Assembly (NCBI RefSeq): GCF_001662305.1
Contig: NZ_BDEP01000011.1
Coordinates: forward strand, 1-64,000
Direction of reading: 5' to 3'
Source: Halomonas caseinilytica
Lineage (GTDB): Bacteria; Pseudomonadota; Gammaproteobacteria; Pseudomonadales; Halomonadaceae
DNA length: 64,000 bases
This document shows positions 1 through 64,000 of this stretch, one piece after another. Each line of letters begins with the position of its first letter. Positions within the stretch are counted from its first letter, which is position 1. Both the position numbers and the translations under genes were made by a program. The notes beneath the pieces are model-generated. The model was not told the origin of the DNA and searched no databases. It saw nothing but the letters and a program-made list of their open reading frames with translations.

Positions 1-15
1 ACGATTTCATCCGCG

Positions 16-49
16 GTCTCGTGGGCTCTGATATGTGTAGAAGAGACAG
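16..49 (+). other. Nextera/Tn5 adapter remnant (sequencing artefact)
   Basis: This 34-base stretch matches the Illumina Nextera transposase read-2 adapter, including the 19-bp Tn5 mosaic end, at 31 of 34 positions; the differences are at positions 29, 32 and 40. Bases 1-15 in front of it could be the index plus the end of the flow-cell oligo (ACGA at 1-4 fits), but that part is less certain. I read this as untrimmed adapter at a contig end and not as a genomic transposon. Confidence 0.9.
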
Positions 50-140
50 GAACTGAAGGCCAGTTGGAACCAGCACCCACTACATTAGATGATGACCCAT
101 GAAAAACCCATTCCCCTCTACCCCAAGTTCTGGTCATGGA

Positions 141-183
141 GTTACTTCCGGCTTCAAGCTTCCGGCTTCAAGCTAATAGCGGC
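141..183. repeat. REP-like repeat upstream of the acyl-CoA synthetase
   Basis: Two perfect tandem copies of a 14-base unit (CTTCCGGCTTCAAG) occupy 145-158 and 159-172, preceded by GTTA and followed by CTAATAGCGG. The same sequence family reappears in both orientations just after the next gene (1898-1940 and 1987-2016). This pattern of short extragenic palindromic copies flanking a gene is typical of REP/BIME elements. Being multi-copy, it could also explain why an assembly contig ends here. Confidence 0.6.
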
Positions 184-215
184 ATCGCCACGATCCAACA
201 ACAAAAGGAGCCGCC

Positions 216-1898
216 ATGTTAGGCCACATCAGTTATGTCAGCGGTATCAGCGACACACCCCTGAAGGGGCAGACCATCGGCGACTGTTTCGACGATACCG
301 TAGCCCGCTTTCCCGAACGCGATGCCCTGATCTGTCGCCATCAGCAACTGCGCTACAACTGGCGCAGCCTGCAAGACGCCGTCGACCGTGCGGCCCGTGC
401 CTTGACCGCTCTGGGCGTCGAGAAAGGCGACCGAGTGGGCATCTGGTCACCCAATTGCGCCGAATGGACCATCACCCAGTTCGCCACCGCCAAGCTCGGC
501 GCCATTCTGGTCAACATCAACCCGAGCTATCGCACTCACGAGCTGGAATATGCCCTTCGTCAGTCGGGCACCTCGACGTTGATCCTGCAGGGTGCCTTCA
601 AGGGCTCGGACTACGTCGCGACCCTGGCCGAGCTGGTGCCCGAACTCGAGGACGCCGGAAGCACCTCCTCGCTGCACTCGCAACGCCTTCCCGAGCTGGC
701 ACGGGTCATCTGTCTCGACGATGAGCGCGCTCTGCCCGGCATGTGGCGCTGGTCAGCCATGCTCCAGCGCGCCGACGAGGTCTCCGTCGAACGCCTGGCC
801 GAGATCCAGGCCAGCCTGGACTTCGACGAACCGATTAATATCCAGTACACCTCCGGCACCACCGGCGCGCCCAAGGGCGCCACGCTTTCCCATCACAACA
901 TCCTCAACAACGGGTTCTTCGTGGCCCGCACCATGAAGCTCGACGAAACCGATCGGATGGTGATTCCGGTACCGCTCTACCACTGTTTCGGCATGGTCAT
1001 GGGCAATCTCGGCTGTGTCACCCACGGGGCCGCCATGATCTATCCCGGCGATGGCTTCGACCCTCTCACCACGCTCGAGGCCGTCAGCGAGGAAGCCGCC
1101 ACCGCCCTCTACGGCGTCCCCACCATGTTCATCGCCGAGCTGGAGCATCCCGAGTTCGAACGCTTCGACCTCTCCTCGCTGCGTACCGGCATCATGGCCG
1201 GCTCCATCTGCCCCATCGAGGTGATGCGGCGAGTCATCGAGCGGATGCACATGCAGGAAGTCACCATCTGCTACGGCATGACCGAGACCAGCCCGGTGAG
1301 CTTCCAGACCCAGACCGATGCGCCGCTCGAGAAACGCGTGACCACGGTGGGCACCATTCACCCTCACCTCGAGGTGAAGCTGGTCAGCCCGGACGACGGT
1401 GCCGTGGTACCGCGAGGCGAACCCGGCGAACTCTGCACCCGCGGCTACAGCGTGATGCTCGGCTACTGGAACAACGCCGAGGCCACCGCCGAGTCCATCG
1501 ATGCAGCCGGCTGGATGCACACCGGCGACCTTGCCACCATGGACGACGAGGGCTACGTGGCCATCGTGGGCCGCATCAAGGACATGATCATCCGCGGCGG
1601 CGAGAACATCTACCCGCGGGAGATCGAGGACTTTCTCTACACACACCCAGCCATCTCCGACGTCCAAGTCATCGGCGTGCCCGATGAAAAGTACGGCGAA
1701 GAGATCATGGCCTGGGTCAAGTTGAGCGAGGGTGAAACCCTCGACGAGGAAGGACTCAAGGCGTTCTGCCAGACACGCATCGCCCACTTCAAGGTTCCCC
1801 GCTACGTGAAGTTCGTCGACGAATTCCCGATGACCGTCACCGGCAAGGTCCAGAAGTTCAAGATGCGCGAGGAAGCCGTGCATGAGTTGGGGCTCTGA
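216..1898 (+). CDS. AMP-binding acyl-CoA synthetase (FadD-like)
   Basis: This ATP-dependent acyl-CoA synthetase of the ANL superfamily activates a carboxylic acid, via an acyl-adenylate, to its CoA thioester. The P-loop [11 protein letters not shown] is at residues 211-221, YGMTETSP follows at about 354, HTGDL and the hinge motif [16 protein letters not shown] lie at about 440-470, and the catalytic C-terminal lysine sits in [10 protein letters not shown] near 545. The 560-residue length is normal for medium- or long-chain members. The ATG at 216 is well supported by AAGGAG at 205-210. It stands alone between REP-like repeats, with prfC on the opposite strand downstream. Substrate chain length cannot be read from the sequence; similar enzymes serve fatty acid or branched-chain acid degradation. 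Confidence 0.9.
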
Positions 1899-2016
1899 AG
1901 CTTGAAGAGCGCCGCTTCGCGGCTGGAAGCTGGAAGTAACCCCAAGGCCCAAACCAAACGGACCAGGTGGGGAGGCAGCTGATTTTTCTTCCAGCTTCAA
2001 GCTTATCGCTTACAGC
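1898..2016. repeat. REP-like inverted repeat pair
   Basis: The segment 1898-1940 is close to the reverse complement of the repeat at 141-183 (shared core CTGGAAGCTGGAAGTAAC), and 1987-2016 repeats the forward form (CTTCCAGCTTCAAGCTTATC). The two face each other around a spacer, as in a BIME. They lie between the convergent acyl-CoA synthetase and prfC genes and may help terminate transcription. No U-tract terminator is visible. Confidence 0.5.
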
Positions 2017-2017
2017 T

Positions 2018-2043
2018 CCAGGCCGTGCCCGGGCACGGCCTGG
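2018..2043. terminator. 26-bp perfect palindrome, possible terminator of prfC
   Basis: Positions 2018-2043 form a perfect 13+13 palindrome (arm CCAGGCCGTGCCC) starting right after the prfC stop codon. A hairpin this strong next to the stop suggests a transcription end, but neither strand carries a T-run after it, so intrinsic termination would be weak or would need a factor. Confidence 0.5.
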
Positions 2044-3633
2044 TTAGTGCTCCCTCGTATGATTGAAGCGCACATCCGGCCAGCGCTCCTGGGTCATCTG
2101 CAGGTTGACCCGGGTCGGGGCAATGTAGGTGAGGTAACCGCCGCCGTCGATAGCCAGGTTGCCGCTGACCTTGCGCTTGAAGTCCTCCAGCATCTTGGGA
2201 TCGTCGCACTGGATCCAGCGCGCCGTCTGCACGTTGATGCCTTCGTAGATGCAGTCGACCTTGTACTCCTGCTTGAGACGATGAGCCACCACATCGAACT
2301 GTAGGGTACCCACCGCACCGAGGATCAGGTCGTTGTTGTCCAGCGGCATGAACACCTGAGTCGCGCCCTCCTCCGAGAGCTGCTGAAGCCCCTTCTGCAA
2401 GGCCTTCATCTTCAGCGGATCCTTGAGGCGCACGCGCTTGAACAACTCCGGGGCGAAGTGAGGAATGCCGGTAAAGCGCATGTTCTCGCCCTGGGTGAAG
2501 GTATCGCCGATCTGGATGGTGCCGTGGTTGTGCAGGCCAATGATGTCGCCCGGCCAGGCCTCCTCCACATGGCTGCGATCCGAGGCCATGAACGTCAGGG
2601 CGTCGGCGATCTTCACATCCTTGCCGATCCGCACGTGCCGCATCTTCATGTGTCGTTCGTACTTGCCGGAACACACCCGCAGGAAGGCTACGCGGTCGCG
2701 ATGGTTGGGATCCATGTTGGCCTGGATCTTGAAGACGAAGCCGCTGAAGCTGCCGTCCTCGGCCTCGACGACTCGCTGGTCGGTCTCGCGGGGCTGCGGG
2801 GACGGGGCATACTCGACGAACCCGTCGAGCATCTCGCGCACGCCGAAGTTGCCCATGGCTGTGCCGAAATAGACCGGCGTCAGCTCGCCCCTCAGATAGG
2901 CGCCGTGATCGAAGGTGTGGGACGCCCCGCGCACCAGCTCGACCTCCATGCGCAGTTCCTCGGCGGCATCCTCACCGAGGACCTTGTCGACCTCGGGATT
3001 GTCGAGCCCCTCGATCCGCTTGTCTTCGGGGATACGGTTGCCCTGTCCCTGGGTATAGAGGTGAATCACGTCATTGTAGAGGTGATAGACCCCCTTGAAG
3101 TGACGCCCCATGCCGATCGGCCAGGTCATGGGAGCACACTGGATGTTGAGCACCTCCTCGACCTCGTCCATCACCTCGATGGGGTCACGGATGTCGCGGT
3201 CCATCTTGTTGATGAAGGTCAGGATCGGCGTCGTGCGCAACCGGCACACCTCCATCAGCTTGATGGTGCGGTCCTCGACACCCTTGGCGCCATCGATCAC
3301 CATCAAGGCCGAATCCACCGCCGTCAGGGTGCGGTAGGTATCCTCGGAGAAATCCTCGTGCCCCGGCGTGTCGAGCAGGTTGACGATGCGCCCGCCATAG
3401 GGGAACTGCATCACCGAGGTGGTCACGGAGATGCCCCGCTCCTGCTCCATCTTCATCCAGTCGGAAGTGGCATGACGATCGTCCCGCTTGCTCTTCACCG
3501 ACCCCGCCATCTGAATGGCATTGCCGAACAAGAGCATTTTCTCGGTGATGGTGGTCTTGCCCGCGTCGGGGTGCGAGATGATCGCAAAGGTACGTCGAAG
3601 CCCGGTTTCATGGGCTTGCTTGGCGTCTGTCAT
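2044..3633 (-). CDS. prfC: Peptide chain release factor 3
   Basis: RF3 is the translational GTPase that recycles RF1 and RF2 from the ribosome after peptide release. The GTPase motifs are complete: HPDAGKTT (residues 21-28), DTPGHEDF (88-95) and NKMDRD (142-147). The 529-residue length is the usual size. The N-terminus MTDAKQ followed by [16 protein letters not shown] fits known RF3 starts, so the ATG at 3633 is accepted although its ribosome binding site is weak. The gene is monocistronic, divergent from the lipoprotein gene to its right, and ends against a strong palindrome. Confidence 0.97.
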
Positions 3634-3812
3634 TACAACGTGGCTCTACTTTGTACTTGCCCCTGTACTCCAATCCGAAAGCAGCCAGGCGAGTATGGAT
3701 GAGGAATGCGCCGATTGTACCGGCAAGCCCGAGCCGGTGCTACGCTGCACCGAGCAGCAGACGCAATTCTCGTATCACTGCGCGGCGCCCAACCCACGGA
3801 CAGGAGCCCACA

Positions 3813-4319
3813 ATGCATCGACCCGGCCGGCAAGATGTGATGCTTGCCTTCCTGCTACTCCCGTTATGCGGCTCGCTTGCCGCCTGCGCCCCCGAAGCCA
3901 CAATGCCGGAGCCACAACCAGCGCCTGCCGCCGCGACCACCCCCAGGGGCGGCGTTTCCGCAGGCGACCCCGCCTCGATCAGTGAACGCTACTTCCATCG
4001 GCTCGAGACAGGGGCATTCGATCAGGCCTATGACATCTGGGCCACGGACACCCCAACTCACGAGGGCGGACGCGATCTCTTCGCGACATCCATGCTTGCC
4101 TACCGGTCATTCGACGGCGAGGTGACGGGCGCTGCCCGGACGGAAGGTGCGGCGGGAACCCTCTATGCCAAAGTCCCGATTCGCGTATCAGGCACACGAC
4201 GTGGCGAGCCGTTCTCGCATGCAGGCACGATGACGCTGAAGCGCTGCAACGATGTACCGGGCTGCAGCGAGCAGGCCCGGCATTGGCGCATCCACGCGAT
4301 CGACCTGGATCGCGAATGA
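3813..4319 (+). CDS. Putative outer-membrane lipoprotein of unknown function
   Basis: This 168-residue protein begins with a short basic stretch, a hydrophobic segment and a lipobox LAAC, so it should be processed by signal peptidase II. A Pro/Ala-rich linker follows the cysteine, then a folded domain that begins ISERYFHRLETGAFDQAYDIW, reminiscent of small NTF2-like folds in periplasmic lipoproteins; that likeness is only an impression. I chose the ATG at 3813 over a longer upstream frame because AGGAG lies 6 bases before it and the signal sequence starts there. It is convergent with the glycosyltransferase downstream. Two cysteines near the C-terminus might form a disulfide. Function unknown. 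Confidence 0.75.
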   Translation: MHRPGRQDVMLAFLLLPLCGSLAACAPEATMPEPQPAPAAATTPRGGVSAGDPASISERYFHRLETGAFDQAYDIWATDTPTHEGGRDLFATSMLAYRSFDGEVTGAARTEGAAGTLYAKVPIRVSGTRRGEPFSHAGTMTLKRCNDVPGCSEQARHWRIHAIDLDRE

Positions 4320-4381
4320 CGCGCCCACCCAGCCGGTTGACGCGACCTGCATCCGCACCGACACCAATCGCTCACGCCACG

Positions 4382-5224
4382 TCAGCGTCTCTCGATACCC
4401 CTTGATGCCTCGTTGCCTTCCTCCCGACTCAGCACACCGACGACCTTCTGCTCCCGCGTCCACTTGCCCTGGGGCTTGTCGACATACTGGAAGCGTTCGT
4501 TGGTGAAGCTGCCCTGCAGGCAGAAGAAACGATAGGAGGCGCTGTCCACCGACGCGATATCCAGCACCCGATTGAAGACGCCGGGCCCGGTCATGTCGAA
4601 GACGCCGCACTCACGGTTACCGGCGATATTGTCATCGATCGCCTCGCACACGGCCTTCAATTCGGCCGTTCCTGGCCGACTGGCGATGAAGTAATTGGTC
4701 AATCCGCCCTTTCGGGAGCGCACGAACAAGGCCTCTCTCTCGGCCCCCAACACCCGGTCCAGCGGCCAGGTCAGATGGGCGTCGATGTCCATGTAGACGC
4801 CCCCTTGGGCATGCAGCACCAACACCCGCCAGAAATCCGCCTGGGCGGCACCGATCTGGAGGCGTGAATAACGTCGCAGCACATCGGCCGGATAATTCGC
4901 CTCGATGAAGTCGGCACGCGCCTCGGTCGAGACGAAGCGATACTCGAAGGTCGGCGCCATCAAGCGGTTGCAGAGATAATTCAGATAGACCGGCAGCGTC
5001 ACCCGGTTCGTGAAGTTCGTCTGCCACAGGGTTCTCGGAATGACGGAAGGGCGGCGCGGCTGAATCAGGGGCGCGGCCTGTGCCGGCAGGGTGAAGCGCT
5101 TGTCGGGCAGCAACCAGTGAAAGGGATAGCTCAGCAGCTTGAAGACATTGCCCGTCAGCTTGATCAGACGACCGACGACGTGTCTCGACAACATGGCCCC
5201 GGCAAAAGGCGAATGCCTTGTCAT
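4382..5224 (-). CDS. GT32-type glycosyltransferase (capsular polysaccharide synthesis family)
   Basis: This 280-residue protein belongs to the DXD sugar transferases of the GT32/OCH1-like type. The block IPRTLWQTNF (about 62-71) opens the domain, and the nucleotide-sugar/metal site is GGVYMDIDAHLTWPLD with Asp146 and Asp148. The first 50 residues are basic and hydrophobic and could associate with the membrane. The start at 5224 has GGGGAG 8 bases upstream. It stands alone, far from the main polysaccharide locus at 35-64 kb, so its acceptor is unknown; lipopolysaccharide or another surface glycan is likely. A second GT32 domain is found at the C-terminus of the protein at 58330-61269. Confidence 0.8.
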   Translation of the reverse strand: MTRHSPFAGAMLSRHVVGRLIKLTGNVFKLLSYPFHWLLPDKRFTLPAQAAPLIQPRRPSVIPRTLWQTNFTNRVTLPVYLNYLCNRLMAPTFEYRFVSTEARADFIEANYPADVLRRYSRLQIGAAQADFWRVLVLHAQGGVYMDIDAHLTWPLDRVLGAEREALFVRSRKGGLTNYFIASRPGTAELKAVCEAIDDNIAGNRECGVFDMTGPGVFNRVLDIASVDSASYRFFCLQGSFTNERFQYVDKPQGKWTREQKVVGVLSREEGNEASRGIERR

Positions 5225-5308
5225 GTCGTCGGCTCCCCATTGGCAAGGTTCTCGTTCTTCACTTTCCCTCTCCCTGGACGTCTCGCAGCGGCACTTCGGG
5301 CAGAGCTG

Positions 5309-5425
5309 TCACACCCCCGGAATACCGATCGGTCCCGGGGCATCCGGAATGGGCGAACACCCACTCACGACCTGCACCCCGAGGACGATGATCGCAAAAC
5401 ACCACAGTATACGCGAAATTGACAT
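5309..5425 (-). CDS. Tiny lipoprotein, 38 residues
   Basis: This short frame encodes MSISRILWCF followed by a hydrophobic run and a lipobox VSGC; the mature part is only about 16 residues, rich in Pro, Gly and Ile. The signal peptide is textbook for a lipoprotein, which makes coding likely despite the size. The ribosome binding site is weak. It lies in the 340-base gap between the GT32 gene and the haem operon. Nothing indicates function; very small lipoproteins of this kind can be entry-exclusion, lysis or envelope-stress peptides, but none of these is shown here. Confidence 0.45.
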   Translation of the reverse strand: MSISRILWCFAIIVLGVQVVSGCSPIPDAPGPIGIPGV

Positions 5426-5565
5426 GGCGAGATTGCTACCCTTGCGCGATCTTGAACAAAACTTGCGGCCTTCACGCGCTCCAGCGTGACAGACCAATAT
5501 GGCAGTTCCACGACAACTCGGGCGGATCGATCACGATCCGGACACCTCGACCACCGCCCCGCCCC

Positions 5566-6324
5566 TCATGGCTTCAGGGCCAGCCAGGGCGCTGCCCCGG
5601 CCCTGTCCAGCGCCTGCAGCTCGACACGATAGGTCAGGGCCAGACGCTCGACCTCGAGCACCTGGCTCGGCGCGCCATGCGCCACCCGCTTGCCCGCCGC
5701 CATCAGCCAGACCCTATCGGCGTAGGTTGCGGCCAGGTTGAGATCATGCAGCACGCAGACCACCGCCATGTGGCGTTCCACGGCCAGCCGCCGCAGCAGG
5801 CGCATCATGCGTTGCTGCTGGCCGATGTCCAGGGCGCTGGTCGGCTCGTCCAGCAGCAGCAGGCCGCCATCCCGGTTTTGGTCGCGACGCGCTGCAGCCA
5901 ATTGGCACAGGGCCCTGGCCACCATGACCCGCTGACGCTCGCCCCCGGACAGGCTCAGCACACCTCGCTCGGCGAGGCAGGCCAGTTCCAGCTGTCGTAT
6001 GATCTCCGCGACCGCTTCGGGTCCCGGGTCACCCCCCAGCACCACCAGGTCGCGCACCCGCCAGTCGAACCCGCTCGGCTCGAACTGGGCAACCAGCGCC
6101 CGGCGCCCGGCCAGCGCCGCTGGCGTCCATGCCTCCAGGGACCAGCCATCCAGGGTGACCGGCCCCAGCTGCGAATACCGAAAGCCCGACAGCATCGTCA
6201 ACAATGTCGTCTTGCCGGCGCCATTGGGGCCGACGATGGCCAGCACCTCGCCAGGCGTCACGTCACCGTGCAGCGGCGACAGGCTGGGAAGATCGATCAA
6301 GCCAGCATGATGGAGACTCAGCAT
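5566..6324 (-). CDS. hmuV: Haem ABC transporter ATP-binding protein
   Basis: This is the 252-residue cytoplasmic ATPase that powers haem import through HmuU. Walker A is GPNGAGKTT, the signature is LSGGERQRV and Walker B is LLLDEPTSALD. The start at 6324 (MLSLHHAG) overlaps the last 7 bases of hmuU, showing translational coupling; the open frame extends upstream but only inside hmuU in another frame. It is the last gene of the hemP-hmuRSTUV operon and expression should follow Fur control from the promoter near 11.7 kb. Confidence 0.93.
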   Translation of the reverse strand: MLSLHHAGLIDLPSLSPLHGDVTPGEVLAIVGPNGAGKTTLLTMLSGFRYSQLGPVTLDGWSLEAWTPAALAGRRALVAQFEPSGFDWRVRDLVVLGGDPGPEAVAEIIRQLELACLAERGVLSLSGGERQRVMVARALCQLAAARRDQNRDGGLLLLDEPTSALDIGQQQRMMRLLRRLAVERHMAVVCVLHDLNLAATYADRVWLMAAGKRVAHGAPSQVLEVERLALTYRVELQALDRAGAAPWLALKP

Positions 6325-7361
6325 CCCTGCCTCCCGCGCAGCAGCAAATAAAGAAAGTACGGTCCTCCCAACAGGCTCGTCAGCAACCCCACCGGCATTT
6401 CTGCCGGCATTGCCATCACACGGGCCAGTCCATCGGCCACCACCAGCAACAGCGCCCCTCCCAGCATGGAAGCCGGCAACAGCAGGCGATGCCCCGGCCC
6501 CAGCCACAATCGGAGGCAATGCGGCACCAGCAGGCCGAGAAACCCGATGATTCCGCTCACCGCCACACAGACGCCGACGCCCAATGAAGTCGCGGCCACC
6601 ACCTGGCGCGTCAGCCGCCGGCCATCCAGACCAGCGGCATGAGCCGTCGCCTCGCCGAGTTGCAGCAGGTCGAGATCCTGCGAGCGGCGCAGCAACACCA
6701 GCAACGCCGGCGGCACCAGCACGAGCGCCACCAGGGTTGCGCCCCAGAGCGAATGCGCCAGGCTGCCCATGCCCCACAGGCTGAGCTGGCGCAGCTGCTC
6801 GTCACTGGCCAGGAAGGCCAGCAAGCCGCCACCGGCGCCAGCCAGGGTATTGATGGCCAGCCCTGCCAGCAGCAAGGTGAGCACGGCACCGTTGCCCACG
6901 CGCCGCCGCGCCAGTCCGAAGACCAGCAGGCACACCCCGAGCGCGCCCAGAAAACCGGCCACGAACTGGCCATAAAGCCCGAAGGCGTCACTCGCGGGGA
7001 ACAGCACCACCCAGACCGCCACGCACAGCCCCGCGCCACTGGCCAGCCCCAGCAGGGTCGGATCAGCCAGCGGATTGCGGAACAGTCCCTGCATGGCCGC
7101 ACCACTGCCTGCCAGCATGGCGCCGACCAACACACCCAGCAGCAAGCGTGGCAGGCGAAGTTGCCACCAGACCTGCCAGTCCATCGCCGGTACTTCACCC
7201 ATCACGAGCTCGAGCGGCGATAGGCCCAGCGAACCGGAAGCCGCGGCCCAGGCCAGGGCCAGCAGAAGGGCCACCGACAGGCCACCCAACGCGCCGAGTC
7301 GGCGCCTGAGGCGACGCCGCGGCACCCTATTCTGCCCGGTGCGTGGCAGCGTCATGTCCAT
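6318..7361 (-). CDS. hmuU: Haem ABC transporter permease
   Basis: This FecCD-family inner-membrane permease carries haem from the periplasmic binding protein to the cytoplasm. The 347 residues contain a basic cytoplasmic N-terminus and eight to ten hydrophobic segments; typical family blocks are LRLPRLLLGVLVGAMLAGSG, the NPLADPTLLG loop, and GFLGLLVPHCLRLWLG near the C-terminus. The start at 7361 has GGGAGG 7 bases upstream and overlaps the end of hmuT by 10 bases. The frame can be extended into hmuT, but that extension has no family similarity. Confidence 0.93.
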   Translation of the reverse strand: MDMTLPRTGQNRVPRRRLRRRLGALGGLSVALLLALAWAAASGSLGLSPLELVMGEVPAMDWQVWWQLRLPRLLLGVLVGAMLAGSGAAMQGLFRNPLADPTLLGLASGAGLCVAVWVVLFPASDAFGLYGQFVAGFLGALGVCLLVFGLARRRVGNGAVLTLLLAGLAINTLAGAGGGLLAFLASDEQLRQLSLWGMGSLAHSLWGATLVALVLVPPALLVLLRRSQDLDLLQLGEATAHAAGLDGRRLTRQVVAATSLGVGVCVAVSGIIGFLGLLVPHCLRLWLGPGHRLLLPASMLGGALLLVVADGLARVMAMPAEMPVGLLTSLLGGPYFLYLLLRGRQGC

Positions 7362-8251
7362 GGCGGTGCCTCCCGCTCGAGCAGCGCCGTGTCGTCCCCG
7401 GCCAGCAAGGCATCGAGACGCTCGCGCAGTGCCAGCAACAGCGAAGGCGTGCGCGGCCCGAACCCGAGCAAACCCTGATCGTCGACCACCAGCAAGCGCT
7501 TGTCGCGACCGGCCGGCGTCATGTCGAGCCCCGGCATCGCCCATAGCGCGTCTTCACCGCCCAAGGCATCCAGCCCGCGGCGCGATATCAACACCAGTTG
7601 GGGAGCCTGGCGCGCCAGGGCCTCGGCACCGACCGGCTTGTAGCCTTCCATGCCCGAAAAGGCATTTTCGACCCCCACCGTCTCCAGCATTTCCTGTGCC
7701 GCGGTGTCTCGCCCCGCCACCATGGGCGTCATGCCACCATGGCTGAGGATGAACATGGCCCGAGTCGCCGGCAGTTCGGGCAGGGCGGCCAGCGCCTCGA
7801 GCTCATGATCCAGGGATGCGATCAGTTCACGCCCCCGTGCGTCGAGGGACAGTGTCCCGGCGACGGCCTTGACCTTGCCGGGAATCGACGACAGCGTGTC
7901 AGGGCTCTCGATCACCTCGACGCTGACGCCGGCGGCTCTCAACTGATCGAGAGTTTCCGCCGGGGCGGCATCGTCGCTGGCCAGGATATGATCCGGCTTC
8001 AGCGACAAGACGCTCTCCGCCGAGAGGCGGCGCAGATAGCCTACCGAGGGCAAGGCGGCCACCTCGTCGGGATACAGGCTGGTGTCATCCCGCCCTACCA
8101 GGCGGTCGGTCGCGTCCAGCGCCGCCACGGTTTCGGCGATATCGCCTCCCAGGACCACCCAGCGGTCATCGTCAGCCAGCGCCGGCATCGTCATGCACAG
8201 CCAGATGCCGAGCAGAACGGCCTGCCCGACCCAGCCTCTCGTCATTGTCAT
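7352..8251 (-). CDS. hmuT: Periplasmic haem-binding protein
   Basis: This 299-residue protein receives haem from the outer membrane receptor and delivers it to HmuUV. A signal peptide ends at PALA before DDDRWVVLGGDIAETV; the two-lobed helical-backbone binding fold follows. The sequence GRDDTSLYPDEVAALPSVGYLRRLSAE is cut to its key part: the YP and GYLR region carries the tyrosine likely to coordinate haem iron in this family. The start overlaps the hmuS stop as ATGA. Confidence 0.92.
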   Translation of the reverse strand: MTMTRGWVGQAVLLGIWLCMTMPALADDDRWVVLGGDIAETVAALDATDRLVGRDDTSLYPDEVAALPSVGYLRRLSAESVLSLKPDHILASDDAAPAETLDQLRAAGVSVEVIESPDTLSSIPGKVKAVAGTLSLDARGRELIASLDHELEALAALPELPATRAMFILSHGGMTPMVAGRDTAAQEMLETVGVENAFSGMEGYKPVGAEALARQAPQLVLISRRGLDALGGEDALWAMPGLDMTPAGRDKRLLVVDDQGLLGFGPRTPSLLLALRERLDALLAGDDTALLEREAPPWT

Positions 8252-9306
8252 GCCACGGCCTCCCAGCGCGGAAATGCTTCCAGCAACCGCCGCCAGTCGG
8301 CGCGCTCCGCCTGCCCCTCGCGACGCTCGGCATAGAGCTGCAGGATCATCTGCCCTTGCTCATCGAACGCCTCGAGACTGGTCACCCCGCCGTCGGCATT
8401 GGGCTTGTGTACCCGCCATACACGTGAAATGGCGGCCTCGTCGAGTCGCAGGGCAAAGTTCGGATCGGAGACGCTCAGGCGACCATCACGCCATTCGGGC
8501 AACGGCAAGGCGCCGGTGCGAATCTGTACGCAGCCCGGGCTCGAGACGAAGCACATCAATGGCAAGCGTTGCTCACTGGCCCGGCGCAGCACATTCTCCA
8601 CTGCCGCCGGCGCCAGGGCCTCGGTGAAGTGGCCTTCCATCAGAGCGTTGGCCTCGTGCCGCTCAAGGCCATGACGACGCAGCAGACTGAAGAACTGGTG
8701 CACATCGCGCATGGCCCCCCAGTCCTCGGCCAGTCCCTCGGTATCGGGCAGCTCCCGGATCGGACGCGGCATTTCCTGGGTGAAGGCCGGTTCTTCTTCG
8801 GTGGCGACTTCGAACAGCTTCGTCCAGCCCTCGCTCAGCGCCGTGTCCAGGGCGCGGCAGCTGTGCAGCATGCGACCATGCTGATCGAAGACCTGCACTT
8901 GCCAGTCGATCGAGCCACAGCGCGGACGTTCCCTGACCAGGCAAGCCCAGTGCCAATGGGAGAACAACAGCCGCAGGTCCAGCCCGCCCGGGGCCAGCAG
9001 CAGACCAGCGGCATCGCTGCCGTCCAGGCGTGGATAACGCCCTCGCTGGACCAAGGTCGCTGCCGGCGAGCACGTCCTCGCCTCGACCGCCCCCAGTGCC
9101 TCGAAGCGTCGCGCCAGTTCGCGAGGTGCCAGCGACAGCGTCCAGGTGTCGCGCCCGATGCGTGCCGCCTGCAGTTCTCCTGCGCTGATGTCCAGGCGAC
9201 GTGCGATGCGTTCCACAGGCTGGGTCGACGACGTCTCGCGTACCGCGTCGAAGGCATCGAGAATCGCGCGGCGGCGCGCCGTACTGGAGATTCGAGAAAC
9301 GCTCAT
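8248..9306 (-). CDS. hmuS: Haem-degrading/haem-trafficking protein HmuS
   Basis: HmuS/HemS/ChuS-type cytoplasmic proteins bind imported haem and pass it on or break it down. The protein of 352 residues has the expected size and the two-repeat layout of about 170 residues each; the second half contains FVSSPGCVQIRTG and DPNFALRLDEAAI, typical of the family. I prefer the ATG at 9306 (MSVSRISS) because GGGGAGG lies 8 bases before it, over a start 8 codons upstream. It follows the receptor gene by 17 bases. Confidence 0.9.
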   Translation of the reverse strand: MSVSRISSTARRRAILDAFDAVRETSSTQPVERIARRLDISAGELQAARIGRDTWTLSLAPRELARRFEALGAVEARTCSPAATLVQRGRYPRLDGSDAAGLLLAPGGLDLRLLFSHWHWACLVRERPRCGSIDWQVQVFDQHGRMLHSCRALDTALSEGWTKLFEVATEEEPAFTQEMPRPIRELPDTEGLAEDWGAMRDVHQFFSLLRRHGLERHEANALMEGHFTEALAPAAVENVLRRASEQRLPLMCFVSSPGCVQIRTGALPLPEWRDGRLSVSDPNFALRLDEAAISRVWRVHKPNADGGVTSLEAFDEQGQMILQLYAERREGQAERADWRRLLEAFPRWEAVA

Positions 9307-9323
9307 GGTCGTGACCTCCCCTT

Positions 9324-11318
9324 TCACCATTGCAGATTGATGGATGCAAACAGGCTGCGCCCATCACCGAGTGCGCCACTGGGTCGGTACCACACCTTGT
9401 CGCCGAGGTTGCTCAGGCGCAGTGACGTGTTGAGGGCCGGCGTGACCTGCCAGGCCAGCTGCAGGTCGTGCAGACCGTAACCAGGCAACGTGCCCTCGCC
9501 ATCCGGACGCTCATAGGAATTGGCGAAACGCCCCCTCCAGCCCAGCGTGAGCGCCTGGTCGAGCAGGTCCAGATCGGCGCCGAGCGTGGCTTCCAGCGGC
9601 GTTTCACTGCCCAGAGGCTCGCCGCTGTCCCGATCCTTGCCCGAGACCTCCGAAAGGCCGGCGAAGGCCCTCAGCTCAGGCCAATCGGCGGGTTCCCAGG
9701 CCAGGCGGGCATCGAAGCCCCAGAGCCGTGCGCGATTGACGTTGATGGCCTGTGTCGTGCCGGCGGCGATATCCACGTCGCTGTCGATGAAGTCATCGGC
9801 GCGGGTGTCGAAATAGCTGGCACGCAACGCCCAGTCGCCTCGCTCCCAGGCAACGCCACTCTCCCAGGTACGGCTGGTTTCCGGCTGCAGGTCGGGATTG
9901 GGAACCCAGTGGTTGTCGGGAAAGCAGAAACCCGGCGCAGGACAGAAGCCGGCGAAATGCCGCTGATCGGCATACAGTTCGGAAAGGCTCGGAGCCCGGA
10001 AGGCCTCGGCGTAGCCGCTATAGAGCATCAGCCCGCGCACCGGACGCCAGGACAGCCGCAGCCTCGGCGAGAGCTGGGTTTCCTCCGTCTCGCGACCGGC
10101 GGCATCCTCGGCGTCATAACGGTCATAACGCGCGCCCAGCCCCAGATCGAAGACACCGACGCCGCCCTCGGAAAGATGACGCCCGACCGTCAGGGTGTCC
10201 TCGAGATACAGGGCCTGGGTGTCGATATCGGCATGGGGAAAGCCCGAGGCTCCGCCTCCCGGTCGCTGGCTGGCACGATCCACCTCGGCGCCGTACACCA
10301 GGGTCTGGGTCAGCCAGCCATGCTCGATGCGGTGATATCCATCGCTCTGCAGCCCCCAGCGTTCCAGGGTCCGATTGGCATCGTCCTCGTCGATTTCCTG
10401 GCGGATGAGGCTCAGGCGCGATGTCACTTCGCTGGCAGCGGCGGGACGCCAGCGGTGGCCCAATTGCACGTTGTCGCTGGTCACCTGGCGTCGCCGAGGG
10501 TCGTCCTCGACATCGAGCTGCTGCGGGTTGGCTGGCTGGGTGGACGTCTCGTCATAGCGCTGCCACTGGGCGAACAGCCGATTCTCGTCATCGGGTCGCC
10601 AGCCACCCTTGAGCAGTAGACTATCGAGCTCGGCATCCTCGGGCGCCTCCTGCCCGCCGGCGCGACGGATATCTCCCGAATCGCGACGCCCCACGGACAC
10701 CAGGCCATCCACTGGCCCGTTGGCCGTATCCTGCTCCCCGAAGGCGCTGAAGGCGCCCCCCAGCTCGTCGCGCCCGGTGGCACCGCCCAGCGACAGTCGC
10801 ATGCCGCCGCGCTCGCCCGGCCGCAGCAGATCCGATGCCTCCACTGTCTCGAAGCTCACCACCCCGCCCATGGCATTGCTGCCATACAGACTGGACAGGG
10901 CGCCACGAGCGATCTGGACCTCGCGTATCAGCCAGGGGTCGATATAGAAAGTGCCCAGATGGCCGGTATTGATGTCCTGGCGGACACCATCGAGTCGCAC
11001 CTGCACGCCATTGGAATCGAACCCACGAAGGCTCAAGGTCTGGCCGTTGCGGCGACCGCTGCCCGCCACATGCAACCCAGGCTGTCGTGACAGCACGTCC
11101 TCTATGCTCGACGCCGTGGACAGCGCCGGATCGTCCCGGTCGATGACATCCAGGATCAAGGGCGCACGGGACGGATCACCGGGCAGGCGCGTGCCGGTGA
11201 CGGTCACGTTGTCCAGAGCTGCTGCGGATGTCTCGGGTGTTGCATCCGCCCCCGCCTGGGTGGCGAGGATCGGCAGACTCCATGCCATGACAGTGGCGAT
11301 GGAATGAGTGGGTTTCAT
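9324..11318 (-). CDS. hmuR: TonB-dependent haem/haemoglobin receptor
   Basis: This outer-membrane beta-barrel takes up haem or haem proteins with energy from TonB. The 664-residue protein has a signal peptide, a TonB-box-like DNVTVTG, a plug domain (IEDVLSRQPGLHV, GALSSLYGSNAMGG) and a 22-strand barrel ending in an aromatic residue (INLQW). The FRAPSLSELY and NPDLQPETSRTWE boxes, with a histidine between them (RHFAGF), are diagnostic of haem receptors. Two cysteines near that histidine (GFCPAPGFCF) may form an extracellular loop disulfide. I start it at 11318 (MKPTHSI), where GGGAG lies 9 bases upstream and the signal peptide begins. Confidence 0.93.
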   Translation of the reverse strand: MKPTHSIATVMAWSLPILATQAGADATPETSAAALDNVTVTGTRLPGDPSRAPLILDVIDRDDPALSTASSIEDVLSRQPGLHVAGSGRRNGQTLSLRGFDSNGVQVRLDGVRQDINTGHLGTFYIDPWLIREVQIARGALSSLYGSNAMGGVVSFETVEASDLLRPGERGGMRLSLGGATGRDELGGAFSAFGEQDTANGPVDGLVSVGRRDSGDIRRAGGQEAPEDAELDSLLLKGGWRPDDENRLFAQWQRYDETSTQPANPQQLDVEDDPRRRQVTSDNVQLGHRWRPAAASEVTSRLSLIRQEIDEDDANRTLERWGLQSDGYHRIEHGWLTQTLVYGAEVDRASQRPGGGASGFPHADIDTQALYLEDTLTVGRHLSEGGVGVFDLGLGARYDRYDAEDAAGRETEETQLSPRLRLSWRPVRGLMLYSGYAEAFRAPSLSELYADQRHFAGFCPAPGFCFPDNHWVPNPDLQPETSRTWESGVAWERGDWALRASYFDTRADDFIDSDVDIAAGTTQAINVNRARLWGFDARLAWEPADWPELRAFAGLSEVSGKDRDSGEPLGSETPLEATLGADLDLLDQALTLGWRGRFANSYERPDGEGTLPGYGLHDLQLAWQVTPALNTSLRLSNLGDKVWYRPSGALGDGRSLFASINLQW

Positions 11319-11456
11319 AAGCCAGGGCTCCCAGGCAGTTTCCTTGGTGGTTCGGATGGCTGGCTGGGAGCGGCGACACCGCACCTGGCTGGCATGCTCG
11401 AGCGTCGGGTCTCGAGCGACAGGATTCATAATGCGTCTCGTGATGATCGGCGGGGC

Positions 11457-11627
11457 TCACGTCGTCAGAATCAGCTTGCCCAACCGCGTTCGCCTCAGGA
11501 CATAACGCCGCCCCTCGTGGTGAATGATGAGGCGACCGTCACGCCCCAGCAGCGCCTGACTGTCGATGGCCTTGGTATCCTCCTCTCGGCGCGTGACCGT
11601 CGACGGAGACTCTCTCCGAGAGTTCAT
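11457..11627 (-). CDS. hemP: Haemin uptake protein HemP
   Basis: This 56-residue gene is easily missed. It ends with the HemP signature: LLGRDGRLIIHHEGRRYVL (about 26-44) and TRLGKLILT. HemP genes sit first in haem uptake operons; in other proteobacteria the small protein is linked to expression of the haem receptor. The ATG at 11627 follows GGGA by 9 bases and lies about 40 bases downstream of the Fur-box promoter. The stop is followed by a 138-base gap to hmuR. Confidence 0.9.
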   Translation of the reverse strand: MNSRRESPSTVTRREEDTKAIDSQALLGRDGRLIIHHEGRRYVLRRTRLGKLILTT

Positions 11628-11649
11628 GAGACGAAATCCCTTTTGTTAA

Positions 11650-11700
11650 TGATAACGATTATCAAAAATGATTTATACCACTCTCCTCCTCACCCTTCAA
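11650..11700 (-). promoter_or_regulatory. Promoter and Fur box of the hemP-hmu operon
   Basis: On the minus strand a -35 TTGAAG (11700-11695) and a -10 TATAAA (11677-11672) are separated by 17 bases. Directly downstream, over the expected start site, lies TGATAATCGTTATCA (11664-11650), a near-perfect 7-1-7 Fur site. Iron-loaded Fur bound here would block transcription, so the haem operon should be induced by iron starvation. Confidence 0.85.
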
Positions 11701-12023
11701 GGGCGCCATGATTCCCACATCGTCTACTCAAGACACCGAGCCAAATCGCTATCAGCCTGATACACTTGCGATTTTGCGCGTGTTCATACACGTTCACATA
11801 GAATCGCGTCGGCAAGGCCTACCATGCCGACACATAGCATCATCCACGGTGGTGGCACGGCCAACCGCCGGCCCCGTGCGCCTCGGCGACGCGCGCCGGG
11901 CAGCCGATCACAAGCGATATGGAGATTGCCCTCTCGAAGCAGTGAGACCGCTCACGGTGCAGTGGATGCACAACGCAAAAGGTCAAGCATCGAATAACGC
12001 CCAAGCTACAAAGGATTGTCTTT
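11701..12023. other. Leader region between the haem operon and kpsC
   Basis: No convincing gene is present in this 320-base divergent gap. It should hold the promoter of the kpsC operon; the AT-rich part around 11755-11805 contains a near direct repeat (GTTCATACA and GTTCACATA) and TTGCGA/TAGAAT-like boxes at poor spacing, so I do not name a promoter. Confidence 0.4.
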
Positions 12024-14051
12024 TTGGCCACGACAGCCTCAGGAACCCTTGCCGTCGCGACCCGGCGCATGCTCGCTCTGCCGACGCTGCGCGCCTGCCT
12101 GCCCGAATTCCAGCGGCTTTGCCACCTTGGCTCGCCGAGTGCACGCCATGCCGGCGCGGTGGCCGGATGGGGCCTCAAGCCAAGTTCGCGCAAGGCCCGC
12201 GAGCATGCCAGCCGCCACCGGCTACCCTATGTGGCCATCGAGGACGGTTTTCTTCGTTCATGGGGGCTCGGTGTCGAGGGCTACCCGCCCCACAGTCTTG
12301 TCGTCGACGCCCTCGGCATCTATTACGACGCTACCCGCCCCTCGACGCTGGAGAACCTGATCCTGGCTGGCGATGCCCTGTCCGAGGCGGAGCTGGCCCG
12401 AGCCAGGCGAGGCATTCAGCGGCTGCGCGACCTGCGCCTTTCCAAGTACAACCATGCGCCGGACCGTCGCCTGTTCGAGGATGACCGCCCTCGCGTGCTG
12501 GTCGTCGACCAGACAGCCGGCGACGCCTCCATCGCCGGGGGCCTGGCCGAAGCCGACGACTTCGAGCGCATGCTGGATATCGCCCAGGCGGAACACCCCG
12601 AGTCGGAAATCCTGGTCAAGGTCCATCCCGACGTCATCGCCGGCAAGAAACAAGGGCACCTTCTGGAAGCCGGCAATCGGCCGGGCTGTCGCCTCATCGG
12701 CGAGCCCTTGAATCCCTGGTCGCTGCTCGATGCCGTGCATTGCGTGCATGTAGTCAGCAGCCAGATGGGCTTTGAGGCCTTGATGGCCGGCAAGCACGTT
12801 GTCTGCCATGGCGTGCCCTTCTATGCCGGCTGGGGACTCACCGATGATCGCCGACACTGCTCGCGTCGCGGCACCCAGCGCTCGCTGGAACAGCTCTTCG
12901 CGGCGGCCTATCTGCGCTATGCGCGCTATGCCAACCCCTATACCAGCCAGGCCACCGACTTCGAAGAAGCCCTGGAACTGATCGGCGACCAGGCACGCCA
13001 GCAGCATCGCTTGTCGGGGCGTTGGGTCACCTATGGCCTCTCGTCATGGAAACGCGGTTTCGTCGGCGACTTCCTCGGAGATCGCGCCGACGTCCGCCAC
13101 CTGCGCCACGATCGTCCTCCGGAAGACGCCTCGCGCGACGAGCGAATCCTGTGCTGGGCCTCACGGCTGGACGCCGCCGCCGAGGAGCGTTGCCGTGCCC
13201 GGGGTCACACCCTCTGGCGCATGGAAGACGGCTTTCTGCGCTCCATCGGTCTGGGCGTCGACCTGGCGCGCCCACTCTCCCTGGTCCTGGATCCACTCGG
13301 CATCCACTACGACGCCAACCGCCAGAGCGAGCTGGAGCGTCTGCTCAACGAGACGACCTTCTCGCCCGCCCTGTTGCAACGAGCCGCCCGACTGCGCGAA
13401 CGGCTGGTCGCTCTGCGCCTCTCCAAGTACAACGTCCCCGGCGCCCGACACCTACAGCGCCCCGAAGGCCGTCGCCTGCTACTGGTACCGGGGCAGGTGG
13501 AGAGCGACGCCTCCATTGCCCACGGAACGTTCGACATTCGCACCAACAGCGCCCTGCTCGCCGCCGTGCGCCAGGCCAATCCCGATGCCCACATCCTCTA
13601 CAAGCCACATCCCGATGTGGTCACCGGCGCACGCCTCGGTGCCTTGAGTCGGGACGACGAGCGCCTGTATGACCTCGAGGTCGGCGATGTCGATATCGTC
13701 GATTTGCTGGACATGGTCGACGAGGTCCATACCATGTCCTCCCTGGCGGGATTCGAAGCGTTGCTGCGGGGACGACGCGTCGTCACCTACGGAATGCCGT
13801 TCTACGCAGGCTGGGGACTGACCGAGGACCGCCATACCTGCGCCAGGCGTCGTCGAGCGCTCGACCTGGACGCTCTGGTCGCGGCCACCCTGATCCTCTA
13901 CCCGTTGTATGTCGACCCAGGCAGTCGCCGGCTCTGTAACGCCGAAACCGTCGTGGCCCTGCTGGAACAGCGCCGAGCCGAACACCCTCGCCCGGCGTGG
14001 CGAACGCACCTGTATCGCTGGTACCGCAATATCTTTATCGGAAGGCATTGA
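12024..14051 (+). CDS. kpsC: Capsular polysaccharide Kdo transferase KpsC
   Basis: KpsC is the dual-module retaining beta-Kdo transferase (GT99 plus GT107) that extends the poly-Kdo linker of ABC-exporter capsules. The two halves of this 675-residue protein are visibly homologous: IEDGFLRSWGLGV and MEDGFLRSIGLGV, VKVHPDVIAGKK and YKPHPDVVTGAR, GVPFYAGWGLTDD and GMPFYAGWGLTED, at about 70-330 and 390-640. Its length equals that of E. coli KpsC. The start is TTG at 12024 with AAGGA 9 bases before; an ATG 15 codons later is an alternative. It leads a six-gene operon and is not accompanied by kpsM, T, E or D here. Confidence 0.9.
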   Translation: MATTASGTLAVATRRMLALPTLRACLPEFQRLCHLGSPSARHAGAVAGWGLKPSSRKAREHASRHRLPYVAIEDGFLRSWGLGVEGYPPHSLVVDALGIYYDATRPSTLENLILAGDALSEAELARARRGIQRLRDLRLSKYNHAPDRRLFEDDRPRVLVVDQTAGDASIAGGLAEADDFERMLDIAQAEHPESEILVKVHPDVIAGKKQGHLLEAGNRPGCRLIGEPLNPWSLLDAVHCVHVVSSQMGFEALMAGKHVVCHGVPFYAGWGLTDDRRHCSRRGTQRSLEQLFAAAYLRYARYANPYTSQATDFEEALELIGDQARQQHRLSGRWVTYGLSSWKRGFVGDFLGDRADVRHLRHDRPPEDASRDERILCWASRLDAAAEERCRARGHTLWRMEDGFLRSIGLGVDLARPLSLVLDPLGIHYDANRQSELERLLNETTFSPALLQRAARLRERLVALRLSKYNVPGARHLQRPEGRRLLLVPGQVESDASIAHGTFDIRTNSALLAAVRQANPDAHILYKPHPDVVTGARLGALSRDDERLYDLEVGDVDIVDLLDMVDEVHTMSSLAGFEALLRGRRVVTYGMPFYAGWGLTEDRHTCARRRRALDLDALVAATLILYPLYVDPGSRRLCNAETVVALLEQRRAEHPRPAWRTHLYRWYRNIFIGRH

Positions 14052-14052
14052 C

Positions 14053-15291
14053 GTGAATTCGCCGAAACGCTCTTTCTTGTTCCTGCAGGGTGTCTGTTCG
14101 CCTTTCTTCCCTCGCCTGGCAAAGCGGCTGAGGGCCGATGGCCATCATGTCGCCAAGGTCCAGTTCGCCGGTGGCGACGTCGCCTACTGGTCACGCCATG
14201 CCGGCCCGAGCCACGCCTTTCGCGGCAGGCCGAGCGATTTGCCGGACTTCCTGGCAGGACTCTGGGAACGATACGCCGTCACCGACCAGTTGCTGTTCGG
14301 CGACCAGCGCCCCGTGCACCTGGCTGCCGCCGAGGCGGCCAGGCAAGTGGGCATTCGCAACCATGTGCTCGAAGAGGGCTACTTTCGCCCCCACTGGATC
14401 ACCCTGGAGCGCGAGGGGGTCAACGGCTATTCGCTGCTACCGCAGGACGCGAGCTGGTACCTCGAGGTCGGCCGCCGCCTGCCCAAGCCGGCACCGGTCA
14501 AGCGCTTCCAGACCTCCTTCAAGCGACGCGCCACCCACGACGTGCTCTACCACCTGGCCGGCCTCGCCAACCCGGTGCTGTTCCCGCGCTATCGCAACCA
14601 CGCACCGGTCACCGCGCCGATCGAATATGCCGGCTATCTCAAGCGCTTCACCCAGCTACGCTGGTGGAAGCCCCGCGATGCCGAACGCATCCGCGCCCTG
14701 ACCGAGGGCAAGCGGCCCTACTTCGTACTGCCCTTGCAGCTCAATGGCGACGCCCAGATTCGCAATCACTCGAGCTTCGCCGACATGCCGGAAGTGATCG
14801 AGTACGTCATGGCCTCCTTCGCCCGCCATGCATCGGCGGACAGCCTGCTGTGCATCAAGAACCACCCGCTGGACATGGGCCTCATCAACTACGCTGGACT
14901 CATCGAGCGCCTCGAGAAGCGCTACGACATCGTCGGGCGTACCGTCTATCTCGAGTCCGGCGATCTCAACGTCCTGTTCAAGGCCGCCACCGGTATCGTG
15001 ACGGTGAACAGCACCTCGGGTATCGTAGCGTTGGAGCACCGTTGTCCGACCATCGCCCTGAGCCGACCGATCTATCGGCTCGACGGCCTGACGTTCGAAG
15101 GGGGGCTGGACGAGTTCTGGCGCCAGGGCACGCCGCCGGACGAGGAACTGTTCCGCTGCTTTCATCGCACGGTCATGCATACCGTTCAGCTCAACGGAGG
15201 CTACTACTGCGACACCGGGATCGAACTGGCCGTCGACAATGTCGCGGCCAGGCTCGAAGCCGCCATCTCACCGCTCGAGGCCTTGCTATGA
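14053..15291 (+). CDS. kpsS: Capsular polysaccharide Kdo transferase KpsS
   Basis: KpsS adds the first Kdo to the lipid acceptor (lyso-phosphatidylglycerol in the classical group 2 capsule), after which KpsC continues. The 412-residue protein opens with SFLFLQGVCSPFFPRLAKR and KVQFAGGDVAYW, the usual KpsS N-terminus, and carries HPLDMG and TVNSTSGIVALEHRCPTIAL in the C-terminal half. I place the start at the GTG at 14053, one base after the kpsC stop, because the family N-terminus begins right there; the frame stays open upstream only inside kpsC. Its neighbours suggest the acceptor may be a different lipid (see findings). Confidence 0.88.
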   Translation: MNSPKRSFLFLQGVCSPFFPRLAKRLRADGHHVAKVQFAGGDVAYWSRHAGPSHAFRGRPSDLPDFLAGLWERYAVTDQLLFGDQRPVHLAAAEAARQVGIRNHVLEEGYFRPHWITLEREGVNGYSLLPQDASWYLEVGRRLPKPAPVKRFQTSFKRRATHDVLYHLAGLANPVLFPRYRNHAPVTAPIEYAGYLKRFTQLRWWKPRDAERIRALTEGKRPYFVLPLQLNGDAQIRNHSSFADMPEVIEYVMASFARHASADSLLCIKNHPLDMGLINYAGLIERLEKRYDIVGRTVYLESGDLNVLFKAATGIVTVNSTSGIVALEHRCPTIALSRPIYRLDGLTFEGGLDEFWRQGTPPDEELFRCFHRTVMHTVQLNGGYYCDTGIELAVDNVAARLEAAISPLEALL

Positions 15292-16052
15292 CCGCACCCC
15301 GCAGCCTGTTGATCACCGGCGCCACCGGCGCCATCGGCAGCGCCCTGGCCCGACATTACGCGGCGCCCGATACCCATCTGATCCTGCATGGGCGCGACCT
15401 GGAGCGTCTCGATGCCGTGGCCGACGCCTGTCGCCAGGCGGGCGCCGATGTCGAGACAAGCCGCGTGGACCTGACCGATGACGCCGCCCTCACCGAATGG
15501 CTGGAACATCTGACACTGCCCGACATCGTCATCGCCAACGCCGGTCAGAACCTCCATGCCGAACCGGGATGCGAGATGGAAGACTGGGAGGCCACCAGCC
15601 GCCTGCTGGCCATCAACCTGCGCACGCCCATGGCCATGGCCGAGCGCCTGGCACCGCGCATGGCCGAGCGTGGCCACGGCCAGATCGTCTTCCTCAGCTC
15701 CCTGGCTGCCTGGCACGGTCTGCCCGTGACCCCCAGCTACAGCGCCAGCAAGGCCGGCATCAAGGCCTATGGCGAGGCCCTGCGCGGCTGGCTGGCACCA
15801 CGCGGCGTGGGGGTGACCGTGGTCATGCCCGGCTATGTCAGTTCGCCGATGTGCGAGGCCATGCCCGGCCCCAAGCCCTGGGAGATCGACGCCCCGCGCG
15901 CGGCCCGCCGCATCGCCAGGGGCATCGAGCGCAACCGGGCACGCGTGAGTTTTCCCTTCCCGCTCAACCTGGGGTGCTGGAGCCTGGCAGTGCTGCCGGC
16001 AGGCCTGTCCCAGCGTCTGCTCGGTGTGATGGGTTACGGGAGGCCTTCATGA
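15288..16052 (+). CDS. Short-chain dehydrogenase/reductase
   Basis: This classical SDR of 254 residues has TGATGAIG (coenzyme site, about 8-15), the NAG motif (IVIANAGQ) and the catalytic SYSASKA with Tyr and Lys four residues apart; a preceding Ser lies in VFLSSLAAW. The glycine pattern is compatible with NADP(H). The start overlaps the kpsS stop (ATGA). A hydrophobic C-terminal tail (LGCWSLAVLPAG) resembles membrane-associated SDRs such as 3-ketosphinganine reductases. With an alpha-oxoamine synthase in the same operon, reduction of a 3-keto aminolipid to the 3-hydroxy form is the most economical role, but this is inference. Confidence 0.85.
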   Translation: MTAPRSLLITGATGAIGSALARHYAAPDTHLILHGRDLERLDAVADACRQAGADVETSRVDLTDDAALTEWLEHLTLPDIVIANAGQNLHAEPGCEMEDWEATSRLLAINLRTPMAMAERLAPRMAERGHGQIVFLSSLAAWHGLPVTPSYSASKAGIKAYGEALRGWLAPRGVGVTVVMPGYVSSPMCEAMPGPKPWEIDAPRAARRIARGIERNRARVSFPFPLNLGCWSLAVLPAGLSQRLLGVMGYGRPS

Positions 16053-17623
16053 CACAGGCGCTGCTCCTGCCCTGGTGCCTGGGCCTGCTCGGCACCTTCA
16101 TCGCCGAAGCCGCGCTACGTCCTCCCACGACAGCCCCCTGGCGCCGTTCCCTGGCTGCCCTGGCCGTCCACCTGGGCACCTGGGGCGTGTTCTACGGGGG
16201 CTTCGTGCTGGTACTGCAACGGCCCTGGTTCGCCCTGGTTCTCTTCCTCGCCCTGCAGCTCGTGGTGGTGCAATCCAGCAATACCAAGTCGAAGACCCTG
16301 CGCGAACCCTTCCTGTGCCAGGACTTCGAGTACTTTCTCGACGCCATCCGCCATCCGCGCCTTTACGTGCCCTTCTTCGGCATCGGCCTGGCGATCGGCG
16401 CCAGCCTGGCGGGGCTGGCCACCATCATCGGCTTTCTGGTCATCGAACCCACGCTGTCCTCCCGCCATAGCGCGGGCGCCTTCCTGTTCGGGACGGTTCT
16501 GATCATCGCGCTGTCGATACTCCCCCTGGTCGCCGGGCTACGTTACCTGCCGGCCTGCCGGCTCGATCCCCTCGACGATACCCGCCGCCTGGGACTGTTC
16601 AGCGCGCTCTGGGCCTACGGCCTGATGGCACGACGCCCGCTTGAGGTATCTGCTTCGCCCTATGCGCCCGTGCCCGAGCCGGTACCGGACACCGCGCGAC
16701 TCCCGCACCTGGTCGTGGTGCAGAGCGAGTCCTTCTTCGACCCGCGCCCCTGGCACGGCGGCCTGCGCGACGATCTGCTGCCCGAGCTCGACGCCCTGAC
16801 CGAGCAGGCCCTGGCCCGGGGCCGTCTTCGCGTGCCGGCCTGGGGCGCCAACACGGTGCGCACCGAAACGGCGGTGCTGACCGGACTCGACCAGGACACG
16901 CTTGGCATTCACCGCTTCAATCCCTATCACCAGCTGGCACGGCGCTCGGTACCCAGTCTGGCGGCCGAGCTGCGACAGCTCGGCTATCGCACGGTCTGCC
17001 TGCATCCCTATGCGGCCAGCTTCTATCAGCGCGACCGGGTCATGCCGCGCCTTGGCTTCGATGACTTCATCGACATTCGAGCCTTCGGGCCCGACGACTA
17101 CTGCGGCCAGTACGTCGGGGACCTGGCACTGGCCGACAAGGTTGGCAGTCTGCTCCATGAAACGGATAATGAGCCGCTATTCGTGTTCGTGATCACCATG
17201 GAGAATCACGGCCCACTGCAATTCGACAACCGGGCGGAGAACGCGGCCCGCGACCTGCTGGCCCCGGGCGCGCCGCCCCTGCCGGACGACTGCGGGGAGC
17301 TGGCCAGCTATCTGGCCCACCTGCGCAATGCCGATCGCATGGCCGGACGCCTGCGCCAGCAACTGGAGGCGATGCCCCGGGCCGGGCTACTGTGCTGGTA
17401 TGGCGACCATGTGCCGATCATGCCCGAGGTCTATCGGCATTATGGCGAGCCGGACGGCGACACGCCCTATCTGTTGTGGTCGAGCCATGGCCGGACAGAC
17501 CGGCCCCAGGCGTCCACGCCACTTGAGGCAGTGCAATTGAGTCAACGGATATGGCAGGCCGTCATCCACGAGGCGCAACGCGCCCATGACGGCTGGAACC
17601 AGGATCATCGGGAGCAAGCATGA
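16049..17623 (+). CDS. LTA-synthase-like sulfatase-fold transferase, membrane bound
   Basis: The 524-residue protein has several hydrophobic segments in the first ~180 residues and a periplasmic alkaline-phosphatase-superfamily domain from ~215. Metal and active-site motifs are VVVQSESFFD (222-231), GANTVRTETAVLTGL (266-280, with Thr272 the likely nucleophile), ENHGPLQF and GDHVPIM. Relatives (LtaS, OpgB) move phosphoglycerol from phosphatidylglycerol, while others move phosphoethanolamine. The ATG overlaps the SDR stop (ATGA) and GGGAGG lies 5 bases before. In this operon it may place a phosphoglycerol head group on a lipid or glycan. Sulfate ester hydrolysis is unlikely, as no Cys/Ser sulfatase motif is present. 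Confidence 0.85.
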   Translation: MTQALLLPWCLGLLGTFIAEAALRPPTTAPWRRSLAALAVHLGTWGVFYGGFVLVLQRPWFALVLFLALQLVVVQSSNTKSKTLREPFLCQDFEYFLDAIRHPRLYVPFFGIGLAIGASLAGLATIIGFLVIEPTLSSRHSAGAFLFGTVLIIALSILPLVAGLRYLPACRLDPLDDTRRLGLFSALWAYGLMARRPLEVSASPYAPVPEPVPDTARLPHLVVVQSESFFDPRPWHGGLRDDLLPELDALTEQALARGRLRVPAWGANTVRTETAVLTGLDQDTLGIHRFNPYHQLARRSVPSLAAELRQLGYRTVCLHPYAASFYQRDRVMPRLGFDDFIDIRAFGPDDYCGQYVGDLALADKVGSLLHETDNEPLFVFVITMENHGPLQFDNRAENAARDLLAPGAPPLPDDCGELASYLAHLRNADRMAGRLRQQLEAMPRAGLLCWYGDHVPIMPEVYRHYGEPDGDTPYLLWSSHGRTDRPQASTPLEAVQLSQRIWQAVIHEAQRAHDGWNQDHREQA

Positions 17624-20600
17624 CAAGACGCGTGGCCATCATCGGTGTCGCCCACCGGATGCCGGGAACCACCCCGGAAGGCTTCTGGCAGGACCTGCGG
17701 GCCGAAAAGGACCTGGTCACCCAGGTAGCGGCCGACCGCTGGAGCCATGAGGTCTTCCAGCACCCCGACAAGCGCAACCCCGGCACCAGCGTGACCTTCG
17801 CGGCCGGCAGCCTGGGAGACATCAGTGGCTTCGACGCCGATTTCTTCGGCATCTCGCCTCGTGAGGCGGCCAACATGGATCCCCAGCAGCGCATGCTCCT
17901 GGAGCTGACCTGGGAGGCCATGGAAAGCGCCGGCGTACCGCCCTCGCAGTTGCGGGGCAGCCAGTGCGGCGTTTTCCTTGGCGTCGCGGCGCTGGACTAT
18001 TCCTATCGATACACTGGCGACATGGGGGCCATCGACGCTTCCACCGCCACCGGCAACACCTCGAGCATCGCCTCGAACCGGCTCTCCTACCTGTTCGACC
18101 TGCACGGCCCCAGCATGTCCGTGGATACCGCCTGCTCCTCGTCGATGGTGGCCTTCCATCAGGCCTGCCAGGCAATTCGCAGCGGCGAGACGAGCATGGC
18201 ACTGGCCGGCGGCATCAGCCTGCACCTGCATCCTTACGGCTTCGTCATCTTCTCCAAGGCCAGCATGCTGTCGCCCACAGGCCGCTGCCGGGTGTTCGAT
18301 GCCGACGGCGACGGCTACGTGCGTTCGGAAGGCGCCGGCATGTTCCTGCTCAAGGAACACGACCAGGCCCTGGCCGACGGCGATACCATCCTGGCCGTGG
18401 TGGCCGGCTCCACCGTCAACACCGACGGCCACAAGCAGGGCCTCACGGTGCCCAACCCCGATGCCCAGATCGCCCTGATGCACCAGGTCTACGAGCAGGC
18501 CGGCATCGATCCCGACGAGATCGACTATCTCGAGGCCCACGGCACCGGCACCGCCGTGGGCGATCCCATCGAGACCCGCGCCATCGGCGAGGCACTGGCC
18601 AAGCGACGCAAGACACCGCTGCCCATCGGCTCAGTGAAGAGCAACCTCGGCCATCTGGAAACCGCCTCCGGCGTCGCCGGTCTGGCCAAGGCGCTCTACA
18701 GCCTGCGCCATCGCGAGGTACCGGCCACCATCGGCATCCGCCGCCCGAATCCCCGGATCGCGTTCGACGACTGGAACCTCGAGGTCGTCACCCAGGCCCG
18801 CGCACTGAAGCCGGAGGGTCGCCTGGTCATCGGCGTCAACTCCTTCGGCTTCGGCGGCGCCAACGCCCATGTCATCCTCGAGAGTCCGCCCGAGGCACCG
18901 GCGCCGCTCACGCCGCCCGCCTCCAGTGAGCCGCTGCCGCTGCGACTCTCGGCGCGGGGCGAGCCGGCCCTGCGGACCATGGCCGGCCAACTGGCCGACT
19001 GGTTGCGCGATACCGACAGCTCCCTCTACGACATCGCCGATACCCTCTATCGCCGTCGCGAGCATCATGCCGACGGCGCCCTGCTGTTCGCCACCGACAA
19101 GCAGGACGCCGCCGAGCGCCTGGCGGCCTTCGCCGATCCCGAGCGGGACCCGGGCAAGCGGCCGGTGATCCGCGGCCGGCGTCTCGAGGCCGCCCAGGGA
19201 CCCGCCTTCATCTACGACGGCAACGGCTGCCAGTGGGAAACCATGGGCCGCGACCTGCTTGCCGACTCCAAGGTCTTCGCCGCCGCCATCGACGAGGTCG
19301 ACGCGCTCTTCCAGCGTCACGCCGACTTCTCGCTGCGTGCCGAACTCAGGGGCGACAACGGCAGCGAGCGCTTCGTGCGCACCGAGATCGCCCAGCCGGC
19401 GCTGTTCGCCGTGCAGGTCGGCATCACCCGGATGTTCGCCGCCCAGGGCATCGAGCCCATTGCCGTCACCGGCCACAGCGTCGGTGAGGTGGCCGCCGCC
19501 TGGGCCTGCGGCGCCCTGTCGCTGGAAGACGCCGTACGCGTGATCTACCTGCGCAGCCACTTCCAGGGACTGACCCGCGGGCAAGGCGAAATGACCGCCG
19601 TGGGCCTCGGCGCCGAAGCCATTGCCACCTATCTGGAACGTCCCGAATATCGCGACGTCCATCTCGCCGGCACCAACAGTGCCCAGGGCGTGACCCTGGC
19701 CGGCCCTGCCGAGGCCTTGACCCGGCTGGAAGCCGAACTCGCCGCCCAGCGTCACTTCGCCAAGCGCCTGCCGCTGGACTACGCCTTCCACAGCCCGGCC
19801 ATGGACCCCATCCGCGACGACCTGATCGCCGCTCTGAAAGGCCTTCGCCCCCGGCAATCGCGCATTCCCTACATCTCGACGGTGACCGGCGAGGAGCTCG
19901 ACGGCGAGCGACTCGATGCCGAGTACTGGTGGAACAACATTCGCCAGCCCGTGCGCTTCGACGCCGCCGCTCGGGCGATCATTGCCGACGGCACCAATGT
20001 ATTGATCGAGATCGGGGCCCACCCGATCCTCAAGCGCTACCTGAGCGAAGCGCTGCGCGAGGCGGAGCTCGATGGCCTGATCATCGGCACCCTGGAGCGC
20101 GACCTGCCCGGCCCCGTCTGCCTCGATCGCGCCATCGGCCAGACGCTGCTCTCGGGACTCGCCACCGACACCGACCACTGGTTCCCGGTGACCGGGCAGC
20201 TCGCCGAGCTGCCACGTTATCCCTGGCAACGCCAGTCCTACACGATGCCGAGCACTTCGGACGCCCTGGGGCTGCTGGCACGCCACTACGAACACCCCTT
20301 GCTGGGCTACCGCCTGGCACAGCACACCCTGACCTGGGAAAGCCAGCTCGATACCGGTCGCCAGCCCTGGCTGGCGGACCACGTGGTGGGCAACGCCGCC
20401 ATCTTCCCGGGCGCCGGCTTCATCGAATTGGCCCTGGCCGCCGCTGCCAGCTGGCGCGAGGCGACGCCACTCGACGTCGAGGAACTCGAGATCCAGGCGC
20501 CCCTGATGCTCGATGGGCCGCACGGCCGGCTCACCCGGCTGGCCATCGCCCCCGACGACGGCCGCGTCACCATCCACTCGCGGGAACCGGCCGTCGGCGA

Positions 20601-23600
20601 GGAATGGCAGTTACATGCCACGGCCCGCATCATGAGCCAGAGCCGCGGCCTGATGCTCGAGCGAGTCGCCCCGGCACTCCCCGAGCGGGCACCGGACCTG
20701 GAGCTGAACGAGCACCTGGCGATGGCCAGCCGACTGGGCCTGGACTATGGTCCAGCCTTTCAGGCCATCGACCGCGCCTGGATCGAGGACGACGGCGTCA
20801 TCGGCCAGGTGCACCTCACACCCGAGATCGAAGCACAACTCGCGCTGCAGCACCTGCATCCCGGCATCCTCGACAGCGCCTTCCAGCTGTTCCTGCCGTT
20901 GCTGGCCCGCGAGGGGCACGATACGCGAGGCATGGCCTATGTGCCGGTCCGTGTCGGGCGCATCCAGTGGACGCCGGAGGCCGGACACCCAAGCCTGGCG
21001 CGTGCCCGCCTGCTCAAGCGCGCCCCCTATTCCTTCACCGCCGACTTCGAGCTCTTCGACGCACAGGGCCGGGCCGTTGCCGTGGTCAGCGAGACCCGCT
21101 TCAAGGCAGTCCGCTTGACCCAGTCAGCCGAGCAGACGCTGAGCCATCTCGACGTGCGCCTGACACCGGCGCCACGCCCCGCAAACCGTCAGCCGGCGGA
21201 CCTCTCCGCGCTCGAGGCCGCCATGCCCGGGCTGGTCGATGGCTATGCCGAGGCCACCGGACAGCGCTATGCCAGCGAAGTAGCGCCCTTGCTCGACCGG
21301 CTGGCCGAGGCCTTCGCCGCCGAGACCCTCGACGCCGAACTGAGCGATGGCGTCCTTAGCCAGGACCGCTACCAGGCCCTGGCCAGCACGCACCCGCAGG
21401 CCCGCCCGCTGCTCGACCAGTTGCTGCGCCTGCTGGAGGACGCCGGCCGGCTCGAGCGCCACGGCGATGGCTGGAAGCGCATCGAAAGCGACGACGAGGT
21501 CGACGCCACTACCATCTGGCGCCTGCTGGCCCAGGATTATCCAGGTCACATCGGCCCCATTCACCGGCTCGGGCGTTTCGGGCTCAACCTGCGCGACCTG
21601 CTGGCAGGCCATCGCGACGCCACCGACATCGGCCTCGACAGCGACCGCCTGACGCGCCTCAATCGCCAGTTGATCGGTCACGAGGGCTGGCGCGCCATCA
21701 CCTCGCCGCTCGGCGATGCCCTGGCCGATACCCTGGCGCACCTGCCTGAAGGGCAACGCCTGACCTTGCTCGAGGCCGGCGTCAGCGCCCCGGCACTGGG
21801 TGAGCGCCTCGCCGAGCTGGTCGATCCCGATCGCTGCGACTACCACATCCTCACCGCCGGCGAGCTCGCCTGGCAGCATGCCGAGCAGTTGCGCGAGCGT
21901 CAGCCGCTGATCGAGGTCGAAGCGCTGGAAGCGCCGTGCGAGCGGTTGCCACAGGATGGCCCGGGCAAGGCCCAGTTGGCCCTGGTATCGCTGGATGTCA
22001 CCAACCGTGACCTCAGCCACCGCCTGATCGAGTCCCTTCCCGAGCGCCTGGCACCCGATGCCCGCATGCTGCTGCTTGGCGTCGCCCCCTCCGCCTGGCT
22101 CGACACCCTGCTGGCCTCGCCGGGACTGACCGGTGACGGCACGACGCCCTCGGCCTGCGAGCCCGACGACGTCACCGAGCAGCTGGCCGCTCTCGGCGCC
22201 AAGGATGTTCTCTCGATGCCGCTGGAAGACGAGGCCGGCGCCTATCTCATTGCCGCCCGCCTGCCCGGCGAGATCGTGGAGACCGAGACACCGCCGACCG
22301 ACTACCTGCTGATCGCCGATGATGAACATCGCGCGCTTGCCGAACGCCTCGCCGCCGACCTGGAACGCCGAGGCCATCGCGCGGCTGTCGGCGATACCAG
22401 CGAGGCCGACATGGCCCAACAGATCGTCGACCTGCGCAGCACCGGGCTGGAGCGCTGTCAGCAGGCGGTACGCTGGGCATCCGCGTTCGAGTCCCGCCAC
22501 GACATGCCGACGCTATGGCTGCTCACACGGGACGTGGCCGATCTCTGGCGCGATGCCTCGGCCTCGCCGGCAAGCGCGAACCTCAGCGACGACGCCGCCC
22601 TCTGGGGCTTCGGACGCTCCCTGGCCAACGAGGCCCAGAGCTTCCAGGTGCGCCTGCTCGACCTGCCCGGCGGCGAGTTGGAAACGCACGCCTTCCAGGC
22701 ACTGGGAGACGAGCTCGTCGCCCCCGATGACGAGACCGAAGTGGTCATCGACGCCAGAGGAACCCGCTTCGCCACCCGGCTGCGTATCCTGCCCGCGCCG
22801 GGCACGGCAACGGATGCGCCAGCACCCCCGCGCAGCGCCATGACACTCGGCTTCCCGCTGCCCGGCCAGTTGCGCCACCTGGCCTGGCAGCCGACCGACC
22901 TACCGGAACCCGGCGAGGGCGAAGTGGAGGTTCGCGTCGAGGCCACCGGTCTCAACTTCCGTGACGTCATGTATACCCTGGGCCTGCTCTCCGACGAAGC
23001 CATCGAGAACGGCTTCGCCGGCCCGACGCTGGGGCTGGAGTTCTCCGGGGTCGTCGAGCGGCTCGGGCCTGGCGTCGAAGGAGTCGCACCGGGCGACGCC
23101 GTGGTCGGGTTCGGTCCGGCCAGTTTCAGTGACCGATTGATCGCCAGCCACCACGCCATTGCGCCCTTGCCTACCGGTATCGATTTCGCCGCGGCGGCGA
23201 CGATCCCGACGACCTTCTTTACCGTTTACTATGCGCTGAAGCATCTCGCCCGCCTCTCTCCCGGCGAACACGTGCTGATCCATGGCGCCGCGGGCGGCGT
23301 CGGGCTGGCCGCTATTCAGGTGGCACGCTGGCTCGGTGCCGAGATCCACGCCACCGTGGGCGCCGAAGAGAAAGGCGACTTCCTCCGCCTGAGCGGCATC
23401 GAGCGTCTCTACGACTCGCGCTCGCTGACCTTCGCCGAGGAAATTCTCGCCGATACCCACGGGCGCGGCGTCGACGTGGTCCTCAACTCCCTGGCCGGCG
23501 AGGCAATCAACCAGAACCTGCGCGTACTGCGCCCCTTCGGTCGCTTCCTGGAACTCGGCAAGCGCGACTTCTACGAGAACACCCATATCGGCCTGCGGCC

Positions 23601-25062
23601 CTTCCGCAACAACCTCAGCTACTTCGGCATCGACTCCGATCAGCTGATGAAGGCGTGCCCGGACCTCACCCAGACGCTGTTCGGCGAAATGATGGCGCTG
23701 TTCGAGGACGGCACCTTCACGCCGCTGCCCTACACCGCCTTCAGCAATCGCCAGGTGGTCGAGGCCTTCCGCTACATGCAGCAGGCACGCCAGATCGGCA
23801 AGGTGGTGGTGACCCAGGACCAGCCCCTGAGCCCCGCCCCCGACAACACCACGACCTCGGCCGCCCCCGAGCTGCCGGCCGAGGCCACCTACCTGGTCAC
23901 CGGCGGCCTCGGCGGCTTCGGCCTGCGCAGCGCCCAGTGGCTCGCCGAACGTGGCGCCCGCCATCTGGTCCTGGTCGGCCGGCGCGGTGCGGCCTCACCC
24001 GAGGCTGCCGAGGGTATCGCCGCCCTCGAGGCCAAGGGCGTGTCCGTGGAAGCCGCAGCCTGCGATGTCGCCGACCGCGAGGCCCTGGCTGCGCTGCTCG
24101 AACGCTGCCGTGCCGAACACCCGCCGCTGAAGGGCATCATCCATGCCGCCGCAGTGATCGAGGACGGCCTGATCCGCAACCTCGATGACGAGCGCATCGC
24201 CCGCGTGCTGGTGCCGAAGATCGAAGGCGCTCGCCACCTGGATGCCCTGACCCGGGACGATGACCTGGATTTCTTCGTGCTCTATTCCTCGGCGACCACC
24301 CTGTTCGGCAATCCCGGGCAGGCCAGCTACGTGGCGGCCAACCACTGGCTCGAGGCCCTGGCCGCCAACCGTCGCGCCAGGGGATTGCCAGCCACCTGCG
24401 TGCGCTGGGGCGCCATCGAGGACGCCGGCTTCCTGGCCCGCAACACCCGAACCCGCGATGCCCTGCAGGAACGCCTCGGGGGCTCGGCATTGCGCGCCGA
24501 CGACGCCCTCGAGGTCCTCGGCCGCATGCTGGCCGCCCCTGGCCCGAGCCTTGGCGTGCTGGAACTGGACTGGTCGGCCCTGGCGCGCTCGCTGCCCACC
24601 GCCGAGACACCACGTTTCTCCGAGATCGCCCGCTCCGCCGGCGACGAGGGACAACAGGACGATGGCGATCAGGACCTGAGCCGCCTGCTGGCCGAACTGT
24701 CCCCCGAGGAACTCCATGCCACGATCACCGACCTGCTCAAGGCAGAGCTCGCCAGCATCCTGCTGGTGGAGGAAGACAAGATCGACGTGCATCGTTCGGT
24801 CTATGACATGGGCTTCGACTCGCTGATGGGCGTGGAATTGATGACCGCCATCGAGTCGCGCCTCGGCGTCCGCGTGCCAGTCATGGTGCTCAGCGAGGCC
24901 TCGACCCTCGACAAACTCAGCGGCGTGCTGATCGACCGCCTGACGCGCGGCGATACCGATGACGACGATGACGACGCCGAGCTGGCCTCGCTGGCGGCAC
25001 GCCACGGTGCCGATGCCGAGACCCTTGCCGACGCCCCTTCGGAGGAGACGACCACCCGATGA
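17620..25062 (+). CDS. Iterative, highly reducing type I polyketide synthase
   Basis: One 2480-residue module in the order KS (1-425; Cys172, His307, His345), AT (~525-840; GHSVGE with Ser620, His724), DH (~890-1165; HVVGNAAIFP with His921, Asp1085 in HPGILDSAF), a degenerate methyltransferase region (~1190-1550), ER (~1745-2065; HGAAGGVGLAA), KR (~2085-2275; TGGLGGFG, Tyr2237, Asn2241) and ACP (~2360-2440; GFDS with Ser2401). No thioesterase or reductase ends the protein, so release must be done in trans. With every reductive domain intact, the product should be a saturated, fatty-acid-like chain. The MT region reads LTLLEAGVSAPALGE, lacking the SAM-binding glycine pattern, so it is probably structural. 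The gene overlaps both neighbours by ATGA. Confidence 0.93.
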   Translation: MTRRVAIIGVAHRMPGTTPEGFWQDLRAEKDLVTQVAADRWSHEVFQHPDKRNPGTSVTFAAGSLGDISGFDADFFGISPREAANMDPQQRMLLELTWEAMESAGVPPSQLRGSQCGVFLGVAALDYSYRYTGDMGAIDASTATGNTSSIASNRLSYLFDLHGPSMSVDTACSSSMVAFHQACQAIRSGETSMALAGGISLHLHPYGFVIFSKASMLSPTGRCRVFDADGDGYVRSEGAGMFLLKEHDQALADGDTILAVVAGSTVNTDGHKQGLTVPNPDAQIALMHQVYEQAGIDPDEIDYLEAHGTGTAVGDPIETRAIGEALAKRRKTPLPIGSVKSNLGHLETASGVAGLAKALYSLRHREVPATIGIRRPNPRIAFDDWNLEVVTQARALKPEGRLVIGVNSFGFGGANAHVILESPPEAPAPLTPPASSEPLPLRLSARGEPALRTMAGQLADWLRDTDSSLYDIADTLYRRREHHADGALLFATDKQDAAERLAAFADPERDPGKRPVIRGRRLEAAQGPAFIYDGNGCQWETMGRDLLADSKVFAAAIDEVDALFQRHADFSLRAELRGDNGSERFVRTEIAQPALFAVQVGITRMFAAQGIEPIAVTGHSVGEVAAAWACGALSLEDAVRVIYLRSHFQGLTRGQGEMTAVGLGAEAIATYLERPEYRDVHLAGTNSAQGVTLAGPAEALTRLEAELAAQRHFAKRLPLDYAFHSPAMDPIRDDLIAALKGLRPRQSRIPYISTVTGEELDGERLDAEYWWNNIRQPVRFDAAARAIIADGTNVLIEIGAHPILKRYLSEALREAELDGLIIGTLERDLPGPVCLDRAIGQTLLSGLATDTDHWFPVTGQLAELPRYPWQRQSYTMPSTSDALGLLARHYEHPLLGYRLAQHTLTWESQLDTGRQPWLADHVVGNAAIFPGAGFIELALAAAASWREATPLDVEELEIQAPLMLDGPHGRLTRLAIAPDDGRVTIHSREPAVGEEWQLHATARIMSQSRGLMLERVAPALPERAPDLELNEHLAMASRLGLDYGPAFQAIDRAWIEDDGVIGQVHLTPEIEAQLALQHLHPGILDSAFQLFLPLLAREGHDTRGMAYVPVRVGRIQWTPEAGHPSLARARLLKRAPYSFTADFELFDAQGRAVAVVSETRFKAVRLTQSAEQTLSHLDVRLTPAPRPANRQPADLSALEAAMPGLVDGYAEATGQRYASEVAPLLDRLAEAFAAETLDAELSDGVLSQDRYQALASTHPQARPLLDQLLRLLEDAGRLERHGDGWKRIESDDEVDATTIWRLLAQDYPGHIGPIHRLGRFGLNLRDLLAGHRDATDIGLDSDRLTRLNRQLIGHEGWRAITSPLGDALADTLAHLPEGQRLTLLEAGVSAPALGERLAELVDPDRCDYHILTAGELAWQHAEQLRERQPLIEVEALEAPCERLPQDGPGKAQLALVSLDVTNRDLSHRLIESLPERLAPDARMLLLGVAPSAWLDTLLASPGLTGDGTTPSACEPDDVTEQLAALGAKDVLSMPLEDEAGAYLIAARLPGEIVETETPPTDYLLIADDEHRALAERLAADLERRGHRAAVGDTSEADMAQQIVDLRSTGLERCQQAVRWASAFESRHDMPTLWLLTRDVADLWRDASASPASANLSDDAALWGFGRSLANEAQSFQVRLLDLPGGELETHAFQALGDELVAPDDETEVVIDARGTRFATRLRILPAPGTATDAPAPPRSAMTLGFPLPGQLRHLAWQPTDLPEPGEGEVEVRVEATGLNFRDVMYTLGLLSDEAIENGFAGPTLGLEFSGVVERLGPGVEGVAPGDAVVGFGPASFSDRLIASHHAIAPLPTGIDFAAAATIPTTFFTVYYALKHLARLSPGEHVLIHGAAGGVGLAAIQVARWLGAEIHATVGAEEKGDFLRLSGIERLYDSRSLTFAEEILADTHGRGVDVVLNSLAGEAINQNLRVLRPFGRFLELGKRDFYENTHIGLRPFRNNLSYFGIDSDQLMKACPDLTQTLFGEMMALFEDGTFTPLPYTAFSNRQVVEAFRYMQQARQIGKVVVTQDQPLSPAPDNTTTSAAPELPAEATYLVTGGLGGFGLRSAQWLAERGARHLVLVGRRGAASPEAAEGIAALEAKGVSVEAAACDVADREALAALLERCRAEHPPLKGIIHAAAVIEDGLIRNLDDERIARVLVPKIEGARHLDALTRDDDLDFFVLYSSATTLFGNPGQASYVAANHWLEALAANRRARGLPATCVRWGAIEDAGFLARNTRTRDALQERLGGSALRADDALEVLGRMLAAPGPSLGVLELDWSALARSLPTAETPRFSEIARSAGDEGQQDDGDQDLSRLLAELSPEELHATITDLLKAELASILLVEEDKIDVHRSVYDMGFDSLMGVELMTAIESRLGVRVPVMVLSEASTLDKLSGVLIDRLTRGDTDDDDDDAELASLAARHGADAETLADAPSEETTTR

Positions 25063-26387
25063 GCCAGGATGCGTCACGCCACGATCTCAAGCGCCAACTT
25101 CTCGAGGGAGCGCGCAAGCGCAAGCGTTCGCGCCCTGCGCCGGAACACGGCGAGGCATCCGGGACGTCCGCCGGCGAAGTGCCGGAACGGCTGACCCGCT
25201 TCGATGCCCACCCCGGCTATCAGCAGTTGACCATGATGCGCGAGGCGGCACGCCGCCTCGGCCTGACGGATCCCTTTTTCCGCTGCCATCAAGGCAACGC
25301 CGGCGCCACCAGCCGCATCGACGACCGGGACGTCATCAACTTCGCCAGCTACAACTACCTGGGCTTCTCCGGCGATCCTCGCGTCAACCAGGCCGCCATC
25401 GACGCCGTGCAGCACTATGGCAGCTCGGTGTCGGCCAGCCGCATCGTCTCCGGTGAGCGCCCCATTCACGGCGAGCTCGAGCGCGCCATCGCCGATACCT
25501 ACCAGGTCGACGATGCCGTGGTGTTCGTCAGCGGCCACGCCACCAACGTCTCCACCCTGGGCTACCTGCTGGGGCCGGGAGATCTTATCCTCCACGATGA
25601 ATACATCCACAACAGCGCGCTGGTCGGCGCCCAGCTCTCCGGCGCCCGGCGGATGGGCTTCGCGCACAACGACGCCGATGCCCTGGAAGATCTCCTGCAC
25701 CGCCACCGTCCCCAGTTCGAGCGCGTCGTGATCGTCATCGAGGGGCTCTACAGCATGGACGGCGACCTGCCCGACCTGCCCCGATTCGTCGAGATCAAGC
25801 GCCGTCACCAGGCCTGGCTGATGGTCGACGAGGCGCATTCCTTCGGCGTGCTGGGCCGGAACGGCCGCGGCCTGCGCGAGCACTTCGACGTGCCGCCCGA
25901 GGCCGTGGACATCTGGATGGGCACCATGAGCAAGACGCTGGCCGGTTGTGGCGGCTACATCGCCGGTTGCCAAGCCCTGGTGGATACCCTGCGCCACCTG
26001 GCACCGGGGTTTCTCTACAGCGTCGGCATGCCCGCCCAGGTCGCGGCCCCGTCGCTCAAGGCGCTGGCGCTGATGCATGAGGAACCGCAGCGCGTCCGCC
26101 GCCTTCAAGCCATCTCGCGCTATTTCCTGGAACAGGCCCGCGCTCTCGGACTGGACACCGGCGAGAGCATCGGCGCCGCCGTCGTGCCGGTGATCATCGG
26201 CAGTTCGGCCCGCGCCGCCGGTCTTTCCCACGCCCTGTTCGAACGCGGCATCAATGTCCAGCCGATCCTGCACCCCGCCGTGCCCGAAAAGAGCGCGCGC
26301 CTGCGCTTCTTCCTCTCCTGCGAGCACACCGAACAGCAGGTCGACCAAACCCTCGAGATTCTCGATGAGGAACTGACGCGAACCTAG
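25059..26387 (+). CDS. PLP-dependent alpha-oxoamine synthase (serine palmitoyltransferase/AONS-like)
   Basis: This 442-residue enzyme belongs to the fold-type I family (SPT, AONS, KBL, ALAS) that condenses an acyl thioester with an amino acid under decarboxylation. Residues seen: SGHATNVSTLGYL, DEAHSFGVLGRNGRG with Asp257 binding the PLP nitrogen, and the PLP lysine Lys292 in GTMSKTLAGCGGY. The SKTLAG-GGY context is closer to SPT-like enzymes than to BioF, and no bio genes are near. A basic ~45-residue N-terminal extension may dock on the PKS ACP. Its start overlaps the PKS stop (ATGA), so I infer that it offloads the polyketide chain as an aminoketone. Confidence 0.88.
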   Translation: MSQDASRHDLKRQLLEGARKRKRSRPAPEHGEASGTSAGEVPERLTRFDAHPGYQQLTMMREAARRLGLTDPFFRCHQGNAGATSRIDDRDVINFASYNYLGFSGDPRVNQAAIDAVQHYGSSVSASRIVSGERPIHGELERAIADTYQVDDAVVFVSGHATNVSTLGYLLGPGDLILHDEYIHNSALVGAQLSGARRMGFAHNDADALEDLLHRHRPQFERVVIVIEGLYSMDGDLPDLPRFVEIKRRHQAWLMVDEAHSFGVLGRNGRGLREHFDVPPEAVDIWMGTMSKTLAGCGGYIAGCQALVDTLRHLAPGFLYSVGMPAQVAAPSLKALALMHEEPQRVRRLQAISRYFLEQARALGLDTGESIGAAVVPVIIGSSARAAGLSHALFERGINVQPILHPAVPEKSARLRFFLSCEHTEQQVDQTLEILDEELTRT

Positions 26388-26408
26388 GCAGCGCCAGATC
26401 GTCAGTTG

Positions 26409-26440
26409 ACAAGGCCCGGCTCACGCCGGGCCTTGTCGTT
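26409..26440 (+). terminator. Terminator of the kpsC-PKS operon
   Basis: A 12-bp perfect stem (ACAAGGCCCGGC with GCCGGGCCTTGT) and a 4-base loop (TCAC) lie 22 bases after the alpha-oxoamine synthase stop. The T-tract is short (CGTT), but the stem is strong. Confidence 0.75.
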
Positions 26441-26597
26441 GCATGCACGCAAGTCCGTTCATCGATTTCCAGGGCATGCGTGACTGTCATACCCCCATGC
26501 AGACCCTTCGCTGTCATCCCCAAGGTGCGGGCCGTTAAGGTATCCAGCCATGCGCCGGAGACATTCCGGTGACAACACAATAAGTGGAGAGATGCCC

Positions 26598-28163
26598 ATG
26601 CCCCATCACATGCGGCCCCTGGTTTTCTGGCCGACCTTTCTCATTCTGCTCACCGCCGTGATCGGCAGCCTGGTCGATCTGGACGCCTTTCTCGGCTTCA
26701 CCAGTCAGCTCAACGACGCCATCCTGAAACGCTTCTCCTGGCTGTTCAGCCTGGGCAGCCTTTACCTGCTGGTACTCGCCATTGCGGTGTATGTCTCGCC
26801 GCTCGGACGCATCCGCATCGGTGGCAAGCATGCCGAACCGCTGCTGTCGAAAACCCGCTGGTTCTCCATCACGCTGTGCACCACCCTGGCGGTCGGCGTG
26901 CTGTTCTGGACCACCGCCGAGCCGCTCTACCACCTGATGGGGCCACCCGAATCGCTGGGCATGGAAGCCGGTTCTTCCGAGGCGGCGCTGTTCGCCATGT
27001 CGACCATGTTCCTGCATTGGACCTTCACGCCCTACGCCATCTACGCGGTCCCGGCGTTGATCTTCGCCCTGGCGTTCTACAACCGCCGGCAAAAGTTCTC
27101 CATCAGCAGTATGCTCGAGCCAGTCTTCGGCCCTCGCATCACCCGCTACTCGGGATTGATCGATGCCCTGGCGCTATATTCCCTGGTAGCCGGCATGGCC
27201 GCGACCCTCGGCACCGGCGCCATCACCCTGGCCGGCGGCCTCGGCCAGTACATCGAGGGCAACACCAATCCCCTGCGCCTCGGCCTGATCATCGCGGTAA
27301 TCGTGGTCACCTTCGTGCTCTCGGCCGCCAGCGGCTTGAAGAAGGGCATCGCCCGCCTCTCGGCACTCAATGCCTGGCTGCTTCTGGTGCTCGGTCTATT
27401 CGTCTTCGTATTCGGCCCCACGGCGTTCATGCTGCAGATCGGCGTGGAGTCGTTCGGCGTCTACCTCGACAATTTCTTCACCCGCAGCCTGTTCACCGGC
27501 GCTGCCGGCGACGACCAATGGCCGCACTGGTGGTCGATCTTCTACTGGGCCATCTGGTTCGCCTGGGCGCCCGTGGCCTCGCTCTTCCTGGGACGGATCT
27601 CACGCGGCTACAGCGTACGCGACTTCCTGCGCATCAACCTGCTCTACCCGTCGTTGTTCGCCACCGTGTGGATCGTCATCTTCTCCGGCGCCACGCTCTA
27701 CTTCCAGATGCGCACCGGGATCGACCTGCACAGCGTGCTCAACGACGAGGGCGTGGAGCACGTTCTCTACCGACTCTTCGGCGAGCTACCGCTGTCCGGT
27801 CTCTGGGTGCCGCTGCTGCTGTTCATCGCCTTCATTTCCTATGTCACAGCAGCGGACTCCAACACCGACGCCATCGGCAACCTCTGCACCCGTGGCCTGA
27901 CCGCCGACTCCGACTTCAGCGCCGGCATTCCCATGAAGATCATCTGGGGCGTGGTGGTCGGCATCATCGCCTGGGTGATGACCAGCTTCGTCGGCATCGA
28001 TGGCGTCAAGATGCTTTCCAACCTCGGCGGCCTGCCCGCCCTGGTGATCATCCTGCTCGCCAGCGGTTCCCTCTGGCACTGGTTACGCGACCCCAGCGCC
28101 CTCGAATGCCCCGACACTTCGATCAATCGCGAACCTCTCGACGCACAAGGCCAGCCGCAATGA
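26598..28163 (+). CDS. BCCT-family transporter
   Basis: This 521-residue inner-membrane carrier of the betaine/carnitine/choline family has about twelve hydrophobic segments. Family signatures are VLFWTTAEPLYHLMG (the WxxAEP box) and the long helix-8 block starting FYWAIWFAWAPVASLF and continuing with RISRGYSVRDFL. BCCT members import quaternary ammonium compounds or related zwitterions, driven by sodium or protons; the long cytoplasmic tails of osmosensory members (BetP type) are absent, so a nutrient role is more likely. The ATG at 26598 has GGAG 8 bases upstream; one two codons earlier is too close. It overlaps the downstream hydrolase gene, which hints that the imported compound is then cleaved. 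Confidence 0.9.
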   Translation: MPHHMRPLVFWPTFLILLTAVIGSLVDLDAFLGFTSQLNDAILKRFSWLFSLGSLYLLVLAIAVYVSPLGRIRIGGKHAEPLLSKTRWFSITLCTTLAVGVLFWTTAEPLYHLMGPPESLGMEAGSSEAALFAMSTMFLHWTFTPYAIYAVPALIFALAFYNRRQKFSISSMLEPVFGPRITRYSGLIDALALYSLVAGMAATLGTGAITLAGGLGQYIEGNTNPLRLGLIIAVIVVTFVLSAASGLKKGIARLSALNAWLLLVLGLFVFVFGPTAFMLQIGVESFGVYLDNFFTRSLFTGAAGDDQWPHWWSIFYWAIWFAWAPVASLFLGRISRGYSVRDFLRINLLYPSLFATVWIVIFSGATLYFQMRTGIDLHSVLNDEGVEHVLYRLFGELPLSGLWVPLLLFIAFISYVTAADSNTDAIGNLCTRGLTADSDFSAGIPMKIIWGVVVGIIAWVMTSFVGIDGVKMLSNLGGLPALVIILLASGSLWHWLRDPSALECPDTSINREPLDAQGQPQ

Positions 28164-30178
28164 ACGTGAAGACCGAATTCCCGCATCGTATCCGCGAGAT
28201 CGAGCACCTAGAAATCCCGCTCTCGGACGGCACCCGACTCGCTGCCCGCATCTGGCTGCCGGAAGGGGCCGAGGAGCATCCGGTACCCGCCATCCTCGAA
28301 TACCTGCCGTACCGCAAACGCGACGGCACGGCGGTGCGCGATGAGCTGACGCATCCCTATTTCGCCGGCCACGGCTATGCGGCAGTGCGGGTCGACATGC
28401 GTGGTAACGGCGAATCCGAGGGGTTGATGGCCGATGAATACCTGCCCCAGGAGCAGGCCGACGGCCTCGAAGTGATCGACTGGCTGACCCGCCAGCCCTG
28501 GTGCAACGGCAAACTCGGCATGATGGGCATCTCCTGGGGTGGCTTCAATTCGCTGCAACTAGCAGCACTGAAGCCCGAGCCACTCAAGGCCATCATCACC
28601 TTGTGCTCCACCGACGACCGCTACACCGACGACATCCACTACAAGGGTGGCAACCTGCTGCACGAAAACCTGGGCTGGTCGGCCACCATGCTCAGCTTCT
28701 CGGCAGCACCACCTGACCCGGCCCTGGTCGGCGAAGTGTGGCGCGAACGCTGGAAGCAGCGTCTCGACAACATGCCGCTGCTGGTCGAGACCTGGATGAG
28801 CCACCAGACCCGCGACGCCTACTGGAAGCATGGCTCGGTCAACCAGAACTACGCCGACATAAAAGCCGCCGTCTATGCCGTCGGCGGCTGGGGAGACGGC
28901 TACAAGAACAGCGTGCCGCGCCTGCTGGAACACCTCCAGGGGCAGAAGAAGGGGCTGATCGGCCCCTGGATTCACAAGTACCCACACTTCGCCGTGCCCG
29001 ACCCGGCAATCGGCTTCCTCCAGGAAGCGCTGCGTTGGTGGGACCACTGGCTGAAGGACATCGATACCGGCATCATGGACGAACCGGCCGGCACCTTCTA
29101 TCTTCAGGATGCCTTGCCGCCCAAGTCCATGTACGCCGAGCGCCCGGGCGCCTGGGTGCGTACCGAGGGCTGGCCCTCGGCGGACGTCGAGCAGCGTCCG
29201 TATGCGCTGACCGATACTGGCCTGGTCGCCGGCGACGCGCCCCTATCAAAGGCCCGCACCGTCGACTCGCCGCTCACCGCCGGCAGTCATCAGGGCGAAT
29301 ACTGCGCCATCTGGTTCGGCCCCGACCTGCCGGGCGACCAACGCCAGGACGACGCCCTGGCGCTGTGCTTCGACAGCCAACCGCTCGAGGCGCCGCTCGA
29401 CATTCTCGGCAAGCCACGACTGCGCCTGCGACTAGCCAGCGATCAGCCCTGTGGCCAACTCACCGTGCGCTTGAGCGACGTACGCCCCGATGGCCAGGTG
29501 GCCCGCATCACCTATGGCGTGCTCAACCTGTCGCTGCGCGATCATGACCATCTGGAGCCGCCGGTTCCCGGCGAGCCCATGGACGTGGATCTCGAACTCG
29601 ACATGATCGGCTATCGCCTGCCCGCCGGGCACCGCCTGCGCGTGGCGATCGCTTCGGCCAACTTCCCGCTGCTGTGGCCGACTCCCAGGCGCGCCGCACT
29701 CACCCTGCAGCCTGGCCTGCAACGTCTCGAGCTGCCCACCTATCAGGGCAAGACTATCGCCAATCCCTTCGAGGCTCCGGAGAGCGCCCGTCCCGCCGAT
29801 GTCGACACCCAGCGCAGCCCGGCGCCACGACGTACCATCCAGGAGGACGTGGCCAGCGGCGAAGTCACGGTGATCGTCGAGGACGACCTGGGCGCCATGA
29901 CGCTGAACGACCACGGCTATCGGGTGGCGCAGTCCTGCCAGGAGCGCTACACCGCTCATCCGGAGGACCCGAGCCGGGCCCGTGCGGACATCACCTGGCA
30001 CTACCGGGCCGGCCGCGACGAAGGTCCCGGTCGCTTCGATGTCAGCGTGGAAAGCCACTACCGTCTTACCTGCGACGAGACGACCTTCTTCATCGAGGCC
30101 GAACAGATCGCCCACGATGACGGCAAGGAAGTTCACCGCAAGCACTGGCGAACGGAAGTGCCGCGCAGAGCGATCTGA
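28160..30178 (+). CDS. CocE/NonD family alpha/beta hydrolase (X-Pro peptidase S15-like)
   Basis: The 672-residue protein starts with an alpha/beta-hydrolase domain (nucleophile Ser125 in GISWGGF) followed by the jelly-roll X-Pro dipeptidyl-peptidase C-terminal domain (about 320-530) and an extra ~130-residue beta-rich tail. Families with this layout hydrolyse esters or amides such as cocaine, glutaryl-7-ACA or N-terminal X-Pro. There is no signal peptide, so it should be cytoplasmic. It overlaps the BCCT gene by 4 bases (ATGA), so both are co-expressed; a transported betaine ester, carnitine ester or small peptide-like amide are plausible substrates, none proven. Confidence 0.88.
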   Translation: MNVKTEFPHRIREIEHLEIPLSDGTRLAARIWLPEGAEEHPVPAILEYLPYRKRDGTAVRDELTHPYFAGHGYAAVRVDMRGNGESEGLMADEYLPQEQADGLEVIDWLTRQPWCNGKLGMMGISWGGFNSLQLAALKPEPLKAIITLCSTDDRYTDDIHYKGGNLLHENLGWSATMLSFSAAPPDPALVGEVWRERWKQRLDNMPLLVETWMSHQTRDAYWKHGSVNQNYADIKAAVYAVGGWGDGYKNSVPRLLEHLQGQKKGLIGPWIHKYPHFAVPDPAIGFLQEALRWWDHWLKDIDTGIMDEPAGTFYLQDALPPKSMYAERPGAWVRTEGWPSADVEQRPYALTDTGLVAGDAPLSKARTVDSPLTAGSHQGEYCAIWFGPDLPGDQRQDDALALCFDSQPLEAPLDILGKPRLRLRLASDQPCGQLTVRLSDVRPDGQVARITYGVLNLSLRDHDHLEPPVPGEPMDVDLELDMIGYRLPAGHRLRVAIASANFPLLWPTPRRAALTLQPGLQRLELPTYQGKTIANPFEAPESARPADVDTQRSPAPRRTIQEDVASGEVTVIVEDDLGAMTLNDHGYRVAQSCQERYTAHPEDPSRARADITWHYRAGRDEGPGRFDVSVESHYRLTCDETTFFIEAEQIAHDDGKEVHRKHWRTEVPRRAI

Positions 30179-30243
30179 CGATGCCTCCTGGCAGACATGA
30201 TATCCTCGGCGCCACGACGAGTTGCCCATCGCCGAGGATGTCC

Positions 30244-31152
30244 ATGAGCGGACGCGACGCCTTGCCCCCGCTGCAGTGCCTGAAGGCCTTCGAGGCCACC
30301 GCCAGGCATTGCAGCTTCACCCAGGCCGGCCGCGAGCTCAACCTGACCCAGAGCGCCGTCAGTCGCCAGATCAAACGCCTGGAGGAAGACCTGGGCCGTC
30401 CGCTTTTCGAGCGTGTTCCCGACGGCCTGCGCCCGACACCGGCCGCGGATCACTACTACCGGGTCGTCCGCCGCTTGCTGCGCGACCTGGCCGACGAAAC
30501 AGCCCGTCTACGCCGACATGGCGACGACCACCAACTGACCCTGGCCACCAGCCCTACCATCGCCTCTATCTGGCTATCCCGGCACTTGCCCGAATTTCAG
30601 CGGCAGCATCCACACATCGAAATCCGACTGCTGACCATGGAGGATCCCTACCGGCTCGATCTCACCGAGTTCGACCTGGGGCTCTACTATCACCTCGAGG
30701 GGCAGGTAGATCCGCCCGGCTTGATGGCCGAGACGGTGTTTGACGAGGAAAATGTCATCGCCGTGTGCAGCCCTCACTATACCCGGCACCATGGCGAGGT
30801 CGGAACGCCCGAGGCGCTACTACGCCAGCACACCCTGCTGGTGCTCGAGGACCACTTCAACGACTGGTTGACCTGGCAGGATTGGTTCACGGCCCTGAAG
30901 CTGGCCTGGCATGAGCCGGCCCACTGCCTGCGTGCGAACAGTTATCAGGTCCTGATGAACGCCACCCTCGCCGGCCAGGGCATCATTCTGGGGTGGGAAC
31001 AGCTGCTCGCCGACGAGCTGCGCCAGGGGCACCTGCTGCGAGCCCTGCCCCAGGCCTTGCCCAGCCACGGCAAGCTTTCTCTTCTTATACCCCAGCATCG
31101 CCACCTGACCCTAGCCAGTCGCACCTTCCAGCGTTGGCTAGCCTGCCTTTGA
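30244..31152 (+). CDS. LysR-type regulator, GcvA-like
   Basis: The 302-residue protein has an N-terminal winged helix-turn-helix (FEATARHCSFTQAGRELN then LTQSAVSRQIKRLEEDLG) and a C-terminal periplasmic-binding-like effector domain. The opening LPPLQCLKAFEAT places it in the GcvA/TrpI/AmpR branch. I start it at 30244 because GAGG lies 6 bases upstream; an ATG two codons earlier is possible. It follows the hydrolase by 65 bases in the same direction, which is unusual for LysR genes that regulate a divergent neighbour, but it may still control the BCCT-hydrolase pair. Confidence 0.88.
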   Translation: MSGRDALPPLQCLKAFEATARHCSFTQAGRELNLTQSAVSRQIKRLEEDLGRPLFERVPDGLRPTPAADHYYRVVRRLLRDLADETARLRRHGDDHQLTLATSPTIASIWLSRHLPEFQRQHPHIEIRLLTMEDPYRLDLTEFDLGLYYHLEGQVDPPGLMAETVFDEENVIAVCSPHYTRHHGEVGTPEALLRQHTLLVLEDHFNDWLTWQDWFTALKLAWHEPAHCLRANSYQVLMNATLAGQGIILGWEQLLADELRQGHLLRALPQALPSHGKLSLLIPQHRHLTLASRTFQRWLACL

Positions 31153-31216
31153 GGAAAAGCGTTCAAACCTCCCAAGGCGCGCATGACATTCCCCATTCGC
31201 TCATGTAAGCTCTAGC

Positions 31217-31326
31217 TCGTTCTTGGGGAGTAGCCTGCTTCCAGCGCTGGCCGCGCGGGAAGTCCTCGTGTCAACACACTCGGCAGGCATGCCGTGGCAC
31301 GAGTGGCCGAAAGGTTGGCGAGACCA
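31217..31326 (+). ncRNA. yybP-ykoY (manganese) riboswitch
   Basis: The conserved pieces of the element are in order: CTTGGGGAGTAGC at 31222-31234, AACACACTCGG near 31273-31283, and GGTTGGCGAGACC at 31313-31325. This RNA senses Mn2+ and turns on manganese export or homeostasis genes. It sits 67 bases before mntP. A hairpin after it (GGCGCTG and CAGCGC around 31338-31355) together with GTCAT segments could form the expression platform that hides or frees the ribosome binding site at 31380-31384. Confidence 0.85.
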
Positions 31327-31392
31327 ATGACGTCATGGCGCTGTTTCGACAGCGCTCACCGTCATGGCCTTTCAACCCCGGGAGCCCACCAG

Positions 31393-31968
31393 ATGTCACT
31401 TTTCTCGACCTTCTTCCTCGCCTTCTCCATGTCCAGCGATGCCTTCGTGGCCTCGTTGAGCAAGGGCGCAGCCCTGGCCGAACGGCCCAGCATGCGCGAT
31501 GCTCTGCGCACCGGCCTCATCTTCGGTATCGTCGAAACCCTGACACCCCTTCTCGGCTGGACGTTGGGCCTGTCGATGGCGCAATACGTCACCGCCTGGG
31601 ACCACTGGATCGCCTTTGGGCTGCTTTCCCTGCTGGGCGCCCACATGATCCATGAGGGGATGCAAAACGAAAACGCCGAGGACAAGCCCCGGCGTTCGCC
31701 TTCATCGTTTCTGCGCCTGGTGGTGACGGCCCTGGCCACCAGCATCGATGCCCTCGTGATCGGCATCACTCTGGCCTTCATGGACGCCAACATATTCTGG
31801 ACCTCACTTGCAATCGGCACCGCCACCCTGCTGATGACCACGCTCGGCGTCATGCTGGGCCGCGTGATCAACACGATGATCGGCAAGCGGGCGGAGATTC
31901 TTGGCGGCCTCGCCCTGTGTGGCATCGGGACCAGCATCCTGATCGATCACCTGGGGCTGCTGGCCTAG
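31393..31968 (+). CDS. mntP: Manganese efflux pump MntP
   Basis: MntP removes excess Mn2+ from the cytoplasm. The 191-residue protein has six hydrophobic segments in two homologous halves, each carrying the acidic motif of the family (SMSSDAFVASLSKG near the N-terminus, ATSIDALVIG in the middle). GGAG lies 8 bases before the ATG at 31393; an open frame upstream of it runs through the riboswitch and is not coding. Control should be by the Mn-sensing riboswitch just upstream. Its stop codon interlocks with the stop of the convergent lipoprotein gene. Confidence 0.95.
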   Translation: MSLFSTFFLAFSMSSDAFVASLSKGAALAERPSMRDALRTGLIFGIVETLTPLLGWTLGLSMAQYVTAWDHWIAFGLLSLLGAHMIHEGMQNENAEDKPRRSPSSFLRLVVTALATSIDALVIGITLAFMDANIFWTSLAIGTATLLMTTLGVMLGRVINTMIGKRAEILGGLALCGIGTSILIDHLGLLA

Positions 31969-32246
31969 CAACGCCCTTGCTTGGCCAATCCCGGCGGACA
32001 AAACCCACCCCGGCCACGATCATGATCGTGGTAGCGATAATCGCGATGGCGTTTCCAGCGATCATGGTCGCGGTGACGGTAATCCCTGTCGCGCTTCCAG
32101 TCACGGTCGTGCCAGTCGCGATCATGATAGTACCTGTCATCATCGATCACGATGGCGGGCTCAGGGCTGATACGAGCAGGATGATAACTGCAGCCCACCA
32201 GCCCCATGACGATCAGGGTGCCGAGTAACGGGGACAACCAACGCAT
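31965..32246 (-). CDS. Small lipoprotein with His/Asp/Arg-rich repeats
   Basis: This 93-residue protein has a signal peptide with lipobox GLVGC and a mature region made of repeating charged units such as HDRDWHDRDWKRDRDY and RHRDHDRWKRHRDYRYHDHD. At the DNA level, the stretch 32018-32130 shows the same irregular tandem repetition. The start at 32246 has GGGAGG 7 bases upstream. The many His and Asp residues could bind divalent metals, and the convergent neighbour exports Mn2+, but there is no direct evidence of a link. Low-complexity lipoproteins of this sort are common in the gammaproteobacterial envelope. Function unknown. Confidence 0.65.
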   Translation of the reverse strand: MRWLSPLLGTLIVMGLVGCSYHPARISPEPAIVIDDDRYYHDRDWHDRDWKRDRDYRHRDHDRWKRHRDYRYHDHDRGRGGFCPPGLAKQGRC

Positions 32247-33217
32247 GGGGGAACCTCCCGATTGAATGATTGTCCTCATGCTAGCAGGCCATATGCAGCC
32301 TGCCCTGTGGCGGGATGGCGACACCCCATGGCAATGCGGTGTAAATCGCGGTCTTGCCGGTTGGCAGCGCTCCTCGGCCACCGTTGTGATGACGGCAGCA
32401 GCCGTAAGCCAAGCCGCCAGCCAGATATTCGGCACCCAGGATCATCAGGGCCATCCTCTCGCTTCGCCCGCGCTCCGGCAGCGTATCGAAGATCGGCATA
32501 TTTGTTACAAATTGTAAATGACATTGAAGCCCAAACGGCAAGCGCCTCCCCCTCCTGCGTCAAGTAGGCCGACCATCTGGCACCATCTCGATCTATAACG
32601 TCAGGGCATAACCAGGTCTCATGGCCAACAGAGGTGCAGTGATGGGCCTTCGATCCCCCACCTTTTCTCATCAGTTAATTATTGTTTATTTTTATGCGGT
32701 TAGCTTAACAAATTCTCAATCAATGACTTTTTTTGAACAATCAATCAACAGCCTGCCGCCCCCTCTCATTCAACTTTAGAACTATAAAAAACAATATCTA
32801 CTTATTTCTATTCGCAATATAAAAGCCATTAAAAAATCAGTGACTGCAAACCTTTTACCTTTGGCCTTGAAACAATTTACCCATTAATTCACAACAAAAA
32901 ACACATTTCGTTAACATATGGATACAACTCTGCGTTGACGCCCCTCACCCCAAGCTATAGCTTCATTGACGAGAAAGGCCTACTTGGAGCGGGAGGTTCC
33001 GAGTGCCTAGGTGGAGAAAACAATCGATTCCAGATGCGAGAGCAATTTCTCACTCACTAAAATGAATGCGCTCGATACTGCATAGCATCAGAATTGACAA
33101 TAAATCCGCCTCACACTAGCTTTCGTGCTGCCATGCCAGCTTTCCATTCTGTGTGCATGACAGTTGTGAAAGTAACAAGCAAAACTCCACTAAGCACTAA
33201 CGTCAGGGGGATGAAGG
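32247..33217. other. Gene-poor, partly AT-rich gap
   Basis: No convincing gene lies in this ~970-base region. From about 32660 to 33060 the composition becomes strongly AT-rich, unlike the flanking GC-rich genes. A weak 54- to 72-residue frame on the minus strand (ending 32281) is noted among the rejected items. The right end holds the promoter and leader of the Hint-domain gene. The change in composition marks the start of the surface polysaccharide region. Confidence 0.5.
33094..33122 (+). promoter_or_regulatory. Probable promoter of the Hint-domain gene
   Basis: TTGACA at 33094-33099 is a consensus -35 box; 17 bases later lies TAGCTT (33117-33122), a weak -10. The ATG follows about 95 bases downstream, with AGGGGG at 33205-33210 as the ribosome binding site. 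Confidence 0.45.
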
Positions 33218-34441
33218 ATGGCTATTCTCGATCTAAATCTTGGGGGATCCGAGACGCGTACTATCTCAAACGAGGACGCGCAGGATGGCGATACCCTTAA
33301 CATCACGGCATTGGGGTCGTCGGAACTAATCATTGATGGGGTGAGTGTTGGCATTCAGGACATTGCCAACATTGAGGCCGGTTCCACGCCCACTTTTACA
33401 GCCACCAATGGTGGCAGCCTGACGATGGACCAAGGGCTTCTGGACCTGAGCGCCCTCAATGACCTGTCCTTCGGTATTGATGGCAACAGCGACATCACGC
33501 TCGATGCTTCCTCAGTCAGCACACTGAGCGGGTTGAATGGGTACAATGTCAACTTTTCAGGCGCTGAAACCGGCTCTTTCACCTTCAACAAGCCCGATGT
33601 GGGGCTTCTCGACACCTACAATTTCAATGTTACTGGCATGGAGGCCGGCGACGAACTCAACCTTGGTGGTGAAAACTGGAGCTTGGATGAGGGTAGCATC
33701 CTAAATCCTCAAGACGCTTACCGAGATGGCGCCCTGCACCTGACCCAAGGCAATGCTGCGGTGGGTACCCAGGTAAACGCCAGCATCGAAATGACGCAGG
33801 CCGAGTATGAAGAGTTCGCGGCCAACCAGGACACTTACCTCTCCGGTGGCACCTATACACATAACTGCTTCGCGGCAGGCACCATGATCGCCACTCCCGA
33901 CGGCGAAGTCGCTGTGGAGACCCTGTCGATCGGTGATCTGGTGCTGACCGATAACGGCGAAGCGGTGCCAGTGAAATGGATCGGTCGCCAGTCCGTTCAC
34001 CGCCTCTTCTCAGCTGGCCATGCCCCTGTGCGGATCAAGGAAGGCGCTCTGGCACACGGCCAACCCAACCAGGATCTCATCCTCACCGCCAACCACGGCG
34101 TCATCATCGATGGCCTGGTGATCAACGCCGGCGCGCTGGTCAACCACGACACCATCGACTACCTCCCTTGGAGTGAGATGCCCGAGGCGATCACCTACTA
34201 CCACATCGAGACGGACACTCATGAGGTGGTCATCGCCAACGGCACCGAAGCCGAAACCTACATCGACTATGTCGATCGTCAGGCTTTCGACAATTACGCC
34301 GAGTACGTGGCGCTCTACGGTATCGAGACCCGCGTGGTCGAGATGCCCCGCCATCGCATCTCGTCTCGCCGCTTGCTGCCCATGGCCGTACGCGAGCGCC
34401 TGGGCATTCAGGACGTGACTCAGGCCGCCAAGACCGCCTGA
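33218..34441 (+). CDS. Hint-domain protein (self-processing type)
   Basis: The 407-residue protein has no signal peptide. Residues 1-210 are acidic, rich in Gly, Asn, Asp and Thr, with beta-repeat character as in secreted adhesins (LDLNLGG, TNGGSLTMDQGLLDLSAL). A Hint domain starts at Cys217 (HNCFAAGTMIATPDG) and continues with VETLSIGDLVLT, PVKWIGRQ and LTANHGVIID. Hint domains can cleave the peptide bond before their Cys and transfer the upstream part. Related proteins are frequent in alphaproteobacteria beside export systems. It is followed by a strong terminator and lies next to the polysaccharide locus. Secretion route and partner are unknown. Confidence 0.8.
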   Translation: MAILDLNLGGSETRTISNEDAQDGDTLNITALGSSELIIDGVSVGIQDIANIEAGSTPTFTATNGGSLTMDQGLLDLSALNDLSFGIDGNSDITLDASSVSTLSGLNGYNVNFSGAETGSFTFNKPDVGLLDTYNFNVTGMEAGDELNLGGENWSLDEGSILNPQDAYRDGALHLTQGNAAVGTQVNASIEMTQAEYEEFAANQDTYLSGGTYTHNCFAAGTMIATPDGEVAVETLSIGDLVLTDNGEAVPVKWIGRQSVHRLFSAGHAPVRIKEGALAHGQPNQDLILTANHGVIIDGLVINAGALVNHDTIDYLPWSEMPEAITYYHIETDTHEVVIANGTEAETYIDYVDRQAFDNYAEYVALYGIETRVVEMPRHRISSRRLLPMAVRERLGIQDVTQAAKTA

Positions 34442-34466
34442 ACCACCTGAAAAAGGCGTAACCCTC

Positions 34467-34507
34467 AACACCGACCAGGCATGGATGCCTGGTCGGTGTT
34501 TTTTTAT
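34467..34507 (+). terminator. Rho-independent terminator after the Hint gene
   Basis: A 16-bp stem (AACACCGACCAGGCAT and its complement) with a minimal GG loop is followed by a run of seven or more T. It is a textbook intrinsic terminator for the plus-strand Hint gene. Confidence 0.93.
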
Positions 34508-34561
34508 CTGCCCGCGGGCCACGCGCGAAAGCCTGGGTGATACGACCTTGCACACAACAAA

Positions 34562-34604
34562 CAAAAACGGCCACCGACTGCTCAAGCCGGTGGCCGTTTT
34601 GGTG
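34562..34604. terminator. Bidirectional terminator between the Hint and PagL-like genes
   Basis: A 13-bp stem (AAAACGGCCACCG at 34564-34576, CGGTGGCCGTTTT at 34588-34600) with an 11-base loop has A/T tails on both sides. On the minus strand it ends the PagL-like gene with a T-rich tail; on the plus strand it backs up the previous terminator. Confidence 0.85.
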
Positions 34605-34690
34605 ACGGTGGCAGGCACATGCACTCTCATGGCCACCCACTGGACTAGTGCGGGATCATCATGCCCTAGGCGTTCACCTGGGCAATAGCG

Positions 34691-35335
34691 TCACTGCCCA
34701 AAGTGGTAGCGCACCCCCAGCGAGGGAATGTTGCTGCCGCCCCCATCATCACCGAAGGTGCCGTAAGCGGTTGACCGGTGGTGAAGGCGGCCATAGAGCG
34801 ACCATGGCCCCCAGCTATCGGGCTGCACTTCCAGCTCGAAGATCATCGACGCCATCCAGTTCTCGCCCGAATCATCCAGCCGTGAGGTTTCCGACGTGTA
34901 GGAGACCCCGACACCGAGATAGGCCGTAGTATCGAGTACATCGTCCCAGGGGAAGGGTTCCCAACTGATCGATGGTGTCAGGAACGTCTCGAAATAGTGC
35001 TCGTCGCCGAAGATGTAGGACACATTGGCCTCGGCATATAGCTTGGAATACCCCCAGAAGTCCACCAGTTCCTTCTGCAGGCCGGTGCTGACGATGTAGT
35101 AGTCTCGGAAGTCCCAGACGAAGGGATTGAAGGCCTCGCCACTCTTGACCGTTTCATGCACCGCCTGCCCGGCATGGCCCCCCAGCGCCCATCCTTGTCC
35201 CCAGGGGGTGACGCTTACTTCATCCGCCCATGCCGTGCCCGAGGCACCAACGCCCAGAGCCAGCACCAATCCCGTGCCGACGGCACGAAAAGGCGATGAC
35301 GTGCGGGAGCCAGAAAGTTGTTCGATCTTGTACAT
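34691..35335 (-). CDS. PagL-like lipid A 3-O-deacylase (acyloxyacyl hydrolase family)
   Basis: This 214-residue outer-membrane protein has a signal peptide ending at TAWA before DEVSVTPWGQGW, then alternating strands of an eight-stranded barrel. The catalytic region is RLHHRSTAYG with the His-Ser pair typical of PagL-like enzymes, and it ends in an aromatic-rich strand (GVRYHFGQ). Such enzymes remove an acyl chain from lipid A in the outer leaflet. The start at 35335 has AAGGA 9 bases upstream. It lies 46 bases after a PhyH-like gene on the same strand and in front of a terminator, so it may be the last gene of the polysaccharide transcription unit or have its own promoter. Confidence 0.72.
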   Translation of the reverse strand: MYKIEQLSGSRTSSPFRAVGTGLVLALGVGASGTAWADEVSVTPWGQGWALGGHAGQAVHETVKSGEAFNPFVWDFRDYYIVSTGLQKELVDFWGYSKLYAEANVSYIFGDEHYFETFLTPSISWEPFPWDDVLDTTAYLGVGVSYTSETSRLDDSGENWMASMIFELEVQPDSWGPWSLYGRLHHRSTAYGTFGDDGGGSNIPSLGVRYHFGQ

Positions 35336-35381
35336 AAACACGAATCCTTGTCGAGTAATGAAAGTCATGTCGCGATGATGA

Positions 35382-36404
35382 TTACCGTTGCCAGGCATCC
35401 TTGCCCTCGACACGATGCCAGGACGCCTTCACACCCCGAGCGGCAGCCCGCTCATCCTCACGGCGACGCATTCGTTGCAGCACACGATACTGCAGCCGAT
35501 TCAGGCTTTCGAAGCCCAGTCCCGGCAAGGGAATAAAGGGATTGGTACGACTCATGCCCCACAGTGCCAAACGCGATGTCCCCGGCTGCGCATGGCCTCG
35601 GGCATGCACCCCGAACGTATTGGCGATCAGCAAAGTATTGCCCGGCACCTGGAAGCTCTGCGGTGGCTTATCGCCCAACCGCGCCGCCGCTTCCGGCTCG
35701 ACACGGAACGAGCCTCGCGCGGTATAGCGGTCGGCATGCTCTCGCGCTTCCTGGCTCATGCGGTATTCCCAGGAAAGACGCTCGCGACTCAAGCGATTCG
35801 ACCCGGGCACAAAGACGAAGGGCCCATTGAGATCCGACACGTCCTCCAGATAGAGCCAGAACTTCATGGTTGGCTGGAAGGTATCGACATGCAGGTTGGT
35901 CTGCGGGTCCGGTGGCGCCTCACTGACGCCGTTCATCACCTGCTCTGCGTGACAGATCGGCATGCGCAGATGACCGGCACAGAAGCGCATCAAGCGGCGA
36001 AAGGCCGGATCCTGCATCAAGGCGCGTGTTCGCGGCATGGCCTCGAGCACTTCCGGGGCGAGCAGCATGCGGCGGGTCCGGGCATCCCCCTGGATACACT
36101 GGCGCACTTCGCCCCGCCCTTGCCGCACTTCCTCGACCAGGGCGTGATACTCGTCTTCCGGCAAGTAATTCCGTTTGAGCACGAACCCCTGCTCGATGAA
36201 CTGCCGACGATCCTCCCGTGGCACCCGCCATCCCAGCATCGCCATGCGCAGGCGCATCACCCCATGGGCCAGCGCGACACGGCCGACATGCAGCCCCCAC
36301 CGGTTCAGCCGACGGCTACCGATCAGCGGATTGGCCACGAACGACTTGGTGCCGGTAAACAGCTCCACCATCCACCATGGCATTCGAGTGATTCGCTTGA
36401 ACAT
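35382..36404 (-). CDS. PhyH-like 2-oxoglutarate/Fe(II) dioxygenase
   Basis: The 340-residue protein shows the phytanoyl-CoA dioxygenase facial triad: His172 and Asp174 in NLHVDTFQP and a distal His267 in GVHARGHA, with Arg278 positioned to hold 2-oxoglutarate. A double-stranded beta-helix spans about 70-290. Members hydroxylate acyl chains, amino acids or sugars. The start at 36404 has AAGGA 8 bases upstream. It sits 11 bases after a glycosyltransferase in the polysaccharide locus, so modification of a sugar, a lipid or an attached group is likely. No signal peptide; the first 50 residues are basic and amphipathic. Confidence 0.75.
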   Translation of the reverse strand: MFKRITRMPWWMVELFTGTKSFVANPLIGSRRLNRWGLHVGRVALAHGVMRLRMAMLGWRVPREDRRQFIEQGFVLKRNYLPEDEYHALVEEVRQGRGEVRQCIQGDARTRRMLLAPEVLEAMPRTRALMQDPAFRRLMRFCAGHLRMPICHAEQVMNGVSEAPPDPQTNLHVDTFQPTMKFWLYLEDVSDLNGPFVFVPGSNRLSRERLSWEYRMSQEAREHADRYTARGSFRVEPEAAARLGDKPPQSFQVPGNTLLIANTFGVHARGHAQPGTSRLALWGMSRTNPFIPLPGLGFESLNRLQYRVLQRMRRREDERAAARGVKASWHRVEGKDAWQR

Positions 36405-36415
36405 AGGTTTATTCC

Positions 36416-37444
36416 TTAAACCACTGAACCGAGATGTTGCCAAAACACCGCAGTATGCCCTGTGTCTCCCCGCTCCCGGGCGACCCGGGCCGCGTTTTCT
36501 GCCATGCGGCGAGCCACCTTCGGCTGATCGACAAGGTATTCTAGTGCGTCATACCACGCTTGGGGCGTATCGTCGACCAGCAAACCAGTGACACCATGCT
36601 CGACGATGTCGGTGTAAGGCGGGCGTCGACTGTAGACCCCGACCCCGCCCATCGCGCTGATATCCAGAAACTTGATGAAGGACTTGCCTCGATTGAAGTC
36701 GGTATCAAGCAGTGGTGCAAGGCCGATGTGAATACGGTGCCGTTGCTGGTAGTCACGAAAACCCTTCCAGGACATGGCACTAGGTGAACTGAGTCGCTCA
36801 AGCCCCTGCAACTCGGCGGGGGTATGGCAACCCAGCATGATCTCCAGCGACACGCGAGACGACGTATCATGCAACCGCTTCAGGGCCGGTGCAATATGCT
36901 GCAAATCTTCCAGGTGCGCGCGTGTTCCATGAAACCCTACTCGGCAGTCCGGACCGTCGAAATGTGCAAAATCCGGCAACGGGGCGATCAAGGGAGGCGT
37001 CAATACTCTGACATCAGCGTGGTCGCCCGTGAATCTTGCTGCGAGACAATCGCTAGATGTCACCACCACATTCGCGAGGGCCAGCAAACGAGGTTGCATG
37101 GCAGCGACACGAGCCATACGACGCCGATAGGCAACCGGCAAACGGCTGTCCTCCGACGCAGCGGGGATATCATCATCGATCAAGTAGACGATATGCCCGA
37201 AGATCTCCCGGTGGCGCTCCAGCCAATGCAATACCCTGTCCGGTAGCGTACGACACAACACCAGATTCGCTCCCGGCTGACGCGACAGTATCCAGCGCGC
37301 CAGTCGCCAGCGCCATCCACGCACGTCCAACCGCCCTACATCGTGACCCTCTGAACGCATGACAGGCGCTGCCGATTCCAGGAAGTAGATGTCCTCGGTC
37401 GGCCTGGCGCCACCGCTCAAGAGCAGCCAACGTTCACGACTCAT
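36416..37444 (-). CDS. GT-B glycosyltransferase (group 1/GT4-like)
   Basis: The 342-residue protein has a Rossmann-like N-terminal half (YLIDDDIPAASED) and a C-terminal half with FNRGKSFIKFLDISAMGGVGVYS and EHGVTGLLVDDTPQAWYDAL, the usual GT4-type nucleotide-sugar site where a glutamate or glycine-rich loop follows the donor. It is placed 11 bases before the PhyH-like gene and 54 bases after the double GT2 gene, all on the minus strand, so it acts in building the same glycan. Donor and linkage cannot be predicted. Confidence 0.78.
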   Translation of the reverse strand: MSRERWLLLSGGARPTEDIYFLESAAPVMRSEGHDVGRLDVRGWRWRLARWILSRQPGANLVLCRTLPDRVLHWLERHREIFGHIVYLIDDDIPAASEDSRLPVAYRRRMARVAAMQPRLLALANVVVTSSDCLAARFTGDHADVRVLTPPLIAPLPDFAHFDGPDCRVGFHGTRAHLEDLQHIAPALKRLHDTSSRVSLEIMLGCHTPAELQGLERLSSPSAMSWKGFRDYQQRHRIHIGLAPLLDTDFNRGKSFIKFLDISAMGGVGVYSRRPPYTDIVEHGVTGLLVDDTPQAWYDALEYLVDQPKVARRMAENAARVARERGDTGHTAVFWQHLGSVV

Positions 37445-37498
37445 CGGCGGCCCCGTCTTCCACCACTCCCCTCTTCTCTGCCCACTCTCACCTGCCCC

Positions 37499-39805
37499 TC
37501 ACCTCAACGTAAAGTCTTCGTGCACCAATGTCAGGTTGGGATTATAGGCAGGATCATGGTCCAGCTTATCTCCCCAGGTGCTACGCATATACGTGGCTTC
37601 GCCCAGGGCTCTTGCTCGCTTCTGCGAGTTATTGTCCGCACCACGGGAAATCGACTCATGATGATAGAGCTCTGCATGCGGGGTCCACAGGTTACGATAT
37701 CCCGCCTCACGAACCCTGAGGCAAAAATCCACATCATTGAACGCAACGGGTAGATCCACCTCGTTCAGACCGCCGACCTCGTCGAAGACAGACTTGCGAA
37801 CGACCAGGCAGGCGGCCGTCACCGCGGATAGGTTCTGCGTCAGGAAAAGCCGGGAGAAATAACCCGGCGAGTTACGACTGAAATACTTATGGGCATGCCC
37901 AGCTACGCCACCGATTCCCAGAATGACACCACCATGCTGGATCGTATCGTTCGGGTAGTAGAGCTTGGCCCCCACACAACCGATATCCGGCCGACACGCA
38001 TGGCTGACCATTTCCCGCAACCACTCCGGGTTGATCGGTTCGATATCGTTATTCACCAGAGCCAGAATTTCGCCTTGCGCATAGGCGGCGCCAAAGTTAT
38101 TGATCGCCGAGTAATTAAAAGGCTGGCTCCAACGCAGTACCCGCACCCTGGCATCACGCTGCTCAACCTCCTGCATATATGCCAAGGTTTCCTCACACTC
38201 ACTATCATTGTCCAGAATCAGCAGCTCGAGGTTCGGGTAATCCGTGCGCTCCAGGATCGCATCGACACAAGGCCTCAGAATTTCAACACGATCGCGTGTA
38301 GGCACTATCAGGCTAACCTTGGGCACAGGATCCGGCAGCGGCCAATGGACCCGATACGTGTTGGGCAATGAACCATGCTCGGCCCTGGCGCCCGGGTAAG
38401 ATACCGCCAAGGCACTTTGCACGGCTCTCAGCCCCGCCTCACTGGTGTAATCCTTCTGCCGGCTCGACAACGCCGTTGACCCCTTCCCCGCACGCCAGTG
38501 ATAAAGCACATGCGGAATATGGATGACCTGATCCGCCCCCAAGCCAGCCGTGCAGCGCAGCACAAGATCATGGTCCTGACTGCCCTCATAACCTTCCCGG
38601 AAGCCACCTACCTCTCTAACCCGATCAGCGCGATACACCCCCAAGTGGGAAACATAGTTCTGAGCCAACAAGAGGTCTGGATTCCACTGAGCCTTGAAAT
38701 GAGGATCGTAACGCTCCCCCTGCTCGTTAAGCTTGTCCTCATCGCTATACAGGACGATGGCCTCCGGATGACGGTGCAGGGCTTCCGCCACCCGAAACAG
38801 CGCTCGCGGCGATAGGCAGTCATCATGATCCAGCAAGGCGACATACTCACCCTTGGCCAGGGCCAACGCACTATTGCTTGCCGCACAGATATGGCCGTTT
38901 CCAGCACGATAGACAACCTGGACACGCGAATCCCGCTCGGCAAATGCCTCGAGTACTTCTCGCACACGAGGATCGGTCGAGGCATCATCGGCAATGCAAA
39001 GCTGCCAATTCGGGTACTGCTGCTCCAGCACCGAATTCAAGCATTCTTCCAGCCACTCCGGTTTAGGATTGTAAACCGGTACCAAAATCGAGATCAGAGG
39101 CTTGTAAGGAAGCTTCTCGATCACTCGACGGATCTTGTCCGGCCCCAGAACCTTATGATTCTTCAACCATTGGCGATAACTGCGCCTCGCCGTGACCCGC
39201 TCGAAGGTTTCTTCGTAATCCTTCAGGGCCAGATCGCGCCAATGCTTCCCCTGTTCACGAGCCTTGCGCTTGAGCTCCGGCAACACCTCGCCCTTGCTCA
39301 TGGCACGCCACGAATAATGCATGTTAGCTAGCCGCTGCGCGAGGCGATCGTGGGCAAACCAAGGAGTCAGCCAAGCAATACGCAAATGACGAATGGAAAA
39401 GTTGCCCGCCTGCTCCATGGGGTCAAAACGTATTGCCTTGAGCTTCCTAGGCACATAGAACAGCCGCTTCGTGACCCTCCCACTCTTCAGAGGGAGATAA
39501 ATACTCTGCTCTTGCTTGAAACCCTCTCCGAAGTTCATGTACAACCTGACAGCAACGCTCGGCTGATCATGCTCCATGGCAACTTCAAGCATGTTCCAGC
39601 CAGGAAGCGGCAAAGCTTGTCGAGTGTAGAACTGCGGATCATTGCCAGTTGCTCGCCAATTAAAGCAACTTTTTTCTTGACACTCTTCAATTTGATTTCG
39701 TGGTAAAATATGGACACCCGGATAAACGACTAAGGGTGTATGCTCTACTACTTGATGAAGCCTCTTAGATAGCTCATCAACCCCTTTCATATATGTAAAA
39801 TCCAT
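37499..39805 (-). CDS. Bifunctional GT2 glycosyltransferase (two GT-A modules)
   Basis: The 768-residue protein has an N-terminal region of ~230 residues without a recognised fold, then two GT2 modules: the first from KPLISILVPVYNP (236) with the DXD-like LLDHDDC (324-330), the second from PKVSLIVPTRDR (495) with LVNNDIEPIN (583-592) and GGVILGIGGVAGHAHK. Tandem GT2 enzymes of this size add two sugars in O-antigen or rhamnan-type chains; the second module resembles rhamnosyltransferases, which fits the rfb genes upstream in the same unit. A Met six codons in is an alternative start. It marks the end of the AT-rich island on its right. Confidence 0.87.
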   Translation of the reverse strand: MDFTYMKGVDELSKRLHQVVEHTPLVVYPGVHILPRNQIEECQEKSCFNWRATGNDPQFYTRQALPLPGWNMLEVAMEHDQPSVAVRLYMNFGEGFKQEQSIYLPLKSGRVTKRLFYVPRKLKAIRFDPMEQAGNFSIRHLRIAWLTPWFAHDRLAQRLANMHYSWRAMSKGEVLPELKRKAREQGKHWRDLALKDYEETFERVTARRSYRQWLKNHKVLGPDKIRRVIEKLPYKPLISILVPVYNPKPEWLEECLNSVLEQQYPNWQLCIADDASTDPRVREVLEAFAERDSRVQVVYRAGNGHICAASNSALALAKGEYVALLDHDDCLSPRALFRVAEALHRHPEAIVLYSDEDKLNEQGERYDPHFKAQWNPDLLLAQNYVSHLGVYRADRVREVGGFREGYEGSQDHDLVLRCTAGLGADQVIHIPHVLYHWRAGKGSTALSSRQKDYTSEAGLRAVQSALAVSYPGARAEHGSLPNTYRVHWPLPDPVPKVSLIVPTRDRVEILRPCVDAILERTDYPNLELLILDNDSECEETLAYMQEVEQRDARVRVLRWSQPFNYSAINNFGAAYAQGEILALVNNDIEPINPEWLREMVSHACRPDIGCVGAKLYYPNDTIQHGGVILGIGGVAGHAHKYFSRNSPGYFSRLFLTQNLSAVTAACLVVRKSVFDEVGGLNEVDLPVAFNDVDFCLRVREAGYRNLWTPHAELYHHESISRGADNNSQKRARALGEATYMRSTWGDKLDHDPAYNPNLTLVHEDFTLR

Positions 39806-39824
39806 TCAGAGTGCCTAAAAGATT

Positions 39825-41201
39825 CTAGTCTTTTTCTATTTGCAAAACTTTCTTATGAATACGCTCTTTTATTCTCAAAATCCCCTTGCCATGAGGTCGT
39901 TTCTCACTCGCCCGCTCGATAACATAAAACGCATCTCTTAGGCACCCCATACGCTCAAGCGCAAGAGCAAACTCTCTCAAATAATCTGCATCTTTGGCAC
40001 TGCTCTGAGCAATGACATTTCTCGCTTGATCTGACAGAACTTCATTGTAAAAATATGGCTCATGAAAATCAATATTCAACACCTCAAGGAGCCGATAAAA
40101 AGGATAACCCCCAGCACCTCTCCCTCTTAATTCTTTAGCCTTTTGCTTGATTGTTTCCAAAATATTAGGAGCCACCTGAGAAACATAATTTAACGGCTCC
40201 CAAAGGTCTAGCTGGTTTTCAAGCTTATCAGGATAAAAATCATACTTCTCATCCCAAACTTGCGAAAGCTTAGGGAAGCGTTCAATAACCGGGGACATTT
40301 GCGTTTGAAATCGATCAAGAAGCCTAACGCGGACCTCTTCCGGTAAATCATAGGCACGATAACTTCGCAAATGACTAGCGGAATCCGAGAAGGCTTGAAG
40401 CGCCCAGTCAACTTCATGAGATATCTGGCTTGGCAGATCAGCTAAAACTGTATTGAACAATCTTTTCAGCTCAAGCGCCGATGCCACATAGCTCCTATTA
40501 GTTATAGGAGAATCAGAAGATGAGCACAAATCACTTATTTCCTTCTGCTCCACACCTATAGCTTTAAGAAAAGAGGCTTCAATACTCCCTCCTCCCCTTT
40601 CCGGGGAAAAATAGGGAAGAAAACAACAATTTTTATCTCCAAAAGCATCAGCCCAAGCGAGTAATGGAAGTCCCGCTAAATGCCCCGTCGAGCGATCAAG
40701 AGACCAATCAACTTCGTAACTGAGCCGTCTAGTGCTCATATGCCGCTTTATTCCTTGGTTATGATTACCTATGAGATAATCAATAGGATTTCGCATATAA
40801 GCAATTATCCTAACATTACAATGGCCCGCTATCTCTTTCATCTCTGCATGCTTTCCATAGAAAGCCTCGGCGGAAAGTAATAACGTCAACCCTTTTCGGT
40901 CGGCCTCGCTCAGCCACTCATCAAATTTCTCCTTCGCCTTCTCAATATCATTTTTTACTAAACGGCCTGCTATTTGAGTATGTCCTCCAGACACACCATT
41001 CTTATCCATGGAATGCTCAGGATAGTAAAAGCCAAACTCCTTCAGCTTTTCATTATTGTTATTACAAAATCGTTGGAGCGCAGAAGAACCTGCTTTAGGA
41101 GCTCCTATATGAATAACAGCATTTTTCTTCGAAAAAAAATCGTCATCATTTCTTAAAGACCGAAGGCGAAAAAAATGTTTAATCACTGCCTTTTCCTTCA
41201 A
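39825..41201 (-). CDS. Sulfotransferase-like protein, long form
   Basis: The 458-residue protein has the PAPS phosphosulfate loop near the N-terminus (VIHIGAPKAGSSALQRF), and a second block with MRNPIDYLIGNHNQ, the 3'-phosphate site with Arg and a following polar residue. A histidine in LLLSAEAFYG-like context follows the loop. The last ~150 residues look like a helical repeat region of unclear role. It should transfer sulfate from PAPS to a sugar hydroxyl of the locus glycan. The gene is visibly AT-rich and uses AAA, ATA and AGA freely, unlike the flanking glycosyltransferase. It overlaps the next upstream gene by 4 bases. Confidence 0.7.
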   Translation of the reverse strand: MKEKAVIKHFFRLRSLRNDDDFFSKKNAVIHIGAPKAGSSALQRFCNNNNEKLKEFGFYYPEHSMDKNGVSGGHTQIAGRLVKNDIEKAKEKFDEWLSEADRKGLTLLLSAEAFYGKHAEMKEIAGHCNVRIIAYMRNPIDYLIGNHNQGIKRHMSTRRLSYEVDWSLDRSTGHLAGLPLLAWADAFGDKNCCFLPYFSPERGGGSIEASFLKAIGVEQKEISDLCSSSDSPITNRSYVASALELKRLFNTVLADLPSQISHEVDWALQAFSDSASHLRSYRAYDLPEEVRVRLLDRFQTQMSPVIERFPKLSQVWDEKYDFYPDKLENQLDLWEPLNYVSQVAPNILETIKQKAKELRGRGAGGYPFYRLLEVLNIDFHEPYFYNEVLSDQARNVIAQSSAKDADYLREFALALERMGCLRDAFYVIERASEKRPHGKGILRIKERIHKKVLQIEKD

Positions 41202-41815
41202 GAGTCTTGATCTTCATTTTCATATTTTTTCGTGGCATTAGAGCGAGGCATTTCCAAATCATTGAACTGATGGATATCTGAAAGAAAATCAGATATCCTT
41301 TCGGGAGAATCTTTTTCTATATTATAAACCAAAAGCTCATTAGGTTTATCCTGAAAAAACCTTAGTACGTTAGCATGGTGTTGATAGAAGTCGATCTTCC
41401 AGATCTCTTTGATTCTCTCGCTGTTATTTATACCATAATGATATTTATACCAGTCTAAGCACCTTCCATTTGAATGCGAAGCTCTACTCCTGACCCACTT
41501 ATCCACATCTCTAGTATTCAGAATAAATTTTGAGCCAGGATTCCATCGATAAATTTCCCTATAGAACTTATACGCCTCTACAAGAGGGAACTCACGTGAA
41601 TTGACACACTCCATATCTAAAAAGCATCGATATTTTTCATACCCCTCTATAGGATTCTTAAACTGCCTGACGTTTCGCTCTATATTAACAGCAAGATTTC
41701 CTCCATCATAATGAAGAGACTTCAATCCATTTTTATTAAAAAAGTAATTCAAACTGCTTGTCCCGCACTTATTAAACCCTATAACAAAAACCTTTCGATT
41801 ACTTGAGTCATACAT
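41198..41815 (-). CDS. Sulfotransferase, short form
   Basis: This compact 205-residue protein shows VFVIGFNKCGTSSLNYFF as phosphosulfate loop and KFILNTRDVDKWVRSRASHS as the 3'-phosphate site, in the correct order and spacing (~95 residues). The start at 41815 has AAGGAG 7 bases upstream. It ends overlapping the start of the longer sulfotransferase gene (ATGA-type), so the two are made together. Similar short family members are known in bacteria modifying glycans or lipids; the acceptor here is unknown. Base composition is AT-rich. Confidence 0.78.
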   Translation of the reverse strand: MYDSSNRKVFVIGFNKCGTSSLNYFFNKNGLKSLHYDGGNLAVNIERNVRQFKNPIEGYEKYRCFLDMECVNSREFPLVEAYKFYREIYRWNPGSKFILNTRDVDKWVRSRASHSNGRCLDWYKYHYGINNSERIKEIWKIDFYQHHANVLRFFQDKPNELLVYNIEKDSPERISDFLSDIHQFNDLEMPRSNATKKYENEDQDS

Positions 41816-41845
41816 AAATCAACTCCTTAAACTTTACCAGAAATA

Positions 41846-42832
41846 TCACTTCTGTCGCATATTATACAAATCCTTGATAACCAATATAACATTCTCTAAT
41901 GCTTTATTCGCGGTGTCCTCACACCACTTATCATTTCCCTCTTCCGGATAAAAAGTAAAATCATCATCAAAAATAAATTCATTGTTAGAAACATTGAATC
42001 TTTCATTCAGTTTTTTATTTGAATACCTAAAGTTATTGTAGAACTGAATAGCTTCACTTCTTGATGGTAGAAGCTTACCTTTGTTATCTAAAAAACCATT
42101 AATATACTTTGACAATTCAGACCTTGGATCAATTCCTGACTTAACTAACAAATGATTAATTTTTGTCCTCTCCCAGCCATAGCTTTCATTAGATGGCTTA
42201 GATTCATTTGGTATTTCGGACACTCCAATAACTGAAAATAGATGTTTTGTCAGGCTACCTGATTTCAAAATAGCCTCTTTCATAGGGTTAACGTAAATAT
42301 TTTCATCTCCAAAAACATCTCCCCAATTTGAGATTCTTTTATGGTAATCAAGATACAAGTATATATTGTCTGTCACTTTCGGCAAGGCCAACGGAGGACC
42401 TGAATAAAAATCTTGCTCTGCTATAGTTTTTGTGGCCTGCTGATAATGTGAAACAGCGTGGACATCTTGACGCCTAACGTAAAAAAAAATAACTATCCTA
42501 TCAAAAAAACAAGAGAGGGATTCTTTCAAATCTAGCAGCTCTTCCTTTCTGAATATCCAAGAGAAACACTCGGAAGATAATATTACATCATTGCCTTGAG
42601 AAAATTTTGCTATTGACTCAGAAAAACCTTTTTTTATTCTAACACCATCTTTCGACAGTACAGAGTGATCAAACCACCATGACAGATTCCCGCGTCGCTG
42701 TCGCTTTTGCTGGTCCCTCGAGTAAACATATATTCCATGTTTAGCAATATTTTCCTTATGGTCATGCAGGAACCTCTGAATTGTTGTAGATCCACTTTTA
42801 TGATTCCCCGCATGTATATAAAGATTAGCCAT
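41846..42832 (-). CDS. Sulfotransferase-like protein
   Basis: The 328-residue protein begins LYIHAGNHKSGSTTIQRFL, a clear P-loop-like phosphosulfate site, and later has IVIFFYVRRQDVHAVSHYQQ as the 3'-phosphate region. VILSSECFSW between them fits the conserved strand of the fold. The start at 42832 is chosen because GAGAGG lies 8 bases before it; a start six codons earlier would overlap the upstream gene. It follows the GT61 gene by 4 bases in the AT-rich island. Confidence 0.72.
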   Translation of the reverse strand: MANLYIHAGNHKSGSTTIQRFLHDHKENIAKHGIYVYSRDQQKRQRRGNLSWWFDHSVLSKDGVRIKKGFSESIAKFSQGNDVILSSECFSWIFRKEELLDLKESLSCFFDRIVIFFYVRRQDVHAVSHYQQATKTIAEQDFYSGPPLALPKVTDNIYLYLDYHKRISNWGDVFGDENIYVNPMKEAILKSGSLTKHLFSVIGVSEIPNESKPSNESYGWERTKINHLLVKSGIDPRSELSKYINGFLDNKGKLLPSRSEAIQFYNNFRYSNKKLNERFNVSNNEFIFDDDFTFYPEEGNDKWCEDTANKALENVILVIKDLYNMRQK

Positions 42833-42836
42833 AAAA

Positions 42837-43883
42837 TCAGCCTCTCTCAAGCAACTTCTGTATTTCTCTAAGGTTTTCCCTAGACAGCAAAAGATTCATG
42901 GGATGAATAACTTCTCTATCATTATAATCCAATTTTGAAACATCAATATAGGAGCCGTCCGGGGAATGGGTTTGTATACAATGATATTCAACCCCTCTCT
43001 TCTTAGAAAGCTTATAATACTCAGAAGAAATATGCGAAGAAAAGAGTTCTATCAATTGAATATCAGAGTTACAAAAAACAGAATTTGCTAATCCTGCCCC
43101 ATGCGGTGCGATAATAAGTTCTGCTTCAGACATGATCCTTGAAACATCCGAAACACTATGATCTTCACAATACAGTGTTTCAAATCCATATGGAATAATC
43201 AACTCCAAAAGCTGAGCTTCATTTAAAATCCTTCTCGTATTACCCTTAGATCTAGATATATATATACGCCGCTTCCCTTCACCTAAAGCACGCCTTTTAT
43301 TCTTATCCAAAAAAACAGAATTAACAAATCCATCTACCCAGTCAGGAGTATAAAGCGAATGTCTACAAGAAGTAACCGTCGTAACCTTATCGCATGAAAA
43401 AATTTTTGGGGAAGAAGGAAAATCCAGAACCTTGCTAGCCGGAATCCCTAACTTATCAAAAGATTCCTTTTTAAATCTTGAGTTAAAGTAATTTACATAA
43501 ACATAATCAAAATCATCCCATGAAAAACCAGCCCTCTTAACAGCGTCCACTTTCGGCAAAAGGTCAAGAAGCCAATGACTATATAAGTTAGCTCCGGGCG
43601 TCACCAAATCTAACACATGCCCACCAACTCTTTTTATTCTTTTTTTTCTACTGCTTATTTCCTTTATCGCTAAGCTAGAAGAAAGCTCACTTACTGGCTC
43701 TTCACTTTTCGAGCAAACAAAAGCTTTCCTAATACCTAGGTTCGCCAAGGCATTTTTAATAGTAAATACATTTACTGCTGGCTCTATCTCTTTCCCAATT
43801 GACACCCTCGGATGTTTGTATGGGAAATCATCAATATATGAGAGTTGTCGTTTTTCCCTAACTGACCTTGATTGGATATCCAT
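42837..43883 (-). CDS. GT61 (DUF563) glycosyltransferase
   Basis: The 348-residue protein matches the GT61 family: NLYSHWLLDLLPKV in the N-terminal half and IIAPHGAGLANSVFC near residue 270, with RRIYISRSKGNTRRIL before it. GT61 enzymes transfer pentoses or GlcNAc in eukaryotes and act in bacterial O-antigen or capsule synthesis. It lies among the sulfotransferase genes and shares their low GC, so it was probably acquired with them. The sugar it adds may be the sulfate acceptor. No good ribosome binding site is visible; the start rests on the family N-terminus and spacing. Confidence 0.85.
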   Translation of the reverse strand: MDIQSRSVREKRQLSYIDDFPYKHPRVSIGKEIEPAVNVFTIKNALANLGIRKAFVCSKSEEPVSELSSSLAIKEISSRKKRIKRVGGHVLDLVTPGANLYSHWLLDLLPKVDAVKRAGFSWDDFDYVYVNYFNSRFKKESFDKLGIPASKVLDFPSSPKIFSCDKVTTVTSCRHSLYTPDWVDGFVNSVFLDKNKRRALGEGKRRIYISRSKGNTRRILNEAQLLELIIPYGFETLYCEDHSVSDVSRIMSEAELIIAPHGAGLANSVFCNSDIQLIELFSSHISSEYYKLSKKRGVEYHCIQTHSPDGSYIDVSKLDYNDREVIHPMNLLLSRENLREIQKLLERG

Positions 43884-43904
43884 TGGGCACCATAAAAATC
43901 TTCT

Positions 43905-44909
43905 TTACTTAGAAAGGGATTTTATCAAAGAAACCATAAGCTCTGTTTGAATAGCCATCTGTTTTTTCGTCATATCAACTGAGCTATGCTCATCGTCAGA
44001 TGCAACCAGAGAATAGCTAAAGAGGCTCTCATAAGAGACTCCATTCAAAAACCTATTTGCTACTAATTCTGCATCTGATTTGTAGGACTCAATTATTTTT
44101 TTTGACGTTTTCTCTGATACAAATCCTGGCATTCTTTGAAAAGCCAACGCTTCTTTACTAAGATGAAGTGAAAGGGCTTCTTTGACTGATTCATCATGAA
44201 TATCTTTAAATAGGCTGGGGCAATGCGAAAGAAGCTCACACAAAGCAGGATTTAAGCTTATATTGCTTTCCTGAAAGCTCAGATCAACCTCATCACAACC
44301 CACTTTTAATTTATTGAAAAAGTCACTTAATAAACCATTGCCAAGATAATGACCTTTTTTTACAAGAGAAACAGTAAGGTTTTCACGTCCATAGGTATTA
44401 TGAAAAAATTCAGCAGCTATCTTAAATGAAGGATTTCCTGTTTTAATAGATTCATCAACAAACGAGTCAAAAGACTTTCCCTTTTTATAACCCCATTGTT
44501 GCCAAGCAGACAGCAAAAACTCGTCAAACGGCTTTATATAGTATACGACCTTCACCTCAGAGAAAAAAGACCTGAAAACGTAATGTATATTCGCACCAGA
44601 AGGCCTTTTAAGCTGATTTACCAGATTTTCAGCCGATATCAATAAAGTTTTATCTTCATGTTCCTTTTTTGACAGAATATTTCCTAGCTTCTCTTCTAAA
44701 ATTTTGGTGTCGTTCTCCTCCATAACCTTCCTGAAAAAAGGCCGCGGTGTCTCTCCATTAGGATTAAACCCATCATCTCCTCTAACACGCATTTGAGGAT
44801 CTGGTATCAAGTAACCAAACCTTTCCAAAGTTTTTCTATTTTTTATTATAGACTTTTGTATACTAGTAGAACCACACTTAGAGTGCCCTGGATGGAGTAC
44901 TAACTTCAT
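43905..44909 (-). CDS. Sulfotransferase-like protein
   Basis: The 334-residue protein starts LVLHPGHSKCGSTSIQKSI, a phosphosulfate loop, and has VVYYIKPFDEFLLSAWQQW in the place of the 3'-phosphate site, where the usual Arg is replaced by Lys-Pro. TLLISAENLVNQ lies between. GGAG is 7 bases before the ATG at 44909, and the start overlaps the stop of the next upstream gene. The altered 3'-phosphate motif could mean weaker PAPS binding or a different donor. AT-rich like its neighbours. Confidence 0.65.
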   Translation of the reverse strand: MKLVLHPGHSKCGSTSIQKSIIKNRKTLERFGYLIPDPQMRVRGDDGFNPNGETPRPFFRKVMEENDTKILEEKLGNILSKKEHEDKTLLISAENLVNQLKRPSGANIHYVFRSFFSEVKVVYYIKPFDEFLLSAWQQWGYKKGKSFDSFVDESIKTGNPSFKIAAEFFHNTYGRENLTVSLVKKGHYLGNGLLSDFFNKLKVGCDEVDLSFQESNISLNPALCELLSHCPSLFKDIHDESVKEALSLHLSKEALAFQRMPGFVSEKTSKKIIESYKSDAELVANRFLNGVSYESLFSYSLVASDDEHSSVDMTKKQMAIQTELMVSLIKSLSK

Positions 44910-45844
44910 TTTTTGGCTCCAGACAATTTCTCTAGATCTACACCAGGCGGTAAAACCTTAATAGGCTTGTATTGAGCTTTTTGAAACTGGGAAACATCAA
45001 TCCCATACTCATTTGCCAACATCTGATTGCCTTGTTTGAAGTAATCATCAAGGGCTTGCTGCTCAGGAACAGAAAACAATACGTGCCTATCTCGATCCGT
45101 CGGAATTTTTGCAGAAAGCGATATCACTTCATTCCGGATTCGGGAAAAACCAGCAGCATCGGTGGCCTTACGACCTCTCGCTTGCAGAACAGCAAGGCAT
45201 CGAGTTGGCAAGGAAGGATTGACCGTTCTGTTGCCATTCGCATCCTTGTACTGAACGGGTATGGAGAACTTTTCAAAAAAGTCTTCTACAACAGACAGGC
45301 CATAAGGAATAACAGTGATATTGTTGGCGCCTACCACATCCGCCCACTGCTTAACATTCTGGTAAAAATTAAGCCAATGGATGTTCCGCATGGACAAAGA
45401 GAACAGCGATGCACCGTAGCGCACATTAGGGTCTTTAACCAGCTGGTTGAAAAGTGAAAGTAAAAGCTCCGATTGGGAGCGAACGGTGAAAATCACCTGG
45501 ACACGCTCAAAATGCTGGGCAACAAACTCCTTGAACTTTGAATTATTGAAATAAAAGGGAGAAAGCTCAGAGGAAATCAAGACATCATGCGCCGGGGAAC
45601 TCTCCATTTCCAGCCGAAGTGCCTCCAGGGCCTCAGCCGGCGTCATGTTACTTTGATAAGAACCGCTTCCCTGAAAAGAGAGTGCAAATGGATGATGTGA
45701 GTGATCAGGCCATTGCAAGCTTTGAGGGTAAAGCACCCCCTTGGCCAAAAAGTCGTCTTTTTGTTCCTGGATTTGTGCCTGGATTGCAGAAGTGCCAGTT
45801 TTTGACCAGCCAACATGCAAATAAAGTGTATCTTTTTTCATCAT
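44906..45844 (-). CDS. Sulfotransferase-like protein
   Basis: The 312-residue protein has LYLHVGWSKTGTSAIQAQI at the N-terminus and VIFTVRSQSELLLSLFNQLV further on, both in the normal places for PAPS binding, with VLISSELSPFYF between them. It overlaps the upstream RgpF-HAD gene (ATGA) and the downstream sulfotransferase gene. Its GC content is higher than in the four sulfotransferase/GT61 genes downstream, so it marks the edge of the AT-rich island. Acceptor unknown. Confidence 0.75.
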   Translation of the reverse strand: MMKKDTLYLHVGWSKTGTSAIQAQIQEQKDDFLAKGVLYPQSLQWPDHSHHPFALSFQGSGSYQSNMTPAEALEALRLEMESSPAHDVLISSELSPFYFNNSKFKEFVAQHFERVQVIFTVRSQSELLLSLFNQLVKDPNVRYGASLFSLSMRNIHWLNFYQNVKQWADVVGANNITVIPYGLSVVEDFFEKFSIPVQYKDANGNRTVNPSLPTRCLAVLQARGRKATDAAGFSRIRNEVISLSAKIPTDRDRHVLFSVPEQQALDDYFKQGNQMLANEYGIDVSQFQKAQYKPIKVLPPGVDLEKLSGAKK

Positions 45845-47778
45845 TCACCAATAAAAGGGTTGCGGCCAACCTGGCTAACCAGCTTTCCCCACTTGAGAAT
45901 CTGATGCTCATCAAGTGCTTCGTCGCCTTGCAGTACGTCGGGAAAGCCCAAGGCCTGCCACTTATCCATCGGATGCAGGATATGGAAAGTTGTCAGACCA
46001 AGATCTCCCGGTAGCTGTGCATCGGCTACCACGTTGTCACCAATATGCAAATAACGCTGAATCCCTTCGTTTGCAAGGTCTTCCTTGACCATACGCCACA
46101 TGGTGCCATTATCTTTACGCTTCTGCTCTTCACTCGAGACCAGAAGACGATATGGTACACTGACTCCGGCTTTCTTTAGCATTAAGCCTACCTGGCCACG
46201 CGTATAATAAGTATCGGATATCACCCATAGCTTGTGCCCAATACTACCGAGATGATTGAAAAGCTCGACCATTTCATCCTTTGCTCGGATCATTTTCAAG
46301 TCCAGCTCGAACTCTTCCTGCATCAAGTCCGCCGCCTCATGATCCGAGATGCCAAGAGCCTTTCCGACCTCACCGTATACGTCTTTTATACTGACATCGC
46401 CACTGAAGTCCGCTTTCTTTCTTAACGCCAATTCATAGCGATTACGGATCTTCACGAACTCTTGCGCCGAACCAACCAGACCACTGGTAGCTAGCTGCTG
46501 CCCTAATTTAAGCTTCGCGTAATCGGGAGCCGTATATTCCCGCCTCACCAATGTATCGAAGACATCAAAACTAATGCACTCATGCGCTTGAATGGCAGGC
46601 AAATGCTGATTGAGCCCGGAACCTTGATAACTGCTGAAGGTATAGGAATGATCACGAGTAAATTGCCCTGTTGGGGGGTAATAGAAAAATTCCCCATACC
46701 CTCTTTTTTGGGCAGCCTTGCCAAGCACTCGCTCCAGAGCATGCAACATGGAGCCATCGTTCGGCAAAGGCTCCTCGGGAAAATCCTCGTAGGTCCACTG
46801 CTTCGACAAAAGGTCTTTCAGTGCCTGCGGGCGCGCCCAGAACATTCCTCCAGCCGGATAACTCAAAAACCCACTCGTTCTGGGAAGGTCAAATTCTTCT
46901 TCCAAAGCCCTCACAAAGGGAACATTCATGGTCAGATGGTTGACCCACGTCGGCATCATCCAGAATGTCGTAGGATAATAGACCCCCAGTTCACTGTTAT
47001 CAGCGAAGCTGTTCAAAATCCCGGACGTCACCGCCGGGTCTCGCAGTATGTACTCCGTCAGATAATCGGCCCATTGGGTCTGTTCTTTCCCAGAGTAAAG
47101 CGACTTTTTCGAATGCAGATGGCAAAAGAGATCATACTCCCGGAGTTTTTCTGCATACTCGACTAGCATCGGACCGAAGTTGCGGCCTCGATTGGGAACA
47201 ACACGAATTTCCAGATTCTTGACTTTCGGGTGCTTGCCAAAGGTTCGCCTAGCATGTTCCACCAACGAATCGTTGGCCAAGGTCAAGAGTATGTCCAGCT
47301 CAATGGGAAAAGCATTTAGTGCTTGTGCGAACCGATCAATGAAGTCATCGTAGAAAATGTGCAAACAAGCAGCCACTTTCAACTCTTGAGCCGCTGCATT
47401 GACTTCACGTTCAGGCGTCAAGACATTGCGGGGCATCCAGCGCGGTGCATACGGTGCATAGCGCCTTCCTTCCTGCCTGCCATGCATCAAATAATGAAGA
47501 AGTGGGCTTACCTGGCCATGGAAGACATCCATGTAGGTACGATGATAGGTTTCATTGTCAAATGCAGGAGAGGGATTGACAGGTGAAAAACGAGACTTCC
47601 GCACATAATCCTTGAAAGCCTCAACGTTACTGGGGAATGTCCTACCATAGTGCTCCTGGTACCAGCTCGGATTGAAAAGCCCCAGCGATACGGCTTCTTC
47701 GGTCAGTTGCTCGTAATCGATGCCTTGTCCAGCGCCCGCTTTCAGCCTAGTGCTCAGCGACTTAATACTCTTGAACAT
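45841..47778 (-). CDS. Rhamnan synthesis protein F domain fused to a HAD domain
   Basis: Order of domains in this 645-residue protein: a short PDVA-like module (about 30-110; FNPSWYQEHYG, PLLHYLMHGRQEGRRY), an RgpF-type glycosyltransferase domain (about 130-370; CHLHSKKS, GVYYPTTFW, YPAGGMFWAR), then a HAD domain from about 405 with FDVFDTLVRR and GDNVVADAQLPG. RgpF proteins extend or modify rhamnose-containing chains, which agrees with the rfb genes upstream. HAD domains of this subtype are often attached to glycosyltransferases; the catalytic Asp pair is present. I prefer the ATG at 47778, 6 bases after GGGA, over one two codons earlier. Confidence 0.82.
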   Translation of the reverse strand: MFKSIKSLSTRLKAGAGQGIDYEQLTEEAVSLGLFNPSWYQEHYGRTFPSNVEAFKDYVRKSRFSPVNPSPAFDNETYHRTYMDVFHGQVSPLLHYLMHGRQEGRRYAPYAPRWMPRNVLTPEREVNAAAQELKVAACLHIFYDDFIDRFAQALNAFPIELDILLTLANDSLVEHARRTFGKHPKVKNLEIRVVPNRGRNFGPMLVEYAEKLREYDLFCHLHSKKSLYSGKEQTQWADYLTEYILRDPAVTSGILNSFADNSELGVYYPTTFWMMPTWVNHLTMNVPFVRALEEEFDLPRTSGFLSYPAGGMFWARPQALKDLLSKQWTYEDFPEEPLPNDGSMLHALERVLGKAAQKRGYGEFFYYPPTGQFTRDHSYTFSSYQGSGLNQHLPAIQAHECISFDVFDTLVRREYTAPDYAKLKLGQQLATSGLVGSAQEFVKIRNRYELALRKKADFSGDVSIKDVYGEVGKALGISDHEAADLMQEEFELDLKMIRAKDEMVELFNHLGSIGHKLWVISDTYYTRGQVGLMLKKAGVSVPYRLLVSSEEQKRKDNGTMWRMVKEDLANEGIQRYLHIGDNVVADAQLPGDLGLTTFHILHPMDKWQALGFPDVLQGDEALDEHQILKWGKLVSQVGRNPFIGE

Positions 47779-47790
47779 ACCCATTCCCGA

Positions 47791-48834
47791 TTAGATGCCG
47801 AATATCTGAAGAGGGGTTACCATGCCATTGCCGGTAATATCATCATCGGCCGTGAACAGGTGCCAGGCGGCTTGCGGTATTGCCCCGGGGCGAGTGGAAA
47901 ACACCTCGAACAAGGCTTCCACTTCCTCCTTGGTATAAGTAACGTCATTCTGTAACGCTTCTGTCACTGCCTCTATCGCACCTTCGAGTACGGTTTGAAG
48001 GTTCTGGTAGTAGCGCTGGCTGGATGCTTCCCTTCCATAGAAGAAGATGAACTCACCACCCTGTGCCTGACGAACGTCTACGACCTGTCCATGCGGCGCC
48101 GTCATCATGCATTCCAACAACAACGAGCGTTCCAGCATGGTGTAATTTTCCTGCCAGTTCACTCCTTCACGGAAAACCCCGGTCAGTTGGGCTGTATTGC
48201 TTCCAATTTCCTGCTTGCCTGGCTTCGTGGCAATGAAATACAGCCCTTCCGTATCACGCCCCAAGAACCTGGTGCAAAGCTTCTGGATCGAACCGGAATA
48301 GCCGACATCCAGCATCAAGGGAACAGGGTCCCCTTCCAGCCCTTGGCTTCGGAAGTAATGTTCCATCGCCTGACGTGTGGGCTTGACTTGTTGTTGCAAA
48401 CGCTCATCGTGGGGCTTGAGCCATTCCCGCACTTCGTCGGCATTATCTGGTAACGTTACCCCGAACCCCAGTACCTCCGAAGGAATGCAGGCAAAGGCTT
48501 CATGCATCTGCAAACCAAAGCGTTTCATCATCAAATCGAGCACCGTACCCTTGAATTCCATTTTCAAGGCAACGGTATATGTCAATGACTCCCCAAGCAT
48601 GGCCCGGAACAGCAAAGTCCGAGAAAGTTTCAAGTAAATCGGTTCATGGTCCAACCGAATGAGCTTTTCCTCGGAAAGGTGAGTCAGCAACTTATGGATC
48701 AACCAGCCTTCCCTGGCCAGGCACACAGGCAGTTTCCCTTCTGCATGCCGTTCCACCTCTCTTACATACTCGGTAAGCGAGGGCCCCAGGAAAGAAGCGC
48801 CAAATTCTTTCAGCGCGCAATATGTTTCTTTCAT
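47791..48834 (-). CDS. HAD-associated C-terminal-type protein of unknown function
   Basis: This 347-residue protein has LPVCLAREGWLIHKLL, YLKLSRTLLFRAML and LMLDVGYSGSIQKL. I recognise these blocks from the region that normally follows a HAD domain in large glycosyltransferase-HAD polypeptides. Here that region is a separate gene, 12 bases upstream of the RgpF-HAD gene, so the two proteins may form one functional unit. No catalytic motif can be named. Base composition is ordinary for the locus. Confidence 0.6.
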   Translation of the reverse strand: MKETYCALKEFGASFLGPSLTEYVREVERHAEGKLPVCLAREGWLIHKLLTHLSEEKLIRLDHEPIYLKLSRTLLFRAMLGESLTYTVALKMEFKGTVLDLMMKRFGLQMHEAFACIPSEVLGFGVTLPDNADEVREWLKPHDERLQQQVKPTRQAMEHYFRSQGLEGDPVPLMLDVGYSGSIQKLCTRFLGRDTEGLYFIATKPGKQEIGSNTAQLTGVFREGVNWQENYTMLERSLLLECMMTAPHGQVVDVRQAQGGEFIFFYGREASSQRYYQNLQTVLEGAIEAVTEALQNDVTYTKEEVEALFEVFSTRPGAIPQAAWHLFTADDDITGNGMVTPLQIFGI

Positions 48835-48865
48835 ATCATCCCTGCTATATGAAATTCATGGTCAA

Positions 48866-49414
48866 TCATGTGAATTTTGCCGCGAACTCGAAAGTATCAC
48901 CTTGGGCATCCTTGTCGGATACGCGTGGAGCCTGCCCACTCACCAGAGGCCAGTCAATTGCTAGAGAAGGATCATCCCAACGGATGCAATATTCATCGCC
49001 GGGATTATAATAATCCGTGCACTTGTACTGAAATTCAGCTTCATCGCTGATTACATAAAACGCGTGCGCAAAGCCGGGCGGCACCCATAGCATCTGCTTG
49101 TTATCCGCGCTCAGTCGCGCTCCCACCCATTGCCCGAATGTCGGACTGCTCTGGCGCAGGTCAACGGCCACATCGTAAACCTCTCCTTGAGTGGCACGTA
49201 CCAACTTGCCTTGCGGTTTTTCAAGTTGGTAATGGAGCCCTCGAAGAATACCGTGGCTGGACTTGCTATGATTATCCTGCACGAAGGTGTAGTTTCCACA
49301 GTGTTGCTCGAATTCGCTCTGGCGGAAGGTCTCCATGAAGAAGCCCCTTTCATCACCAAAAACCTGTGGTGTGAGTAGCACGACGTCCGGTATCTGTAGC
49401 TTTTCGAATTCCAT
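48866..49414 (-). CDS. rfbC: dTDP-4-dehydrorhamnose 3,5-epimerase
   Basis: RfbC (RmlC) makes dTDP-4-keto-L-rhamnose from the 6-deoxy-4-keto-glucose nucleotide. The 182-residue cupin has FGDERGFFMETF, NHSKSSHGILRGLHYQ with the catalytic His, and WVPPGFAHAFYV. I use the ATG at 49414 (MEFEKLQIPD), where the family N-terminus begins; a TTG three codons earlier is possible. It is last in the order rfbB-rfbD-rfbA-rfbC. Confidence 0.95.
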   Translation of the reverse strand: MEFEKLQIPDVVLLTPQVFGDERGFFMETFRQSEFEQHCGNYTFVQDNHSKSSHGILRGLHYQLEKPQGKLVRATQGEVYDVAVDLRQSSPTFGQWVGARLSADNKQMLWVPPGFAHAFYVISDEAEFQYKCTDYYNPGDEYCIRWDDPSLAIDWPLVSGQAPRVSDKDAQGDTFEFAAKFT

Positions 49415-49454
49415 AGGGTCCAATACACTCTGATGTTGAAAGAACAGGACGCCT

Positions 49455-50360
49455 TCAGTTATCGGCCTGCGAGGCTCTCCATTTGCTATCCTGACTGACC
49501 AGACGTTTCAGGTACTTGCCATACCCCGTCTTGGCCAGGGAATCTGCCCTGGCGAGCAAGTGGCTGTCGTCAACCCAACCTTGCATCCAGGCAATTTCAT
49601 CCAGGCATGCAATCTTCAATCCCTGACGGTGCTCAATGGTTTGCACGTACTGGCTAGCTTCCATCAGGCTGTCATGCGTGCCGGTATCGAGCCATGCGAA
49701 ACCACGGCCCAGTCGCTCCACGTGTAGGTCTCCACGCTCAAGATACGCATTATTGACACACGTAATTTCCAACTCGCCGCGAGCCGAAGGCTTGACAGCC
49801 TTCGCTATCTCGACAACGTCGTTGTCGTAAAAATACAGCCCGGTAACAGCATAGGGAGAACGAGGATTCTCGGGCTTTTCTTCTATCGACACCGCCTTGC
49901 CGGTGTCGTCAAACTCCACCACACCGAAACGTTCCGGATCCTTGACCAGATAGCCGAATACGGTCGCGCCACTTTCCTGCATTGCTGCGCGCTTCAACTG
50001 ATCGGAAAAGTGCTGACCATGGAAAATATTGTCGCCCAGTACCAGGCAGACCGAGTCATTGCCGATGAACTCTTCACCAATGATAAAAGCTTGTGCCAGA
50101 CCATCCGGTGAAGGCTGCTCGGCATATTCGAAGGTGACACCAAACTGCTCGCCACTTCCCAACAAATGCTCATACTGTGGCAGATCGTCCGGTGTGGAGA
50201 TAATGAGAATCTCACGAATGCCGGCCAGCATGAGAACCGAGATGGGATAATAGATCATCGGTTTGTCATAAACCGGCAGCAATTGCTTGGATACCCCATA
50301 AGTAATGGGATGCAAGCGGGTTCCTGAACCACCAGCGAGAATAATGCCCTTCCGTGCCAT
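49455..50360 (-). CDS. rfbA: Glucose-1-phosphate thymidylyltransferase
   Basis: RfbA (RmlA) joins dTTP and glucose-1-phosphate to dTDP-glucose, the first step of dTDP-L-rhamnose synthesis. The 301-residue protein contains the signature [12 protein letters not shown] (9-20), [25 protein letters not shown] and [15 protein letters not shown], all intact. GGGAG lies 8 bases before the ATG at 50360. A 118-base gap separates it from rfbD. Confidence 0.96.
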
Positions 50361-50478
50361 AAAAAATACTCCCGTTTGTTATTTGCCGGATAGAAAATCC
50401 TGAAGGTGGCAACCAATGAGCCCCGATTATCCACACATCTTACGGGCTCGTCGACGTTCGGCCACCGTCAGGGAGGGG

Positions 50479-51363
50479 CTAGTGCTCCAGGTATTCCGCG
50501 AGTGTCAACATCAGCTGCGAACGCCAATCTGGCAGCGAAATGCCCAGGGCCTCTTCCAGCTTGTCCAGCGTTAATCGTGAATTGAGTGGCCGCGTAGCAG
50601 GCGTCGGATATTCCGAGGTCGGAATGCCTGCGACCTGAGAAGGGTCAACGACCAGTGTTTCTCCAGCTGCACTGGCTTGGCGGAATATCTCGCTGGCAAA
50701 TCCATGCCAGCTCGTCTCGCCACGTGGAGCGAGATGATACAGACCGCTTTCCACACGTCCCTTGAGCAGGCCATGCAATGCCATCAAGGTCACGTCAGCA
50801 ATCAATCTGGCCGGTGTCGGCGCCCCAATCTGGTCATTGACGATTTTCAGCGCACTGCGCTCACGGGCCAGCCGCAACATGGTCTTCATGAAATTGTGGC
50901 CACGAGCGCTGTAGACCCAACTGGTCCGCATGATCAGATGCCGACAGCCGCTTGCCTGTATGGCCTGGTCACCCGCCAGCTTGCTGGTGCCATATACCGA
51001 AGCCGGCCCGGTGGTGCTGTTCTCCCGCCACGCGGCCTGGCCATCCCCGGGATAGACGTAATCCGACGAGAAATGCACCAGGGGGATATCGAGTTCACAT
51101 GCGTGACGTGCCAACTGTCCGGGCAACGCCGCATTGAGGCTATGGGCCAGCTCGGGTTCTTCCTCGGCCTTGTCCACAGCGGTGTAGGCCGCCGCATTGA
51201 CGATCAAGGCGGGTTGTAGCTCATTGATATAGGCCGACACAGCCCTGAGATCAGCCAGGTCCAGCTCGGAACGCTTCGGTGCCACCACGTCACCCAGCAC
51301 CGTCAATCGACGTTCCAGCTCGAACCCGACCTGACCCGAGCTACCAAGCAGCAGTAGCTTCAT
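50479..51363 (-). CDS. rfbD: dTDP-4-dehydrorhamnose reductase
   Basis: RfbD (RmlD) performs the last step, reduction to dTDP-L-rhamnose. The 294-residue extended SDR has GSSGQVG (7-13), [24 protein letters not shown] and the catalytic YGTSKLAGD. The start overlaps the rfbB stop by 4 bases. All three catalytic residues can be seen, so it should be active. Confidence 0.95.
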
Positions 51364-52436
51364 GTCAGTACTCCCAGACGTTCACCGCGGTAACTACCAT
51401 CCTGTACACGCTGCCACCATTCACGGTTGGCCAGATACCAGTCGACAGTCTTGGCCAGACCAGTTTCGAATGTCTCGGCCGGCACCCATCCCAGTTCCCG
51501 CTCGAGTTTGGAAGCATCGATCGCATAACGCACATCATGGCCGGGCCGATCGGCAACGAAGGTAATCAGGTCACGATGAGAATCAGACGAGAGGTGCGAG
51601 GTGCCGACCCGATCATCGAGCAAGTCGCACAGCGTCTCGACCACCTCAAGGTTAGTCTTTTCGTTGTGCCCACCGATATTGTATGTCTCGCCAGTCTGCC
51701 CCTGCGTTGCCACCTTGATCAACGCCCGAGCGTGATCCTCGACATAGAGCCAGTCACGCACTTGCATGCCGTCGCCATATACCGGCAAAGGCTTGCCTGC
51801 AAGCGCATTCAGGATCATCAAGGGAATCAACTTTTCGGGAAAATGATAAGGCCCGTAATTATTTGAACAGTTGGTAATCAATGACGGCAGGCCATATGTC
51901 CGGTACCAGGCACGCACCAAATGATCGGAACTCGCCTTGCTGGCCGAGTACGGTGAGCTTGGCGCATACGGCGTGGTTTCCGTGAACAGCGCACCGCTCT
52001 CTTCCAGATCGCCATAGACTTCGTCGGTGGAGATATGATGAAAGCGAAACCCTTCCGCCTTCTGCGGATCACTGTCCTTGAGCTGCTGCCAGTAAAGACG
52101 CGCCGCTTCCAGCAATACCGTGGTGCCCACGACATTGGTCTGGATGAATTCAGCCGGTCCATCGATGGAACGATCAACATGGCTCTCTGCTGCCAGGTGC
52201 ATCACCACGTCCGGCTGGAATTTCTCGAAGACACCTTGCATTGCCTTGGCGTCGCCAATATCCGCCTGCACGAAATAATAGCGTTCATTACTCTCGACGC
52301 TGGTCAAGGATTCGAGATTACCCGCATAGGTCAATTTGTCGATATTGACCACGCGATGTTCGGAATTGCCTATCAACTCGCGCACAACAGCAGAGCCGAT
52401 AAAGCCAGCCCCACCGGTCACCAGAAAGGTTTTCAT
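51360..52436 (-). CDS. rfbB: dTDP-glucose 4,6-dehydratase
   Basis: RfbB (RmlB) converts dTDP-glucose to the 4-keto-6-deoxy sugar. The 358-residue protein has TGGAGFIG (7-14), the STDEVYGD catalytic loop (Thr137, Asp138, Glu139) and YSASKASSD with Tyr163 and Lys167. I use MKTFLVTGG at 52436; a Met directly before it is equally possible. It follows a GT4 gene by 68 bases. Confidence 0.96.
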
Positions 52437-52504
52437 CATATGCAATAAATGCCGTAAAGAGTGAATGACGTACCGGGCAGCGAAGCCCTGCACTTACCAG
52501 GTAA

Positions 52505-54094
52505 TCAAACAGACCTGGCCGCCTTGATGCGCTGATAGAACTGCCAGTAGTCCTCGGCCATCTGATCGATGCTGCGCTGGCCACTTTCCTGCCAATACCT
52601 TACATGCTGCTGGGCCTGCTGCCAGCGATCCGGCTGCACCGCCGTCTTGAGCGCAGTGGCCATGGCCTCGACTGTCAGCGGTTGAACCGCCCAACCCGCA
52701 CCAGTCTCGCGCAAGCGCTCGCCTACCGCGCCGATATTGAAGCCAAGGACCGGCACACCCGACGACCATAATTCCGTCAAGGTATGACACCAGGTTTCAG
52801 CCCACAGCGACAATACAGCTCCCAGGTGCGGCCGGATACGAGCGACATGCCACTGAAACTCATCGCGCCGATAAACGCCGTGCACAATGACATTTTCCGG
52901 CCACGACCAATCCAGAGCGCTATCGATCGTTCCCAACACATGCCACCGAACATGCGACAGCGATGGCAGGCGCGCCAACTCGCTCAGTACCGCCGCTCCC
53001 TTGGCTTGCGTGATATGCCCGGGGACTAGAACACGTAGCTCCGGCGGCGCTTCCGCATTTGACTCGTGCGATGGACATTCAGCCAACATCACCTGGTGCA
53101 CGAAATCGCGACCATGTTCGATCACTTCAAAAGGCCGATCAGCAAGAAATGGAAACACTGTACTCAGTAGTTTCCGTGCACTTTGTGACGTCGTAATGAA
53201 GGCATCGCAGCGTGCCAGCATGCCAGCAAACTGCTGCTGCCATGTATAAATTCCATCATGCTTGAGGGCAGGAATCTGTTCGCTGGTCCATAACTCCTGG
53301 GAGCATTCACCTCTCGATGCGGTACAGCGGCCGCCACAAAAGCGCCACTGTTCATCAAGCAACTTTACCGACGGGCACACCGTATAATAGTCATGAAAGG
53401 AGAGCACCACCGGTACACCACGCTGATTAGCAACCGCCGCTATTCCCAGCCCCTGCCAGGCCATATGGCGTATATGCACCAAGGATATGCCATAGGCACT
53501 CAACCAGGCCGACACCACCTCATCATACTCGACCGAACGATGAGGAAAGGCATCAATCGGCACATCCAGCGCATGGCGCTCGAGTGGGACATAAATGCCC
53601 GACCAGAAAAGATACAGCACCAGTTCCCGGCCTGTGCAGCGCAATACCAAGCATTCCGCACGCCCCTTCAGCGCCTGCATCAGATCCTGGTTGGTTTGAG
53701 GCGTACCACCGGATTGCAGCGACAGCACGAACAGGATGCGCTGGACATTCTCGGGTTGACTGCCCGGGTGAGTCCCGAACCATGCCGGAAGATCCTCCGG
53801 CACAGGGGACTCCGGCCAAATATCAACGCGCGACACCATGCGTTGCTCGGCCCGCCCTGACAGGAGGTAGTGAGCCAACGCATTCTGCCCCGCTCGCGCC
53901 ACATCGGGGTTAGCTTCGAGATAGGCATCCGGATCGAATCGCGGACCCGGAGCACGGCCCCACTCAAACCCGTAAGTTCGGAAATGCGCCCAGGGGCTCA
54001 TGCCACTGAGCGCGACATCCGGGTAGTGACGCTGATACCAGTTCGCATCAAACAGTCCAGAGGCGTTCAGGCACTCGGCCAGATGATCGTTCAA
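52505..54094 (-). CDS. GT4-type glycosyltransferase with N-terminal PDVA modules
   Basis: This 529-residue protein begins with two short modules (NWYQRHYPDVALSG, then FDPDAYLEANPDVARAG, each followed by a xHYLxxG-type segment; residues ~15-90). A GT-B glycosyltransferase follows (about 120-510) with HGVYRRDEFQWH and ELWSSGVPVLGFNIGAVGERL. The start is TTG at 54094, directly after AAGGAGG, and no ATG occurs before residue 33, which would cut the first module, so TTG is accepted. It lies 11 bases after the gene for a PDVA protein with no catalytic domain. Donor and acceptor sugars are unknown. Confidence 0.82.
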   Translation of the reverse strand: MNDHLAECLNASGLFDANWYQRHYPDVALSGMSPWAHFRTYGFEWGRAPGPRFDPDAYLEANPDVARAGQNALAHYLLSGRAEQRMVSRVDIWPESPVPEDLPAWFGTHPGSQPENVQRILFVLSLQSGGTPQTNQDLMQALKGRAECLVLRCTGRELVLYLFWSGIYVPLERHALDVPIDAFPHRSVEYDEVVSAWLSAYGISLVHIRHMAWQGLGIAAVANQRGVPVVLSFHDYYTVCPSVKLLDEQWRFCGGRCTASRGECSQELWTSEQIPALKHDGIYTWQQQFAGMLARCDAFITTSQSARKLLSTVFPFLADRPFEVIEHGRDFVHQVMLAECPSHESNAEAPPELRVLVPGHITQAKGAAVLSELARLPSLSHVRWHVLGTIDSALDWSWPENVIVHGVYRRDEFQWHVARIRPHLGAVLSLWAETWCHTLTELWSSGVPVLGFNIGAVGERLRETGAGWAVQPLTVEAMATALKTAVQPDRWQQAQQHVRYWQESGQRSIDQMAEDYWQFYQRIKAARSV

Positions 54095-54105
54095 GCTGCC
54101 TCCTT

Positions 54106-54690
54106 TCAGGCAGGCTTGATCTGGCGGTTTTCATCGCGCCCATACAACAGATAGTGCGCCAGCGGATTCACCTTGCTGCGCGCGACATCCGGATACTGCT
54201 CAAGGTAGAAGCTTGAATCGAAATTCGGGCCAGGATCGCGCCCCTCGAAGCCTCCGAACATCAAATAGTGCTCGTAAGGTGCCTGACGATAACGTTCGAC
54301 CTGCCGCAGGTCCGGATAGGCTTCCAGATACCAGGCACCGTCGAACAGCTCGCTCTGGCTGACCAGGTTCCGATACTCGAGCTGACGCGCTCGATCGCCA
54401 TCGGTCAGCTCCACCGCTTGATACGCCGGGTCATCCTGAACAGCAGCGGCAGGTTCAGGGGCGCTCGCGGCGGCCTCCTCTTCCTGTGCGGCCTGCTCAC
54501 GAAGCTCATTGAGCTGCTGTTGCAGCGTCTCCTTCTGAGCACGCTCCTCTTCCAGGCTACGGGTCAACTTCGCCAGCTCCTGGAAGCGCTTATCGAGTGA
54601 CGCCTCAGCCGCTTGCAGTTTCTGCTCAAGCTCACGGATCCGCATTTCAGCCCCCTGGCCACCCGCTGAGGAAGTCATCGGTTCGCTCAT
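54106..54690 (-). CDS. Coiled-coil protein with two PDVA modules, no enzyme domain
   Basis: The 194-residue protein has a predicted coiled coil at about 15-75 (IRELEQKLQAAEASLDKRF and further heptads), an Ala/Glu/Pro linker, and two PDVA modules at about 105-190 (FDGAWYLEAYPDLRQ, FDSSFYLEQYPDVARS, NPLAHYLLYGRDENRQ). It lacks catalytic motifs and membrane segments. AGGAG lies 6 bases before the ATG at 54690. Because the two neighbouring glycosyltransferases begin with the same modules, I infer a scaffold or chain-length-control role that brings them together; this is not shown by sequence alone. Confidence 0.7.
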   Translation of the reverse strand: MSEPMTSSAGGQGAEMRIRELEQKLQAAEASLDKRFQELAKLTRSLEEERAQKETLQQQLNELREQAAQEEEAAASAPEPAAAVQDDPAYQAVELTDGDRARQLEYRNLVSQSELFDGAWYLEAYPDLRQVERYRQAPYEHYLMFGGFEGRDPGPNFDSSFYLEQYPDVARSKVNPLAHYLLYGRDENRQIKPA

Positions 54691-54816
54691 CAATTTCTCC
54701 TGTTGACTTTTATACACCAAGCTTTCACTGGCTCGTTATTTATCTGCGAGACGCGCGGTTTACTGGGCAAACACGACGCCACATCCCTGTCAAAACCCCA
54801 TCATGCCGTCAAACGC

Positions 54817-56415
54817 TTACGGCAACAACACCACCGGCACCTCGAAGGGACGCTGTTCTGGCCGACGCGGCAGGAAAAGATCTTCCGGACGGCGGGCCTG
54901 GGCGTGCCACGCCTGACTCGCCTGACGATAATCCGCCCTGGCCCCGTGAAACTGGGTTGCCAGATGAGTACGCCCCACCGAGGTCAGGGAGTTTTCTGCT
55001 TGCCGCCCGAACGCCAGCGGCACCCCCGGCAACACTTCTCCCACTGACTGGTTACCGAAGGCCGCCCGAATTCGGTAGTAATACTCGGTATCGGCCTCGG
55101 CCCGCACTTCATCCCAGTACCCCAGCACCTCGAAGACCCGGCGGCGAAACATCAGCGAAGAGACATTGCGATAGCTCCAGCCCTGCTCCATTCGCCAACA
55201 ACTGAACACCAGCGCCGGACTGGTACGCACCCAATGCGAGCAGCAAGCCATCCAGTCGGGATGACGGATCAGCCCGCGCACTTGCGTAGCCAACTTATCG
55301 GGATGCGACCAGTCATCGCTGTCGTGAACTGTCATCATGTCGCCGCGCGCCTCGGCGATACCCCTGTTGCGCGCGGCGTAAGCCCCCTGGTTAACGGGCT
55401 GACGCAACACGCGAAACCGCGTATCACGCTCGGCAAAGGCCTCGGCCACAGAGGCCGATGTGTCATCGGAGGCATCGTCCACCACGATGACTTCCAGCGC
55501 CACATGACGCTGCCCCGCCAGGCTACGTAGTGCAGTCGGCAAGGTCTCTTCCGCGTTGTAGACCGGCACGATCACGCTGACCAGCGGTGAAGCGTCACTT
55601 CCCATGCTGTCGTCGACAGGCCCTCGCAGGTTGTCCAGAGCAGGGGCATCCGTCGTATCGACCAGCCCGACGGTGCTCAACCCCTGTTGTTTCCAGACGC
55701 TGTTGATCCACGCCAAGCGTTGTCGTTGCCACTCGGCTTGCAGAGCGCCTGGCGCTTCCGGCAAGCATTCCCCCTGCCAGGCCAACAGATTCGCCACTGC
55801 CAACTGTGTATCGGCCAGTGCCGCCGCTTGACGCTGTAAAGCCGACATGGCCTGCCAGGCCATGGCCAGCCGGCCGCTCCGGCCGAACGCTTCCACAGCC
55901 AGCAGCAAGGGGCCCACATGTCTCGGCAACGCCTGTTCGCCTGTCGGACGACCCGCCAGGCAGTTTGCCGCCGCCTGCCAGTCGCCCTGCCCGGCATGCC
56001 AACGTGCCGCGACAAAGCCTGCCAGAGAGGCCTCGGGCAAGTCTCCTGTCTCCCGCAATGTCTCCAGCGCTTGAAGGCAGTGCTCGGGAGAGACTCGCCG
56101 TGCCCACAGGGCCTCATCCCAGGCATGAGCCTGTAGCTCGCAGGGCAACCGCCCTTCCGCTTCACCGTGAGTGATGAAATGCAGCAGTGGGCTCATGCGA
56201 ACCTGAGCGACATCCGGATACCGGCCCAGATACCACTCGGGATCGAAGTTCGGGCCCGGGTACCGACCCCAGCTCTCGCCCAAGCGCAGATAGTGCGTCT
56301 CCGGTGAGATACCGGACCACGCCACGTCGGGGTATTGCGTCCTGTACCAGTCCGCATCGAACCAGGGGGATCGCTCGAGCAGCGCTATGCCCTTATCAAG
56401 AAAATCGGAAGGCAT
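54817..56415 (-). CDS. GT2 glycosyltransferase with N-terminal PDVA modules
   Basis: The 532-residue protein has two PDVA modules at about 18-90 (FDADWYRTQYPDVAWS, FDPEWYLGRYPDVAQV), a helical region of ~170 residues and a GT2 domain from about 280 (PLVSVIVPVYNAEETLPTAL, VVDDASDDTSA, and the DXD-like HDSDDW). Its ATG directly follows the glmS stop codon with no spacing. This places it in the same translational unit as glmS, so an amino sugar donor is imaginable, though not shown. Confidence 0.82.
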   Translation of the reverse strand: MPSDFLDKGIALLERSPWFDADWYRTQYPDVAWSGISPETHYLRLGESWGRYPGPNFDPEWYLGRYPDVAQVRMSPLLHFITHGEAEGRLPCELQAHAWDEALWARRVSPEHCLQALETLRETGDLPEASLAGFVAARWHAGQGDWQAAANCLAGRPTGEQALPRHVGPLLLAVEAFGRSGRLAMAWQAMSALQRQAAALADTQLAVANLLAWQGECLPEAPGALQAEWQRQRLAWINSVWKQQGLSTVGLVDTTDAPALDNLRGPVDDSMGSDASPLVSVIVPVYNAEETLPTALRSLAGQRHVALEVIVVDDASDDTSASVAEAFAERDTRFRVLRQPVNQGAYAARNRGIAEARGDMMTVHDSDDWSHPDKLATQVRGLIRHPDWMACCSHWVRTSPALVFSCWRMEQGWSYRNVSSLMFRRRVFEVLGYWDEVRAEADTEYYYRIRAAFGNQSVGEVLPGVPLAFGRQAENSLTSVGRTHLATQFHGARADYRQASQAWHAQARRPEDLFLPRRPEQRPFEVPVVLLP

Positions 56416-58293
56416 TCACTCAACCGTCACGCTCTTGGCCAGGTTACGCGGCTTGTCCACGTCGGTTCCCTTGGCCAGCGCCACGTGATAGGCCAGGAGC
56501 TGCAAGGCCACCACGTGCAACACCGGGCTGAGAAGGCCATAGTGCTCCGGCATGTGCAGCACTTTCACGCCATCGCTGGAGTTCATGCGGCTGTCGCCGT
56601 CAGCGAACACATAGAGCTGGCCGCCGCGGGCGCTGACCTCCTGCATGTTGGCCTTGAGCTTTTCCAGCAATTCATCGTTGGGAGCAACCACCACAACCGG
56701 CATCTCGGCATCCACCAAGGCCAACGGTCCATGCTTGAGCTCGCCCGCGGGGTAGGCTTCCGCATGGATGTAACTGATCTCCTTGAGCTTGAGGGCGCCT
56801 TCCTGAGCGATGGGGTAATGACGCCCCCGCCCCAGGAACAGCGCATGATGCTTATGGGCGAACTCCTGCGCCCATTCCGCAATCTGCGGCTCCAGGGCCA
56901 GTACACGCTCCACGGCCACCGGTAGATGACGCAACTCGGCAAGCAAGTCCTGTTCCCGGTCAGCCTCTATACTTCCATTCTCGGTGTCTGCCGATAGCAT
57001 GCCATTGGCTTTGGCCAGCAACAGAGTCAGCAGGAATAATGCCGAGAGCTGCGTGGTGAATGCCTTGGTGGAGGCCACGCCAATCTCCGGGCCGGCACGC
57101 GTGATGAAACGCAGCGCCGTTTCCCGCACGATGGCCGATTCCGGCACATTGCAAATCGCAAGTGTTCGGGTGTGTCCCAGCGACTTGGCATGTTGCAGGG
57201 CAGCCAGCGTGTCGGCCGTTTCGCCCGACTGGGAGATCACCACGACCAACTGCTTCGAATTGGGCACCGAGGTGCGATAGCGATATTCGCTGGCCAGCTC
57301 AACGTTGCATGGCAAGCCTGACAGCTGCTCGATCCAGTATTTCGCCGTCATGCCGGCATAACTGGAAGTCCCGCAAGCCAGGATCAGCACACTGTCCACT
57401 TCGGCCAGCACCGTCTCGGCATCGGCTCCAAAGATTCCCGGATGCAGCCGGTTTGCCCCGGCAATCATTTCCAGCGTATTGCCCAGCGCCTGCGGCTGCT
57501 CGGCGATTTCCTTCTGCATGAAATGGCGATATTCGCCCAGTTCCACGGCATCAGCACTAAGGCTGGAAAGCGTGACATCACGCTCCACGGCATTGCCCTG
57601 GCCATCGACCAGCTCGATGGAATCCCGCGTCAGGCGGCCTACATCACCATTCTCCAGATAGACCATGCGACGTGTCATGGCGACCAGGGCCGAAGCGTCC
57701 GAAGCGGCATAGTGGCCATTCTCGCCAATGCCGAGCATCAACGGGGAGCCTTCCCTCACCACCACCAGGCAATCCGGTTCCGACTCATGGACCACGGCCA
57801 GAGCATAGGCGCCTTCCAGGTAGTCCACGGCACGACGCACGGCTGCGAATAGATCCTGCGCCGGTTGGTCGGCAAAGGCATTGCCCCCGGCCAGACAGGC
57901 CTGGATCAGGTGCGCAATCGTCTCGGTGTCGGTATCCGAAGTGAAGGTATACCCCAGTGCTTCAAGCTGAACACGCAAGGACTCATAATTCTCGATGATG
58001 CCGTTATGCACCACTGCCAGTCCTTCGGAAACATGGGGATGCGCATTATGCTCCGCAGGCGCCCCATGGGTCGCCCAACGGGTATGTGCAATGCCCACCG
58101 AGCCGGCGATGCCCTTTTCGGCCACCTTGTCTTCCAGACCGGCAACACGGCCCATGGCGCGGGAACGATGCAGGCCACCGTTTAGTACTGCCAGGCCAGC
58201 GGAGTCATAACCTCGATACTCCAGGGTCTTCAGGCCCTGAATAAGGAAGTCTACGCAACTCCCGCTATTGATCGCACCAACGATGCCGCACAT
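56416..58293 (-). CDS. glmS: Glutamine-fructose-6-phosphate aminotransferase
   Basis: GlmS makes glucosamine-6-phosphate, the entry to UDP-GlcNAc. The 625-residue protein has the glutaminase nucleophile Cys at position 2 (MCGIVGA), [13 protein letters not shown], and two SIS sugar-isomerase domains ([34 protein letters not shown]) and ends in SVTVE. AAGGAG is 7 bases before the ATG. It is slightly longer than the usual ~610 residues because of an insert near residue 440 (LLLAKANGM and following acidic stretch). Placed inside the polysaccharide unit, it may be a second copy dedicated to amino sugar supply; whether a housekeeping copy exists elsewhere cannot be seen. Confidence 0.95.
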
Positions 58294-58329
58294 CTGCTAT
58301 CTCCTTATAAATCGGCATGAAAAAATCGA

Positions 58330-61269
58330 TCATGAAGCACGTTCACCGTTCGTTGCCTGCTCCATGATGTAAGGGGTCATATCCACACTGGTGGTACGGG
58401 CCGAATTCCAGTACTGGTTGGTCTTCTTGTGGGGCAGCGCCATATGAATCTGTACCTGCCGGCGTAGCCGATAGAGGGGCAAGATAGCCACCCGCTCAAA
58501 TGCTGACTCGGGAGTGGCTGTCGCCAGGTAATGGGCAACGGCGCGGGTGAGCAGCCCCGGCCCGGTCTTGCTCCAGGTGCTGTCGTTATCGCGTGCCAAC
58601 AGGGCCTCGGCCGCCATCTGCGAAGCTTGCACAATGGCAGGATGTCCCGGAGCAGCGGCGATGACATTATTCGCTAATGCTCCGAAGCTCTCTCGGTAGC
58701 ATACGAGCCCGACTCCGGGCGGTATCAGCGCCTCCAACGGGCCATGGAGGCGGTCATCCGCATCGGCATACAGCCCTCCATGATGGCGCAGGTAACACAG
58801 GCGGAAGAAATCGGCAGCCTCGGCTCGATTATTCGCCAGACCGTAAGCTCGCGAATATTCGGGGCCAAATGCCCTTCTCAGAAAACTACGCGCTTTCTGG
58901 CTATCGAAGCGTTCGTATTGAGCCTGGGACAGGCTCGACCAGGAACGCATGACCTCCATCACACTCTCGGGAGGATTGCGCTGGTCCCAGTACTGCACCA
59001 CCTGAAGAGGGATACAACGGGGTTTGCCCTGTTCGGGAAGTGCTTCCTGGGTATGGCGGTATATCTCCTCCATAGCGGGATAATGATAACGAGCCATCAA
59101 GTCCGCTTCATGACGCCCCGGGGGCAGCATTTTTTGCTCGTTACGGAACAGCATGAGATCGTTGAGATGATGACCGACCAACGAGATCGAAAAGTGCCCC
59201 GAAGTCATGTGGTTAACCACACCACGATGCTGGGCCTCCTGGATGAGTGCCTGGGCATCGTCGGCACGCCCCTGCATGACGAGTATCTGCAGGCGCAGTT
59301 CAAACAGTTTATCGGTAAGACTAGGTAGCCGATCGAGCTCCGCTAGGGCGGCATCGCCATTACCCAGTTCCAGCCAGCAATGCGCCCGTATCTGCGCGGC
59401 GGGTAGGCGCTTGGTGGCAGGTATGGAGGTATCCAGCACCTCCAGCGCCTCCCGCGAAAAGCCGGTATTCATGAGCAACCGCGCCTGCTGCAGACGAAGC
59501 TCGATGTCGTCTGGCCAGCGACGGCGACAGAACTCTACATAACGCATCCCCAGTCCATTGGCATCTGCAAGCTGCACGAACTTGATCAGCTTACGAGCCT
59601 CAGGCAGCGAGCGCCGCGCGCGCCGTTCCTGACGCAAGCAGGCCAAGGCCGACTGAGGCCCGTGCAAGCGCAAGGCAAACTCAGCTTCAGGCATGGTGCG
59701 CTGTGCTTGCGGCACATAACGCAGTAAGCGTGTGACCACAGCATCCGCTTGATGAGGTGCCACGGAAGACATTGCCTTATCGAATAACGCATTGGCGACA
59801 CTAGGTGTGCGCGGCCCTTTGGCAAACAACTGGCGCAAAGAACGATGGACTGCCTTAGCATGACCGAAACGGTCAGCTTGGTTGAACAGATCAAGTGTTT
59901 CTTGTTCGTTCAAATGGGAAAGGTTTTCGCTCAGCAGGCTAACGGCCTCTTGGCAGCTCGACTTAAGTTTTGAAGAAGTATTCAGCTCCGAGGTAGCGAC
60001 CAGCTTCAGCGCCTGTAGCACCTCTGCCAGATCAGTTGCCGAAGGCGTTTTACCCTCCCGTGCCCGACCGAGAGACTCATCAATCCCGGCAGAAGCAGGG
60101 CTATCGCTCGTGGAACGTGCGGCCATCACTTTTTGGCGCATAAGGCGCGCCGCGCGATGTTGTGGCTGCTGCTCGAGAACTCGGTCCAGAACTATCAGCG
60201 TCGCACCATGGCGATTATATGTCTGGTAAAACCGAGCCATCGCCATCATGACCCCGGGATGTTGAGTACCTTTCCGACGAAGCTGATGCAGTAGGTGTAA
60301 TGCCGCGAATTTATCCCCTTGTTGATTCAGCAAATCGAGCTTAATAATTTTCAGAGAAGGGTTTTCCGGCCAACACTCCAAAGCAAAACTCACCTTTTCT
60401 AGCGCTTGTTCCCGACGCCCTGCGGAATCCACTATTCTTGTCCATTGTACATAAAGCTCAGGACTATCGGGCCGTTTTTTTATTGCCTGTTCAACACGTT
60501 GTTCAGCAACGTCCAACAACCCTTGTTGCGATGCAATCCTCACCCAAAGCCGCCATGCAAGAGGAGGAGGTGACTCGATATTAATAACTTGTTCCACTAA
60601 AGTTTCAGCACGCTCCAAATCACCCAGCTTCATGGCATGCTGTGTCTGTTGTAAGAGTACCGCCTGATGCATCTGCTGAGCTTTCTTGTGTTGCGGATTC
60701 TGCTCAAGCACACACTCAAGCACCCGCTTTGTAGCTCGAAATCGACCATGATAGAGGTAGAACTGAGCAGCTGCGATCATCACCCCAGCATGTTGAGTTC
60801 CTTCTTGCCACAGCTGCCGAAGCACAGGGAATGCCGCACTCTTCAACCCAGCCTCTCGTATAATATCAAGATAAATGACTTGTAAACCGGCATGTCGAGG
60901 CCAATACTGGCGTGCCTTTTCGATTCCCTTAAGAGCGTGATGATACTGCCCAAGCTTAGATTGAACACGTGCCTCAAGAACACGGAGTTCTGGATCTTCT
61001 GGCTGCGCCTTTAAAGATTGATCGATACGCATTCTAGCCAACTCAATCTGGCCTTGCCTTAAGGCTGCCTTGACCCAGAGACGCCAGGCACCAAGGTGGG
61101 ATGACCCATTTTCTATCAAACTTTCAGCTAAAACTCCTGCACGAGAAATATCTCCATTGAGCATTGCATGCTGAGCTTGAGCGAAAATATCGTCCTCTTC
61201 TTTTTTATAGAAAGCACAACGCTTTTCTACTTTTTTTTTATCGGTAAAAATATTCCCATGATGCTGCAT
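58330..61269 (-). CDS. TPR-repeat protein with C-terminal GT32 glycosyltransferase
   Basis: The ~979-residue protein has tetratricopeptide-like helices over about 25-640 and a GT32 domain at about 720-960 with IPLQVVQYWDQRNPPESV and the DXD site GGLYADADDRLHGPLE. Residues ~30-210 and ~211-390 are a visible tandem duplication (LGAWRLWVKAALRQGQ and LAWRLWVRIASQQGL, GTQHAGVMIAAAQFY and GTQHPGVMMAMARFY). No signal peptide. I start at 61269 because AGGAG lies 10 bases upstream; a Met seven codons earlier is possible. A strong promoter 80 bases upstream makes it the first gene of the long locus unit. The TPR part probably binds partner proteins or a growing chain. Confidence 0.8.
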   Translation of the reverse strand: MQHHGNIFTDKKKVEKRCAFYKKEEDDIFAQAQHAMLNGDISRAGVLAESLIENGSSHLGAWRLWVKAALRQGQIELARMRIDQSLKAQPEDPELRVLEARVQSKLGQYHHALKGIEKARQYWPRHAGLQVIYLDIIREAGLKSAAFPVLRQLWQEGTQHAGVMIAAAQFYLYHGRFRATKRVLECVLEQNPQHKKAQQMHQAVLLQQTQHAMKLGDLERAETLVEQVINIESPPPLAWRLWVRIASQQGLLDVAEQRVEQAIKKRPDSPELYVQWTRIVDSAGRREQALEKVSFALECWPENPSLKIIKLDLLNQQGDKFAALHLLHQLRRKGTQHPGVMMAMARFYQTYNRHGATLIVLDRVLEQQPQHRAARLMRQKVMAARSTSDSPASAGIDESLGRAREGKTPSATDLAEVLQALKLVATSELNTSSKLKSSCQEAVSLLSENLSHLNEQETLDLFNQADRFGHAKAVHRSLRQLFAKGPRTPSVANALFDKAMSSVAPHQADAVVTRLLRYVPQAQRTMPEAEFALRLHGPQSALACLRQERRARRSLPEARKLIKFVQLADANGLGMRYVEFCRRRWPDDIELRLQQARLLMNTGFSREALEVLDTSIPATKRLPAAQIRAHCWLELGNGDAALAELDRLPSLTDKLFELRLQILVMQGRADDAQALIQEAQHRGVVNHMTSGHFSISLVGHHLNDLMLFRNEQKMLPPGRHEADLMARYHYPAMEEIYRHTQEALPEQGKPRCIPLQVVQYWDQRNPPESVMEVMRSWSSLSQAQYERFDSQKARSFLRRAFGPEYSRAYGLANNRAEAADFFRLCYLRHHGGLYADADDRLHGPLEALIPPGVGLVCYRESFGALANNVIAAAPGHPAIVQASQMAAEALLARDNDSTWSKTGPGLLTRAVAHYLATATPESAFERVAILPLYRLRRQVQIHMALPHKKTNQYWNSARTTSVDMTPYIMEQATNGERAS

Positions 61270-61349
61270 CTGGATAGCGCTCCTACTCATGCCACAGTGA
61301 TATTCAGGGCTTCAACTCAAAAAAGCTCGAGAAAAGCAAAGTATAATTT

Positions 61350-61378
61350 TTTATAAGCCACCTATAGCACACCGTCAA
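61350..61378 (-). promoter_or_regulatory. Strong sigma70-type promoter of the polysaccharide unit
   Basis: On the minus strand TTGACG (61378-61373) and TATAAA (61355-61350) are separated by exactly 17 bases. The transcript would start near 61343 and run leftwards into the TPR-GT32 gene and, as no intrinsic terminator is seen between the following genes, probably on to the rfb genes and the sulfotransferase island. Confidence 0.75.
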
Positions 61379-61825
61379 CCTAAATAAGAGCTTTCTTTAA
61401 ACCTTTCTTCTATCATTAACCCCCCATTGATTTGCATTACCCCAAGGCAAAATACAAACACCCATGTTTAAACAGACACTACTGTTATGCCATCCCTCTA
61501 TCTGAGAAAATCCCTATAAAATAGGACAGCCATATTCCCCGACACCATTCAAATAACCATCCATCATTCCAATCACACTTTTACACCAGGCTTTATAGCC
61601 CATCTCCAATAAATTTATTTTTGTTAACACTCTTCCCACACAGATCTACATGAACTTGATGCATGAATAAAACTAAATAACGCGTCAAGTAGTATAGTAA
61701 ATTGAATAAAGAAGACTCTCTTGCAAACAATGTTTCCATTAAAAATGCTCTGAGCCCTACATAACATGATTTAAATTTGGAAGATACTGCAAGCGCATCG
61801 CTGGAGCTCATTAACAATGGAACCG
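61379..61825. other. AT-rich intergenic region
   Basis: About 450 bases without a credible gene separate the upstream sulfotransferase from the main promoter. The sequence is AT-rich with many short T and A runs. No perfect hairpin with T-tract was found for the upstream gene, and no JUMPstart-like element was recognised. Confidence 0.5.
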
Positions 61826-62554
61826 CTAAATCACTATTTTCTCATAACCAAACAGCTCAAAATCTTTCCTGTAGGAATCATAAACCATGTCCAACATCTC
61901 CTGAGTATAGTATTCAGCCACCTTATCTTTTGCTGAAGTTTTCTTTGGAGAGAAATTACCTTTAAGTATATTTCTATCGAGATCTCCACCAAAAATTTTT
62001 GAATTAACAGCAGCTAGATCTTCCTCAAGATTTTCAATCTTTCCAACAAAATCAAAATTTACCAAATCAAAAAGAATATCATCCGCCTGTAACCGCCAAT
62101 GACTGTTTTGAATACTGGAGCTTTGCTTGCAGATAACGCTTACGAAATCCTTAAAATCAAACTCTTCTTTCTTTAGCGCCCTTCTAAATTCTCTTGACGG
62201 CCTACTTGTCTGTGTCAAAACTCTATCGAGATAACATGATAATATCCTTGAATAAGGATCTCTTACAAAAGCGAACTTATAAAGATCGCTCTCTACCAGT
62301 AGCTCATGGGGAGTATAGGGAAGTTGATAGGGCGATAAAAGAGGAGAGCACCTTGGATCATAAAGATCCAGAATGCTTTTATTCACAGGAGCATACTCTT
62401 TACTGAATAAATAATGCTTTATTGTACTATTTGCCACCTTGTCAACGGCAAAATAAATATATTTATTTACAAGAGAAATATTAGTGTTGTTTTGATAATC
62501 CCCCCAGCGCTTCCTTTCCTCTACATGGCGAGAAGTTATAACACTCTTACTCAT
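61826..62554 (-). CDS. Carbohydrate sulfotransferase (Sulfotransfer_2 type)
   Basis: The 242-residue protein fits the animal-type carbohydrate sulfotransferase family: KYIYFAVDKVANSTIKHYL as phosphosulfate loop, KFAFVRDPYSRILSCYLDRV as 3'-phosphate site, and DFVGKIENLEEDL near the end. This family differs from the five sulfotransferases at 39.8-45.8 kb. The start at 62554 has GGAG 9 bases upstream. It follows the cut glycosyltransferase gene by 5 bases. Low GC content suggests transfer from another source. It probably sulfates a sugar of the same polysaccharide. Confidence 0.82.
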   Translation of the reverse strand: MSKSVITSRHVEERKRWGDYQNNTNISLVNKYIYFAVDKVANSTIKHYLFSKEYAPVNKSILDLYDPRCSPLLSPYQLPYTPHELLVESDLYKFAFVRDPYSRILSCYLDRVLTQTSRPSREFRRALKKEEFDFKDFVSVICKQSSSIQNSHWRLQADDILFDLVNFDFVGKIENLEEDLAAVNSKIFGGDLDRNILKGNFSPKKTSAKDKVAEYYTQEMLDMVYDSYRKDFELFGYEKIVI

Positions 62555-62559
62555 AATAA

Positions 62560-64000
62560 TTATCTCCAAAGATTTCTATCTAATGCCTCAAAAACATTGT
62601 CTTCAAGGTATCTTGCGGCGACAAGCTCTTTCGAGGACAACTTAAAACTTTCCACAGAAGAGTGATGATAGCTCAGAAACTCCTCAACTCTTCTCCGAGC
62701 ATCCTCGGTAGTATAAACTAACCAGTCACTGGTATAAGTCTGATCTGCACCTTCCCAAGGCCACACCAGAGGGATACAGCCAGCCATCACTCCATCTGCA
62801 AGAGCATAGTGAAATGATTCATTTTCACTCGGAGAAAGTATAAAGTCCACCTTCTCATACCACCGCTCAACATCATTCCCCCAGCCATCGAATATCACAT
62901 AGCCTTTTAAACTAGGGGTTTCTTCAATTCTCTTATAAAGTTCCTTATAGTATTCAAGCTCTTTTCGCCTGCCAGGAGCATGCATAAAGGGAAGATCTTC
63001 GGGCCGATGCCCTTTACAATATAGCGTGGCTTCATGTCCACGCTCATTCAAGGTCTCAAGAAGGTCTAAGGCACGATCTAGCCGTTTAGTTGTTGGTACA
63101 ATCCCAACCATTCCTAGTGTAGGCTTTATATCTCCCCCTGAATTATAGAACCTATTTTTTCTAACGCCATTGGGGATAGTAACAACTTTCTCCACGGGCC
63201 ATCCAAATAACTCTACTGCTTTATCTCTAATTAAAGGCGAGACAAAAACAAAACTATCGACTTTTTCAGACTCAATCGAATGACCAAACTTTTCAGCCTT
63301 CTTCCTGACTTCTTGCGCATGAATTCTCACAAAAAGTTGGCTTTCTGCCTTTTTATTCTTGCTATGCCAAACTGCGTTTGCTAGGCCCCACTCACAGAGG
63401 ATATACTCGCCCCAACTTGAGTAATATTCACTGATATTCAAGCTAATATGTTTCCCCCATTCCCACGGATCAATGACTACCTGAGCCCCTTGACGACGCA
63501 AATGGGTCACATATGAATAGATGAATTTTAGATCATGGCCCGATATGACTATCCTCTTCCCCTCTAACCCCCTACCATTAGACTCATCAAGCTTTTCTCC
63601 CAATATATCTTTTTGGGCAGAAAAAGTGTACTTATTCACCACGCTTTCAGAAAGGGACTCGAGTTTTTCTTGAAACTCATTTCTCAGATTTTCGAAGCGT
63701 GAAATGATGTCAGCCACATCAGAGGCCTTATCAATTAAGAAAGGGTAATCATCTCCCAAGAATTCCTTGTTTATCTTTGATCCGTAAGCAACACAGGGCT
63801 GACCCAATGCAGCGGTTTCAATCAGCTTAGTAGAAAGCTCAAGTGTCGAATTTTCTAAATTGGGATCTCTATAACACCAAACCAAATCCATCTCAGCCAT
63901 CAATGAAATGGCTTTTTCTCGGGAAAGGTCTTCATAGACTTCAATAAAATCTTTCCTAAGAAGGGTTCTCATATTTTCTACAAAAGATGTCCCATCAACC
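62560..64000 (-). CDS. Glycosyltransferase, GT4-like, cut by the right edge
   Basis: The frame is open up to base 64000, so the 5' end is missing; the first Met in view at 63972 is internal. The visible ~480 residues begin with the end of one GT-B-like domain (STKLIETAALGQPCVAYGS) and continue with a complete GT4-type domain (IPNGVRKNRFY, GMVGIVPTTKRLDRAL, FILSPSENESFHYALADGVM). The protein is therefore likely a two-domain glycosyltransferase. A GT4 glutamate pair is visible in ENESFHYALADG. AT-rich, like the sulfotransferase that follows it. Confidence 0.8.
   Translation of the reverse strand, partial: VDGTSFVENMRTLLRKDFIEVYEDLSREKAISLMAEMDLVWCYRDPNLENSTLELSTKLIETAALGQPCVAYGSKINKEFLGDDYPFLIDKASDVADIISRFENLRNEFQEKLESLSESVVNKYTFSAQKDILGEKLDESNGRGLEGKRIVISGHDLKFIYSYVTHLRRQGAQVVIDPWEWGKHISLNISEYYSSWGEYILCEWGLANAVWHSKNKKAESQLFVRIHAQEVRKKAEKFGHSIESEKVDSFVFVSPLIRDKAVELFGWPVEKVVTIPNGVRKNRFYNSGGDIKPTLGMVGIVPTTKRLDRALDLLETLNERGHEATLYCKGHRPEDLPFMHAPGRRKELEYYKELYKRIEETPSLKGYVIFDGWGNDVERWYEKVDFILSPSENESFHYALADGVMAGCIPLVWPWEGADQTYTSDWLVYTTEDARRRVEEFLSYHHSSVESFKLSSKELVAARYLEDNVFEALDRNLWR

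Follow-up and report, generated by a model that had tools for sequence, protein, structure and literature searches.

Clade A KpsS, sphingoid-base synthases and a capsule lipid carrier operon in Halomonas caseinilytica

From which lipid does a Kdo-primed capsule hang when its Kdo transferase genes are transcribed in one direction with genes for a type I polyketide/fatty acid synthase (PKS/FAS) and an alpha-oxoamine synthase (AOS)? The window, a stretch of 64,000 nucleotides of Halomonas caseinilytica contig NZ_BDEP01000011.1, raises this question at positions 12024-26387 of the forward strand. The group 2/3 capsule system of E. coli has the KpsC and KpsS Kdo transferases and an ABC exporter in common with this genome, but its anchor is (lyso)phosphatidylglycerol, whereas the window KpsS falls in the clade that we call clade A (below); to our knowledge, PKS, AOS and LtaS-like genes are not part of the E. 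coli system. Our genome comparison suggests an anchor lipid that is sphingolipid-like and not the ordinary phospholipid of E. coli.

Results

The operon and its conservation. Six co-directional genes, preceded by haem uptake genes and followed by a BCCT transporter gene that both look unrelated among the flanking genes scanned, make up the locus:

12024..14051, + strand, KpsC-like dual-domain beta-Kdo transferase (kpsC); PF05159, 295 bits in two stretches; same position in seven congeners
14053..15291, + strand, KpsS-like Kdo transferase of clade A (kpsS); GTG start; PF05159, 268 bits in one stretch; placed by the KpsS tree
15288..16052, + strand, SDR in the WcbP position; syntenic SDR in relatives
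16049..17623, + strand, LtaS/LtaP/GacH-like membrane phosphoglycerol transferase (WcbQ / RkpI); PF00884, fold and motifs
17620..25062, + strand, type I PKS/FAS of 2480 aa; KS-AT-DH-ER-KR-ACP Pfam domains with active-site motifs present
25059..26387, + strand, PLP-dependent AOS (WcbT / RkpG); PF00155, WcbT clade and model
26385..26460, + strand, hairpin region 3' of the operon, possible terminator; z -4.0

Reading the open frames and junctions bore out the layout given in an earlier note on this DNA, with all genes on one strand, a 1-base gap at KpsC/KpsS, four ATGA overlaps (KpsS/SDR, SDR/LtaS, LtaS/PKS and PKS/AOS) and a hairpin behind them. The hairpin folds at -35.5 kcal/mol, against -23.6 +/- 3.0 for 200 shuffles, one of which was equally good. 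The KpsC-like gene is given a TTG start at 12024, which is uncertain because its open frame begins at 11946. An AOS at least 72% identical to that of the window occurs in 7 of the 24 congener genomes searched, with the other 17 yielding AOS matches of at most 40% identity or none at the search threshold, and all seven keep the identical six-gene order, so the arrangement is not due to chance. The expectation that the six genes stay together thus holds among AOS-bearing congeners; elsewhere they often lie close to one another, though in a different order and not always as a full set.

The gene set is a known one. Judged by its content, a PKS/FAS adjoining an AOS with an SDR, an LtaS-like gene and KpsC/KpsS in the same locus, the six-gene set is the wcb/rkp-1 capsule lipid carrier cluster. 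Of the earlier proposal, the idea that a Kdo-primed capsule has a lipid made specially for it is supported; its claim of a new type of anchor system is not, the region having already been called one of lipid-carrier synthesis. In Cobetia marina KMM 1449 and other Cobetia, wcbPQRT lie beside kpsSC and were named lipid carrier biosynthesis genes in 2025 (PMC11766843). The gene set is that of the window, kpsSC with wcbP-Q-R-T downstream, and the capsule region holds Rha, glycosyltransferase, sulfotransferase and PAPS genes with kpsETMD, as in the window genome, but kpsSC and wcb are treated there as separate operons, whereas the window has a single six-gene run (PMC11766843). That paper leaves the lipid open ("probably fatty acids") and annotates WcbQ as an LTA synthase with phosphatidylglycerol as donor, which weakens the idea that the anchor is made without the normal phospholipid pathway (PMC11766843).

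In Sinorhizobium meliloti (CP090106.1), PKS, AOS, SDR, LtaS-like and KpsS genes stand in a row, and the rkp-1 region of this species (rkpA-G-H-I-J) has been assigned the synthesis of a specific lipid carrier. It differs from the window in gene order, and the 27 kb that were read contain no KpsC gene; its AOS is 48.8% identical to that of the window, and its SDR (RkpH) is divergent, at 127 bits. The wcb-type cluster of Burkholderiaceae, as seen in Paraburkholderia, runs KpsS-SDR-LtaS-PKS-LpxC-like-AOS-GNAT, with an LpxC-like deacetylase and a GNAT that are absent from the window operon. Further clusters of this type were found in Caballeronia, on a Pseudomonas plasmid and in Shinella, and tailoring-type neighbours across the relatives comprise LpxC-like deacetylase, GNAT, PhyH and formyltransferase genes. 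The swf clusters of sponge symbionts were considered as the same system and rejected, as their own paper sets them apart from rkp/wcb. Listings and abstracts of open-licence PMC papers gave no report of a sphingoid capsule anchor, which does not prove that none has been printed, and a 2025 review on capsule attachment contained none of the terms rkp, Sinorhizobium and lyso-PG.

The chain-building enzymes. The PKS/FAS carries the following domains:

17626..19056, + strand, ketosynthase with C-terminal extension; PF00109, PF02801, PF16197; DTACSSS, HGTGT, KSNLGH
19207..20157, + strand, acyltransferase; PF00698; GHSVGE, YAFH
20293..21114, + strand, dehydratase; PF21089, PF14765; HVVGNAAIFP, LDSAF
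22912..23811, + strand, enoyl reductase; PF08240, PF00107, PF13602; LIHGAAGGVG
23884..24420, + strand, ketoreductase; PF08659; GGLGGFG, YVAAN
24733..24924, + strand, acyl carrier; PF00550; GFDSL

The window AOS has the fold of its family, with GTxSK and other PLP-site columns invariant in 17 aligned rows; the structure nearest to its model is serine palmitoyltransferase (SPT) 3a2b (Z 51.9), and all 50 chains listed belong to the AOS family (Z 42.7-51.9). Fold and PLP lysine region are thus common to the window AOS and canonical bacterial SPT, but the window enzyme sits in a separate clade, WcbT (24 rows) and SPT (7 rows) being split with a support of 100 each, and it stays below the cut-offs of three curated SPT models (297.6/640, 279.9/500 and 205.1/670 bits), while its best NCBIfam score is to BioF. 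Tree and curated cut-offs rule out filing WcbT as an SPT, contrary to the SPT type first assigned to it, and serine is therefore no more than a candidate substrate. SPT was not found in the window genome by a profile search that scored the four best first-look candidates per genome. Among the 25 other AOS places of our phylum sample, 20 have a PKS beside them or fused to them. No KpsS match was obtained in 9 of the 24 genomes that have an AOS, so the PKS-AOS pair serves elsewhere too. The SDR, which reaches the cut-off of none of the 25 NCBIfam models listed (of 209 matching), is the presumed 3-keto reductase.

The LtaS-like protein. The closest solved sequences are LtaP (4uop) and GacH, and the top PDB sequence match is an LTA primase. 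The model is nearest to GacH (Z 24.0), LtaP (22.1) and LtaS (20.9), against 18.4 for the highest-ranking entry that bears sulfatase in its title, so that the fold lies nearer to phosphoglycerol transferases than to sulfatases; the alignment with EptA spans residues 3-509 (Z 16.6, rmsd 5.8). The E, T, D-H and H motifs are invariant in all 14 aligned proteins (T257, E215, D441 and H442 in alignment numbering), and we take these residues to be catalytic from what we recall of LtaS. The protein thus has its fold and catalytic-type motifs in common with LtaP, GacH and LtaS, but it sits in a Gram-negative capsule locus and scores 25.2 bits against the LtaS equivalog NF053595, whose cut-off is 970. 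Five hydrophobic segments precede the domain, with loop charges that are not decisive on the side of the membrane; by its fold, the active site is probably periplasmic. KpsS and KpsC are described at the cytoplasmic side. With active sites probably on opposite sides of the membrane, the order first proposed, in which the LtaS-like enzyme adds a head group before KpsS/KpsC act, either needs a flip or is wrong. The role given to this enzyme is further weakened in that three of the 17 clade A genomes yielded no LtaS-like protein (four best first-look candidates scored per genome), and none was found near KpsS in genomes G507 and G540. A scan of 10 ORFs in five genomes whose loci lack the gene gave no consistent substitute; PhyH, formyltransferase and others were present among these ORFs.

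A KpsS clade that tracks sphingoid-base synthases. The KpsS proteins of wcb/rkp-1-type clusters form one clade, clade A (support 99/96), in a tree where the long branches G057 and G041 meet and are of unsure placement. All 38 clade A rows come from records with WcbT or SPT, 18 of them having been chosen from loci already known to carry one or the other, and the 20 rows outside include one with SPT and one with a PKS-less relative of WcbT. Counted by genome in a phylum sample of 398, WcbT or SPT is present in 17/17 clade A genomes vs 2/41 other KpsS genomes, of which 18 were placed by the tree and 23 by score only (at most 347.9 bits); the lowest clade A score is 428.7, and score is an imperfect guide, as G069 reaches 438 yet lies outside the clade. 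The base rate of SPT is 35/398. Part of the match between KpsS and WcbT is built in, because the KpsS profile was made from wcb loci, and absences in this search are soft, because only the four best first-look candidates were scored per genome. A second sample of 190 genomes, overlapping the first in part and counted for its new KpsS genomes only, added five: three of clade A, all with WcbT, and two outside with neither synthase. The LtaS-like protein behaves similarly, with WcbT or SPT in 15/15 genomes above 280 bits and in 2/25 below. Among KpsS genomes without WcbT, SPT occurs in 3/3 with an LtaS-like protein above 280 bits vs 1/40 without (Fisher 0.0003). Genome G360 has LtaS-like and WcbT proteins, and no KpsS was found in it, including about 18 kb upstream. 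The window KpsS scores 269.4 bits against the KpsS equivalog NF050054 (cut-off 600), which the ten other KpsS tested miss as well (192-392 bits).

Across these samples, clade A KpsS goes with sphingoid-base synthases of two separate clades, WcbT and SPT, which lends new comparative support to a lipid of sphingoid type, as the earlier note had it. The association is one between genomes, and a small number of lineages account for the cases with SPT only: f91, f63 and the named Sphingomonadales/Acetobacteraceae. Groups of this sort commonly have SPT anyway; in the phylum sample it is present in several f63 and many f58 genomes. KpsS-LtaS loci without PKS/AOS do occur in Sphingomonadales and Acetobacteraceae, where the stretches examined around 80 named loci contain KpsS in 73, a gene of the fatty-acid-hydroxylase family in 64 and an AOS in none; of these 80, 38 genomes were tested for SPT, and all 38 carry it.

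Discussion

By sequence, the operon belongs to the wcb/rkp-1 clusters, its enzymes have catalytic-type motifs and its KpsS clade tracks sphingoid-base synthases. We lean, if only modestly, toward an operon that builds its own sphingoid-like anchor lipid for a Kdo-primed capsule. The PKS/FAS would make a saturated chain on its own ACP and, having no thioesterase, would pass it to WcbT, which would join the chain to one of the amino acids Ser, Ala or Gly and so yield a 3-keto-2-amino long-chain base whose ketone the SDR would reduce. The product, to which accessory genes of the sort seen in relatives may add an N-acyl or hydroxyl group, would form the membrane end of the Kdo-primed capsule; KpsS/KpsC would make that capsule, and the KpsE-T-M-D-like set would export it. 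The LtaS-like enzyme, probably periplasmic, would form a phosphoglycerol link. That enzyme could make a phosphoglycerol-sphingoid acceptor that is then flipped back, or it could exchange anchors after export, taking phosphoglycerol-Kdo-glycan off phosphatidylglycerol and placing it on the sphingoid. The KpsS-LtaS pair of Sphingomonadales and Acetobacteraceae would use the ordinary SPT-made sphingoid base of the cell, and PKS and AOS would therefore not be needed.

Other readings have to be weighed against this scheme. The anchor may be the usual (lyso)phosphatidylglycerol, with PKS, AOS and SDR making a separate aminolipid or other factor for capsule export or surface display. Mutants of rkp-1 are said to accumulate intracellular high-mass polymer, a finding reportedly of Muller in 2009, and rkp-1 has been described as needed for poly-Kdo secretion. 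The capsule of S. meliloti 1021, a strain with the described rkp-1 region, is reported with a "phospholipid anchor", a point against our scheme, and according to a 2024 paper all species share a highly conserved PG-Kdo anchor. We nevertheless consider this reading unlikely, as it leaves unexplained why the enzyme in contact with the acceptor, KpsS, has one clade that goes with sphingoid-type synthases from two separate clades. It is possible, though doubtful, that the LtaS-like enzyme takes no part in the anchor and decorates the glycan with phosphoglycerol. GacH, its best structural match, decorates a polysaccharide. The Cobetia marina capsule carries Man6PGro, and the authors tie WcbQ to glycerol transfer to the chain (PMC11766843). 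Against this reading, LtaS-like genes lie near KpsS in many lineages, presumably with different glycans, and an LTA primase is the top PDB sequence match.

The product might still be the capsule anchor and yet stay a 3-keto-amino lipid or be tailored into something other than a sphingoid, with glycine or alanine, say, as the amino acid. The separation of WcbT from SPT, its leaning toward BioF and the weak match of RkpH to the window SDR fit such a product. The way in which WcbT and canonical SPT stand in for each other within the KpsS clade does not, and we regard this reading as quite improbable. Hardly credible is a secondary-metabolite cluster merely lying beside capsule genes, despite the AOS-positive genomes without KpsS and the PKS-AOS fusions of Planktothrix and Streptomyces: the genes overlap in one run kept in the AOS-bearing congeners, they recur where alpha-, beta- and gammaproteobacteria have their capsule genes, and rkp-1/wcb genes are known capsule genes. 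We rejected it because of how the genes are organised and kept next to those for the capsule.

More tentatively than for the operon itself, we propose a second widespread class of Kdo capsules with a sphingoid (ceramide-like) phosphoglycerol anchor, marked by clade A KpsS, fed by ordinary SPT in the sphingolipid-making Sphingomonadales and Acetobacteraceae and by a private PKS and WcbT in other proteobacteria, and with the anchor swapped in the periplasm by the LtaS-like enzyme. The association of one KpsS clade with two separate sphingoid-type synthases makes a sphingolipid-anchored capsule a sharp alternative for many symbionts and environmental bacteria; if true, the rule of one universal capsule anchor would have to be revised, and bacterial sphingoid bases would gain a new job.

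The glycan itself may be made within the same window:

35382..63972, - strand, probable partner, glycan-building region (glycosyltransferases, RgpF, sugar dehydratase, sulfotransferase); Pfam scan

Ten ORFs of this region were scanned, seven with a Pfam match, and following the Cobetia layout it probably builds the glycan of the same capsule. The KpsE-T-M-D-like ABC exporter set, whose KpsE-like gene scores 291 bits and thus below its cut-off of 437.5, lies away from the operon on contig C4.

Gene content and identity of the operon

The six genes and positions proposed in the earlier note are borne out by the ORF coordinates:

12024-14051, KpsC-like protein
14053-15291, KpsS-like protein
15288-16052, SDR
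16049-17623, LtaS-like protein (WcbQ/RkpI)
17620-25062, PKS (WcbR-type PKS/FAS)
25059-26387, AOS (PLP-dependent alpha-oxoamine synthase, WcbT/RkpG)

The one gap and four ATGA overlaps described at the junctions are seen directly in the sequence, and the hairpin 3' of 26387 gave a z of −4.0 on folding. The Pfam domains are as expected, and a motif check showed that the KS, AT, DH, ER, KR, and ACP motifs of the PKS are all kept, with no GxSxG motif seen C-terminal of the ACP. A simple scan of 11400-12100 gave no sigma-70-like promoter, a result of little weight. A close AOS was found in 7 of the 24 congeners searched, and the check on gene order proposed earlier came out positive, with the same genes in the same order in all seven.

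The operon is of the known wcb/rkp-1 cluster type. On a Sinorhizobium meliloti replicon labelled pSymB in the plasmid collection, the PKS, AOS (48.8% identity to that of the window), SDR, an LtaS-like frame that lacks annotation, and KpsS follow in order; this run is the rkp-1 region rkpA-G-H-I-J, after the published gene names rkpABCDEFGHIJ, the letters of which we take to fall on these individual genes. Cluster variants occur in Paraburkholderia, Caballeronia, a Pseudomonas plasmid, Shinella, and Acidisoma. The genes wcbPQRT are named lipid carrier genes in Cobetia, with WcbQ being LTA-synthase-like (PMC11766843), and WcbQ and WcbR are present in a Halomonas (PMC10752968). Given the rkp-1 match and these published wcb genes, neither this set of genes nor the notion that it makes a lipid of its own is new, a point that the earlier note does not mention, and the claim of a new type of anchor system is not supported. 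The interpretation of the operon as the source of a sphingoid-like anchor for a Kdo-linked glycan is partly supported. We found no statement of a sphingoid capsule anchor in the open-licence papers searched, covered mostly at the abstract level. Against such an anchor, the capsule of S. meliloti 1021 reportedly has a "phospholipid anchor," in the words of a title that is silent on a glycerol backbone.

Evidence for a sphingoid-type lipid

The nearest structure to the AOS model is serine palmitoyltransferase (SPT; 3a2b, Z 51.9, rmsd 1.8, 392 residues aligned), with KBL at Z 49.2. The best NCBIfam model is bioF (340.8 bits, below its own cut-off), every cut-off of the SPT models is missed, and in the tree WcbT-type proteins (24 rows, support 100) and SPT (7 rows, support 100) make up two distinct groups. 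With the structure nearest to SPT but sequence models and tree setting WcbT apart, the AOS substrate is not readable from kinship, and the KpsS comparison is the stronger evidence on the sphingoid question.

Across a phylum sample of 398 Pseudomonadota genomes, KpsS is found in 58, a WcbT-type AOS in 24, an LtaS-like protein in 40 (15 of them >280 bits), and canonical SPT in 35. WcbT or SPT is present in all 15 genomes with an LtaS-like match of >280 bits; among the other 25, an AOS occurs in G078 and SPT in G045. In a KpsS tree of 58 rows, the window protein falls in clade A (38 rows, support 99/96; 91/83 in a smaller tree), and each of the 38 rows stems from a genome or record that also holds WcbT or SPT; the 20 rows outside include one genome with SPT (G139) and one with a PKS-less AOS (G104). 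Clade A comprises 17 rows from the phylum sample, 3 from a second sample, and 18 preselected ones (five plasmid records, three window relatives, and ten named SPT-searched genomes), which, being picked from loci known for WcbT or SPT, show the placement of such KpsS and not the frequency of the rule. Within the phylum sample, WcbT or SPT is present in 17/17 clade-A genomes versus 2/41 other KpsS genomes (Fisher, P = 9e-13), a match that for WcbT is partly built in because the KpsS profile was derived from wcb loci.

The part of this match that is not built in is the clade-A genomes lacking WcbT. All three (G339, G363, and G353), taken on KpsS/LtaS score alone, hold an SPT that scores above the curated cut-off. 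When the 43 KpsS genomes that lack WcbT are split by LtaS-like score, SPT occurs in 3/3 with a match of >280 bits versus 1/40 without (Fisher, P = 0.0003), where G339 and G363 are of one family, so that the SPT-only cases are not fully independent. The second sample (190 genomes, class of G065) yielded five new KpsS genomes: G507, G634, and G540 fall in clade A and all carry WcbT, the latter two with SPT as well, and G620 and G592, outside clade A, have neither. The clade-A pattern thus strengthens the earlier proposal of a sphingoid lipid, even as tree and cut-offs set WcbT apart from SPT; the genome comparison makes this part stronger than the earlier note had it, and an old open question is now directly testable.

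Against the anchor reading, a PKS-AOS pair does not imply a capsule, since no KpsS match was found in 9 of the 24 AOS-positive genomes of the phylum sample (G049, G078, G193, G205, G223, G227, G358, G360, and G381) and PKS-AOS fusions occur elsewhere. G049 has two separate PKS-AOS pairs (L079, L080). In Planktothrix and Streptomyces plasmid proteins, the PKS carries a C-terminal AOS in one chain (L090 3605-11203; L091 6335-11158), with no Kps genes within the 21 kb read.

KpsS-LtaS loci without PKS and AOS

Named genomes were scanned with the LtaS-like family, its first row from G353, and of 559 loci the 80 best were kept. Judged by their titles, all 80 are Acetobacteraceae, Sphingomonadales, or alphaproteobacterial MAGs; Acetobacteraceae and Sphingomonadales are known for sphingolipids. 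As the first row set the lineage ranking, the scan gives depth in two lineages, not breadth. The stretches fetched around these 80 LtaS genes hold KpsS in 73, KpsC in 62, a fatty-acid-hydroxylase family gene in 64 (PF04116 in L253), and an SDR in 57 (E ≤ 1e-6), with no AOS and two weak PKS matches. Of the 80, 38 were searched for SPT, and all 38 have it. In Sphingomonadales (L253 8330-15651, L278, L238, and others), KpsS, LtaS-like, SDR, fatty-acid hydroxylase, and KpsC genes stand together, and neither PKS nor AOS is among them. A WcbT-type AOS accompanied by an SDR but no PKS occurs on an Acidisoma plasmid, which also has a hydroxylase, KpsS, KpsC, and an LtaS-like protein, and in G381 (L093 12025-22007; L085). 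G381 shares its family code with the SPT-bearing G353, and as the phylum-sample search gave no SPT match in it, WcbT may replace SPT there.

Role of the LtaS-like protein

The LtaS-like model is nearest to GacH (Z 24.0), LtaP (22.1), and LtaS (20.9). These phosphoglycerol transferases outscore the best entry with sulfatase in its title (18.4) as well as EptC (17.5), and full-length EptA reaches Z 16.6 (424 residues aligned, rmsd 5.8). LtaP and GacH also lead the sequence matches, and the catalytic-type residues do not vary across the 14 relatives aligned, that of S. meliloti included. Families of the GacH/LtaP/LtaS/EptA type have a periplasmic active site. If this applies here, the earlier order of phosphoglycerol and then Kdo needs the lipid to be flipped back, which an anchor exchange after export would spare. 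A core role in the pathway has against it the lack of any LtaS-like match in 3 of the 17 clade-A genomes of the phylum sample (G298, G203, and G301) and of one near KpsS in G507 and G540. A role in glycan decoration is favored by the Cobetia capsule, which has phosphoglycerol on mannose (PMC11766843).

Accessory genes and probable further capsule genes

Genes added in relatives include an LpxC-like deacetylase (Caballeronia, Paraburkholderia, G360), GNAT acyltransferases (Pseudomonas, Paraburkholderia, G360), a PhyH hydroxylase (G036, Pseudomonas), a formyltransferase (G036), and fatty-acid hydroxylases. These families, several of them amine-acting or lipid-hydroxylating, are at most suggestive of an amino-lipid. 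In Burkholderiaceae clusters and in G360, the gene for the deacetylase, the substrate of which is perhaps an N-acylated intermediate, separates the PKS from the AOS (L087 12018-12944; L089 11935-12849; L069), and formyltransferase and PhyH-type dioxygenase genes lie within wcb-like loci (L033 4403-5251, 6161-7165; L088 14261-15304). Two adjoining KpsS-like genes are present in G298 and in G301, neither of which has an LtaS-like match (L073 13022-15758; L158 114-2952).

In the window, haem-uptake genes lie to the left of the operon and a BCCT transporter to the right, and a minus-strand block lies ~9 kb further right. Probable further capsule genes are found there and on contig C4 of the same genome:

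35382-63972, minus strand, probable capsule glycan region: glycosyltransferases, RgpF, GDP-mannose-dehydratase family protein, GlmS-like protein, sulfotransferase (Pfam match in 7 of 10 ORFs scanned)
L064 1642-8999 (C4, near the contig end), adjoining genes: KpsE-like (291 bits, below the cut-off of 437.5), ABC ATPase, ABC-2 permease, Poly_export/SLBB protein, APS kinase fusion

These export and glycan genes match the layout published for Cobetia capsules (PMC11766843), here on separate contigs (C4 and C11, the window contig). The content of the 35382-63972 region suggests a sulfated capsule glycan, which by analogy with Cobetia perhaps contains rhamnose.
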